IMG/VR virus record: IMGVR_UViG_3300042544_004275
Coordinates: 1 to 35,027 of that record
Direction: 5' to 3' (one strand)
Source: a virus
DNA: 35,027 nt
Shown: positions 1 to 35,027 of the stretch, one piece after another
Layout of the letters: each line of letters starts with the position of its first letter
Numbering within the stretch: position 1 is the stretch's first letter
Translations under genes and position numbers: made by a program
Notes under the pieces: model-generated
Seen by the model: the letters and a program-made list of their open reading frames with translations, nothing else
Database searches by the model: none
What the model was told of the DNA's origin: nothing

Positions 1-3000
1 CAGGGAATTTGAAGCTGCCTGTTTCACCGAATAACTCTTCCTTCACCACCTGAACGTGGTGCTGTTTCTGTTTGTGACGGATGCGGTAAGTGACCCTTCG
101 GCTGGTGTTGCCATCCTCATCCACCGCATAAACATTCAACTCGCCACTGGCTTCGTCCTTCAAGTTGAGCGAAACGTCGGTGGCCTCCTGCACTAAGATC
201 TTCGATAGCGCCTCCTCGGGGGTCTCCTTTCCAAGTGTGTAAATCACTGACTTTGCGCCTTTGGGGATGGCGATGCGGATCTTGGCCCCATCCTCAATTT
301 CCCAAATGTTTCCCTGTACCTTCGTCACGTGATCGGTGGGTGAAATCTCCGGATCTGGAACGAGGGGCTTGATGTTCTCGATGGCGGTTTTTGACTGCTC
401 CCACTTGGCTTTGTAGGCGGCGGTTTGCAGGGAGGTCCAACCACTGACAGCACCTAGACCCCAGGATTTCGGCAGTGCAGTCATCAGCTTGGCGTCGAAT
501 GCGGTGGCCGAGTCTGAAAGAACCGTCAGCAAGCGTTGGGCATCTTCGTGATCGTCGCACCGAAGCGGGTCGCGTTGGTCGGAAGTCAGTGCTTCATACC
601 ACTCCTCGACCGCCTTCTCGCACTCGACCATGTCTCCCTCCTTGCCGTGGACATCGAGAATCGCCGCAGCGACTTCACGTTGGGCCTTCACAAGCCCGCC
701 GTTCAGTTTCTTGACATCGGAGGCAAATGCGGCAGCCCAGGTCTTGGCATCTGCCGCGCCGATGGAATCGACCGGCTCGCCAGCATAGACCTCAGGAAGG
801 CGCTTTAGAAGCACTTCAAACCCATCGGCATGCAGGTCATCCAGCAGTTGTTTGAGGTTGCCCAGGCGCATGCGGTCGGCCACCGGATGAAGCTCCCCTA
901 CCTTCGCTACGGAAGGCAGGCCCTTCCACCACTCCCGGATTGCCTCATGCGCACCAGCCACCGTTCGTAGTTCACCTTGCGCGACAGAAGGCGCGCCGAC
1001 AGCTTTTGCGACTGCATCAATGAACTCGCGCTGGGCGGCCGTAATCTCCCGGACAGCAAGTTCAATCTTGCATGAAGGTTCGCTAACAGCTTTGGCGATG
1101 GCCTCGTAGCTGCCGAGATCACCCGCTTCCGTGTGGGTCGAATCGGTGAAGATCCGGAGGCGTTCTCCGAATGCCCTGACGGCGTGAGCAAGTGCCAGCA
1201 CCAGCATGGTCCCCCCTGCTCCGTAAGGTGCAGCTCGCATCTCGCGTAGAAAATCAGCGAGAACCAAGGATTCGCTGGGACCCAGCCCATCCAACCGGCC
1301 GATCAGTTTCTTGAGAGCCGGAAACTTGGCGTCGATCTTCGCGGGATTACTTTCCACGGCGAACTCGGTGACGGGGCCGTTGTTTCGCAGGCGGATCAAG
1401 GCACCACAACCTGTCAGTAGCACACTTTGAAGATAGCGCTTCTCGCCATGGTTGCCGGCGCTACCATTGTCGATCTGCACCGGCGAATCCGTATCCAACA
1501 GCTCTTCTACCGCTTGCTTGAGCGGGGTGTTCGAGTTCTTCTGCCACTTCTCGTCGTGGATGAAGTTCAGGTCGGGGTGCTTGATCTGGCAACGCTCCTT
1601 GTAGAGTCGTTCGCAGAGCATGTCGGCAGGTTTATGCGGCTGCTGCGGCTTCTCGATCAGAAGCTTGCCGTGTTCTTCGAACCAACTCGCCTGCGACCCG
1701 CTTAAGAGCGAATTCACAACTCCTTTGATGTTCGGCAGGTAGCCGTCGTTCACGCCGTCGTCGAGCATGTCGCGGATTCGGGCCACGGTTTGGGCAGGAT
1801 GCTTGTCGGCTTCTCCGGGTGCGATCAGATGCCGGCAAGCGATGACGCGGCGGAGATCGTCGCGGAAAGGCGTCGGCTCGTGAGGAACGGCAACAAGGAT
1901 GTTACCGGCGGGGATTGTCTTCACCGCGTCGCGCGCCAGCTTCACCTCTCCCTCGTCCTCGCAAAGGGCATAGACCGCGTGACCTTCATACGAAGTGGTG
2001 AACTTCGTAGCAGCCTTGGACGCCTCTTGTTCGAGCTGTGCCCACAGGTCAGGACCCAACTCCCGGCCACGCACAAAAACCCTTTTGAGACGCTTGTCCT
2101 CACTGAAAGCGAGGTTCCAACCATTAGCCGGGAGGAAATCTTCGGCACTCCCCGCCTGTTTCAGCAACTCTGTCACCGTGGCAGCCTTCTCGGTTTCTTC
2201 CGAGTCAGCGAAGTTGTCCACCAGAACCACCGGATCCTGGCCCTCTGACGAGCACAGCTCGTAAGTGTTTGAAGTTTTTCGAAGGTAGAGTGCTCCGGCC
2301 TTCTCCAGATCGCCCAAAAGCTTTTTCACTGCAATCTTCTCGGTGTTGCTGAGCGCATACCGCCCGAACTGGATGTTTTCCAGCGTGGTGGAGATCCCGC
2401 ACAAGGAGTAAATCAGGATGGTTCTCAGCAGTGCCGTGCGGTCATCACTGGGTTCATCAAAGAGTTCCTCCTTCACGCTCTTGCGCAGTGCCTGGAGGCT
2501 GTTCGCGTAGCCATTCACCAAGGTCCGCTGCGTGTCGAGCAGCTCCCGGCTAGAGGGCGACAACTCCTTTTCGAAAAAGGTGAAAAGCTGGTCCACCAGA
2601 TACAGGCGCAGGGCACCATTGGATCCAGCGATCTCGTTCTTGGCGATGAAGTCCGCATACGAGCCAGACTCGGTGACGGCACCCCCGCCGGAGAAGAATG
2701 TGAAAGTGCTCCGAACGTCGGAGCCAATCTCGGAGGAGAGCTTTAGCAGACAGCTCAACGCCATCGGATGCATGCCGTAGATGTCCTCCAGAACCCTCTC
2801 CCGGATTCGGGCGGTGTCGGTGATCCAGGGGAAGAGCTTCAGTGAGACGCACTCAGGTGTGAGCTTGTCGAAGACACCCTCCTTAGGCTTCACCTCGGTC
2901 TTCCATACATCGCTGCCCTTTTCGGTCTCAACGATGGCACCGATGATCTCCTCGATGCCCTCGTTGGCCAGAGGCACCTGGGTGATCCGGGCGTCCATCA

Positions 3001-3943
3001 CCGCAGCCGTCGTCTGGTTGGTGCGCTCGGCGTAGTCCTTGAAGCTCTTGTGGATACAACCCACGAACACGACATTGGCTTCGTGCTGGCAGATGTCCTC
3101 CATGAAAGCCTGCATCACGGCAGTGTCGTATTTCGCGCTCTGCAGCACGGCTGTGCCGAACTCATCGAAGAAAACCGCAAGCCCCTTAAACTTTGTCTTG
3201 AAGTCGTCGCTGCGGATGAGATTTCGGACGATTGAGACTAAGTTGCCGGACTTCGGCTTGAACTCGTCTCCCTGAGCAAGCTGGTGGGCCTCCTGGAATT
3301 GGTTCATGGCCTCGCGCTTGAATCCCTTCAGTCCGGCACGCAGGGCGGCGATGGGAGTGCCTGGAGCCACCTGCTCCAGCGCCTTGACGAAGTCTGCGTA
3401 GAAGTCCCGGACTCCCTTCTTGTCCTTCGCGGCCTTTTCCCACTCTGCCAGCTTCCGCTCCGCTTCGTCGAACTCGGTGAATTTGGCGACATCCACACCG
3501 CGCTCCTCACAGGCCTCAACGATCGCCCGCAGCACCTCGTCCTCAAACTTCCGCCCGGAACCGTAGTCACAGAGCGCCACGAGGAACTGCCCGCCTTTGC
3601 GTACGTTCTTGAGTTGCTTCGCCTTCTCGGCGTCGAGCTTTGTGTAGTTCTCGTAGAAACCCTTCAGGCTAGGGTCATCGCTGCTTTTGCCCAAAACGTT
3701 CGCCAGCATCAGGCAAAGGTGGGATTTACCGGTGCCGTAGCTGCCGCTCAATAGGTAGAACTTTTTGTCGTTCGGCATATAGAGTCCGCGACAAATCCGC
3801 TCCAGGGCGTTGCGGTGGGCTTTGGTGGGGCGATACATCGCCATCCGGCCACTATTTTCGTCCTCCTCACGGAGGGCGCTACGAAGTTGGACGAAGTTTG
3901 CGTAACCTCCGCGGACTTTAACGATTTCTGCAATCTTGGACAT
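1..3943 (-). CDS. BrxC/PglY-like P-loop ATPase, C-terminus cut by window edge
   Basis: The frame is open from the ATG at 3943 to the left edge, giving at least 1314 residues; the end lies outside the window. A Walker A (GSYGTGKS, about residues 67-74) follows the phrase FYLLS, and a Walker B-like FFDEFG sits near residue 260. Size, early P-loop and place beside a PglX-like methylase fit the large ATPases of BREX/Pgl systems (BrxC, PglY), which are thought to act with the methylase in sensing or blocking phage DNA. Family assignment is from motif style and context, not from an alignment; another large AAA-type defence ATPase is possible. It is the last visible gene of the operon, 30 nt after the OLD gene, and further genes may follow to the left. 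Confidence 0.7.
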   Translation of the reverse strand, partial: MSKIAEIVKVRGGYANFVQLRSALREEDENSGRMAMYRPTKAHRNALERICRGLYMPNDKKFYLLSGSYGTGKSHLCLMLANVLGKSSDDPSLKGFYENYTKLDAEKAKQLKNVRKGGQFLVALCDYGSGRKFEDEVLRAIVEACEERGVDVAKFTEFDEAERKLAEWEKAAKDKKGVRDFYADFVKALEQVAPGTPIAALRAGLKGFKREAMNQFQEAHQLAQGDEFKPKSGNLVSIVRNLIRSDDFKTKFKGLAVFFDEFGTAVLQSAKYDTAVMQAFMEDICQHEANVVFVGCIHKSFKDYAERTNQTTAAVMDARITQVPLANEGIEEIIGAIVETEKGSDVWKTEVKPKEGVFDKLTPECVSLKLFPWITDTARIRERVLEDIYGMHPMALSCLLKLSSEIGSDVRSTFTFFSGGGAVTESGSYADFIAKNEIAGSNGALRLYLVDQLFTFFEKELSPSSRELLDTQRTLVNGYANSLQALRKSVKEELFDEPSDDRTALLRTILIYSLCGISTTLENIQFGRYALSNTEKIAVKKLLGDLEKAGALYLRKTSNTYELCSSEGQDPVVLVDNFADSEETEKAATVTELLKQAGSAEDFLPANGWNLAFSEDKRLKRVFVRGRELGPDLWAQLEQEASKAATKFTTSYEGHAVYALCEDEGEVKLARDAVKTIPAGNILVAVPHEPTPFRDDLRRVIACRHLIAPGEADKHPAQTVARIRDMLDDGVNDGYLPNIKGVVNSLLSGSQASWFEEHGKLLIEKPQQPHKPADMLCERLYKERCQIKHPDLNFIHDEKWQKNSNTPLKQAVEELLDTDSPVQIDNGSAGNHGEKRYLQSVLLTGCGALIRLRNNGPVTEFAVESNPAKIDAKFPALKKLIGRLDGLGPSESLVLADFLREMRAAPYGAGGTMLVLALAHAVRAFGERLRIFTDSTHTEAGDLGSYEAIAKAVSEPSCKIELAVREITAAQREFIDAVAKAVGAPSVAQGELRTVAGAHEAIREWWKGLPSVAKVGELHPVADRMRLGNLKQLLDDLHADGFEVLLKRLPEVYAGEPVDSIGAADAKTWAAAFASDVKKLNGGLVKAQREVAAAILDVHGKEGDMVECEKAVEEWYEALTSDQRDPLRCDDHEDAQRLLTVLSDSATAFDAKLMTALPKSWGLGAVSGWTSLQTAAYKAKWEQSKTAIENIKPLVPDPEISPTDHVTKVQGNIWEIEDGAKIRIAIPKGAKSVIYTLGKETPEEALSKILVQEATDVSLNLKDEASGELNVYAVDEDGNTSRRVTYRIRHKQKQHHVQVVKEELFGETGSFKFP

Positions 3944-3973
3944 AGGAAGAAGTAATATGGAGATCTAACACGC

Positions 3974-5953
3974 CTACTGGGCGAACTTCTGATTGACGGC
4001 TTTGAATGCTGCCTCAAATCGCCTGAGTGTCGCTTCGGATAGCGTCGCTTCGTGCTGTGAAGAGACCAGCATCCTCGCGGGACGATAGTGATTGAATCTG
4101 TCACGGCCCATGAGCCTATTGATTTGTGGCAAAATCCGCTGGCCCGCCTGAATCTGGTCGAGCCGGATTGTCACGACTTCTCCGCTGAATGCAGCGTTGA
4201 AAAGATCAAGATACTCCTGCGGCTCGAAGAGGTCTTCGAGATCGGCAACATCTCCGACGCTCGCAAACTTGTCGAAAAACATGATTTGCTTCTCGCGAAT
4301 GATTTTCTCGCTGATCAGATCTTCGAGCCGTCGCTTACCTTTTTGGTCGGTGAATGTATCCAACAAGCAGGCGATATTCAGCTTCGAACCTCTAAGCAGT
4401 GAGACGAAAGACGTCACCTTGTCGAGCCCGCCTGCGGGAACTATGGTGACTGAATCGTGAAGCCCTTCCATTCCCTTTGCAGCCAGAACGGCGGACAAGT
4501 GCGTCAGAATTACCAAATCTGCCGCCCCTTCCACGATCAGGTTGTTTCTTGAGACGAACAGGTTCTGGGCGATGTCATACCCCAAGGCGGCCTGTAGCGG
4601 GAAAAGAGTGTCGGCGTCCCGTTCCTGGATGGAATCTGAAACAACACTGCCTTCCGGACCGTCGTAAATGGTTCGCACGCGATGGAGCCCATGGCTTTCG
4701 ACCATGAAGGGCGAATGGGTGGAATACAGAATCTGATAGTTATCCGAAAGACCTTCGATGTAACGAAGGAGGTCCGCTTGAGCGGAAGCATGGAGATTGA
4801 GTCCAGGCTCATCAAGGAGCAGAATGAAATTCGAGTTCTTGTCTTCCTGAATCTTACTGAACCACACAAGGAATGAAAAAAACCAGTTGAATCCTTTGCT
4901 TCGCTTGCCCAATGGCAAGGTCATCATGTGCTTGGTATTTTCGACACGAATATTGAGAAACGGGCGAACTTCGCCATTGACATTGGCGCTTTCAATCATG
5001 AAGCGAACCCGAAGTTCGGTGTTGGTCTTCCAGTATTCAAAAAGTTCTTGGGTGATGAAATTGGCGGTGGCTTCTAGTTCAGCCACGTAACTCTCAAAAC
5101 GGTCGTTCTGAACCAGTTCTTTAATGTCGATTTCAGCGAGTTCAAAGAGCGCAGCTGCGGTCTGCTCGTGCTCCGTCTCACGCTTTCCGGACTGAAGTTT
5201 TTGAATATCAACACGCGATGGCAGTTCGTAGTATTCGTCGTAATAGAGAAACCTTGGCACGAGCGGCGCAATGAACTTCGAATAGATGTAGTTCGCGATG
5301 GGCTCATCAATCAGCGGCTCCTTTAGTCGAAACTGGTCCAGATCTGCCAACAGTCTGAGTATGCTGGGCTCAGGGATTGGTGTGGGGGCAGCCCCTGCGG
5401 GTGGGGCTGCTGCCGCAGCCTGAGCTTGGGCGTGCTCCTGCTTCGCTTGGGTTTTGAGTTCGACCGCTGCCTCCATTGAGACAAGCCCCCTAAGTTTCGC
5501 TGCGTCGGCAGGATCGACTCCATCGTGCTTCGACAAGAAATGTTCAATGAACTTAGAAAAATTGACCTCGATGCCTTCAATCCAAATCGCGTTATTAAAG
5601 TCAGTCGTGATCGAAAAATCGGGCTCTTTGAGCACATCCTTCCCCACCTCCGATTCGATTTGCTCGATTACCGATTCCGAAATGCGGTAATGACTTGTAA
5701 CCACGTCCTCGATTTCACCCGACTTCTGATATTTCTTGAGTTCTTTCCTTGGGTAGTCGTCAGTTGTTGAGAACCGGAACGCAGGGTCCGCGCTGAAATA
5801 ATTGGTTTTGGCAATTGCTTGAAGAACGGCTGTCTTGCCGGACTCATTCTTCCCAACCAAGACTGTAACGCGATCATCCACATCGAAGCGCTGTGGCTTT
5901 TCGATGCACTTGTATTTGTGGATTTCGACTGCGATTAGGTGGATGCTTTTCAT
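3974..5953 (-). CDS. OLD-family ATPase with C-terminal TOPRIM nuclease domain
   Basis: 659 residues. An ABC/SMC-type ATPase is split around an inserted region: Walker A GKNESGKT (34-41), Walker B LLLDEPG (378-384) and H-loop STHSPF (411-416). An Ala/Pro/Gln-rich linker lies at about 172-196. A TOPRIM-like domain follows, with VEGAAD (474-479), an Asp in LLDTFTD (531-537) and DLEDLF (571-576). OLD proteins are DNA nucleases found alone or in defence operons such as Gabija. The ATG overlaps the stop of the PglX-like gene by 4 nt, so translation is probably coupled. An OLD nuclease inside a BREX-like operon is unusual and may supply the cutting activity that classical BREX lacks; that role is inference. 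Confidence 0.85.
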   Translation of the reverse strand: MKSIHLIAVEIHKYKCIEKPQRFDVDDRVTVLVGKNESGKTAVLQAIAKTNYFSADPAFRFSTTDDYPRKELKKYQKSGEIEDVVTSHYRISESVIEQIESEVGKDVLKEPDFSITTDFNNAIWIEGIEVNFSKFIEHFLSKHDGVDPADAAKLRGLVSMEAAVELKTQAKQEHAQAQAAAAAPPAGAAPTPIPEPSILRLLADLDQFRLKEPLIDEPIANYIYSKFIAPLVPRFLYYDEYYELPSRVDIQKLQSGKRETEHEQTAAALFELAEIDIKELVQNDRFESYVAELEATANFITQELFEYWKTNTELRVRFMIESANVNGEVRPFLNIRVENTKHMMTLPLGKRSKGFNWFFSFLVWFSKIQEDKNSNFILLLDEPGLNLHASAQADLLRYIEGLSDNYQILYSTHSPFMVESHGLHRVRTIYDGPEGSVVSDSIQERDADTLFPLQAALGYDIAQNLFVSRNNLIVEGAADLVILTHLSAVLAAKGMEGLHDSVTIVPAGGLDKVTSFVSLLRGSKLNIACLLDTFTDQKGKRRLEDLISEKIIREKQIMFFDKFASVGDVADLEDLFEPQEYLDLFNAAFSGEVVTIRLDQIQAGQRILPQINRLMGRDRFNHYRPARMLVSSQHEATLSEATLRRFEAAFKAVNQKFAQ

Positions 5954-8900
5954 GGCTGGAATCGGTCAAATTCTTCGAGGGCTTTGCGCTTGGATTGGTA
6001 TTCGCCGAAGGCGGCGAGTTCTTTGCGGCGGAGGACGGGGAAGGTGTCGAGGATGTAGGCGAATTCGTCGCGGGTGAGGCCGTAGAGGTGGGCGATGAGG
6101 GCGTCGAGTTCGGCGCGGGTCTGGGCGCGGTCGCCGTCGTCGCGGCGGTCGGGCTTGCGGTCGTGCAAGCCGCAGGCCGGGGACCAGGTGGAGGTGATGC
6201 TAGCATAGCTTTCAGCCAGACGCTCGCGCAGCGCCCGCTCATGCGCCGGGCCGTAGGCAGGCGGCGGCGTAGCCAGGGCGTCGAGCGTGTCCGCCGGAAT
6301 CTGCGGGAAAACTTCCTCCCAGAGGTCAGCGTATTCGTCGGTGGTGCAGACGAGGCGTAGGGCGAGGGCGACGACGGGCCAGAAGTAGGTTGGGTCCCGC
6401 GGGTCGCCGCAGCCAAGGCGGGGGACGGGGAGGGTTTCGACAATATGCATGTCGAGCTGGAGCGTGATCTTGAAACGAACGATGAAGTCGCAAGACACGG
6501 AATTAAGGACTCCGCACAGAAATAGAGTCTGAGCGGCCGTAATTGATTCAATAGGCTCGCCGGTCTCCTGATGCGGAACGAATCTTCTCACAATTACGCA
6601 CTTGTCGGTGCAAGCTACCTTAGCTGGCACCACTGTAGCAATCATTGAGCGAATATCCGTGCTTCGAGCAACTCGGCGAAAGCCTAACCGGTATTGGAAG
6701 CAGTCCAAAATTTTAACGGGCCTATTTTTGCGAACAAGTTGTCGCCAGTATCCAGTTGCCTCATTCTCCCGGAGTGTCTTCTCTGTGATCCATGCGCGGG
6801 GAGTCGCAAATTGATCATCGAATTGAAAGATCATCTTTCCCTCAAAAACGGGACGACCATCGCCCGATTCGTTGAAAAGCTTCCGGTCGCTACTGATATT
6901 GTATTCCTGGGATTGCTTAAAGCTCCATGCATGCGGGATGTCTTCAGAAAGCAGGGGATTCCCGCAGTAAATCTTATCAGCGATCAAGACGTCCACTGAG
7001 GTATTTACTTCAATGATGCTCAGTGAATTCGGCGCGAAACGGTTGACCTGAGCAAGCGATAGAGAAGGGGCATGTTCTTCGATATATGGAAGCCGACGCG
7101 GATCATGCTGCATGAAGGCACATTTAAAGGAAGTTGTGGTCCCTCCGGCCCGCGCTACAAGGGTGATGATTTTGAAACTGTTGTGAACTGCCGTGAAAAT
7201 CTCCGGATGACGATTCTCGAAACAGTAAAGCGTCGTGATGTCTGTATTGTCGAAAAAGTAACGACGAAGCCCCAACGCACTCGCATCAGTATAGAATCCG
7301 CTTGGGCATAAAATACCGATAAAACCTCCAGACCTGAGAGCCTGTATGAAGCGTTCTAGAAAGGCGCGGTATAGATCAATTTTGCCCTGCGTGAGGCATT
7401 TGTATGCCGTTGGTTCTTTGAAGAAGGCGCTGCCGAAGGTGAAAAGCTCCTGATACTCGGCCCATTTCTCGTCTAGTGCTGGATGCTGAGCATGTAGTTC
7501 ACGAATTCGTCTAGCTGCCTTATCTCCTTCCAGTGAGCGGAATCCGAGATCGTAATCAGAGTAGAACTCTTGCGTCTTCGGCTCCATCACATCCCATGGC
7601 GGATTTCCGACAGTCGCGCTAAAGCCGGCATTTTCCTTACCGCCGAACACATCGGGGAACTCCAGTGGCCAATGGAAAAAATTGTGACGATCACGCAGAG
7701 CACAGACACGCTGCCATACGGAGACAAGATCAAGCCGCAGTTCTCGCTCAGACTTCCCATTATGGAAATGGCTTAGTAAATCGGCATAATCCATGGGCTG
7801 GATACTGCTATCCATGAGATAGGCCGTGTGTAGATCAGCAAGTGGACCAAAGGCTTGGTGCAATTCAGTGCTGGCTTCCTCGAAGGTTGATCGCTGCCGG
7901 TCCGTGTCGTCCTCAGCAAGCTCGTTGATGGCCGCGATGCTTTCCGCAGCCCCATGGATACTTGTGGCTCGGGATTCGGATTTGAGGAAACCAAACGTTT
8001 TCTGAGCGCTACGGGCTTCCTCTAGAATTTTCTTAGTGTCTTTCCTGCGTTCAGGGATGGATTTTAGGGCAGCGAGGTCCCGCAGTCCTATGAGACTATT
8101 CCCGCAGCGCAGGTGGTGGTCGAGGAAGGTGAGCTTGTGGTCTCGGGCGAAGCAATTGAGCCAGAGGGCGAGCTTGGCAAGATTGACGGCGAGCGGATTG
8201 AGGTCGGCCCCGTAGAGGCAGTGGCGGGTGATGAGACGCCGCCAGTGGTTGGGCGCGCCAGTGATGCCGGAGGGCGCGCCGGGCAACGGCTCGATTCGGG
8301 CGAGCAGTCCAGTAACGAAGTCTGCCATGAGGTTGGCGGCGGCGACGAGGAAGTGGCCGCTGCCCATGGCGAGATCGCAGACCTTGTAGGTGAGCACCTC
8401 GCGTTTCACGAAGTCGTGGATCAACTCCTCGGCGGCGCGTAGGGCACCACGGCGGGCGGCCTCGTCGAAACCGGCGCGGGTTTGTTCGAGGTATTCTCGG
8501 AAGCGGCTTTCGCATGTGGCCTCCCACCGCTCGCGCAGGGGTTGGATGACGGCTTTTTCCACCAGGAAGCGGACCAGTGATTCCGGCGTATAGTAGGAGC
8601 CGGACTGTTTCCGCTCCAGGGCGGTCTCGCCGAAGAAGATGTCGCCCGCCTTGATCCGGATGTCGCCATCCTGGGCGCGTTGGCCGGCGGCGGGCAGGGT
8701 TTGCCAGCTATTCTTGGTGCGGCGGCGCAGGTAGTCGGTATCGGCCAGGCGCACCTTGTATTCGAGGATTGCCTCATACATTTCGCCGAGGTGGCGGACC
8801 TCCAGGTCCTGGTAGGGAATGGCGTATTCGGTGCCCGCCTCCGCATCGAGCGGATCGACGAAGGCGAGCCAGTAGAGCGCGTGCCAGAGGAAGTCATTGC

Positions 8901-10065
8901 GCAGGCGGTGGCGGCCGAGGAATTTCTCCTCTTGGTCGTCGAACAGCCCGCCATTGTAGCCCATGATGCCGTAGGTAATGTCGCCCTCGTTGACGGCCTG
9001 GACCAAGCCCTTAAGGTGGTGCCAGAGTTCGTAGCCGTGGTGGTCGTTGCGTTCGTTCCAGCGGAACTTGCGGGCTTCCTTGCAGAGAGCGCGGATCGAG
9101 TGCGGCGCGTAGATGTCCGCGTGGCGTTCCTCGGACGGCAGAAGCTTGCGGGCCTCGGCGTAAAACAGGAAGAGGCAGCGGTAGAGCAACTTGACCGAGC
9201 TCTCAAACACCTCGCGGCGCTCGTCCTCAGTGTAGGCGTCGCCGGTGCGCGGGGTGTCGGCGATGAAGCCATTGCAGATGTAGCGCAGCACGCCATCGAC
9301 CTGGCCGAGCAGCGGGGACTTCACCCGCGCTTCGAGCACGGCTTCGGAGACCTCGCCATCGAGGTCGAGACGCGAGAGGTAGATGCCGGCCTTGCGTTCC
9401 TTTTCAGCGTCGGTTTCGATGGCCTCCTCTTCCTCCTCCTCGCCGGATTCGGCGCGCTTCTGGCGTTTCACTTTTAGGCCGAGGGCCTTGAACTGCCTGG
9501 CCTTTTCCTTGTCGTAGTCATCACGTTCAACCGGGACGAAGCAGTCGGCATGGAAGAAGCGCTCGAAGAGGGCGTAGGCGATTTCGTCCTGGGCGGTGAG
9601 GGCTGTGGCGAGATCGAGTTCCACATGGTCCTCGAAGGGCTTGGCCGATTTGGTCGAGTAGAGCCGCCAGGTGGCACCATTGGTGAGGATGCCCCAGTTG
9701 AGTTTCTTTTCGCGCAGGGCGGTGACGAGTTTGGCGGGCCAGAAGCGGCCGACCGACTGGTCGTCGAGGTCGGCATCGGGTTCGACGAGGTAGAGCAGGG
9801 CGACGCTGTTTTGAAAGCTGTAGTCGTCGTAGAGCGAGTGGAGACCGCGGCCGTAAGTCACGCCGGAGAGTTCCTGGATGGTGAAGCCGAGGTTGCCGAG
9901 CGCGGCCTTGACGAAGGATTTCCAAAGAGTGGAGGCACCCGCCGCATCCCGGCGCTGCCAACTCTGGCTGAGGGTGACCAACCGTCCTTGGGCATCGTCC
10001 GGGCATGCGATGTCCTCTTGGACGGAATCAAGAAAGATGGTGCTGAAGAGACCGGCGTTATTCAT
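5950..10065 (-). CDS. PglX-like adenine-N6 DNA methyltransferase (possibly type IIG-like)
   Basis: 1371 residues. The N-terminal part carries WGILTNGATWRLY (124-136), which recalls the N-terminal nuclease-like regions of type I/IIG restriction enzymes. An acidic linker lies at about 207-220. The methylase core has SGSYYTP (488-494), motif I DLAMGSGHF (564-572), GADLNP (619-624) and the catalytic NPPW (821-824), the gamma-class amino-methyltransferase set seen in PglX and Eco57I-type enzymes. The C-terminal roughly 500 residues should hold target recognition. The DNA coding for about residues 660-1210 is visibly AT-richer than its flanks, as expected for an exchanged recognition module. It is longer than typical PglX (about 1200 residues). 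The start overlaps the preceding gene by 4 nt. Confidence 0.88.
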   Translation of the reverse strand: MNNAGLFSTIFLDSVQEDIACPDDAQGRLVTLSQSWQRRDAAGASTLWKSFVKAALGNLGFTIQELSGVTYGRGLHSLYDDYSFQNSVALLYLVEPDADLDDQSVGRFWPAKLVTALREKKLNWGILTNGATWRLYSTKSAKPFEDHVELDLATALTAQDEIAYALFERFFHADCFVPVERDDYDKEKARQFKALGLKVKRQKRAESGEEEEEEAIETDAEKERKAGIYLSRLDLDGEVSEAVLEARVKSPLLGQVDGVLRYICNGFIADTPRTGDAYTEDERREVFESSVKLLYRCLFLFYAEARKLLPSEERHADIYAPHSIRALCKEARKFRWNERNDHHGYELWHHLKGLVQAVNEGDITYGIMGYNGGLFDDQEEKFLGRHRLRNDFLWHALYWLAFVDPLDAEAGTEYAIPYQDLEVRHLGEMYEAILEYKVRLADTDYLRRRTKNSWQTLPAAGQRAQDGDIRIKAGDIFFGETALERKQSGSYYTPESLVRFLVEKAVIQPLRERWEATCESRFREYLEQTRAGFDEAARRGALRAAEELIHDFVKREVLTYKVCDLAMGSGHFLVAAANLMADFVTGLLARIEPLPGAPSGITGAPNHWRRLITRHCLYGADLNPLAVNLAKLALWLNCFARDHKLTFLDHHLRCGNSLIGLRDLAALKSIPERRKDTKKILEEARSAQKTFGFLKSESRATSIHGAAESIAAINELAEDDTDRQRSTFEEASTELHQAFGPLADLHTAYLMDSSIQPMDYADLLSHFHNGKSERELRLDLVSVWQRVCALRDRHNFFHWPLEFPDVFGGKENAGFSATVGNPPWDVMEPKTQEFYSDYDLGFRSLEGDKAARRIRELHAQHPALDEKWAEYQELFTFGSAFFKEPTAYKCLTQGKIDLYRAFLERFIQALRSGGFIGILCPSGFYTDASALGLRRYFFDNTDITTLYCFENRHPEIFTAVHNSFKIITLVARAGGTTTSFKCAFMQHDPRRLPYIEEHAPSLSLAQVNRFAPNSLSIIEVNTSVDVLIADKIYCGNPLLSEDIPHAWSFKQSQEYNISSDRKLFNESGDGRPVFEGKMIFQFDDQFATPRAWITEKTLRENEATGYWRQLVRKNRPVKILDCFQYRLGFRRVARSTDIRSMIATVVPAKVACTDKCVIVRRFVPHQETGEPIESITAAQTLFLCGVLNSVSCDFIVRFKITLQLDMHIVETLPVPRLGCGDPRDPTYFWPVVALALRLVCTTDEYADLWEEVFPQIPADTLDALATPPPAYGPAHERALRERLAESYASITSTWSPACGLHDRKPDRRDDGDRAQTRAELDALIAHLYGLTRDEFAYILDTFPVLRRKELAAFGEYQSKRKALEEFDRFQP

Positions 10066-10535
10066 TCGAGAGCGAGGGTTTCGGAAAGGTGTAGGACGAC
10101 GCGGGTGCCGGGAAATCGCTGGGGCTGGAACGCGGCGAATACCGGATCCTCGTGGGTGATGAGGATGAAGGCGGGCGATTGCTGCCAGAATTCGATTTTC
10201 TCGCAGAGGTCCTTCTTGGCGTGGCGGGGTTCGCTCTGGCTGAGCCAGGCCCCGAGAAGAAACTCAATGCCGCTGACGACGAGAAGTGGGGTTTGCCGAT
10301 GTTCGGCGATTAGGACCAGAAGTTTGTCCAACGAGAAACAGGAAAGGCCGGATAGTAGGGATTCGTCCTCGCGGAAGCGGCAGAGGACATCGAGGTGAGT
10401 GGCACCGAGGATCTGCGCAAGCCTGGCCGCATAGGCATGCTGGCCGGCGAGGTCCGGGCTGAGCAGGAGCGCGGCCCGGTTGCGTCTTTCGACGAGCTGG
10501 GTAGCGAATTGGCGCATGTCGATGAGGTCGGGCAT
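10062..10535 (-). CDS. BrxF-like small ATPase-fold protein
   Basis: 157 residues. The layout resembles a small P-loop protein: a hydrophobic strand AALLLSPDLAG where Walker A should be (about 17-27), a Walker B-like strand LLVVSGIEFLL (about 84-94) and a later ILITHEDP strand. The Walker A lacks the GxxGK[ST] lysine, so ATP binding is doubtful. BrxF, the small P-loop protein of BREX type 3, has similar length and sits near brxC and pglX; here it lies directly upstream of the PglX-like gene with a 4-nt overlap. The BrxF call is inference from size, fold pattern and position. The start is 2 nt after the previous stop. Confidence 0.5.
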   Translation of the reverse strand: MPDLIDMRQFATQLVERRNRAALLLSPDLAGQHAYAARLAQILGATHLDVLCRFREDESLLSGLSCFSLDKLLVLIAEHRQTPLLVVSGIEFLLGAWLSQSEPRHAKKDLCEKIEFWQQSPAFILITHEDPVFAAFQPQRFPGTRVVLHLSETLALE

Positions 10536-10537
10536 GG

Positions 10538-11860
10538 TCAGAGCAGAAGTCGTTCGCCAGCGGGTTCGTCCAGCTTGGATTTGGGTTCGGGTTCGCGGTT
10601 CTCGTAGCCGGCAGCGAGGAATTCCAGCGGCTCGAAGCCATCGACCAAGCGGACCTGATCCAGACCGTGTCGCACCTCGTAGCGGATCCAGCCCTTTTGG
10701 TGGAGGGTCTCAACCATCTGTCGCATGCTGGAGGCATCGAGGCCGAAGACCCGGCCCGGAGAACCGGGTGCGGCCTGGATTTCCTCGAAGGAGACCAGCC
10801 GCGCCTCGTGCTGGTTGCCTATCCAATAGATCATCGCGGCCAGCGACAGAGGCTGGAGAGCGGTGTAGCGGCGCAGGGCGAGGGTGTTATCGGGCGTTTC
10901 GTAGATGAGATTGAGCTTCTTGAAGTTCTTGACGGTATAGGCATCGACGACGAAGCGGACCTCGTAGGCGACATGGTGCATCAAGGAGCCCTGGCTGTAT
11001 TGGCCGGCCAGTTTTTCGCGCAACCAAGTGCACCAACCGGCCTGTGTGGTCGGTTTTTCATAGGGCAGAACCTCGTTGAAGATGGTGTGCCAGATGAGAT
11101 TGCGCGGTTTGCCCGCCCCGAGGAAATGGCAGAACTCCAAGGTCAATGTGGAATCAAGAAACAGGTCATGCTGATGCACGAGCCTGCCGAAGGGGCTGAG
11201 CAGTGCAGTGAGCGGAGTCAGAATCCCCATGGCGACGGCGATGCTGGTCAGGCTCTCCACCTGCCCTTCCGACAGCCCGGTGCCCTCCATCAGATCGCGG
11301 CGGACAAACTTGCGCACATCCGGGTGTTCCACGATGTAGGTCAGGAGTCGGGCGGTTTGGGTGGCATCGAGAGAGTAGCAATTGCTGACTTGGAGCTTGG
11401 GAGCATCCGAGCGCTTGGGGGCCTTGCTGGCAGGCTTGGACACCATCGGCGATGTGGTCAAAGCGGGCGAATTCTCGGGCGTGCCTTCCGTGTCAGGTGT
11501 TTCATTTTCCTCAGGAGGATCATCCGATGCCTGAGGAGGTGCCTCGGGCGATACAGGGTTCTCGGCTTGTTGACCGGCAAGGGCATCCGTGAGCTTCAAA
11601 AGCACGGCCGAGCTTTCCTTGATGCCTGGAACTTTCTGCAAATCGGCCACGGAGGCGGCAAGGACCGATGAAGCACTCCCAAATCTCGCGAGCAGGGCCT
11701 CCGCCAGCGGGCGGACATCCCTACGAGGAATCGAGTAGGTGAGCAGCAACTCAAGCAACGAGGTCTCGTCCGTGGCCGAGGCATCACCAGCGAGAAACTT
11801 GGCACGCAGTCGCTCCCGGTGGCCGGAGCTTTCTGGAATTGGTGCTGTTGTGTCGCTCAT
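10538..11860 (-). CDS. Protein with RadC-type N-terminal helix-hairpin-helix region; rest unrecognised
   Basis: 440 residues from the ATG at 11860; a TTG at 11896 would add 12 residues, but the ATG lies just before the recognisable domain. Residues 10-85 (HRERLRAKF, ELLLTYSIPRRDVRPLAEAL, VPGIKESSAVLLK) match the N-terminal UPF0758 region of RadC. The RadC JAB-type metalloprotease domain (HxH...D) is absent. After a Pro/Glu/Thr-rich linker (about 87-140) comes a roughly 290-residue globular part with FGRLVHQHDLF and FLGAGKPRN, which vaguely recalls DUF4007-type proteins of DNA-modification systems. Function is unknown; DNA binding or scaffolding within the defence complex is plausible. Confidence 0.7.
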   Translation of the reverse strand: MSDTTAPIPESSGHRERLRAKFLAGDASATDETSLLELLLTYSIPRRDVRPLAEALLARFGSASSVLAASVADLQKVPGIKESSAVLLKLTDALAGQQAENPVSPEAPPQASDDPPEENETPDTEGTPENSPALTTSPMVSKPASKAPKRSDAPKLQVSNCYSLDATQTARLLTYIVEHPDVRKFVRRDLMEGTGLSEGQVESLTSIAVAMGILTPLTALLSPFGRLVHQHDLFLDSTLTLEFCHFLGAGKPRNLIWHTIFNEVLPYEKPTTQAGWCTWLREKLAGQYSQGSLMHHVAYEVRFVVDAYTVKNFKKLNLIYETPDNTLALRRYTALQPLSLAAMIYWIGNQHEARLVSFEEIQAAPGSPGRVFGLDASSMRQMVETLHQKGWIRYEVRHGLDQVRLVDGFEPLEFLAAGYENREPEPKSKLDEPAGERLLL

Positions 11861-11919
11861 GTGGTGATTATCGAGGCTAAGAAAAGGGTGGGACAAATAC
11901 GGGGGCAGGGTGTGAAAAA

Positions 11920-12987
11920 CTAAGAATTCTCGTCAGGAAACTGGAATTCGATCTGTTGTTGGGCGTCGTCGGGGGCATCCACGAGTTTGAGGCTGGCAAC
12001 TTTCATCAGCCGGGCTCGGCCGCCGGCGTCGCGCTCGACCCGTCCGCGGACCTCGACCCGGTGATTGAGCCACTTCGAGGCGATCCGGTCGGCGACCTTC
12101 GGGCCGTAGATGCACCGTAGGTCGGTGACGAAGCCGCCCTCGATGCCGCGGACCTCGAATCGCTTGTCGTCAAGGTCGGTTTCCCGGACGACACCGGTGA
12201 TCGTGATGACCTCGGTTCGCTTGACGGGGGTGGCGAGGATGTGGCGCACCGTCTGACGGCTGTCCTTGGTGAGGGGTTTGATGTCAGCGGCACGGACTCC
12301 CCCGCCTGCGATGGTGACCGCGTTGATGCCGTGGGACCGGCCGGACGGGGCAAGCTCCCGGACCGCGATGAGGGCGGAATCGCGCAGCTTCGGATCGGTG
12401 ATGGTCTGCTTCACCTCCTCCTCGACCGCCGCCTCGCTGTCGAGTTCCGAGAGCGAGAAACTGACCTGCTTGATCGCCGCCACGGCACTGACGACCGCCT
12501 GGTAGAGCGGGTCGTTTGCGTTGAGCACCGTGTCTTCGGGGCGTGGGAGCGAGAACCCGAATCGGACGGTGCCGTTGTGGACCAGAGAGCTGAAGCCAAG
12601 CTCCATCTCCTCGGGCATGTGAAATGGCTCTCCGCTCTGGGGATCGCGGACGCCGGCCACCGCCTTGGTGACCTGGGCCACGTTCTTGCGGACCTTGGCG
12701 AAAGTCGAGGTGACGATGTTGAGCTTCGGGTGGGCGATCTGGGTGGCGGGCCCGCGCAATTCGACGGTGAGGTCGGATTCGTCGAGCATCTTTGCCAGCG
12801 GCAGCTCGTTGACGTAGAGTTCCCGTAGCCACTGGAACTGGTCAGCCGCCATGTCCTGGAAGAAGGCGGGATCGGCGTTGCCGTGGAGCTTGACCCACTC
12901 GTGGGCGGCGGCGATCTGCTCGATGAGGTCCCGCGCCTTGCGGTCCACCAACTGTTGCCAGGGAAGGTTGTCGCCGGGTGGAATCAT
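11920..12987 (-). CDS. Unrecognised operon protein with C-terminal OB-fold-like domain
   Basis: 355 residues, no family recognised. The N-terminal two thirds is a mixed helix/strand region (LPWQQLVDRKARDLIEQI near the start, a charged helix EAAVEEEVKQT about two thirds along). Residues about 255-345 show alternating strands (EVITITGVVRETDLDD, NHRVEVRGRVERD, RLMKVASLKLVD) typical of an OB fold, so nucleic-acid or partner binding is likely. No signal peptide or membrane segment. The start overlaps the stop of the nucleotidyltransferase-like gene by 4 nt, and 59 nt separate its stop from the next gene. It belongs to the operon by position only; a specificity or adaptor role is a guess. Confidence 0.65.
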   Translation of the reverse strand: MIPPGDNLPWQQLVDRKARDLIEQIAAAHEWVKLHGNADPAFFQDMAADQFQWLRELYVNELPLAKMLDESDLTVELRGPATQIAHPKLNIVTSTFAKVRKNVAQVTKAVAGVRDPQSGEPFHMPEEMELGFSSLVHNGTVRFGFSLPRPEDTVLNANDPLYQAVVSAVAAIKQVSFSLSELDSEAAVEEEVKQTITDPKLRDSALIAVRELAPSGRSHGINAVTIAGGGVRAADIKPLTKDSRQTVRHILATPVKRTEVITITGVVRETDLDDKRFEVRGIEGGFVTDLRCIYGPKVADRIASKWLNHRVEVRGRVERDAGGRARLMKVASLKLVDAPDDAQQQIEFQFPDENS

Positions 12988-13457
12988 AGTTTCAGGCGGA
13001 TGATGCCCTTGCGAAGAGCCTTGATGTCGTTGCCGAAGCGCCAGGCTTCTTCGGCTTTCACATTCTGATACCAGTCGAAGTAATCCTTGGCATTCAGCAG
13101 GCCAGGCACGGCAACGCGCAACGTCACCTTGTAGAGATCGACAAACTCACGCTTCAACCGGGCGCTCACGAGCGTTTTCAGGAATCCGGATTTCGCACCT
13201 TCAAAGTCGCGTGCCTGCAAAATCACATCGATGTTGCGACAACCTTCCCATGTGGTGATGAAGCTGCCGTCAAGGTAGAGCGTCACCGCCATGTCAGGGA
13301 TAAACTCTTGGAGTCGCTGCAAGAACTGGTTGAAGCGATCCAGCAGTTTCGCCCGCTCGCCGGACGACGCGAACATGCCCCGGACATCATCCAACGACAA
13401 GTCGTGGATGCCCTCGGGCAACACTCCTCCGTCAATGATGGATGGGACGCGGCGCAT
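12984..13457 (-). CDS. DUF6932-like nucleotidyltransferase-fold protein
   Basis: 157 residues. It opens with GVLPEGIHDLSLDDVRGMF, the usual opening of DUF6932-type proteins, then YLDGSFITTWEGCRNIDVIL, in which the GS and the downstream Asp correspond to the GSx(n)DxD centre of minimal nucleotidyltransferases. Only one Asp (NIDVIL) is clear where active members have D-x-D, so it may bind nucleotides without catalysis. Such proteins occur in toxin-antitoxin and defence loci. It starts 3 nt after the previous stop and overlaps the next gene by 4 nt. An effector or regulator role within the defence operon is inference. Confidence 0.6.
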   Translation of the reverse strand: MRRVPSIIDGGVLPEGIHDLSLDDVRGMFASSGERAKLLDRFNQFLQRLQEFIPDMAVTLYLDGSFITTWEGCRNIDVILQARDFEGAKSGFLKTLVSARLKREFVDLYKVTLRVAVPGLLNAKDYFDWYQNVKAEEAWRFGNDIKALRKGIIRLKL

Positions 13458-13460
13458 GGA

Positions 13461-14081
13461 TCAGGAAGCGTGTGGAAAGTCTTTACGCTCCGGGACCGGA
13501 TCGGTTTTCTCCTGATCTAACAATGCTTCCTCAAGCTCGTCCACGCCCGGTTGGGCCAGCGCGGCCAGGAACTTGGCCATCTCGTTCAGGTCGCAGGTGC
13601 GGAGGTTCTCGATTCCGGCGGTCTCGAACTGCCGGAAGCGCTCCTTTTCAGCGTCGGCGATTTCAGGGGGATAGGTCACGATGATCTTCGTGAGAGGGGA
13701 GATGAACGAGATCTTCTGCATCGCGCTCAGAAGCTGGTATTCAAGGTGGCGCTCACGCGGGAAGCGGGACCGGGCCTCGATCACCACCTGAAGGCTGGGA
13801 ACTTCGAAATCAAAGGCGTCCGATTCCTGCCCGAGCCGACCGCCGTAAGGCTCAATGATCTTGAGGATCTGCGCCTCCAGGTCGTGCAGGGTCCTGCGGG
13901 ACTCGGCCATCGAGCGGTCACGCTCGATCAGGGCCGTGACGTAGCCGCTGAAGTTGCCTCCGTAGAGATTGTCGGCGCGCTGCGACGCGAAGTCGTAGAG
14001 CGCCTGGTCCGTGAAATTCACGGATTTGACGCGGCGCTCCAGTGGTTTGTCCTGCCCGGCAGGTGTGGGGATCTCGTTCAT
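13461..14081 (-). CDS. RHH-like DNA-binding protein with possible degenerate nuclease domain
   Basis: 206 residues, first gene of the minus-strand operon. Residues about 17-54 (VNFTDQALYDFASQRA, NFSGYVTALIERD) follow the strand-helix-helix pattern of ribbon-helix-helix repressors. The rest shows a strand with VVIEARSRFPRERHLEYQLL, a KIIVTYP strand and further helices, a layout like a PD-(D/E)xK fold in which ExK reads EAR, so probably inactive. As first gene beside the control region it is a good candidate for autoregulation of the operon. The C-terminal tail is acidic and charged. Fold assignments are by eye and tentative. Confidence 0.6.
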   Translation of the reverse strand: MNEIPTPAGQDKPLERRVKSVNFTDQALYDFASQRADNLYGGNFSGYVTALIERDRSMAESRRTLHDLEAQILKIIEPYGGRLGQESDAFDFEVPSLQVVIEARSRFPRERHLEYQLLSAMQKISFISPLTKIIVTYPPEIADAEKERFRQFETAGIENLRTCDLNEMAKFLAALAQPGVDELEEALLDQEKTDPVPERKDFPHAS

Positions 14082-14222
14082 AACGTGTGAACTGGCGGTG
14101 AATGTAAGAGGTCAGCCTATTAGGTGCAAGTAGGAATTTGCGACCGGGTCCGATTTTCCAGTTGTCTGGTTCCGGCGTATGACATAGAGGTCCTCTCAGA
14201 CACGAACTGAATCACCCAGCCG
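14082..14222. promoter_or_regulatory. Divergent control region with AGAGGTC boxes
   Basis: These 141 bp separate the minus-strand defence-like operon from the plus-strand phage genes. AGAGGTC occurs at 14107-14113 and again at 14186-14192; the second copy is part of an 11-bp dyad, AGAGG-t-CCTCT (14186-14196). A weak minus-strand promoter is possible: TTGCAC (14124-14129 complement), 17 bp, TACATT (14101-14106 complement); the first AGAGGTC box would lie in its spacer. Both flanking genes encode RHH-like proteins, which often bind such short repeats. Sites are seen directly; promoter and operator roles are inference. Confidence 0.4.
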
Positions 14223-14441
14223 ATGAAGACCAGTCCCAAGATGCCAACCGCCAAACGAACCCCCAAGCGTAGCGCGACCACCGCCGCAAACCGTGGAATT
14301 CCAACGACTTTTTGGATCCAAGCCGAGGATCTCAAGCACCTGAAGCAGTTCGCGGCCGAGCACCAGCTTTCTGCCTCGAACGTCATCAACCGGGCGCTCC
14401 GCCGCTTCCTCGCCGATGGAAACCCCTTTTTTCGCCCCTGA
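14223..14441 (+). CDS. Small ribbon-helix-helix-like protein
   Basis: 72 residues. After a basic N-terminal tail (KRTPKRSATTAANR), FWIQAEDLKHLKQFAAEHQL and SASNVINRALRRFL form the strand-helix-helix pattern of CopG/Arc-type DNA-binding proteins. It is the first plus-strand gene, divergent from the defence-like operon, and 29 nt upstream of the Sak4-like gene, so it may regulate the replication block. An in-frame ATG at 14241 would give a 66-residue form. No Shine-Dalgarno sequence is seen. An RHH antitoxin without a visible toxin partner is the alternative. Confidence 0.65.
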   Translation: MKTSPKMPTAKRTPKRSATTAANRGIPTTFWIQAEDLKHLKQFAAEHQLSASNVINRALRRFLADGNPFFRP

Positions 14442-14442
14442 G

Positions 14443-14460
14443 TCATACAAATCATACACA
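14443..14460 (+). repeat. Tandem 9-nt direct repeat TCATACAAA/TCATACACA
   Basis: Two adjacent 9-nt units differ by one base and lie between the stop of the RHH gene and the ATG at 14471. The hexamer TCATAC also appears inverted at 14177-14182, upstream of the RHH gene. Tandem short boxes are typical RHH operators, so this may be an autoregulatory site; that use is inference. Confidence 0.35.
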
Positions 14461-14470
14461 CTGATTCACA

Positions 14471-15535
14471 ATGAATCCACAGACCACCAACACAGCCGCC
14501 CGTTCCCTGGCGATCCGCCGGGGGAAGATCACCCGACCGCAGAAGGTCGTCATTTATGGCCCGGAGGGCGTCGGTAAGACGACGCTGGCCGGTCAGACAC
14601 CGGAACCCGTCTTCCTCGACACCGAAGGCGGCACCCACCACCTCGACGTGGTCCGCTTCGACTCCGCGGCCACCTGGGAGGAGATCACCACCGCCGTGGC
14701 CCAGCTTGCGTCAACGCAGCACGGATTCCGGACGCTGGTCATTGACACGGCCGACTGGCTGGAAAAGCGGCTCGCCGAGCACCTGTGCCGCAAGGCGAGC
14801 AAGGAGAGCATCGAGGAATTCGGCTACGGAAAGGGCTGGGTCATCCTGGCCGAGGAGTTCGCCCGCTTCCTCTCCTCGCTGGAGGCGCTGGTCGCCCGCG
14901 GGATGCACGTCGTGTTCCTGGCACACGCCACGGTGCGCAAGTTCGAGGCCCCGGACCAGGCGGGCAGCTACGACCGCTTCGAGTTGAAGCTGTCGAAGCA
15001 GGTCGCTCCCCTGCTCAAGGAATGGGCCGACGTAGTCCTGTTCGCGACCTACGTCACCCGGACGGTCGAAAAGGACAGCGGCAAGCTGCGCGGCGTGGGC
15101 GGCAAGGAGCGGGTGCTCTTCGCCAACCACACGGCGGCCTTCGACGCCAAGAACCGCCACGGGTTGCCGGACAAACTTCCGTTCGCCGTCGAGGCCCTGG
15201 CCCCGGTGTTCGGCGCGGCGGCGGAGTCGGGGGGCTCCGTCGCCGCCAAGCCGGAAGCCACGGCTCCGGCTGCATCTCCCGCCCCGGCGGAAAAGGTACC
15301 GGCCACCACCCTGACCGACCGGATCTTCGCCGCCTTCCAGAACATCGCCGACATGGCCGATGTGGTTGATTTCCTAGTCGCCCGCGGCCAGCTCAAGTTC
15401 ACCGCCGAAGGGCCGCTGGAGTCCATCGACAACCTCGACCCGGACTATGCGGCCCGGATGCTGGCCGAGCCGAAGCGCTTCGTCGCCGCCGTCAACGAGT
15501 GGGCTGCCGCGAACCGTAAGGAGGTGGCGCCATGA
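14471..15535 (+). CDS. Sak4-like phage single-strand-annealing ATPase (AAA_24)
   Basis: 354 residues. Walker A GPEGVGKTT (30-38) near the N-terminus, LDTEGG (49-54), Walker B LVIDTAD (89-95) and VFLAHATVRKF mark the phage nucleotide-binding AAA_24 family, to which the RecA-like recombinase Sak4 belongs. Sak4 proteins pair homologous DNA strands together with a cognate SSB. After an Ala/Pro linker (about 257-278) a C-terminal helical region of about 75 residues follows. The stop overlaps the DUF2800 gene by 4 nt, and an SSB-like gene is two genes downstream, a standard phage recombination set. Confidence 0.82.
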   Translation: MNPQTTNTAARSLAIRRGKITRPQKVVIYGPEGVGKTTLAGQTPEPVFLDTEGGTHHLDVVRFDSAATWEEITTAVAQLASTQHGFRTLVIDTADWLEKRLAEHLCRKASKESIEEFGYGKGWVILAEEFARFLSSLEALVARGMHVVFLAHATVRKFEAPDQAGSYDRFELKLSKQVAPLLKEWADVVLFATYVTRTVEKDSGKLRGVGGKERVLFANHTAAFDAKNRHGLPDKLPFAVEALAPVFGAAAESGGSVAAKPEATAPAASPAPAEKVPATTLTDRIFAAFQNIADMADVVDFLVARGQLKFTAEGPLESIDNLDPDYAARMLAEPKRFVAAVNEWAAANRKEVAP

Positions 15536-16530
15536 GCGCGCTGCGTCCCTCCAACCTGCCGAAACTGGCGGTGTGCCCGTGCTACGAGAGCAATCCCGTG
15601 GCAGGCCCCGCCGCCGAGCGCGGCACCCTGCTCGACACCGCCTTCCGGGCGGAACTCCTCGGGCTGGAAGAGCGGTTCGTGATCGCCAACAAGTTGACGG
15701 CCGACGAGATCGCCGCCGTCGGGTGGGCCGTGTCGATGGTCCGGGCGATGGCCGGCCGCGAGCGGATACTCGCCCGCGAGGACGACTGCCGGACCAAGAT
15801 GCTCGGGCTCACCGGCACCGCCGACGCCATCGTCCCGGCGCGGCTGATGCACTTCGACCTGAAGACCGGCGTGCGCCGCAACTACCGCGAGCAGATGGCG
15901 GCCTACGCGCTCGGGCTGATGCAGGCGCACTTCGCCGCCGAGTGGACCTGTCACCTGCTGTTCTGCGACCTGCGCGAGGTCGAAACCTGCAAGTTCACCT
16001 ACGACCAGGCGCACGATTTGGTCGAGGCGGTCATCCAGTCCTTCCACGATCCGGGCAAGGAGCCGGTGCCCTGCGAATACTGCGGCTGGTGCGCCAAGGC
16101 CGACACCTGCAGCGCCCGCCGCGCCCTCGTCGCCCAAACGCTGCCGGCTGCCGATCCCGGTTTCGACTTTGATGCCGTGGTGTCCGAACCGGAGAGGCTC
16201 GGGCGATTCCTAACCGCCTGCGCCGTCCTCGATGACTTCCGCGAGCGGGCGAAGAAGATCGCCACCGAGCGACTGAAGACCGGCGGCAGCGTCCCCGGCT
16301 GGCGGCTTGTCACCCGCAAAGGCAGCGAGTTCGTCGATTGCGAAACGGTCGGCCACCACATCGGCGCGATGGGCTTCGGCCCGGTGCTCGCGGCCTACGG
16401 CAATCTATCAGCAACCAAGTTCCGCGACCTGTGGAGCAAGCGGATGCCCGCCGACAAGCCCTTCCCAGAGGAGGCCATCAAGCACGCCTCCGCCACCACC
16501 TATCTCAAGCAAACCAACCCCAAACACTGA
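15532..16530 (+). CDS. DUF2800 family Cas4/RecB-like nuclease
   Basis: 332 residues. The Cas4/RecB-type core is visible: GTADAIV with the metal-binding Asp (about 98-104), DLKTG (about 112-116) and QMAAYALGL (about 123-131). A cysteine cluster CEYCGWCAKADTC (about 182-194), with further cysteines near the N-terminus (CPCYES), suggests an iron-sulphur cluster as in Cas4 and AddB. DUF2800 nucleases accompany annealing proteins in phages, probably resecting DNA ends for recombination. The start overlaps the Sak4-like gene by 4 nt, and the SSB-like gene begins 6 nt after its stop. Confidence 0.82.
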   Translation: MSALRPSNLPKLAVCPCYESNPVAGPAAERGTLLDTAFRAELLGLEERFVIANKLTADEIAAVGWAVSMVRAMAGRERILAREDDCRTKMLGLTGTADAIVPARLMHFDLKTGVRRNYREQMAAYALGLMQAHFAAEWTCHLLFCDLREVETCKFTYDQAHDLVEAVIQSFHDPGKEPVPCEYCGWCAKADTCSARRALVAQTLPAADPGFDFDAVVSEPERLGRFLTACAVLDDFRERAKKIATERLKTGGSVPGWRLVTRKGSEFVDCETVGHHIGAMGFGPVLAAYGNLSATKFRDLWSKRMPADKPFPEEAIKHASATTYLKQTNPKH

Positions 16531-16536
16531 ACCACC

Positions 16537-16941
16537 ATGCCCTCATACAACGCCAACACTCCCACCGAACGCCCCGACCATGTCGAACCGGGCGATTACG
16601 AAGTCGAAGTCGTCGATGCGATTGAGACTCTCAGCAAGAGCAACCACGAGATGATCGAGTTGAAGCTGCGCACCGAAGCCGGCAGCTACCTCTACGACTT
16701 CCTCGTCTTCATCCCGTCCGCGTTCTGGAAGATCGACGCGTTCCGCGCCGCCACCGGCGAGGCCGTCACTCCCGAGCAGGATGTCGAGATCGTCGCCGAC
16801 GACCTGATTGGCCGCACCGGCAAAGCCCGCCTCTCGGTCGAGGAATACAACGGCCGCAAGCGCAACAAGGTCGCCGCGTGGATCACCGGCAACAGCAACT
16901 CCAACCAACCCGCACCCAGCAAATCGAATGAACCCTTCTGA
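16537..16941 (+). CDS. DUF669 family, SSB-like phage protein
   Basis: 134 residues. PSYNANTPTERPDHVEPGDY and the following strand-rich region match DUF669 proteins, which sit beside phage annealing proteins and are thought to bind single-stranded DNA. The C-terminus is a flexible Asn/Ser/Pro tail ending NEPF, resembling the xxPF tip by which SSBs recruit partners. The leader is the CA-rich tgaaccaccATG with no Shine-Dalgarno sequence. The stop overlaps the next start by 14 nt. Confidence 0.75.
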   Translation: MPSYNANTPTERPDHVEPGDYEVEVVDAIETLSKSNHEMIELKLRTEAGSYLYDFLVFIPSAFWKIDAFRAATGEAVTPEQDVEIVADDLIGRTGKARLSVEEYNGRKRNKVAAWITGNSNSNQPAPSKSNEPF

Positions 16942-17254
16942 GACCGATACTGGCAAGCCATGGGACGCAGGGAGAGCCTGGCGGATGTTTGAAGAGCTTG
17001 CCACGACCTTGTTGGGGAGCAGGGCACTCGCCAAGGCATGCGTGGACCACTTCGACTACGCGCTGAAGCTGCGCACCGGCGAGGTCATCCGTTTCACGGA
17101 TGCTGAGATCATTCGACCGGGCTGGATTCATCTGGAGGTCCGTGAACCTGCCGCCCAGCCGCGCATGAATCGACTGCCGTTCATGGCAGATAGAGGGATC
17201 GACGTCCGGATCGACGAGATCGTGTGGGTCATGGACGCCCCGGAAGGAAGCTGA
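16928..17254 (+). CDS. Unrecognised small protein between DUF669 and helicase genes
   Basis: 108 residues. No family recognised. It begins MNPSETDTGKPWDAGRAWRM, has a helical first half and a strand-rich second half (GEVIRFTDAEI, GWIHLEV, DEIVWVMDAP). It overlaps the end of the DUF669 gene by 14 nt and lies 16 nt before the helicase gene, so it is probably co-transcribed with the recombination module. No signal peptide or membrane segment. Confidence 0.6.
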   Translation: MNPSETDTGKPWDAGRAWRMFEELATTLLGSRALAKACVDHFDYALKLRTGEVIRFTDAEIIRPGWIHLEVREPAAQPRMNRLPFMADRGIDVRIDEIVWVMDAPEGS

Positions 17255-17270
17255 ACCTGTCACAACGAAG

Positions 17271-18791
17271 ATGAACACATCCAATCAAATGGGCCTCCGC
17301 GCCTATCAGCACAAGGCGCTCAAGGAAATCCACACGGGATTCGAAGAGTTCGACCGCCAGCTCGGCGTGCTGCCGACGGGAGCGGGCAAGACAATCCTGT
17401 TCAGCCGCCTTGCGGACGACATCCAGCCACAGCGCACGTTGATCCTCGCCCACCGCGAGGAACTCATCACCCAGGCGGTGGACAAGCTCCGCAGTTCCAC
17501 CGGCCTCGAAGCGCAGGTCGAGATGGGTGACGACCGTGCGTCGCTCGATGCCCCGGTGGTCGTCGCCTCGGTGCAGACGCTCATGCGTGAAAAACGCCGT
17601 GAGCGTTGGCCGCGGGATCATTTCGGACTCGTGGTCGTCGATGAGGCGCACCATGCGCTCGCTGACAGCTATCTCAACACGCTGCGGCATTTCCACGACC
17701 ACGCGAAGGTGCTGGGCGTCACCGCGACGCCCGACCGCGGCGACAAGCGGAACCTTGGACGCTATTTCCAGAACATCGCGTGCGAGGTCACGTTGCTCGA
17801 CCTCATCAAGCAGGGCTGGCTTTCGCCGATCCGGGTGAAGACCGTGCCATTGAAGGTGGACCTGCGCGGCGTGCGCACCACGGCCGGCGATTACAGTGCC
17901 GACGACCTTGGCCACGCGCTGGAGCCCTACCTGGAGCAGATCGCCGACGTGTTGGTCGAACACCGTCACCGCAAGACGCTCGTGTTCCTGCCGCTCATCA
18001 AGGTGTCGCAGCAGTTCGCGCAACTCTGCCGTGAGCGCGGGTTGTTGGCCGAGCATGTGGATGGCCAGACGAGCGAACGGCAGGCCGCGTTGGAACGGTT
18101 CCGGCGAGACGAGACGCGGGTGCTTACCAACGCGATGTTACTCACCGAAGGTTATGACGAGCCGAGCATCGACTGTGTCGTGTGCCTGCGTCCGACGAAG
18201 GTTCGCTCGCTGTATTCGCAGATCATCGGTCGCGGCACCCGCATGTGGGCGGGCAAGGATCATCTGCTGGTGCTGGATTTCCTCTGGCAGTCGGAGGAGC
18301 ACAGCCTGGTCAGTCCGGCCCACCTGATCGCCGAAGACGAGGAGGATGCGCGTGCCATCGCCGAAAAACTCGGTGGCGACGGCGATCTCGAAGAAGCTCG
18401 CGAGGCGGTCAATGCTGACCGGACGCGCACGCTGGCCGAACGGCTCCGCGCCAACCGCGCCCGCCGTGGCAGTGTGCTCGATCCCCTGGAGCTTGCCGTG
18501 ACGCTCAACGAGGCGGCCTTGGCGGAATTCGTGCCGACCATGGCATGGCAGGGGCAGGCCCCGACCACCAAGCAACTCGATGTGCTTGGCAGGTTCGGTC
18601 TCGATACCAACGCCATCCTCAGCAAGGGGCACGCCTCGTTGCTGCTCGACCGGCTGATCACCCGTCGCCAGCTCGGGCTTGCCACGCCCAAACAGGTTCG
18701 CGTGCTGCGTCGCCGCGGTCATCCCCACCCTGAAACCGCCACGTTCGAGGAGGCGCGTGAGTTCCTCGATGCCTGTTTTTCCAACCGCTGA
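17271..18791 (+). CDS. SF2 DEAD/DEAH-type DNA helicase
   Basis: 506 residues. Q-like RAYQHKAL (10-17), motif I GVLPTGAGKT (32-41), motif II VVVDEAHHAL (about 122-131), motif III VTATPDR (about 151-157), motif VI QIIGRGTRM (about 317-325). These are classical superfamily 2 helicase motifs of the phage and type I restriction type. The C-terminal 100 residues contain two short TTKQLDVLGRFG/TPKQVRVLRRRG repeats, common in phage helicases of this architecture. It lies between the recombination set and the primase-helicase and probably serves phage replication or recombination. Confidence 0.88.
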   Translation: MNTSNQMGLRAYQHKALKEIHTGFEEFDRQLGVLPTGAGKTILFSRLADDIQPQRTLILAHREELITQAVDKLRSSTGLEAQVEMGDDRASLDAPVVVASVQTLMREKRRERWPRDHFGLVVVDEAHHALADSYLNTLRHFHDHAKVLGVTATPDRGDKRNLGRYFQNIACEVTLLDLIKQGWLSPIRVKTVPLKVDLRGVRTTAGDYSADDLGHALEPYLEQIADVLVEHRHRKTLVFLPLIKVSQQFAQLCRERGLLAEHVDGQTSERQAALERFRRDETRVLTNAMLLTEGYDEPSIDCVVCLRPTKVRSLYSQIIGRGTRMWAGKDHLLVLDFLWQSEEHSLVSPAHLIAEDEEDARAIAEKLGGDGDLEEAREAVNADRTRTLAERLRANRARRGSVLDPLELAVTLNEAALAEFVPTMAWQGQAPTTKQLDVLGRFGLDTNAILSKGHASLLLDRLITRRQLGLATPKQVRVLRRRGHPHPETATFEEAREFLDACFSNR

Positions 18792-18805
18792 CTTCCGACT
18801 ACTTC

Positions 18806-20797
18806 ATGGCCCGCTATCGTTCACCCGGCCTCTCCATGGCCTTGCCGCGCCGCACGCTGGAATACCTCCAGCGCGGCGCGAGCGAGGGCATGCGCAATGC
18901 CGAACTCTTTGACGCCACCTGCCAATTTCGCGACGCCGGTCACTCGTTCGAGGACACCGAGTCGCAACTGCTCGCCCGTGCCCTGGCAGACGGCCTGACT
19001 GAATCCGAGGCACGGACAACCATCCGCTCCGCGTTCAACCGGACGGCCCGCGAGCCGGTTGGCCCCGGGACCAAACCGCACCATGCGGCACCCGCGCCAG
19101 CACCGAAACCTGCAACCCTGCCGGTGCCGGTCGATGACGGCTTCATCCGTCTGCTCGACGCCTGCTTTCAGGAAGGCGAACTCGTCGCCATTGCCCCGGC
19201 CGCCGAGTCGGACGACGGCGAGGTGATGCCCCGGCGCGGGGTCACCATGACCGTCACCGAGTGGAAGGCGAAGGTGGCGACCAAGGGCGGCATCGACCGT
19301 GTTTTCGGCACCAAGCTCGGACTGTTCCTGCGGATCAACCCGATGACCAAGGGCGGTGCCCGCAACGAGGATGTCACCGCGTTCCGTCATGTGCTGGTTG
19401 AGTTCGACCGCGACAACGACGGAAAACCGATCCCCAAGGCAGAGCAATACCACGCCATTCTCGCCAGCGGCATGCCGGTGGCTGCCCTGATCGACTCGGG
19501 CAACAAGAGCCTGCACGCGTGGATCCGGGTGGATGCCCCCGACGCCAAGGAATACGCCCGCCGCGTCGAGGTGATTTGGGCGTGGTTTTCCGGGATCAAC
19601 CTGGACCGTCAGAACCGGAATCCCTCGCGCCTGTCGCGCTGCCCGGAAGGGTGGCGCACCGTGGACGGCGAGGTCCGCCGCCAGTCGCTGCTCGCCACCG
19701 GCTTCGGTGCCGAGTCCTGGGCGGCATGGGAAGCGGCACACGCCGGCTCCGACCTGCCGCGCATCGTCCCCGGCCATGCGTTCATGGCGAACCCGGAAGC
19801 CGAGCCGCCGCAGCTCGTGGATGGCGTGCTGCACCAAGGGGCGAAGATGGTCCTGGGCGGCCCGTCGAAGGCGCGCAAGAGCTGGTCCCTGATCGACCTC
19901 ATGCTCTCGGTTTCGACCGGCAGCCCGTGGTGGGGATTCACGACCCGGCGCGGCCGGTCGCTTTACCTCAACTTCGAACTCCCTGCCTTCGCGCTACAAT
20001 ACCGGATCCGCTCCATCGCGGCAGCGAAGGGGATCGACGACTTCACCGGCTTCGACCTGTGGAACCTGCGCGGCCACGCGACCGACTTTTCCGCGCTCAT
20101 TCCGAAGATCCTCGGGCGCATCCGCGACACCGGCTACGCCATGATCCTGATCGACCCGATCTACAAGGGCCTCGGTGCGCGCAACGAGAACGACGCCGGC
20201 GACATCGCCAGCCTGCTCAACGAGGTCGAGCAACTGGCCGCCAAGTCAGGAGCCGCCGTGGTCTTCGGTGCCCACTTCTCGAAGGGCAACCAGGCAGGCA
20301 AGGATGCCATCGACCGCATCGGCGGCTCGGGGGTGTTCGCCCGCGACCCCGACGTGATCCTGACCATGACGCCGCACCAGGAAGACGACGCTCATGTCAT
20401 TGACCTCACGCTCCGGGCCCTGCCGCCGGTGAAGCCGTTCGTGGTGCGCTGGAACGCCTCGCTCTTCATCCCGGACCGCGATGCCGACCCGGAGCGCCTC
20501 AAGGCCGTCCAGGGCACGGAGAAGAAGGAGAAGGCCAAGGCGACCTACAAGATGGGCAGCGCGGCCGACCGCTTCGGCAAGCTCATCGAGGACATGCCGC
20601 CGCTGAGCAACAGCGCCGTTCCGCAGGAGTCGGAGGTGGTCGAGTTCCTGTGCCGCCGGATCGAAAGCGAAGGAGGCACCTGCGACGTCCATGAAGCCAA
20701 GCGCATCTTTCTCTGTCTCGCCAACATGAAGAAGAATTCACCCGTCATTTTCGACAAAGCAACCCGCCTGTGGAGGGGGCGTCGCCATGGAGTTTGA
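18806..20797 (+). CDS. Primase-helicase fusion (AEP-like plus RepA-like RecA ATPase)
   Basis: 663 residues. Residues about 10-75 resemble a PriCT-type helical domain. Residues about 115-300 look like an archaeo-eukaryotic primase fold: LVEFDRDNDG carries acidic metal ligands and SGNKSLHAWIRV has the conserved Ser-x-x-His. Residues about 345-530 form a RepA-type hexameric ATPase, with Walker A GGPSKARKS, LNFEL, Walker B MILIDPIYKG and GAHFSKGNQAG. Such fusions prime and unwind phage or plasmid DNA. An ATG at 18836 is an alternative start. A repeat-rich gap follows, suiting an origin next to its initiator. Confidence 0.8.
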   Translation: MARYRSPGLSMALPRRTLEYLQRGASEGMRNAELFDATCQFRDAGHSFEDTESQLLARALADGLTESEARTTIRSAFNRTAREPVGPGTKPHHAAPAPAPKPATLPVPVDDGFIRLLDACFQEGELVAIAPAAESDDGEVMPRRGVTMTVTEWKAKVATKGGIDRVFGTKLGLFLRINPMTKGGARNEDVTAFRHVLVEFDRDNDGKPIPKAEQYHAILASGMPVAALIDSGNKSLHAWIRVDAPDAKEYARRVEVIWAWFSGINLDRQNRNPSRLSRCPEGWRTVDGEVRRQSLLATGFGAESWAAWEAAHAGSDLPRIVPGHAFMANPEAEPPQLVDGVLHQGAKMVLGGPSKARKSWSLIDLMLSVSTGSPWWGFTTRRGRSLYLNFELPAFALQYRIRSIAAAKGIDDFTGFDLWNLRGHATDFSALIPKILGRIRDTGYAMILIDPIYKGLGARNENDAGDIASLLNEVEQLAAKSGAAVVFGAHFSKGNQAGKDAIDRIGGSGVFARDPDVILTMTPHQEDDAHVIDLTLRALPPVKPFVVRWNASLFIPDRDADPERLKAVQGTEKKEKAKATYKMGSAADRFGKLIEDMPPLSNSAVPQESEVVEFLCRRIESEGGTCDVHEAKRIFLCLANMKKNSPVIFDKATRLWRGRRHGV

Positions 20798-20840
20798 ACC
20801 CGCCATTTGCCCCCTGTTTGAACCCGCGTTTTGGTGCCTG
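20793..20840 (+). repeat. Two 24-bp imperfect tandem repeats
   Basis: Both units begin TTTGAACCCGC and end CCTG or equivalent, with scattered differences in the middle. The first unit overlaps the last codons of the primase-helicase gene. Iteron-like use as replication-protein binding sites is inference; two copies are fewer than most iteron arrays have. Confidence 0.5.
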
Positions 20841-21022
20841 TCAGGTCCTATTTCTATCAGAACAGACAGGATTATCATAAGGCACCTTATTAGCGACCTT
20901 ATAGTCTTTTGTAAAAAGACAGCGCGAACAACCTTACGGATTGTCGCGCGCGCTGAGATGCTTGTTTTGAGAACAGCATCAGCGCTCATGATTTTGGGGT
21001 GTCGCCGGGAAGGAGGTTCAAA
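20798..21022. other. AT-rich repeat region, candidate replication origin
   Basis: This 225-bp gap follows the primase-helicase gene and is AT-richer than its surroundings. Two 24-bp imperfect tandem units start with TTTGAACCCGC (20793-20816 and 20817-20840, the first overlapping the gene's stop). CCTGTC (20837-20842) pairs with GACAGG (20865-20870). ATAAGG-ca-CCTTAT (20877-20890) is a hairpin, and CCTTAT recurs at 20897-20902. GTCTTTT-gta-AAAAGAC (20904-20920) is another perfect hairpin. This density beside a replication gene suggests an origin; a bidirectional control region is the alternative. Confidence 0.4.
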
Positions 21023-21310
21023 ATGAACCCACCGAAGAAACACCGGAAACGAACCCGGAGGAAAACCCGGACGTCACGCTACGAACACCTGTGGCCAGAG
21101 CTGGCATACATGCCTCGGCTCGACCATTGGCCGGATCGACCCGCGACCTTCAAACCGGAGCGCAGCCAGGTGCTCGCCTTCATCGTCGATGGATATGGCT
21201 GTGACCTGCGGGAAGCCGGCCGGATCTTCCAAGCGGCCAGGGATGCAGGCGTGATCCACTTCAACCCGGAAGTCCGGCAGTGGTGCGGCAGGAAAGGAGG
21301 TCAGCCATGA
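21023..21310 (+). CDS. Small basic protein of unknown function
   Basis: 95 residues from the ATG at 21023, chosen because a strong Shine-Dalgarno (GGAAGGAGG, 21008-21016) sits 6 nt upstream, unlike most genes here. The N-terminus is very basic (KKHRKRTRRKTRTSR). The rest (HLWPELAYMPRLDHWP, FIVDGYGCDLREAGRIFQAA) is helical, and no family is recognised. The stop overlaps the next ATG by 4 nt, so it is probably co-translated with the HTH protein that follows. A nucleic-acid-binding role would suit the basic tail. Confidence 0.65.
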   Translation: MNPPKKHRKRTRRKTRTSRYEHLWPELAYMPRLDHWPDRPATFKPERSQVLAFIVDGYGCDLREAGRIFQAARDAGVIHFNPEVRQWCGRKGGQP

Positions 21311-21882
21311 ACTCCGACGACTACGCCAAAAAGCAGGCGAAACGCGATGCCGAATACGAGCGCGACTACCGTGCCTGGGTGGAGTCATTGCCTGCGGAAG
21401 ACCGGAAGAAGGTCGAGGCAGCCGGTCTGGGCAAACCCATGCTGGCACGCCACGGCAACGGAGCACCCGATGGAGACCTGGCTGACTCGCCTGCGGCCAG
21501 CCACACGCCGGACATTGCCGATCTGGTCGATCATCGGGTGACCGATGATGACGAGGGGGACGAGACCATCGTGATGGACGCGGCAACCCGCATGCTCCGC
21601 TCCCTGGTCGCCGATCTCATCGCCCAGGGGAACGCACGCCTCACGCTGGAGTGCCTGGCCGTCGCCCTCGGGCTCAGCATCTACAACGGCGACAGCATGA
21701 GCGACATCGCAAGGCGTCACGGCGTCACGCGTGCCGCCGTCTCGAAGCGGTGCGTTGACATCACCCGAAAGCTGAACCTCCTGCCATCCCGCGCCATGCG
21801 GAGCATCAAGGCCCGCCGCAGCTATCAGCGATCACAAATCAAAGCCAAAACCGTTCAACATGACATCACTAGCTACCGCTAA
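21307..21882 (+). CDS. HTH protein resembling sigma-factor region 4
   Basis: 191 residues. Residues about 97-160 run RLTLECLAVALGLSIY, MSDIARRHGVTRAAVSKRCVDI, a helix-turn-helix of the sigma-70 region 4/LuxR kind. The N-terminal half is charged and low in complexity, with an acidic patch (DDDEGDET). A strong Shine-Dalgarno (aaaggagg) precedes the ATG. A phage late-gene regulator or small HTH regulator is likely. Its last 23 nt overlap the next gene in another frame. Confidence 0.65.
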   Translation: MNSDDYAKKQAKRDAEYERDYRAWVESLPAEDRKKVEAAGLGKPMLARHGNGAPDGDLADSPAASHTPDIADLVDHRVTDDDEGDETIVMDAATRMLRSLVADLIAQGNARLTLECLAVALGLSIYNGDSMSDIARRHGVTRAAVSKRCVDITRKLNLLPSRAMRSIKARRSYQRSQIKAKTVQHDITSYR

Positions 21883-22468
21883 CAGCCCCAAGTTCACGCT
21901 CAGCCGCACGGGCATCGAGTTCCACGAGGAACTGACTTTCGACGAATGGAACAACCTCGGCAACGACCTGGTGCCGATGGCGAAGGCAATCGGGTTCGTC
22001 GTCGGAGATTGGCTCAACTATGGCGAGAAGCGCTACGGCGAGAAATACGTCGAGGCGCTCCGCTTGACCGGCCTGGCGATTGAGACGCTCAAGGTTTACT
22101 CGCACGTCGCCCGGAACGTTGAAAAGTTGTTACGTAACAACTTTTTGGATTTCCACCACCACAAGGTGGTCGCGAAACTCAAGGACCCCGACGAAAAGAA
22201 GAAGTGGCTTGAGATCGCCGAACGCGAGAAGATGAGCGTCACGCGCCTTCGGAAGTCCATCAACGCCGGCCGCCCGCTGACGCCTGATGAAGCCCGCCCG
22301 GACCCGGTCGAGCGAGGCCTCCCGACCCACCTGTCGATCCTCAATGAACTGCGCCGGTGGTGGATGCATCAGACCGAAAAGCTGCCGGTCGATGAATGGG
22401 ATCCGTCGTTCCGCGAGTCGGTGAAGGAAGACTTCAAATTGGTGGTCGAAATCTACGAAGCACTCTGA
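21860..22468 (+). CDS. LmbU-like DNA-binding regulator
   Basis: 202 residues. GFVVGDWLNYGEKRYGEKY, TGLAIETLKVYSHVARNVEK and the HHHKVVAKL, KKWLEIAEREKMSVTRLRK segments follow the pattern of LmbU-type regulators found in actinomycete clusters and in many phages and plasmids. Several predicted helices, including MSVTRLRKSI, could form an HTH. The identification is from remembered sequence style and is tentative. The start overlaps the previous gene by 23 nt, so the pair may be co-regulated. Confidence 0.5.
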   Translation: MTSLATANSPKFTLSRTGIEFHEELTFDEWNNLGNDLVPMAKAIGFVVGDWLNYGEKRYGEKYVEALRLTGLAIETLKVYSHVARNVEKLLRNNFLDFHHHKVVAKLKDPDEKKKWLEIAEREKMSVTRLRKSINAGRPLTPDEARPDPVERGLPTHLSILNELRRWWMHQTEKLPVDEWDPSFRESVKEDFKLVVEIYEAL

Positions 22469-22474
22469 TCCGCC

Positions 22475-22669
22475 ATGCTCATCCTGGCCGTCATCGCCCT
22501 GTCCATCATTCCGACGGTGCTGGTCCTCGCCTGCTGCGTCGCCAGTTCGCGGGCCGACCGACGGGCCACAGAACTCATCAACCGCAGGGAGGGCCGGTGC
22601 CCCGGTGAGAGTCATACCCTCACCCCGGCGGGTTCAACTCCCGCCCCTGCAACCAACATCCAACCATGA
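22475..22669 (+). CDS. Small membrane-anchored protein (overlaps tRNA-like sequence)
   Basis: 64 residues. A hydrophobic N-terminal segment (LILAVIALSIIPTVLVLACC, residues 2-21) would act as a membrane anchor, or as a lipoprotein-like signal with a Cys at its end. The remaining tail is soluble and polar. The last 29 codons run through a strongly tRNA-like sequence (22583-22655), so the C-terminal half may be incidental. The stop overlaps the next ATG by 4 nt, which supports translation through the tRNA-like stretch. Confidence 0.45.
   Translation: MLILAVIALSIIPTVLVLACCVASSRADRRATELINRREGRCPGESHTLTPAGSTPAPATNIQP
22583..22655 (+). tRNA. Initiator-like tRNA (anticodon CAT) with short D arm
   Basis: A near-complete cloverleaf with encoded CCA can be drawn. 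Acceptor stem: 22583-22589 with 22645-22651, six pairs plus a C1-A72 mismatch, the hallmark of bacterial initiator tRNA. Anticodon stem 22606-22610/22618-22622 has four pairs and an A-C mismatch; T33 is at 22612 and the anticodon CAT at 22613-22615. Variable loop 22623-22627. T arm 22628-22632/22640-22644 has five pairs, with consensus loop TTCAACT. Discriminator A and CCA end at 22655. The D arm is reduced (about 3 pairs, 7-nt loop), and the three G-C pairs typical of initiator anticodon stems are missing. It may be functional, decayed or a mimic. Confidence 0.6.
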
Positions 22670-22872
22670 GCACGCCGGCCCAACGCATCATCCGTCTGCT
22701 CGACGAAGGGGCACGGTTCATGGTCGAACTGCCCGGACACGTCGCCATCGACCTGACGCCCGACGTGATTGCCGCGATGGCTGAGAGCGGCAACCGGGAG
22801 CCGCGCTTGAAATCCGACATTCGCTGTGAAGACTCTCCCGCCGATGCCCCAGCAGCACCAGCTCACCGATGA
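22666..22872 (+). CDS. Small hypothetical protein
   Basis: 68 residues (starts MSTPAQRIIRLLDEGARFMV). A short helix, a strand pair (FMVELPGHVAIDLTPDVI) and a disordered Ala/Pro C-terminus are visible; no family is recognised. The ATG overlaps the stop of the small membrane protein by 4 nt, and the end overlaps the following gene by 29 nt, fitting the packed accessory-gene style of this region. Confidence 0.5.
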   Translation: MSTPAQRIIRLLDEGARFMVELPGHVAIDLTPDVIAAMAESGNREPRLKSDIRCEDSPADAPAAPAHR

Positions 22873-23224
22873 CCAGGAGCGGAAAGTCGCCCGCGTGGAG
22901 AAGCGGATTCGAACCAGCGACTATGGCGCACCGTCCGCAGAGTGGATCGAGAAGTCCAAGGCAAGGCCGGCACCCGCTGCCGCCGTCCGATTCGGGAAAG
23001 GCGACAGGACACTGCGGGTCGGCCACCGCTACGAGCGGGATGGCTGCTTTGTAGAAGGCCGCTGGGTCGTCATCCAGTCGCTGTGGATGATCCCGCAGAT
23101 GGGCATCGTCGCCTGGGTCTGCTTTCCCTTGCTCAGGAGCCGCCGCCACACCTGGATGTTCGCCGGTGACTTCATTGACGCGGAGTTTGAGCCCGACGAA
23201 GCCGGGGCGGATTCGAACCCGTGA
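22844..23224 (+). CDS. Hypothetical phage accessory protein
   Basis: 126 residues from the ATG at 22844; a GTG at 22826 would add six. The first half is charged and helical (DDQERKVARVEKRI). The second half has aromatic strands (CFVEGRWVVIQSLWMIPQMG) and a short hydrophobic stretch too brief for a confident membrane span. No family is recognised. The final codons lie over a T-arm-like sequence on the opposite strand, noted among rejected observations. Confidence 0.5.
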   Translation: MPQQHQLTDDQERKVARVEKRIRTSDYGAPSAEWIEKSKARPAPAAAVRFGKGDRTLRVGHRYERDGCFVEGRWVVIQSLWMIPQMGIVAWVCFPLLRSRRHTWMFAGDFIDAEFEPDEAGADSNP

Positions 23225-23350
23225 AGGAATCTATTGAACCCCAAGGTAGCTGGCAGGGACTTCCCCACCCGTGTCCATTTTACGTGAAATGCGCCACTGG
23301 CGCTTCCCACATAACGGCTGGCTCTCGCGTTGACTCCAGTCACGCGGGAA
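23225..23350. other. Gap with short GC hairpin
   Basis: The 126 bp between two plus-strand genes contain GCGCC-act-GGCGC (23291-23303), a five-pair hairpin without a following T run. No convincing promoter or small gene is seen. It could be a weak terminator or a leader structure for the endonuclease gene. Confidence 0.25.
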
Positions 23351-23683
23351 ATGGCTGCATCCCGCTTGGAATCAAGGTTTCTGCTGCTCTGGAGGGTGGC
23401 GCAAGGTCCGCCCCTGGAGCGGGAAGTGAGGTTCCACTCTTCCCGTTTGTGGCGCGCTGACTTTGCACACGTTGCAAGCCGCACGCTGATTGAAATCGAA
23501 GGCGGAATTTTCCAGCGCGGAGCAGGTCGGCACAACCGGGGCGCGGGTTACGCCAAGGATGCCGAGAAGTATCTCGAAGCCGTGCTGGCGGGATGGACGG
23601 TGATCCGCCTGACCGAGAAGCAGCTCGAACTCGACTTCATCGAGCGGATCGTCGCCTGGATCAATACTCCTCGGGGAGCATGA
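23351..23683 (+). CDS. Small PD-(D/E)xK-like endonuclease (DUF559/VSR-like)
   Basis: 110 residues from the ATG at 23351; an in-frame TTG at 23330 would add seven. WRADFAHVASRTLIEIEGG provides the Asp and Glu of a PD-(D/E)xK centre, followed by a GRHNRG loop and DAEKYLEAVLAGWTVIRLTEKQLE, the usual layout of small phage endonucleases related to VSR and VRR-NUC proteins. It may be a resolvase or repair nuclease. The 3' end overlaps the convergent minus-strand gene by 23 nt. Confidence 0.65.
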   Translation: MAASRLESRFLLLWRVAQGPPLEREVRFHSSRLWRADFAHVASRTLIEIEGGIFQRGAGRHNRGAGYAKDAEKYLEAVLAGWTVIRLTEKQLELDFIERIVAWINTPRGA

Positions 23684-23939
23684 CACAAGTCGAGCTGCGG
23701 TCCCATTCGGTGATGATGTAGATCCGCCGACCGCCCCCGAGCTTGTAGTGGCTGAGTATCCGGTCGCCGTGGATCAGGGCATCCTCGTTCGCCTGCTTGT
23801 CGCATTCGTCGAGATCACCCCAGTCGCCGCAGTGGTGACGGCGCATGTAGGACGCCAGGTCGATGCCTAGGGCGAGGGCACCGGGCGTGGCGACGGTCTT
23901 CCCCAGCGGGAAGCGTGGTTCCATGATTCGGTATGCCAT
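23661..23939 (-). CDS. Small conserved plasmid/phage protein (often mislabelled type I restriction subunit M)
   Basis: 92 residues. The pattern TPGALALGIDLASYMRRHHCGDWGDLDECDKQANEDAL, abbreviated RHHCGDWGDL...NEDAL, then GDRILSHY and YIITEWDRSSTCVMLPEEY, belongs to a small widespread family from plasmids and phages, frequently annotated as a restriction subunit although it has no methylase motif. Its function is not known to me. It is the last of three minus-strand genes, 6 nt after the preceding stop. Confidence 0.65.
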   Translation of the reverse strand: MAYRIMEPRFPLGKTVATPGALALGIDLASYMRRHHCGDWGDLDECDKQANEDALIHGDRILSHYKLGGGRRIYIITEWDRSSTCVMLPEEY

Positions 23940-23945
23940 GGTCGT

Positions 23946-24227
23946 TCAGTCGTTGGAGTTGCCCCATTCCGGGTGGCGCTTGCCGGTGGCGATCAGGCCG
24001 GAAGCAAGCATGTCTTCGACCAGCGCCTTGGGCGGCCAGGCCCGGTGCGGCTTGCCGGTCTGCATCTTGGACGCCCGGGCAGTGGCACGGCAGTAGGACG
24101 GCAGGTCGGCTTCCGGGTTGAAGCTGTCATGTCGGAGCTTGGTCATCAGGTCGGTGGCATCCACGGCGGAGAATGTCGCGCCGTCGATGGTGTGGTATTC
24201 GGTGTTCATGGTGGTCATTGTCTTCAT
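23946..24227 (-). CDS. Small hypothetical protein in minus-strand island
   Basis: 93 residues from the ATG at 24227; in-frame ATGs at 24218 and 24209 are possible. It contains a central soluble region (DATDLMTKLRHDSF, SYCRATARASKM) and a C-terminal helix (PKALVEDMLASGLIATGKRH). No family recognised. It sits 9 nt after the amidoligase stop, so the three minus-strand genes probably form one transcript. Confidence 0.55.
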   Translation of the reverse strand: MKTMTTMNTEYHTIDGATFSAVDATDLMTKLRHDSFNPEADLPSYCRATARASKMQTGKPHRAWPPKALVEDMLASGLIATGKRHPEWGNSND

Positions 24228-24236
24228 GGTGGGAGA

Positions 24237-25043
24237 TCATGCAGCCAGTTTTTTGGCGCGGGCGGTGTAGAATTTCGTGAGGCCGCGGGCGTCGATGGCT
24301 TGGAAGAACCACTTCATGCGGCTCATTCCGATCCCGGTGTCCTCCGGGCGGTTGCGGACGGCGGCGGCGGATTCGGCAGCGTCAAACAGGCGGGCCATCA
24401 GCCGCACCCAGTTGGTGATCTTCTCGGGGCAGGTGGTTCCCGAGTGGTGCCGGACTTCGAGCGTCTGGTGGCGGAAGTAGGAATGAATGTTCAGCTTCCG
24501 GTAGCGGCAGGGATAGAGCGCCTTCATTTCCTCGATGCTGCGGCAGGCGTCGATCTTGCCGAACATCCGGGAGCATTGGCCGCGGTGGTCGCCCGCCCCG
24601 ATGGGCTCGTGGGCCAGGTTGGTCTGGCAGTATTGGTTGGCGTTGCCCCGGCGGGAGGCAGGCTGGAAGGTGTCGAGCACGTCCTCGAACTTCAGCCACA
24701 TCTTGAAGAGGTTCTTGATGCCCTTGAGGCTCATGCTGCGGGCGTCGAAGTGGACGTGGAATCCGCAGCGCTTGTCCACCTTGGCGCCGGCGGCTTCGAG
24801 TGCGGCGGCGGCGACCCGGACTTCCTCCAGACCGGCTTCGCCTTCGAGGACCGGGGAGACCAGTTCGTATCCGCATGACCCGTCGCTCACGATCTTCCAG
24901 TGGGGAGTGGCCCGGTGGGTGTATCCCTCGAACTCGGCATTGATGCCGGCGGTCCGGAGGCTCATCAGGACTTGCTCGGTGGTGACGGTGGAGAGGAACT
25001 CGATTTCGACTCCGAAGCGGCGGGACATCAGTGGCGTTGTCAT
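24237..25043 (-). CDS. Amidoligase family protein (ATP-grasp-like COOH-NH2 ligase)
   Basis: 268 residues from the ATG at 25043; an ATG at 25052 adds three, and far upstream starts would run through regulatory sequence. GVEIEF (11-16), CGFHVHFD (93-100) and RYRKLNIHSYF followed by TLEVRHHSGT carry the acidic, histidine and arginine motifs of the amidoligase_2 family, glutamine-synthetase-fold ligases predicted to form amide or isopeptide bonds. Phage and plasmid members have been suggested to modify peptides or proteins. It is the first gene of the minus-strand island. The substrate is unknown. Confidence 0.75.
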   Translation of the reverse strand: MTTPLMSRRFGVEIEFLSTVTTEQVLMSLRTAGINAEFEGYTHRATPHWKIVSDGSCGYELVSPVLEGEAGLEEVRVAAAALEAAGAKVDKRCGFHVHFDARSMSLKGIKNLFKMWLKFEDVLDTFQPASRRGNANQYCQTNLAHEPIGAGDHRGQCSRMFGKIDACRSIEEMKALYPCRYRKLNIHSYFRHQTLEVRHHSGTTCPEKITNWVRLMARLFDAAESAAAVRNRPEDTGIGMSRMKWFFQAIDARGLTKFYTARAKKLAA

Positions 25044-25118
25044 GTCTATCATCTGCCAGATCGGCACCACCTGTCCATGGCTTTCTGTCCCCACTAACAA
25101 AAAGACGAAAGCCGCGTG

Positions 25119-25155
25119 ATTGGCACGCATCGTGTCACTCAGGCACCGTGCCAAT
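25119..25155. promoter_or_regulatory. 9-bp perfect inverted repeat ATTGGCACG/CGTGCCAAT
   Basis: The arms lie at 25119-25127 and 25147-25155, separated by 19 bp, giving a centre-to-centre distance of 28 bp (nearly three helical turns). The site is in the 198-bp gap between the divergent amidoligase gene and the plus-strand gene at 25242. A binding site for a dimeric regulator is more likely than a terminator, because the spacer is long. Regulator unknown. Confidence 0.5.
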
Positions 25156-25182
25156 GTGTTGTTTTTCGGATATGTGATAACT

Positions 25183-25241
25183 CCGACAGAAAGACGAAAA
25201 AAGACATGGACAGTGGTTGTGGGACTGGCAGATGAGGGACG
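25183..25241 (+). repeat. 59-nt bipartite leader repeat, copy 1
   Basis: A 29-nt block (25183-25211, starting CCGACAGAAAGACG) and a 15-nt block (GGCAGATGAGGGACG, 25227-25241) flank a 15-nt variable stretch. Both blocks recur exactly at 26932-26990 with the same spacing. Copy 1 ends immediately before the ATG at 25242. AGGGACG could be a ribosome-binding site. A partial relative (ACAAAAAGACGAAA) lies at 25097-25110 upstream of the amidoligase. Confidence 0.75.
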
Positions 25242-25460
25242 ATGAAAGGGACTGCCCGCACCGGAAATGACACTGCATACGTCACCGGAATGTTGGTCCT
25301 GATCCGCCCCGAGTGGGATGGAGACGACACGCTCCATGTGATCGCCGAATGGAACGGCGACCGCGGATTCATCCGGCCTGTCGAATGGCCGCACGGTCGG
25401 ATCATCCCGACCGAACTCGTCACCGCCGAAATGATCCAACCCGCAACCATCAACCCCTGA
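25242..25460 (+). CDS. Small hypothetical protein behind repeat copy 1
   Basis: 72 residues (starts MKGTARTGNDTAYVTGMLVL). It is strand-rich with a central RPEWDGDDTLHVIAEWNGD, and no family is recognised. The 59-nt repeat ends directly at its ATG, which supports this start. The next small gene begins 7 nt after its stop. A small phage accessory protein of unknown role. Confidence 0.6.
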   Translation: MKGTARTGNDTAYVTGMLVLIRPEWDGDDTLHVIAEWNGDRGFIRPVEWPHGRIIPTELVTAEMIQPATINP

Positions 25461-25467
25461 AACCACC

Positions 25468-25635
25468 ATGTACACCGCCGCAGAAATCGACGCCATGACC
25501 ATCGAGGAGATCGAACAAGTCGCCGAACTCCTCACCGATGAAGCCCGCGAGGAATGGGCTGCCGCCGGATATTCCGGCGAGGCCTACTCAAATCTCGGGA
25601 TGAACGACGCCGAGAAATTCATCAACTCCCGCTGA
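25468..25635 (+). CDS. Small acidic hypothetical protein
   Basis: 55 residues, starting MYTAAEIDAMTIEEIEQVAE and ending INSR. It is helical and strongly acidic. The CA-rich leader tgaaaccaccATG matches neighbouring genes. Nothing in it identifies a function; tight spacing to both neighbours and phage-like context support it as real. Confidence 0.55.
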   Translation: MYTAAEIDAMTIEEIEQVAELLTDEAREEWAAAGYSGEAYSNLGMNDAEKFINSR

Positions 25636-25662
25636 ACTAACCAACCCCAACCAACCACCACC

Positions 25663-25953
25663 ATGGACATTGAATACATCAAGCAACACCGCCGCCTGAC
25701 TCTCGAATACGGACGCGGCGAAACCTACTGCTCCAACAAGCCGACACTCTACGGGCACTCGACCTACGGCCGCAGCTCGGTGCTCGCCGGCCGCCCGCGC
25801 CGGGTGTTCCTCGAAAGCTGGGACGATCTGGACACCGCCCGCGCCGAACTCAAGGCCGCGAGGATCCGCTATGCCGACCTCTGCGAGACAGGCGGCTCCA
25901 CCCACATCCCGGTGGACGTCATCACCGCCGGACTGCCCGACGACGAGAACTGA
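25663..25953 (+). CDS. Hypothetical phage protein
   Basis: 96 residues (starts MDIEYIKQHRRLTLEYGRGE). It has an N-terminal strand/charged segment, a Gly/Arg-rich centre (GRSSVLAGRPRRVFLE) and a C-terminal helical and strand part. No family recognised. The leader is the clearest CA-rich example (aaccaaccaccaccATG) and lacks a Shine-Dalgarno sequence. Confidence 0.6.
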   Translation: MDIEYIKQHRRLTLEYGRGETYCSNKPTLYGHSTYGRSSVLAGRPRRVFLESWDDLDTARAELKAARIRYADLCETGGSTHIPVDVITAGLPDDEN

Positions 25954-25974
25954 ACCAACAGCACACGAGATCCC

Positions 25975-26673
25975 ATGAGCAATCAAAACGACATCCTCGA
26001 CAAGATCCGCAAACTGCTCCGCCTGGCCGACAGGTCGCGGGGTGCCACCGAGAACGAGGCCAAGGTGGCGCTGGCCAAGGCCCAGGAACTCATGACCCGC
26101 CACAACATCGACTCCGCCCTGCTCCGCATGGAGCGCGGCGAGTCCGGCGATTCGTTCGCCGTGGACAAGGGCAAGGTCGATCTGCCGAAGACCCTCAACC
26201 CGGCCGACCTGATGATCCTCTCGCTGCTCCAGCAGCATTTCAACGTGAAGACCATCCTGATGCCCACGGGGCGCGGGACTCCGGTGGACATCATCGGGGC
26301 ACCCGCCGACATCGACTTCGCGATCTTCGCGTTCAACTTCCTGCGGCAGACCTTCTTCCGCTGTTGGAACGAGTTCAAGACCACGCGGACCAACCCGGAC
26401 AAGGCATCCTACTACCGGGGCCTGCGCGACGGGCTCAACGCCGAACTCAAGGCAGCCAAGGAACGCGCCGAGCAATCCTACGCCGCCGACCAGCGGCAGG
26501 CATACGGGCTGGTCGTCGTGGACCAGCAGGCGGCGATCACCCGCTACGTCGAGGACCACTACGGCAAGCTCCGCAACCGCGCCCAACGCCGCCGCCGCGT
26601 CGATTCCGGCAGCTACTTCGCCGGGGAACAGAAAGGCCGCACCATTCGGATCAACCGCCCGCTTCCACAATGA
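25975..26673 (+). CDS. DUF2786 family protein
   Basis: 232 residues. The N-terminal 50 residues (ILDKIRKLLRLADRSRGATE, NEAKVALAKAQELMTRHNID) are the DUF2786 signature found in phages, plasmids and some chromosomal proteins. The middle is mixed and the C-terminus basic (NRAQRRRRVDSG, GRTIRINRPL). The family's biochemical role is not established to my knowledge. The stop overlaps the next ATG by 4 nt. Confidence 0.75.
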   Translation: MSNQNDILDKIRKLLRLADRSRGATENEAKVALAKAQELMTRHNIDSALLRMERGESGDSFAVDKGKVDLPKTLNPADLMILSLLQQHFNVKTILMPTGRGTPVDIIGAPADIDFAIFAFNFLRQTFFRCWNEFKTTRTNPDKASYYRGLRDGLNAELKAAKERAEQSYAADQRQAYGLVVVDQQAAITRYVEDHYGKLRNRAQRRRRVDSGSYFAGEQKGRTIRINRPLPQ

Positions 26674-26924
26674 AAGCCATGAGCAGAATCGAAGCCGCCC
26701 TGAAAGCCGTCCAAGTGGCGCACGCCGTTGCCGAAGTGATCCGCAATGCCGGCGAAATCCCGAGCGGCCACCTCTATGCCCGAGTCATGGGCGTCATGGA
26801 CCTCCGCCAATACGAGCAGGTCATCGACCTCCTCGTGGATGCGCGACTCGTCGAGCGCATGCCCTCGCACATCCTCCGCTGGGTCGGGCCAGCGACCAAC
26901 CCGCAACCTAACATACCATCATGA
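26670..26924 (+). CDS. Small hypothetical protein
   Basis: 84 residues. The ATG at 26670 overlaps the DUF2786 stop; a second ATG at 26679 is possible. The sequence is helical (RIEAALKAVQVAHAVAEVIR) with a winged-helix-like second half (SGHLYARVMGVMDLRQYEQV). A small DNA-binding domain is conceivable but not shown. The stop lies 7 nt before repeat copy 2. Confidence 0.55.
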   Translation: MKAMSRIEAALKAVQVAHAVAEVIRNAGEIPSGHLYARVMGVMDLRQYEQVIDLLVDARLVERMPSHILRWVGPATNPQPNIPS

Positions 26925-26931
26925 AAACCCG

Positions 26932-26990
26932 CCGACAGAAAGACGAAAAAAGACATGGACGTGCCCGATCAGACGGGCAGATGAGGGACG
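26932..26990 (+). repeat. 59-nt bipartite leader repeat, copy 2
   Basis: The same 29-nt block (26932-26960) and 15-nt block (26976-26990) as copy 1, with a different 15-nt middle. Here the middle plus the following bases form a hairpin, GCCCG-atcaga-CGGGC (26963-26978); copy 1 has no equivalent stem. The element ends 2 nt before the ATG at 26993, so position relative to a start codon is conserved in both copies. Confidence 0.75.
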
Positions 26991-26992
26991 CT

Positions 26993-27232
26993 ATGACAAC
27001 AGCATCCCTGCCTAACAATCACTACACCAAGGCGATGCTCCGCGGCATCCGCAGTCTGGAACAGAACGGCTTCACCGTCCGGCGCATCCTGCCGGTCGAT
27101 CCGATGGCCGGCATCCACGCCCGCGAGTTCCGCGCCGACTTCGCCAAGCAAACCCAAACCGGACTGCTGGCGTTCAGCGTCCGCATCGACACCGACGGCA
27201 ACGTCACCAACCCCAACCAATACAACGCATGA
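26993..27232 (+). CDS. Small hypothetical protein behind repeat copy 2
   Basis: 79 residues. The ATG at 26993 is preferred over an in-frame start near 26921 because the repeat ends 2 nt before it, exactly as copy 1 does at its gene. It contains YTKAMLRGIRSLEQNGFTVR and strand-rich AREFRADFAKQTQTG. No family recognised. The stop overlaps the next ATG by 4 nt. Confidence 0.55.
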   Translation: MTTASLPNNHYTKAMLRGIRSLEQNGFTVRRILPVDPMAGIHAREFRADFAKQTQTGLLAFSVRIDTDGNVTNPNQYNA

Positions 27233-27468
27233 ATCACATGACTGCCAGCCAGGCTCGTGAATGGATGATTTCCCATTGGGATGCCGATGAGGTCGGAACC
27301 GACCTCGATACCGACATTCTGGATGAAGCCCACCTTGCCATTTTCGGGAGCTATCCACGCGAGGACGAAGATGCCTTTGGCAATCTCAAGAATCACCTGC
27401 TGCCGACTCTCACCGCAGAGGAGACGGCGGAAATCGAAACCAACACCAACCAAATCCCAACCCACTGA
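27229..27468 (+). CDS. Small acidic hypothetical protein
   Basis: 79 residues, starting MNHMTASQAREWMISHWDAD. It is acidic and helical, with DVGTDLDTD-like turns and a C-terminal Asn/Thr-rich tail. No function recognised. Coupled by a 4-nt overlap to the preceding gene, and 4 nt before the following start. Confidence 0.5.
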   Translation: MNHMTASQAREWMISHWDADEVGTDLDTDILDEAHLAIFGSYPREDEDAFGNLKNHLLPTLTAEETAEIETNTNQIPTH

Positions 27469-27472
27469 AACC

Positions 27473-27991
27473 ATGAATAAGCTCTATTGGATCGTCTGCG
27501 ACGACAAGGACCACAACGTATTCGAAGGCCGCTATCAGGGCCGCACCCGAGGCGAGGCATTGAAGTTCCTCAAGCAAGCCATCGGGCGCAAGACCCTCAA
27601 CGGACTGGTCTTCACCATCACCGAAATCCCGGTGCCGCTAATCCGCGAGATCGTCGCGGAAATCCTCGCCGCTGGCGACGGCAACAACGCCACGCCCGCG
27701 GCAAACGTCGTGCCGCTCACCCGGCACGAGTCCGAGGCCAGCCCGGGACGCTACGACGCGTTCGCCGACGCGGCTGAGCCCGAACCAACGCCAGCGGAGG
27801 CCACGCCACCCGAGGCGAAGGCATCCAAGCCCGCCAAGAAAGTCGGCAACCCAGGCAAGGGTGATGATCACTGGTCCAAGGTCCGGGCCCACTGGCTCGA
27901 ATGCCGCAGCGTGAAGCAAACGGCGGAGCACTTCGGCCTGTCGCCCAACTCGGTCAAAACCCGCGCCCGCCGCGAGGGCTGGGGCAAGTGA
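27473..27991 (+). CDS. Protein with C-terminal helix-turn-helix
   Basis: 172 residues from the ATG at 27473. The N-terminus (KLYWIVCDDKDHNVFEGRYQ) is strand-rich, and an Ala/Pro/Glu linker covers about 98-125. Residues about 130-172 (HWSKVRAHWLECRSVKQTAE, HFGLSPNSVKTRARREGWG) form a homeodomain-like HTH of the kind seen in phage regulators and some terminase small subunits. Because another small-terminase candidate lies next to the large subunit, a regulator is the likelier role here. Confidence 0.6.
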   Translation: MNKLYWIVCDDKDHNVFEGRYQGRTRGEALKFLKQAIGRKTLNGLVFTITEIPVPLIREIVAEILAAGDGNNATPAANVVPLTRHESEASPGRYDAFADAAEPEPTPAEATPPEAKASKPAKKVGNPGKGDDHWSKVRAHWLECRSVKQTAEHFGLSPNSVKTRARREGWGK

Positions 27992-27996
27992 AGCCG

Positions 27997-28236
27997 ATGA
28001 ATGTCGAAGTCACACGGTATCGCAAACCGGGCGGCTACCTCACGCGCTACTGGTCGGTGCTGGTGAATGGCGAACTGCTCGCCGTCACCCTCTACCGCAA
28101 GGGCGCTGAGGCCGTCGCCCGGGCCATCACCAACCCGATCCCCACGAACCATGCCACGATCCTTGAAGATTCTGCCAACCCCGCCGCCACGCCCCGCAAG
28201 CCCACCGCTGGCGTGGCGACCTACCGGACCCGATGA
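27997..28236 (+). CDS. Small hypothetical protein
   Basis: 79 residues from the ATG at 27997; a GTG at 27988 overlapping the previous stop is an alternative. It has an N-terminal strand region (VEVTRYRKPGGYLTRYWSVL, VNGELLAVTLYRKGAEAV) and a disordered tail. The last 86 nt overlap the AAA+ gene in another frame, so one of the two boundaries may be wrong. Confidence 0.5.
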   Translation: MNVEVTRYRKPGGYLTRYWSVLVNGELLAVTLYRKGAEAVARAITNPIPTNHATILEDSANPAATPRKPTAGVATYRTR

Positions 28237-28819
28237 CCTCTGCGGTCCAGCCGCAACCGTCGCCGCCCGCCTCGTCGCCAAGGCCCGCAAGCTCCACGCC
28301 AACCCGGCGGTGCCGGTCAAACTCCTGCTCTACGGCCCGCCAGGTGTCGGGAAAACCAGCATCGCCGACATGGTGGCCGACGCCCTGTCCGGCACCCGTT
28401 TCGCCGTCGAGGAGTTCAACGGCAAGCTGGTGACCGTCGAAACCGTGAAGCAGTGGATGGGCACGCTCGGTGTCTGCTCCCTTTTCGGCGTCTATTCGGT
28501 CAAGATCATCAACGAGATGGACCGCTGCACCAGGGACGCGCAGGACCTGCTCCTTAGTTACCTCGACCGCCTGCCACCGGGCCGCGCCGTGATCGGCACC
28601 AGCAACCTGCAACTCGACCTGCTCACCGAGCGGTTCCAGACCCGCTTCCAGTCGATCAAGCTCGCGGCACCCTCGACCGAGGACATCGCCGCCCTGTTGC
28701 GTCGCCATTGGCCGGTCGATGAACCGACCTCGTTGCGTATCGCGGTCGGCAGCGGCGGATGCGTCCGGGCCGCGCTCGCCGATCTGGAATCCTGGCTCGA
28801 CGCGGAGGGACTGTCATGA
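28151..28819 (+). CDS. AAA+ ATPase, clamp-loader-like
   Basis: 222 residues from the ATG at 28151. Walker A YGPPGVGKTS (61-70), a Walker B-like VKIINEMDR (117-125), sensor-1 GTSN (149-152) and LTERFQTRFQ (158-167) match AAA+ proteins of the RFC/clamp-loader and RuvB kind. The Walker B Asp position reads Asn, which may reduce hydrolysis. Phages use such ATPases in replication or late transcription; the exact role is unclear. The Pro-rich first 25 residues may be dispensable. The stop overlaps the next ATG. Confidence 0.7.
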   Translation: MPRSLKILPTPPPRPASPPLAWRPTGPDDLCGPAATVAARLVAKARKLHANPAVPVKLLLYGPPGVGKTSIADMVADALSGTRFAVEEFNGKLVTVETVKQWMGTLGVCSLFGVYSVKIINEMDRCTRDAQDLLLSYLDRLPPGRAVIGTSNLQLDLLTERFQTRFQSIKLAAPSTEDIAALLRRHWPVDEPTSLRIAVGSGGCVRAALADLESWLDAEGLS

Positions 28820-29061
28820 AGGCGCGCATCCACCGGATCACCTTTGACCGCGACGGCCGCATGTCCCGTGCCGTGTTCCGCTATCGGGCACCCGGCATGC
28901 GCCGCGAAACGCCTGTCACCGTGGAATGGCGTGATGTGGCCGGCAGTCGGGAATGGTTTGCCCTCGGATGGTGCCCGCCGGATGCGTGGCGATGCATCCT
29001 GCCGCTGCTGGCGCAGGTCAGCCATGCCGTTGACACCATCCGAACCGGCGATGACGGATGA
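28816..29061 (+). CDS. Small hypothetical protein
   Basis: 81 residues (starts MKARIHRITFDRDGRMSRAV). A strand-rich body with EWRDVAGSREWFALGWCPP and a helical end (LPLLAQVSHAVDTIRT). No family recognised. It overlaps the AAA+ gene by 4 nt and the ParB-like gene by 11 nt, placing it in the same transcript. Confidence 0.55.
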   Translation: MKARIHRITFDRDGRMSRAVFRYRAPGMRRETPVTVEWRDVAGSREWFALGWCPPDAWRCILPLLAQVSHAVDTIRTGDDG

Positions 29062-29707
29062 TTCACCCAAGGCCCGCACCCTCGCCAATGGCATCGAAGT
29101 CTGGTGCAGCTTCGACAAGCTCGTGCCGGTGGACGAACTGAAGCCCAACCCGCGCAACCCCAACACGCACCCGCAACGCCAGATCGAGCTTCTGGCCAAG
29201 AACATCCGCTACTTCGGATGGCGGCAGACGATCACGGTGTCCCGGCAGAGCGGGCTGATCGTTTCCGGCCACGGCCGCCTGATGGCCGCCAAGTACCTCG
29301 GCGTTGAGGTCGTACCGGTGGACTATCAGGATTTCGCCAGCGAGAACGACGAGCTTGCCGTGCTGGTCGCCGACAACCGTTTGGCGGAACTCTCGACCGT
29401 GGACCTCAACGAGCTGGAGAAGATCGCCAGCGAGTGGAAGGCCACCGACTTCGACACCATCCTTGCCGGTTTCGAGCCGGCCGACCTCGACAGCCTGCTC
29501 CATCCGGGCGGCGATGATGAAGATGAGGATGACGATGACCGCCACGACAAGGAACTCGACAAGAGCGACGTCACGGTGGCGGTCGGACTCTATCGGTTCC
29601 GCATCACCCAGGACGAGTTCATCGCGTGGTGCGACCGCGTGAAGCAGGACGCCGGTTTCGACAAGGAAAGCGTGCTCAACGAAATCCGCAGCCGCCTCGG
29701 ACTATGA
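29051..29707 (+). CDS. ParB/Srx-fold protein with acidic linker
   Basis: 218 residues from the ATG at 29051. PNPRNPNTHPQRQIELLAKN, FGWRQTITVSRQSGLIVSGH and GRLMAAKYLG are the ParB N-terminal domain (about 30-90) common in phages beside DNA methyltransferases. After it come ADNRLAEL and a very acidic run at about 152-164. ParB-like domains can bind or hydrolyse nucleotides. It is followed at once (4-nt overlap) by a ParB-methyltransferase fusion, so the two probably act together. Confidence 0.75.
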   Translation: MTDDSPKARTLANGIEVWCSFDKLVPVDELKPNPRNPNTHPQRQIELLAKNIRYFGWRQTITVSRQSGLIVSGHGRLMAAKYLGVEVVPVDYQDFASENDELAVLVADNRLAELSTVDLNELEKIASEWKATDFDTILAGFEPADLDSLLHPGGDDEDEDDDDRHDKELDKSDVTVAVGLYRFRITQDEFIAWCDRVKQDAGFDKESVLNEIRSRLGL

Positions 29708-31218
29708 ACATCACCCTCGAACCCATCGACGCCATCAAACCATCGACCTACAACCCAAGGTCGGCGGTCCCCGAGCGTCTCGACCTGATCGAACTGTCGC
29801 TCCGCAAGCTCGGCTTCATCGCCCCGATCTTCGCCGATGCGGACGGCGAGATCCTGTCCGGCCACCAGCGCCACCTCGTCGCCGAGCGGATGAAGGCGAC
29901 ACATGTGCCGGTTTTCCGCACCAAGGCGCTCGACCTCGACCAGCGCAAGGCGCTCAACATCGTCTTCAACCGGGCGACCAACGACTTCGATTTCCACCAC
30001 ACTCCCGGCAAGGTCACCAGCGAGCTGCAAGCCCTGGACATCCAGGCGCTTGCCGACCGCATTCCCGACAAGGAGGTCAGCGGCGATGGTTTCCTGCGCT
30101 GCCTCAAGCCCGCGGAAGTAGCCGTGAAGGATCTCTGCCGGGTGAACGCGGGCCGCTGGATCCAGTATGCCCGCAACCTCGCCCGCACGCTGCACCGTCA
30201 CGGCATCCTCATGCCCATCGTCTGCCGCGAGGACCTGACCGTCATCAACGGTATCGGGCGGCTTGAAATGCTCGCCGAGAAGGGAGCCGCGTTCGCGCCG
30301 GTCGTGTTTGTCACCGAAGAGGAAGCGGAATTCGCCCGGGCCATGATGAACCTGCTGTCGATGGATTTCGACATCCACACGCGCTATGCCGACATGCTGC
30401 GCTTCAATTCATTCCGCCGCGCACGCCGCGTGAGGCGCGAGCTTGGCAACGGCTTCATCTTCGCCACGCATGGCGCGAAGCCGTGCAAGGACTTCGACAT
30501 TTCCAAGGCGGCGGATCGTGTCCGGTGGACCAAGGAACACGGCACGACCATCCTCGACTTCGGGGCCGGCCACCTGACCGAAACCTTCCTCCTGCGCCAG
30601 GCCGGTATCGACTGCACGCCGTTCGAGCCCTACCGCCTCGGACCAGGGGGCATCAACAAAGCGGAAAGCGTGGAACTCACCCGCGCATTCCTCGCCGAAG
30701 TGGCAGCGGGCAAGGAGTGGACAAGCATCTTCATCGCGAGCGTACTGAACTCCGTGCCGTTCCGCGAGGACCGCGAGCACATCGCCTGCCTGTGCGCCGC
30801 CCTGTGCAAGCCGTTCACCAAGGTCTATGCCTGCGCATCGTCGGCAGGTGAATCCGGCTGGCGGCAGGTCAATGGCAAGGCGTTCATGAATGAATCGAAC
30901 GCCGGCAACATCGCGTTCCGGCTCGACTACGAACCGGGCATCCGCATCGGCGACTTTCAGGACAAGCCCAAGGTCCAGAAGTATCACACGGTCGCCGAGT
31001 TCAAGGACCTCTTCGGCCAGTTCTTCCGCTCGGTGAAGGTCGAGGAGTTCTCCAACAACATCAACGCGGCCTGCGCGTCGGCACGCCCGGTCGATCCGGC
31101 CAGACTTCGCGCCGCCATCGAATTTGAATTCAACCTGCCCTATCCTGACGGCACCCGCATGGATCTCGCGCAATGCGCCATGGACTCTTTCGCTCAACGT
31201 CTTCAGATTACCCTATGA
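29704..31218 (+). CDS. ParB-like domain fused to SAM-methyltransferase-fold domain
   Basis: 504 residues. N-terminal ParB-type domain (about 1-75: PIDAIKPSTYNPRSAVPERL, GEILSGHQRHLVAERMKA), a second partner-like region (about 130-220, with HGILMPIVCREDLTVINGIG resembling another ParB box), then a Rossmann methyltransferase: motif I ILDFGAGHLTETFLLRQAG (about 279-297), FEPYRLG, and IASVLNSVPF near 344. The Asp/Asn-Pro-Pro-Tyr/Trp motif of amino-methyltransferases is absent, so the acceptor is not evident. Probably part of a DNA-modification module with its neighbours; the last 4 nt overlap the HAD gene. Confidence 0.65.
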   Translation: MNITLEPIDAIKPSTYNPRSAVPERLDLIELSLRKLGFIAPIFADADGEILSGHQRHLVAERMKATHVPVFRTKALDLDQRKALNIVFNRATNDFDFHHTPGKVTSELQALDIQALADRIPDKEVSGDGFLRCLKPAEVAVKDLCRVNAGRWIQYARNLARTLHRHGILMPIVCREDLTVINGIGRLEMLAEKGAAFAPVVFVTEEEAEFARAMMNLLSMDFDIHTRYADMLRFNSFRRARRVRRELGNGFIFATHGAKPCKDFDISKAADRVRWTKEHGTTILDFGAGHLTETFLLRQAGIDCTPFEPYRLGPGGINKAESVELTRAFLAEVAAGKEWTSIFIASVLNSVPFREDREHIACLCAALCKPFTKVYACASSAGESGWRQVNGKAFMNESNAGNIAFRLDYEPGIRIGDFQDKPKVQKYHTVAEFKDLFGQFFRSVKVEEFSNNINAACASARPVDPARLRAAIEFEFNLPYPDGTRMDLAQCAMDSFAQRLQITL

Positions 31219-31667
31219 TCATCCTGCTCGACCTCAACTACACGCTGGTGGCCAACAATCCGGCTCGCGGCGCCACGCCCGAGCGCATGGAGAAGCGGCT
31301 CGCCAACGAGCAATACCGGCAATGGCTGGTGGAACTCGTGCGTCCTCACACGGTCGTGCTCATCACCGCACGCCCCGTGGCCTGGATGATGAAGACGCTC
31401 GACCGCATCGAGGAACAGACCGGCTGGCGACCGCAGGACGCGTGCTTCGCTCCCCGCGGCTGGTGGAATCCCCCGGCGATCAAAGAGCATCTGCTCAAGA
31501 AGGACGTTTTCCCGATCCACGGCGAGGATGCCCGCTACATCGCCATCGAGAGCAACCCGCGGACCCGCGAGATGTATGCGCGGTTCGAGATCCCGTGTTT
31601 CTGGGTGACGGAGGAAGGCACCTGTCTGACCGAGGGCACGCGAATCGTGAAGCGGCTGCCGCGTTGA
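31215..31667 (+). CDS. HAD-like hydrolase fold protein with atypical motif I
   Basis: 150 residues. Motif I reads LLDLNYT (4-10): the nucleophile Asp6 is present but the usual second Asp is Asn8. LITARPV is motif II. The usual motif IV pair of acids is replaced by AIESNPRT. Such changes suggest altered or lost phosphatase activity. It lies between the methyltransferase fusion and the CmoA-like gene (overlap 4 nt upstream, 16 nt downstream gap), so it may process a modification precursor; this is inference. Confidence 0.65.
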   Translation: MIILLDLNYTLVANNPARGATPERMEKRLANEQYRQWLVELVRPHTVVLITARPVAWMMKTLDRIEEQTGWRPQDACFAPRGWWNPPAIKEHLLKKDVFPIHGEDARYIAIESNPRTREMYARFEIPCFWVTEEGTCLTEGTRIVKRLPR

Positions 31668-31683
31668 CACCCGCCACGCGGGC
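31664..31683 (+). promoter_or_regulatory. Start-abutting hairpin element, copy 1
   Basis: TTGACACCCGCCACGCGGGC runs right up to the ATG at 31684 and contains a CCCGC-cac-GCGGG stem. Nearly the same element lies directly before the GTG at 32699. There is no Shine-Dalgarno sequence. TTGACA resembles a -35 box, but too little space remains for a -10 box before the start. A structured translation-control element is a possible role. Confidence 0.5.
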
Positions 31684-32406
31684 ATGAGTGAAGCCCAACG
31701 TGACGAGGTGATGCCGCATGGTGCCTGGCAGTTCGATCAGGAAGTGACCGCAGCTTTCGACGACATGCTCCAGCGGAGCATCCCGCAATACAACGCAATG
31801 CGAATGGTCACCTTCGAAGTCGGACGGCGCTTCGTGCAGCCCGGGACCACCATCATCGACATGGGATGCTCCCGCGGTCAGGCGCTCCTGCCCTTCGTTT
31901 CCAAGTTCGGGGCGGAGAACGATTACATCGGCCTGGAAATCAGCGAGCCGATGATCGAGGCGGCGCGGCAGAACTTCTCCTACCACCCTCACGGCAATCG
32001 CGTCACCGTCGCCCGTGCCGACCTGCGCCACGAGTTCCCTGGTGTGACCTCCAGCCTCGTGCTCTCGGTGCTCACCCTGCAATTCACCCCCATCGAATAC
32101 CGCCAGCAGATCGTGCGGCGGGTCTTCGAGTCGCTGGCCCCCGGCGGTGCCTTCATCCTCGTCGAAAAGGTGCTCGGGGCGACGTCCAAGCTCGATGAGG
32201 CGTTCGTAAACCTGTTCCTCCAGATCAAACGGGAGAACGGGTATTCCGAGGAGCAGATCGACCGCAAGCGGATGTCGCTGGAAGGCGTGCTGGTCCCGGT
32301 AACCGCCCGCTGGAACGAAGAGCTTCTCCATCAGGAAGGCTTCACGTCGGTCGATTGCTTCTGGCGACACCTGAACTTCGCCGGGTGGGTTGCGGTCAAG
32401 CCATGA
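31684..32406 (+). CDS. CmoA-like enzyme (carboxy-SAM synthase-like methyltransferase fold)
   Basis: 240 residues, the length of bacterial CmoA (about 247). From remembered E. coli CmoA, the matches run along the chain: RSIPQYNAM (31-39), RFVQPGTTIIDMGCSRG (49-65), SVLTLQF (128-134), LAPGGAFILVEK (151-162), KRENGYSEEQIDRKRMSLE (182-200) and HLNFAGWVAVK (229-239). R196 falls where E. coli Arg199, a carboxylate contact across the dimer, is expected. CmoA makes carboxy-SAM from SAM and prephenate. CmoB, which uses it on tRNA, is not nearby; the adjacent ParB-methyltransferase could be an alternative user. An ordinary methyltransferase remains possible. Confidence 0.65.
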   Translation: MSEAQRDEVMPHGAWQFDQEVTAAFDDMLQRSIPQYNAMRMVTFEVGRRFVQPGTTIIDMGCSRGQALLPFVSKFGAENDYIGLEISEPMIEAARQNFSYHPHGNRVTVARADLRHEFPGVTSSLVLSVLTLQFTPIEYRQQIVRRVFESLAPGGAFILVEKVLGATSKLDEAFVNLFLQIKRENGYSEEQIDRKRMSLEGVLVPVTARWNEELLHQEGFTSVDCFWRHLNFAGWVAVKP

Positions 32407-32462
32407 CGCCAACCCATCCTTGAGCTTGTCGCGGCACATGGGAAACGGCAACATGACTGCCA

Positions 32463-32654
32463 ATGACTCCCAAGTTCGGCGAAATGGCCAAGGTGCGCGT
32501 CCGTTATGAACACGGACCTCAAGAGGGCTATGTCGTGGCACTCAAGGAGCAGGACGGCAGATGGATCTACAAGATTTCCCATCAGGATCAGGACAACACG
32601 GCAGAAAGTTGGGACAACTGGGTGCCGGAAGAGTGGCTGGAAAAGGCAAAGTGA
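32463..32654 (+). CDS. Small hypothetical protein
   Basis: 63 residues (starts MTPKFGEMAKVRVRYEHGPQ). A small beta-rich domain with VRVRYEHGPQEGYVVALKEQ and IYKISHQDQDN, and a Trp-rich end (WDNWVPEEWLEK). It recalls small SH3- or Tudor-like domains, but no family is assigned. It lies alone between the CmoA-like gene and the terminase genes. Confidence 0.55.
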   Translation: MTPKFGEMAKVRVRYEHGPQEGYVVALKEQDGRWIYKISHQDQDNTAESWDNWVPEEWLEKAK

Positions 32655-32679
32655 TTCCGCTTCGGCTGCCTTCTCCCGA

Positions 32680-32698
32680 TTGACACCCGCCATGCGGC
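32680..32698 (+). promoter_or_regulatory. Start-abutting hairpin element, copy 2
   Basis: TTGACACCCGCCATGCGGC lies immediately before the GTG at 32699, with CCGC-cat-GCGG as its stem. It differs from copy 1 (31664-31683) by one substitution and one missing G. The same position relative to a start codon in both copies argues for a function in initiation or mRNA processing. Confidence 0.5.
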
Positions 32699-33295
32699 GT
32701 GGATCAGAAGGAACTTTCACCTGAAGTCGCGGGCAAGATCCTCGACGCCGACTTCCAGAACATCGTCAAGAAGGTCGCGGCGGGCAAACCGCTCACCGTG
32801 GCCGAGCGGGCGCGTATCGAATCCCGGGCGGCCGGCAGCGCGGAAACGCTCGCTTACACCAAGACGCTCGTGGAACTCGCCGCCGTGCTTGGGGTGTCCC
32901 GCCGCACGCTCTCGACCTGGCAGAAGATGGACGGTGCGCCCAAGGCACTGTCCAACGGACTCTGGCCGGTGGCCGACTGGCGGGAATTTGTTCGGCTCCG
33001 CGGGCTGAATGCCGGCCGCGTGCCGGTCGGCAATGACGAGGCGCTCAAGGCCCGCAAGCTGCTGGCTGAGGTGGAAGAGCGGGAGCTGCGCATCGCCGTC
33101 AAGAAGGGCGAATACGTCGCGCTCACCAAAGTCCGCGAGGAATGGATCGGCCTGGTCGCCCAGGCGACCTCCATCCTGCGCGCCAAGTTTGAAAACGAGC
33201 TGCCGCCCGTTCTTTCGGGTCTCGACGCCACCGGCATCCAGCGGGAATGCCGCCGCGCCATTGATGAAGTCCTGCGCTGCCTCCACGAATCATGA
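32699..33295 (+). CDS. Phage terminase small subunit-like DNA-binding protein
   Basis: 198 residues, GTG start chosen because the repeated hairpin ends there and no in-frame ATG lies nearby. Residues about 57-100 (LAAVLGVSRRTLSTWQKMDG, APKALSNGLWPVADWREFVR) form a Nu1-type winged HTH that recognises the packaging site. A charged coiled helix follows (KARKLLAEVEERELRIAVKK), then YVALTKVREEW, as in lambda Nu1-like small subunits. The stop overlaps the terminase large subunit ATG by 4 nt, the normal arrangement. Confidence 0.8.
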   Translation: MDQKELSPEVAGKILDADFQNIVKKVAAGKPLTVAERARIESRAAGSAETLAYTKTLVELAAVLGVSRRTLSTWQKMDGAPKALSNGLWPVADWREFVRLRGLNAGRVPVGNDEALKARKLLAEVEERELRIAVKKGEYVALTKVREEWIGLVAQATSILRAKFENELPPVLSGLDATGIQRECRRAIDEVLRCLHES

Positions 33296-35027
33296 ACGCA
33301 CTCAAGGAAATCTGGCGTGAGGCATGGCAACCGCCCGACCGCCGCCCTGCCTGGCAATGGTGTGAGGATCACATCGAGGGCATCCCGTATTCTCCCAACC
33401 CGGGACGCTTCCGCTCGGAAAACTCGCCGTGGATCCGCGAGGTGATGGAGGCGCTGGTCGATCCACGCATCCGGCTCGTCTCGATCATCGCATCGGTGCA
33501 GTCATCGAAGACCACCGCGCCGGAACTCACGCTCTGCTACATCATTTCCAACCTGCCCGGGCCGGCCCTGTGGCTCGACCAGACCGACGAGGACGCCCGC
33601 GATTATTCCGAGTCGCGCCTGCAGAAGCTCTTCGACCAATGCGAACCGGTCGCCCGTCTCATGCCAACCGGTGTTCACCGCCACAAGCGCAAGAACAACG
33701 CCATCCAGTTCAACAACGGCATGACGCTCTGGATTCTCGGGGCACACAACAAGACCAACCTGCAACGCCGCTCGATCCGCTGGCTGATCGGTGACGAGAC
33801 ATGGCGCTGGCCGCTCGGGCACATGGCGGAGGCCGAGGCACGCGTCACCGCGTTCGGTTGGCTCGGCAAGTGCATTTTCATGAGCCAGGGCGGCGAGGAG
33901 GATGACGATACCCACCGCAAGTTCGAGACGACCGACCAACGGGAATGGACGTTTGCATGCCCGGAATGCGGCCACCGCCAGCCGTTCAAGTGGGAATGCG
34001 TCGAATGGAGCAAGTCGGCCCGCGACGAAACCGGCGAGTGGGATTTCGATGAAGTGCGTCGCACCACCGCGATGCGCTGCGAGTCGTGCAACCACTACTT
34101 CAACGACAGCGACCGCACCCGGCGCGAACTCAACGCCACCGGCCAGTTCATCAAGAAGAACCCGAAGGCATCGGCGGAGAACGTCGGCTTTCACTGGAAT
34201 GCCCTGTGCGCGATGAGCTGGGGGCAACTCGCCGAACTCTACCTGCGGGCCAAGGCGGCAGCGAGGAAGGGCGACGTGAGTTTGCTGCAACAGTTCTATC
34301 AGAAGCGGCTCGGCCTGCCGTGGCGCGAATACGTCGAAGATTACAAGCTGGAGATCGTGAAATCCGGCTACAAGCGAGGCGAGACATGGGAAGAAGAGGG
34401 CGCGATTGACCCGAAGACCGGCAAGATCCTCGCCGCACCGCTGCCCGAGCGCACCGGACTGATCCCGCTGCGTTTCATCACGGTGGACTGCCAGATGGAT
34501 CACCTGTTCGTCGTGGTCCGCTCGTGGTCGGCGGAGGGATCGAGCCGCCTCATGTGGAACGAGCGCATCCTCACGTTCACCGACATCGACGTGCTCCAGG
34601 AACGCTTCGGCGTGCATTCGAGCCTCGTATTTCTCGACGCCGGCTATGCGACCTATGACGTGTATCGCGAGTGCGCCAAGCGCGGCTGGGTGGCGCTCAT
34701 CGGCGACCGCCGCCCGGTCTATGCCCACAAGGGCCGCGACGGCAAGACGGTGCAACGGTTCTACTCGCCCCGGCGCAAGGTGGTGCTCTCGCATCGCCAG
34801 CACTGCCACGTCCATTACTGGAGCAACCTCAACATCAAGGACACGCTGGCCCGACTGCGGCGCAATCAGGACCCGGCCCAGGGCCCGACATGGGAAGTCC
34901 CCGACGACATCGACGATGACTATCTCGCCCAACTCGAAAGCGAGCAGCGCGTGAAGGAAAAAGGTCAGTGGATGTGGAAGCAGATCGGCTCACGACCGAA
35001 CCACTACTTCGATGCGGAGTCCATGCA
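33292..35027 (+). CDS. Phage terminase large subunit, GpA family (3' end outside window)
   Basis: At least 578 residues, open to the right edge. An adapted Walker A VQSSKTT (69-75) and Walker B LIGDETW (165-171) form the packaging ATPase. Two cysteine pairs follow (CPECGHR, MRCESCNHYF), and the nuclease domain begins near FITVDCQMDH with VFLDAGYATYDVY further on. This is the lambda GpA-type terminase that cuts concatemers and pumps DNA into procapsids. Portal and head genes should follow to the right. Confidence 0.92.
   Translation, partial: MNALKEIWREAWQPPDRRPAWQWCEDHIEGIPYSPNPGRFRSENSPWIREVMEALVDPRIRLVSIIASVQSSKTTAPELTLCYIISNLPGPALWLDQTDEDARDYSESRLQKLFDQCEPVARLMPTGVHRHKRKNNAIQFNNGMTLWILGAHNKTNLQRRSIRWLIGDETWRWPLGHMAEAEARVTAFGWLGKCIFMSQGGEEDDDTHRKFETTDQREWTFACPECGHRQPFKWECVEWSKSARDETGEWDFDEVRRTTAMRCESCNHYFNDSDRTRRELNATGQFIKKNPKASAENVGFHWNALCAMSWGQLAELYLRAKAAARKGDVSLLQQFYQKRLGLPWREYVEDYKLEIVKSGYKRGETWEEEGAIDPKTGKILAAPLPERTGLIPLRFITVDCQMDHLFVVVRSWSAEGSSRLMWNERILTFTDIDVLQERFGVHSSLVFLDAGYATYDVYRECAKRGWVALIGDRRPVYAHKGRDGKTVQRFYSPRRKVVLSHRQHCHVHYWSNLNIKDTLARLRRNQDPAQGPTWEVPDDIDDDYLAQLESEQRVKEKGQWMWKQIGSRPNHYFDAESM

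What the first reader, a model, noticed from the sequence alone, without database searches (positions are those of the whole stretch)
1..14081. BREX-3-like operon carrying OLD nuclease, nucleotidyltransferase-like, OB-fold and RadC-like extras
Seen: eight co-directional genes with mostly 4-nt overlaps, including a PglX-like methylase, a large P-loop ATPase and a small BrxF-like protein. Known: BREX type 3 uses BrxF, BrxC, PglX, a helicase, PglZ and BrxA. Inference: this is a BREX-related system with four or five additional subunits, one of them an OLD nuclease, and may be an undescribed variant or hybrid. The missing PglZ is the main doubt.
Basis: partly seen in the sequence, partly recalled or inferred. 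Interest (0 to 1): 0.72.

Follow-up and report, generated by a model that had tools for sequence, protein, structure and literature searches.

The report
Methylating BREX-4-like operon in a phage
A temperate phage carries an anti-phage operon built on the core of BREX type 4, which normally marks DNA with sulfur, but with a DNA methylase in place of the sulfur genes and an exchangeable suicide-type nuclease beside it; this suggests that BREX self-marking chemistry is swappable.

Summary
The operon is real: eight minus-strand genes, 14081 to 2, cut by the contig end inside brxC. It is BREX-related but not BREX-3. The conserved module, seen in five bacterial loci (bin-1020; Desulfoferrobacter suflitae; two more genomes of its phylum; Abditibacteriota plasmid pIAD-21), is DUF4007, small BrxF-like protein, adenine methylase, BrxC, PglZ, BrxL, without a BrxHII-like helicase. 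DUF4007, BrxC, PglZ and BrxL are those of BREX-4/Ssp, yet the PAPS-reductase motif is absent from all hybrid loci and present in all four sulfur-type BREX-4 references. Hybrid BrxC forms one clade (100/100); PglZ and BrxL group with BREX-4 against BREX-1. The OLD nuclease sits in a slot between methylase and BrxC that elsewhere holds HEPN+GmrSD, PIN-like, Schlafen, an IS-like ORF or nothing. g1-g3 are not BREX subunits: they stay beside the phage genes while the cargo changes. The carrier is a temperate phage family whose left arm is a hotspot for large defence systems. The window's own PglZ/BrxL are inferred; function is untested. Verdict: new variant of a known kind.

The parts
2..3943 (-). 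g8 BrxC/SspC-type AAA+ ATPase, N-terminal 1314 aa (gene runs off the contig; relatives have 1345-1371 aa)
   Evidence: PADLOC SspC 2e-29/BrxC 1e-10; Walker A GSYGTGKS and FFDEF; 69% identical to L002 BrxC; clade 100/100
3974..5953 (-). g7 OLD-family ATPase-TOPRIM nuclease in the variable effector slot
   Evidence: Pfam AAA_15 3e-21, OLD-like_TOPRIM 3e-5; PADLOC Old 5e-25, GajA; slot holds other effectors in relatives
5950..10065 (-). g6 N6-adenine DNA methylase (type IIG/DrmMI/PglX-like) with an N-terminal restriction-enzyme-like region lacking an E-x-K
   Evidence: Eco57I 7e-20, DrmMI 6e-72 and IIG 2e-71; motifs DLAMGSGHF and NPPW kept in relatives
10062..10535 (-). g5 small protein, probably an eroded P-loop NTPase in the place of BrxB/BrxF
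   Evidence: orthologues in five loci; pIAD-21 orthologue keeps GPPLSGKS and VVDE; no BrxF model hit; structure model unusable
10538..11860 (-). g4 UPF0758_N helix-hairpin-helix domain fused to DUF4007 (SspB/BrxP-C type); likely ATG at 11860, ORF open from TTG 11896
   Evidence: PF13182 1e-13, PF20582 5e-5; SspB 5e-10 and BrxP 3e-4; profile match to SspB and BREX-4 DUF4007
11920..12987 (-). g3, possible OB-fold protein; phage-linked triad, not a conserved BREX subunit
   Evidence: present beside the same phage genes in L030, L032, L034, L056, L061 with different cargo; absent from the bacterial hybrid loci
12984..13457 (-). g2 DUF6932 nucleotidyltransferase-like (PADLOC PDC-M63A); phage-linked triad
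   Evidence: PF22014 9e-17, PDC-M63A 2e-11; same distribution as g3
13461..14081 (-). g1, 206 aa, family unknown, ribbon-helix-helix-like N-terminus by eye; phage-linked triad
   Evidence: no family hit; 77-85% identical copies in four phage contigs; model confidence 61, no fold match
14471..15535 (+). phage AAA_24 ATPase, first gene of the phage early region (marks the phage side)
   Evidence: PF13479 2e-57; 105 relatives in viral contigs
33292..35025 (+). phage terminase large subunit (gpA type), runs off the right end
   Evidence: PF05876 2e-38; continues in record G685 with portal-like, tape-measure-like and integrase genes

Best explanation
The operon is a methylating relative of BREX type 4, carried as cargo by a temperate tailed phage. 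Shown: the conserved module is DUF4007 (here with a RadC-type HhH domain), a small BrxF-like protein, an N6-adenine methylase, BrxC, PglZ and BrxL, with BREX-4/Ssp-like DUF4007, BrxC, PglZ and BrxL but no sign of the PAPS-reductase that makes the sulfur mark in BREX-4; an exchangeable gene, mostly a nuclease, lies between methylase and BrxC. Inferred mechanism: the methylase, with DUF4007 and BrxC as DNA-scanning and scaffold parts, marks adenines at one recognition site of the lysogen's DNA; unmarked incoming phage DNA is engaged by the same complex and stopped by PglZ (a metal-dependent nuclease in BREX-1) with BrxL (an AAA+ DNA motor, here mostly with a C-terminal HxRx4D phospholipase-D-like nuclease motif). 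The slot gene (OLD here; HEPN, PIN-like or Schlafen elsewhere) acts as a second-line suicidal effector if the first line is blocked. As prophage cargo it would guard the lysogen against rival phages. PglZ and BrxL of this copy are predicted to lie just beyond the left contig end.
For: Operon and families. Gene order recurs in L002, D. suflitae (L016+L003), G362 (L026), G663 (L028+L029) and, reordered, pIAD-21 (L025); BrxC-PglZ-BrxL in G724. Best NCBIfam PglZ model is BREX-4 PglZ in all four tested, below cut-off. DUF4007 profile matches Ssp 6e-21 and BREX-4 4e-15 but not BrxA; BrxC profile matches Ssp 9e-46 and BREX-4 2e-27, not E. coli BREX-1. Trees. SGGKDS absent in all hybrid loci, present in all four sulfur-type BREX-4 references. 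Catalytic motifs of methylase, PglZ and BrxC intact; HxRx4D in BrxL of L002, D. suflitae, G362, G663. Slot effectors match the backup-effector classes of PMC12839542. Phage context: independent record G685 is identical to window 11070-25532 and 99.95% identical at the right end, with an integrase near its end.
Against: The window lacks pglZ and brxL because the contig ends; their presence in this copy is an extrapolation. PglZ of the hybrids scores far below the curated BREX-4 cut-off (17-44 of 140 bits). The PglZ and BrxL hybrid groups have moderate support (82/84, 74/77), and long branches blur how hybrids relate to individual BREX-4 lineages. g5 could not be shown to be BrxF. No activity of any hybrid member has been tested. 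The left attachment site of the window's prophage is not reached, so cargo status rests on relatives. The literature search covers open-access text only and no supplementary tables.
Confidence: 0.8

Rival explanations
1. It is a BREX type 3 system with extra subunits.
For: A small BrxF-like gene, BrxC, an adenine methylase, and PglZ in relatives; weak BREX-3 PglZ model hits.
Against: No BrxHII helicase among the core genes of the relatives, BrxL present, DUF4007 instead of BrxA, BREX-4 PglZ model best in all four; methylase N-terminus unlike BrxXI.
Confidence: 0.04
2. Unrelated neighbours: a type IIG-like methylase and an OLD nuclease beside a BREX-4/Ssp-like set, with no joint function.
For: The methylase's best PADLOC models are DrmMI and type IIG enzymes; defence genes cluster by habit.
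Against: Methylase, g5 and DUF4007 stay together with BrxC (and with PglZ-BrxL wherever the sequence reaches) in six diverged loci although identity falls to ~30%; the IIG-type E-x-K is missing.
Confidence: 0.08
3. The operon is host chromosome next to the prophage, not phage cargo, or the contig is chimeric.
For: The window's left end shows no attachment site or integrase; hybrid relatives sit in bacterial chromosomes and a plasmid.
Against: A second record joins g1-g4 to the same phage genes; g1-g3 stay beside the phage gene in five other contigs while cargo differs; in tandem prophages on G693 a type I RM locus lies between one prophage's early genes and the next one's integrase.
Confidence: 0.12

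Closest known systems
BREX type 4 (PAPS-reductase/DUF4007, BrxC, PglZ, BrxL; PMC12839542; here Methanosphaera L153, Thermomicrobium L154, Pseudanabaena L156, G740 L168)
   Same: DUF4007, SspC-like BrxC, BREX-4-like PglZ and BrxL in the same order; two copies also have a 142-166 aa gene between DUF4007 and BrxC
   Different: No PAPS-reductase; an adenine methylase instead; BrxL mostly with a PLD-like C-terminus, which the survey calls specific to type 1; exchangeable effector between methylase and BrxC
Ssp phosphorothioation systems (SspB-SspC-SspD)
   Same: DUF4007 and BrxC/SspC homologues; strongest profile match of BrxC
   Different: No SspD-like PAPS-reductase; PglZ, BrxL and methylase present
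BREX type 1 (E. coli HS, L152)
   Same: Adenine methylase with BrxC, PglZ, BrxL; some type-1 BrxL carry the same HKD/HRD nuclease
   Different: No BrxA/BrxB genes; BrxC not similar by BLAST (E 0.13); PglZ and BrxL separated 100/100 in the trees
Type IIG enzymes and the DISARM methylase DrmMI
   Same: Methylase sequence and IIG-type N-terminal block
   Different: No E-x-K in the N-terminal block; no other DISARM gene; fixed partners are BREX proteins
Defence hotspots of P2-like phages and P4 satellites (PMC9122126)
   Same: Variable defence cargo at a fixed place of a temperate phage family
   Different: P2/P4 hotspots hold short systems and were reported to lack BREX and type I RM; this family's arm carries genes of BREX, DISARM, type I and type III RM

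Membership tests
BREX (any type) | BrxC-type AAA+ ATPase | tested here: met
   window g8: SspC/BrxC models, Walker A/B
BREX (any type) | PglZ with its active-site motifs | tested here: inconclusive
   beyond the contig end in the window; present directly after brxC in all complete relatives with DHG and HGG..EE motifs
BREX (any type) | phage exclusion with self-marking of host DNA | not testable with these tools
   needs experiment
BREX type 3 | BrxHII helicase | tested here: not met
   no such gene among the core genes of the relatives; BrxL follows PglZ
BREX type 3 | BrxF | tested here: inconclusive
   g5 misses the BrxF model; pIAD-21 orthologue has a P-loop
BREX type 3 | BrxXI methylase with a short N-terminal lead | tested here: not met
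   about 480 residues precede the catalytic domain
BREX type 4 | DUF4007 domain | tested here: met
   profile match to BREX-4 and Ssp DUF4007
BREX type 4 | BREX-4-type PglZ and BrxL | tested here: inconclusive
   in relatives best model and trees point to BREX-4, below the curated PglZ cut-off; window copy not sequenced
BREX type 4 | PAPS-reductase (phosphorothioate apparatus) instead of a methylase | tested here: not met
   no SGGxDS ORF in any hybrid locus, present in four references; methylase present
BREX type 4 | BrxL without C-terminal extension | tested here: not met
   MIT_C PLD-like domain in L002 and D. suflitae, HxRx4D in four; pIAD-21 BrxL lacks it; window copy not sequenced
BREX type 1 | BrxA and BrxB genes, type-1 BrxC/PglZ | tested here: not met
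Ssp | SspD PAPS-reductase with SspB/SspC | tested here: not met
Type IIG restriction-modification | active PD-(D/E)XK nuclease fused to the methylase | tested here: not met
   aligned N-terminal block reads LVEPD or similar, no E-x-K in six sequences; sequence level only

The most novel reading that the evidence does not exclude
A further BREX type: one core (DUF4007, BrxC, PglZ, BrxL) works with either of two chemically unrelated self-marks, phosphorothioate or N6-methyladenine, the marking module having been swapped in evolution; the DUF4007 protein would be the adaptor that couples the core to the methylase, with a plug-in suicide effector beside it.
Probability: 0.5. Interest if true: 0.72.

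Novelty: new variant of a known kind. Interest (0 to 1): 0.6.

Why it matters
BREX-4 is described as the one subtype whose methylase is replaced by a sulfur-marking apparatus (PMC12839542). A clade with the same core but a methylase, found in several phyla, on a plasmid and in a phage, makes an open question testable: does the restriction core read the chemical mark itself, or only the state of the modification complex? Comparing natural operons of the two kinds, and exchanging their marking modules in a laboratory strain, would answer it. The slot between methylase and BrxC gives a natural series of backup effectors on a constant core, and the phage arm shows that large multi-gene systems, not only short ones, travel as prophage cargo.

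Tried and rejected
BREX-3 (gene content of relatives). BrxF identity of g5 by model and profile: NF033453 no hit, profile comparison with the small BREX-4 genes and BrxB not significant; AlphaFold model from two sequences unusable (pLDDT 44). g1 as a nuclease: model pLDDT 61, no significant fold match. OB fold of g3 not confirmed. Relatives of BrxC in viral contigs: none; of HhH-DUF4007 only the near-identical record. Plasmids: only pIAD-21 has the hybrid. DUF4007 hits in Desulfobacterota other than the hybrids proved mostly Ssp, as did L150. Solved structures: no useful match to DUF4007 or BrxC by sequence. Integrase in the window: none; serine recombinases none. No promoter-like site before g1. 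The 173-aa ORF 14641-14120 has no family hit and was not counted as a gene.

Full report
1. Observation. The window is an entire IMG/VR record of 35,027 bases. Eight minus-strand genes fill 14081-2; the last, brxC, is cut by the contig end. Pfam, PADLOC and NCBIfam give: g2 DUF6932 nucleotidyltransferase-like; g4 UPF0758_N helix-hairpin-helix plus DUF4007; g6 Eco57I-type adenine methylase; g7 OLD ATPase-TOPRIM; g8 SspC/BrxC. g1, g3 and g5 have no family. Three of the seven junctions are 4-nt overlaps.

2. What lies beyond the left end. Relatives of g8 were found in genome contigs: L002 (uncultured bin-1020, 69% identity) and D. suflitae (L003/L016, 48%). Downstream of brxC both have a PglZ and a BrxL with a C-terminal phospholipase-D-like (MIT_C) domain. 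In D. suflitae both the methylase and pglZ are interrupted by IS elements. Searches of 289 and 395 genomes of the two phyla added G362 and G663, and a class-level search added G724. A plasmid search added pIAD-21 of an Abditibacteriota bacterium. In L002, D. suflitae, G362 and G663 the order is DUF4007, g5, methylase, slot, BrxC, PglZ, BrxL, the window agreeing as far as it goes; in pIAD-21 it is methylase, DUF4007, g5, BrxC, PglZ, BrxL. G724 shows only BrxC-PglZ-BrxL because its contig ends. The HhH domain is missing from the DUF4007 proteins of pIAD-21 and, as read, of G663. The system is rare: three further strong hits in roughly 700 genomes searched around the two starting ones.

3. What the core is. 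Reference loci were collected: sulfur-type BREX-4 of Methanosphaera (L153), Thermomicrobium (L154, beside an Ssp locus), Pseudanabaena (L156) and G740 (L168); Ssp of Treponema and of Desulfobacterota genomes; BREX-1 of E. coli HS (L152). The hybrid BrxC proteins form one clade with 100/100 support. PglZ and BrxL of hybrids and BREX-4 are together separated from BREX-1 with 100/100; the hybrid group itself has moderate support for PglZ (82/84) and BrxL (74/77). Profile comparisons: BrxC to Ssp 9e-46, to BREX-4 2e-27, to E. coli BREX-1 not significant; DUF4007 to Ssp 6e-21 and BREX-4 4e-15; PglZ to BREX-4 3.5e-18 and BREX-1 3e-7. The best NCBIfam PglZ model for the hybrids is BREX-4 PglZ, under the cut-off. 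The SGGxDS motif of PAPS-reductase occurs in all four sulfur-type references and in none of the hybrid loci.

4. Active sites. The methylase keeps D-x-AMGSGHF and NPPW/NPPY, while its type-IIG-like N-terminal block (WGILTNG.WRLY) lacks an E-x-K in all six aligned sequences; PglZ keeps the D, P-S/T-x-T, DHG and HGG..EE motifs; BrxC keeps Walker A and B. BrxL of L002, D. suflitae, G362 and G663 has HxRx4D, the HRD variant that PMC12839542 reports for type-1 BrxL-HKD and describes as absent from type 4. g5 of pIAD-21 has GPPLSGKS and VVDE; the other g5 proteins have lost the Walker A lysine. This fits an inactive STAND module (BrxB/BrxF) but could not be proved.

5. The slot. Between methylase and BrxC lie: OLD-TOPRIM (window), GmrSD_N + HEPN + DUF2971 (L002), a DUF5615 PIN-like protein (D. 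suflitae), Schlafen AlbA_2 + HATPase (G362), an IS200-like ORF (G663); nothing comparable in pIAD-21. OLD/TOPRIM, HEPN, PIN and Schlafen are the classes that PMC12839542 lists as backup suicidal effectors; here they occupy one position on a constant core.

6. The carrier. Right of 14471 the window is a phage early region and a gpA-type terminase. Record G685 is identical to window 11070-25532 and differs by one base in 1958 at the right end; it continues with portal-like and tape-measure-like genes (by eye) and a tyrosine integrase near its end. In relative G690 the integrase adjoins a tRNA-Ser gene. Left of the first early gene (AAA_24), at least 16 of 28 related contigs with 2.5 kb or more there carry a recognisable defence gene: BrxA/BrxB, type I and type III RM, DISARM DrmD, pAgo, cytosine methylase and others. 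g1-g3 sit next to AAA_24 in the window, L030, L032, L034, L056 and L061, followed by the hybrid (window, L030), BrxA-BrxB (L034) or a PLD-helicase-like start (L056, by eye). They are therefore phage-linked genes, not parts of this BREX. On G693 two such prophages lie in tandem, and a type I RM locus lies between the early genes of one and the integrase of the next, which places the cargo inside the element. Hotspots of P2-like phages and P4 were reported to lack such large systems (PMC9122126).

7. Mechanism. Most likely: adenine methylation of self sites by the methylase with DUF4007/BrxC; restriction of unmarked DNA by PglZ and BrxL; backup killing by the slot nuclease. Shown: gene content, order, motifs, phylogeny. 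Inferred: all activities, from published BREX-1 work on PglZ (nuclease, PMC12205998) and BrxL (AAA+ DNA-binding motor, PMC10164562) and from the survey cited. Not shown: PglZ and BrxL in this very copy.

8. Known or new. The open-access literature searched describes BREX-4 as the subtype whose methylase is replaced by sulfur chemistry. I found no description of a methylase with this core, but 11% of the BREX-4 taxa in PMC12839542 lack PAPS-reductase and its supplementary tables could not be read, so some hybrids may be listed there unremarked. I call it a new variant of a known kind, interest 0.6.

Noticed in passing
left arms of L031-L069, left of the AAA_24 gene: Defence hotspot of a temperate phage family: type I and III RM, DISARM DrmD (L036), BREX-1 BrxA/BrxB (L034, L043), pAgo (L042), C5 methylase (L045), MkoA-like (L052) at the same place.
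   Followed up: partly
L035:6382-8683, L031:1040-3263, L043, L045, L054, L064 and others: A pair of ~380-aa proteins without any Pfam family stands between the phage genes and many of the defence systems, often with Xre and ImmA genes; an alternative to the g1-g3 triad.
   Followed up: partly
L016:15191-16696 and L029:986-2503: RtcR-like sigma-54 activator upstream of the hybrid operon in D. suflitae and G663, suggesting control by RNA-damage signals as proposed for CoCoNuTs (PMC11090510).
   Followed up: partly
L114 (G693:36000-55999) and L117:4873-4962: Two prophages of this family in tandem; integrase next to a tRNA-Ser gene in G690, so the tRNA 3' end is the probable attachment site.
   Followed up: partly
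L154:1004-16567: Thermomicrobium roseum plasmid carries an Ssp locus directly followed by a BREX-4 variant with a 166-aa gene between DUF4007 and BrxC.
   Followed up: no
window 24237-25535: Phage-encoded amidoligase (Amidoligase_2, 7e-36) on the minus strand inside the early region; role unknown.
   Followed up: no
window 28844-31218: Two consecutive ParB-N-domain genes before a SAM-dependent methyltransferase and the terminase.
   Followed up: no

Follow-up and report, generated by a model that had tools for sequence, protein, structure and literature searches.

A two-box motif with rigid spacing before gene starts is the probable core promoter of a small regulon in a virus-like mobile element of Akkermansiaceae

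Sets of near-identical two-box promoters that fire one class of genes together are known from phages and mobile elements, including the T4 middle promoters and the P2/P4 late promoters. The motif described here resembles these sets in being a repeated two-box element with fixed spacing, placed before several operons of one element family, whereas its sequence, its host phylum and the position of the start codon, 7-10 nt from the second box, are different. It shares with bacterial sigma-70 promoters two boxes 16 bp apart, an A-rich stretch upstream of the rightward copies and a TGGAC close to TTGAC, but its GCAGAT is not TATAAT-like. The FliA-type (sigma-28) consensus contains GCCGATAA, and the -35 boxes of ECF factors contain GGAAC. 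The motif's GCAGATGA agrees with GCCGATAA at 6 of 8 positions and the spacer is of similar length, whereas its -35 box departs from the FliA type. Element-specific promoter sets are already known; the sequence of this motif matches no consensus testable here, and no earlier description of it was found in the open-licence papers searched.

The analysis was based on a window of 35,027 nt, the whole stretch of DNA taken from IMG/VR record IMGVR_UViG_3300042544_004275. The original prediction had described two exact pairs of 29-nt and 15-nt blocks around a constant 15-nt middle, each ending 0-2 nt before a start codon, and this description is correct to the base. Copy 1 consists of CCGACAGAAAGACGAAAAAAGACATGGAC (25183-25211), 15 variable nt and GGCAGATGAGGGACG (25227-25241), followed with a gap of 0 nt by the ATG at 25242; in copy 2 the same two blocks occupy 26932-26960 and 26976-26990, and 2 nt separate them from the ATG at 26993. 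The exact 29-mer occurs in the window only in these two copies. The search of the phage and its relatives that had been proposed added a third copy, CATGGAC-N16-GCAGATGA, on the minus strand at 25079-25049, preceding the amidoligase ATG at 25043, and demonstrated a core shorter than the two blocks: CATGGAC-N16-GCAGATGA is all that the three window copies have in common.

On the plus strand, the upstream, -35-like block CATGGAC lies at 25205-25211 in copy 1 and 26954-26960 in copy 2, and the downstream, -10-like block GCAGAT at 25228-25233 and 26977-26982, respectively; on the minus strand, copy 3 has these blocks at 25073-25079 and 25051-25056. GCAGAT is followed by the ATG after 8, 10 and 7 nt in copies 1, 2 and 3. 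The A-rich upstream tract, CCGACAGAAAGACGAAAAAAGA in copy 1 (25183-25204, plus strand) and at 26932-26953 (plus strand) in copy 2, is UP-element-like; it is a feature of the rightward copies, lost in copy 3 and unconserved before leftward genes. Copy 1 diverges from copy 3 and is followed 1.75 kb downstream by copy 2, which is confined to an intergenic gap of 68 nt (26925-26992). All three zero-mismatch core sites in the window are correctly oriented and directly 5' of gene starts, and a reversed control pattern gave 0 sites. An inverted repeat with 8-nt arms, TTGGCACG ... CGTGCCAA, occupies 25119-25156, between the divergent copies.

The gene behind copy 3 encodes an Amidoligase_2 (PF12224) protein of 268 aa (24237-25043, minus strand; profile match E 1.2e-36) and is the first of a leftward operon that continues with 23946-24227 and 23661-23939. 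Copy 1 precedes a gene for a 72-aa protein with no assigned function (25242-25460, plus strand), followed by 25468-25635, 25663-25953, a DUF2786 protein gene at 25975-26673, and 26670-26924. The operon of copy 2 begins with a 79-aa protein, also with no assigned function (26993-27232, plus strand), and includes 27229-27468 and the gene of a 172-aa helix-turn-helix protein (27473-27991, plus strand). Elsewhere on the element, a 191-aa protein whose residues 82-158 resemble sigma region 4 is encoded at 21307-21882 (plus strand), followed by an LmbU-like regulator (21860-22468) that scores below its family's curated cut-off. In one relative (L238, G251:C30), the motif before the homologue of the 79-aa gene has been replaced, a natural loss of copy 2; the replacement is possibly the insertion of a small transposase, ending about 20 nt or less from the start codon.

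Relatives differ in the A-rich part and in the GAGGGACG tail, so that the true core in the window and its close relatives is CATGGAC-N16-GCAGAT, followed after 7-10 nt by ATG. The first IMG/VR scan selected sequences by the motif with a spacing of 16, and the spacing was therefore judged on loci that had not been selected by motif. Homologues of two proteins, the amidoligase (from IMG/VR) and the 172-aa helix-turn-helix protein, were retrieved without use of the motif. Among close amidoligase homologues (at least 74% identity), 42 of 43 carried the motif, always with exactly 7 nt between it and the start codon. Of these sites, 38 are exact and 4 have CATAGAC; the 43rd homologue has 2 nt of upstream DNA on record. 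The motif was found in 0 of 18 distant amidoligase homologues (at most 46% identity). Homologues of the 172-aa protein with a placeable start had the motif within 3 kb upstream in 63 of 76 cases. The remaining 13 comprise 4 with less than 150 nt of upstream sequence, 3 with 0.7-1.1 kb, and 6 at 45-50% identity, five of which carry a relative of the motif, YATRGAC-N16-GCAGAG-TCTGGAC-ATG, and define a sister clade.

In this sister clade the gap from GCAGAG to ATG is 7 nt, the spacing between the boxes is 16 in 8 of 8 sites with none at 8-15 or 17-25, and two of the loci have a divergent motif pair. With the sister clade included, the rigid parts are YATRGAC, 16 bases, GCAGAK, 7-10 bases and ATG. 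This motif-independent test settles that the motif belongs to gene starts. Three sister-clade loci (L426, L427 and L430) also contain TTGGCAC-type repeats several times in their divergent regions, where sequences differ between contigs; together with the inverted repeat at 25119-25156, these may represent the repressor operator of an immunity-like switch.

In IMG/VR, the motif scan identified at least 119 stretches, and well over half of those listed clearly belong to the same element; the listed matches often keep both the order of two or three copies and the genes behind them. Whole viral records mostly contain 3 or 4 copies in a single cluster of about 2-4 kb, in which one copy faces opposite to the other two or three. 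One record of 103,827 bases, IMGVR_UViG_3300042564_006100, has two clusters, at 28-29 kb and 85-88 kb, as if two elements had joined or integrated nearby. The bacterial genomes with the motif are Akkermansiaceae and Verrucomicrobiaceae assemblies. Within 260 Akkermansiaceae-family genomes, 33 had a match, and roughly half of these are copies of the element, which is present three times in one genome (G123) and as a remnant adjoining an apparent tRNA-Arg gene in another (G125). No DNA-level relatives were found among annotated phages. More distant relatives have a repeated leader of their own, GATGGTGCGCGACAA...GGCTGGCAGG, which precedes amidoligase-like genes and occurs twice on the minus strand of L253 and also in L247 and L255.

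Residual CATGGAC-N16-GCAGAT hits in the 260 genomes numbered about 20, against about 28 expected by chance as calculated by hand under equal base frequencies, and the motif was accordingly rejected as a general host promoter. An ordinary dispersed repeat or insertion element was rejected likewise: the copies are tied to gene starts and other genomic hits are at chance level. Both observations that would have spoken against the original prediction, further copies placed randomly relative to genes and ordinary repeats outside the phage, are contradicted by these data, with clustered copies, a motif at the start of 42 of 43 amidoligase homologues and only chance-level residual hits. Its statement that the repeat is not due to chance is borne out by three oriented copies at start sites, an empty reversed control and retention of the motif in relatives. 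It had invoked selection or gene conversion to explain identical blocks around a drifting middle; gene conversion is unneeded, since spacers of the same class are inherited by descent across genomes.

From the observed sequence, position, spacing, conservation, orientation and exclusivity of the motif, we infer promoter activity, a start point and a recognition factor. The motif probably (we estimate roughly 0.6) serves a small regulon as its core promoter, with leaderless or near-leaderless mRNAs, in a virus-like mobile element of Akkermansiaceae (Verrucomicrobiota). In this reading, YATRGAC would make the -35-like contact and GCAGAK, 16 bp away, the -10-like one. One copy would drive the leftward amidoligase operon, and two or three copies the rightward operons, including that of the helix-turn-helix protein. 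Because the second box lies 7-10 nt before the start codon, transcription would start at the ATG or a few bases from it, giving leaderless or nearly leaderless mRNAs.

The motif has the features of a two-box promoter of the general kind: conserved boxes, a fixed spacing of 16, a variable middle and orientation toward genes. Rigid two-box spacing with a free middle is expected of a sigma/RNA polymerase contact, and these features, together with placement before operons and confinement to intergenic space, most likely mark a core promoter. The strongest point in favor of this reading is the compactness of the divergent regions. In four relatives (L199, L201, L202 and L240), only 42-45 bp separate the divergent upstream blocks, and the two copies take up the whole space between the genes. 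Hardly any room is left for separate promoters, so that the core promoter is most likely the motif itself. A sigma-70 scan of three of these compact regions (L199, L202 and L240) gave no site.

Against a promoter stands the fact that neither box resembles TTGACA/TATAAT well: TGGAC is near TTGAC, and GCAGAT is unlike TATAAT. A sigma-70 (RpoD) consensus promoter, defined as TTGACA and TATAAT with 16-18 bp between them and at least 9 of 12 matches, was rejected, the one 9/12 match being TGGACA-N18-GATGAT in copy 3 only, with 0.7 expected by chance. An attempt to derive the promoter consensus of the host from a 400-kb portion of a single contig yielded nothing usable. Since the motif is not a sigma-70 consensus promoter, a special factor, either a helix-turn-helix protein of the element or an alternative sigma factor of the host, probably helps in its recognition. 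The Shine-Dalgarno-like GAGGGA occurs in some classes only and is absent in ATTAACCATG and CAGTAACGATG; before rightward ATGs it might serve for ribosome binding, in which case transcription would have to start further upstream. Of the three functions originally proposed, namely promoter, operator and 5'-UTR element, a promoter shared by a small regulon is the best supported.

The main rival is an operator overlapping a promoter, in which a repressor or activator of the element would contact the two boxes from the same side of the helix, overlap an ordinary weak promoter and co-control the three operons. Box centers about 22 bp apart, near two helical turns, would suit such a protein; the motif is restricted to the element, and the element encodes several DNA-binding proteins, including those of 27473-27991 and 21307-21882 and the LmbU-like regulator. 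The boxes, however, do not form an inverted repeat or a clear direct repeat, an operator would not require a constant distance of 7-10 nt from the ATG, and the compact divergent regions offer little space and no consensus for the separate promoters it would need. We regard an operator as an unlikely explanation of the motif.

Rather less probable still is a signal in the mRNA, a short untranslated leader read by a translation factor, a small RNA or an element protein, with the promoter upstream. The constant distance to the start codon, GAGGGA before the ATG in some classes, and the similar first codons of unrelated genes (ATGACAAC in copies 2 and 3) are consistent with this reading, but there is almost no space for upstream promoters between compact divergent copies. 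Moreover, 18 diverse copies showed no consensus fold or covariation, the folding z averaged -0.4 over 19 copies and a search of Rfam gave no match, so that a structured RNA leader or riboswitch was rejected; the absence of RNA structure and the rigid 16-nt spacing likewise make the 5'-UTR element of the original prediction less likely. Very improbable is a 9-codon leader ORF, ATG GAC, five variable codons, GGC AGA TGA (M-D-x5-G-R-stop), coupled translationally to the next gene. All three window copies keep this frame open, and many variants are altered at the third base of the Thr codon. Of 52 distinct spacers, however, 5 contain an in-frame stop, a number comparable to the 8 and 6 counted in the two alternative frames. 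Most copies on the amidoligase side no longer have the TGA, several relatives have CATAGAC and hence no start codon, and TATAGAC predominates in the sister clade. In-frame stops and lost start codons refute the leader ORF as a general explanation. Rightward coding across the element in the CAT-GGA frame was also discarded, this frame being open in some classes and containing stops in others.

Returning to the core promoter, two proteins of the element are candidates for the factor that would recognize it. The 172-aa helix-turn-helix protein is a candidate regulator: it is the only window protein detected on two small motif-bearing elements (L195 and L196), and in two further loci (L241 and L242) a variant, CATGGATC-N16-TAGACC, precedes its gene. 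Fold searches with this protein gave no convincing relative. The second candidate is the 191-aa protein, whose residues 82-158 aligned with sigma region 4 chains at Z of at most 6.6 (rmsd 2.9, 68 aligned residues) in a weak model (pLDDT 66), and middling Z values are common. A Sigma70_r4 match was present in only 2 of 21 members, and the protein is missing from several motif-bearing genomes. Both candidates are tied to the motif mainly by lying on the same element, and a scan of element proteins that covered part of the ORFs revealed no sigma factor with region 2. A more specific version of the promoter reading is offered only tentatively: one of these two proteins would direct host RNA polymerase to the non-canonical two-box promoter to give leaderless mRNAs, a switch kept in the main clade, the sister phage clade and small satellite-like elements.

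The remainder of the window includes an apparent defence block on the minus strand (3974-14081), with an OLD/Gabija-like ATPase-nuclease (3974-5953), a type IIG or DrmMI-like methyltransferase of 1371 aa (5950-10065), an SspB/DUF4007-like protein (10538-11896) and a DUF6932 / PDC-M63A-like protein (12984-13457). Replication-type genes (Sak4-like, exonuclease, helicase, primase, ParB-like and tRNA methyltransferase) are also present, and no capsid, portal or terminase genes were found among the window ORFs scanned. The element may be a phage, a phage-plasmid or a satellite.

Little is known about the transcription signals of Verrucomicrobiota and their mobile elements. With 13 fixed bases, rigid spacing and 3-4 copies per element, the motif provides a marker for spotting such elements in metagenomes, and it allows one to predict which operons fire together. 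The factor that recognizes it is the more interesting question, and the motif offers a handle to test initiation by Akkermansiaceae RNA polymerase at a start codon.
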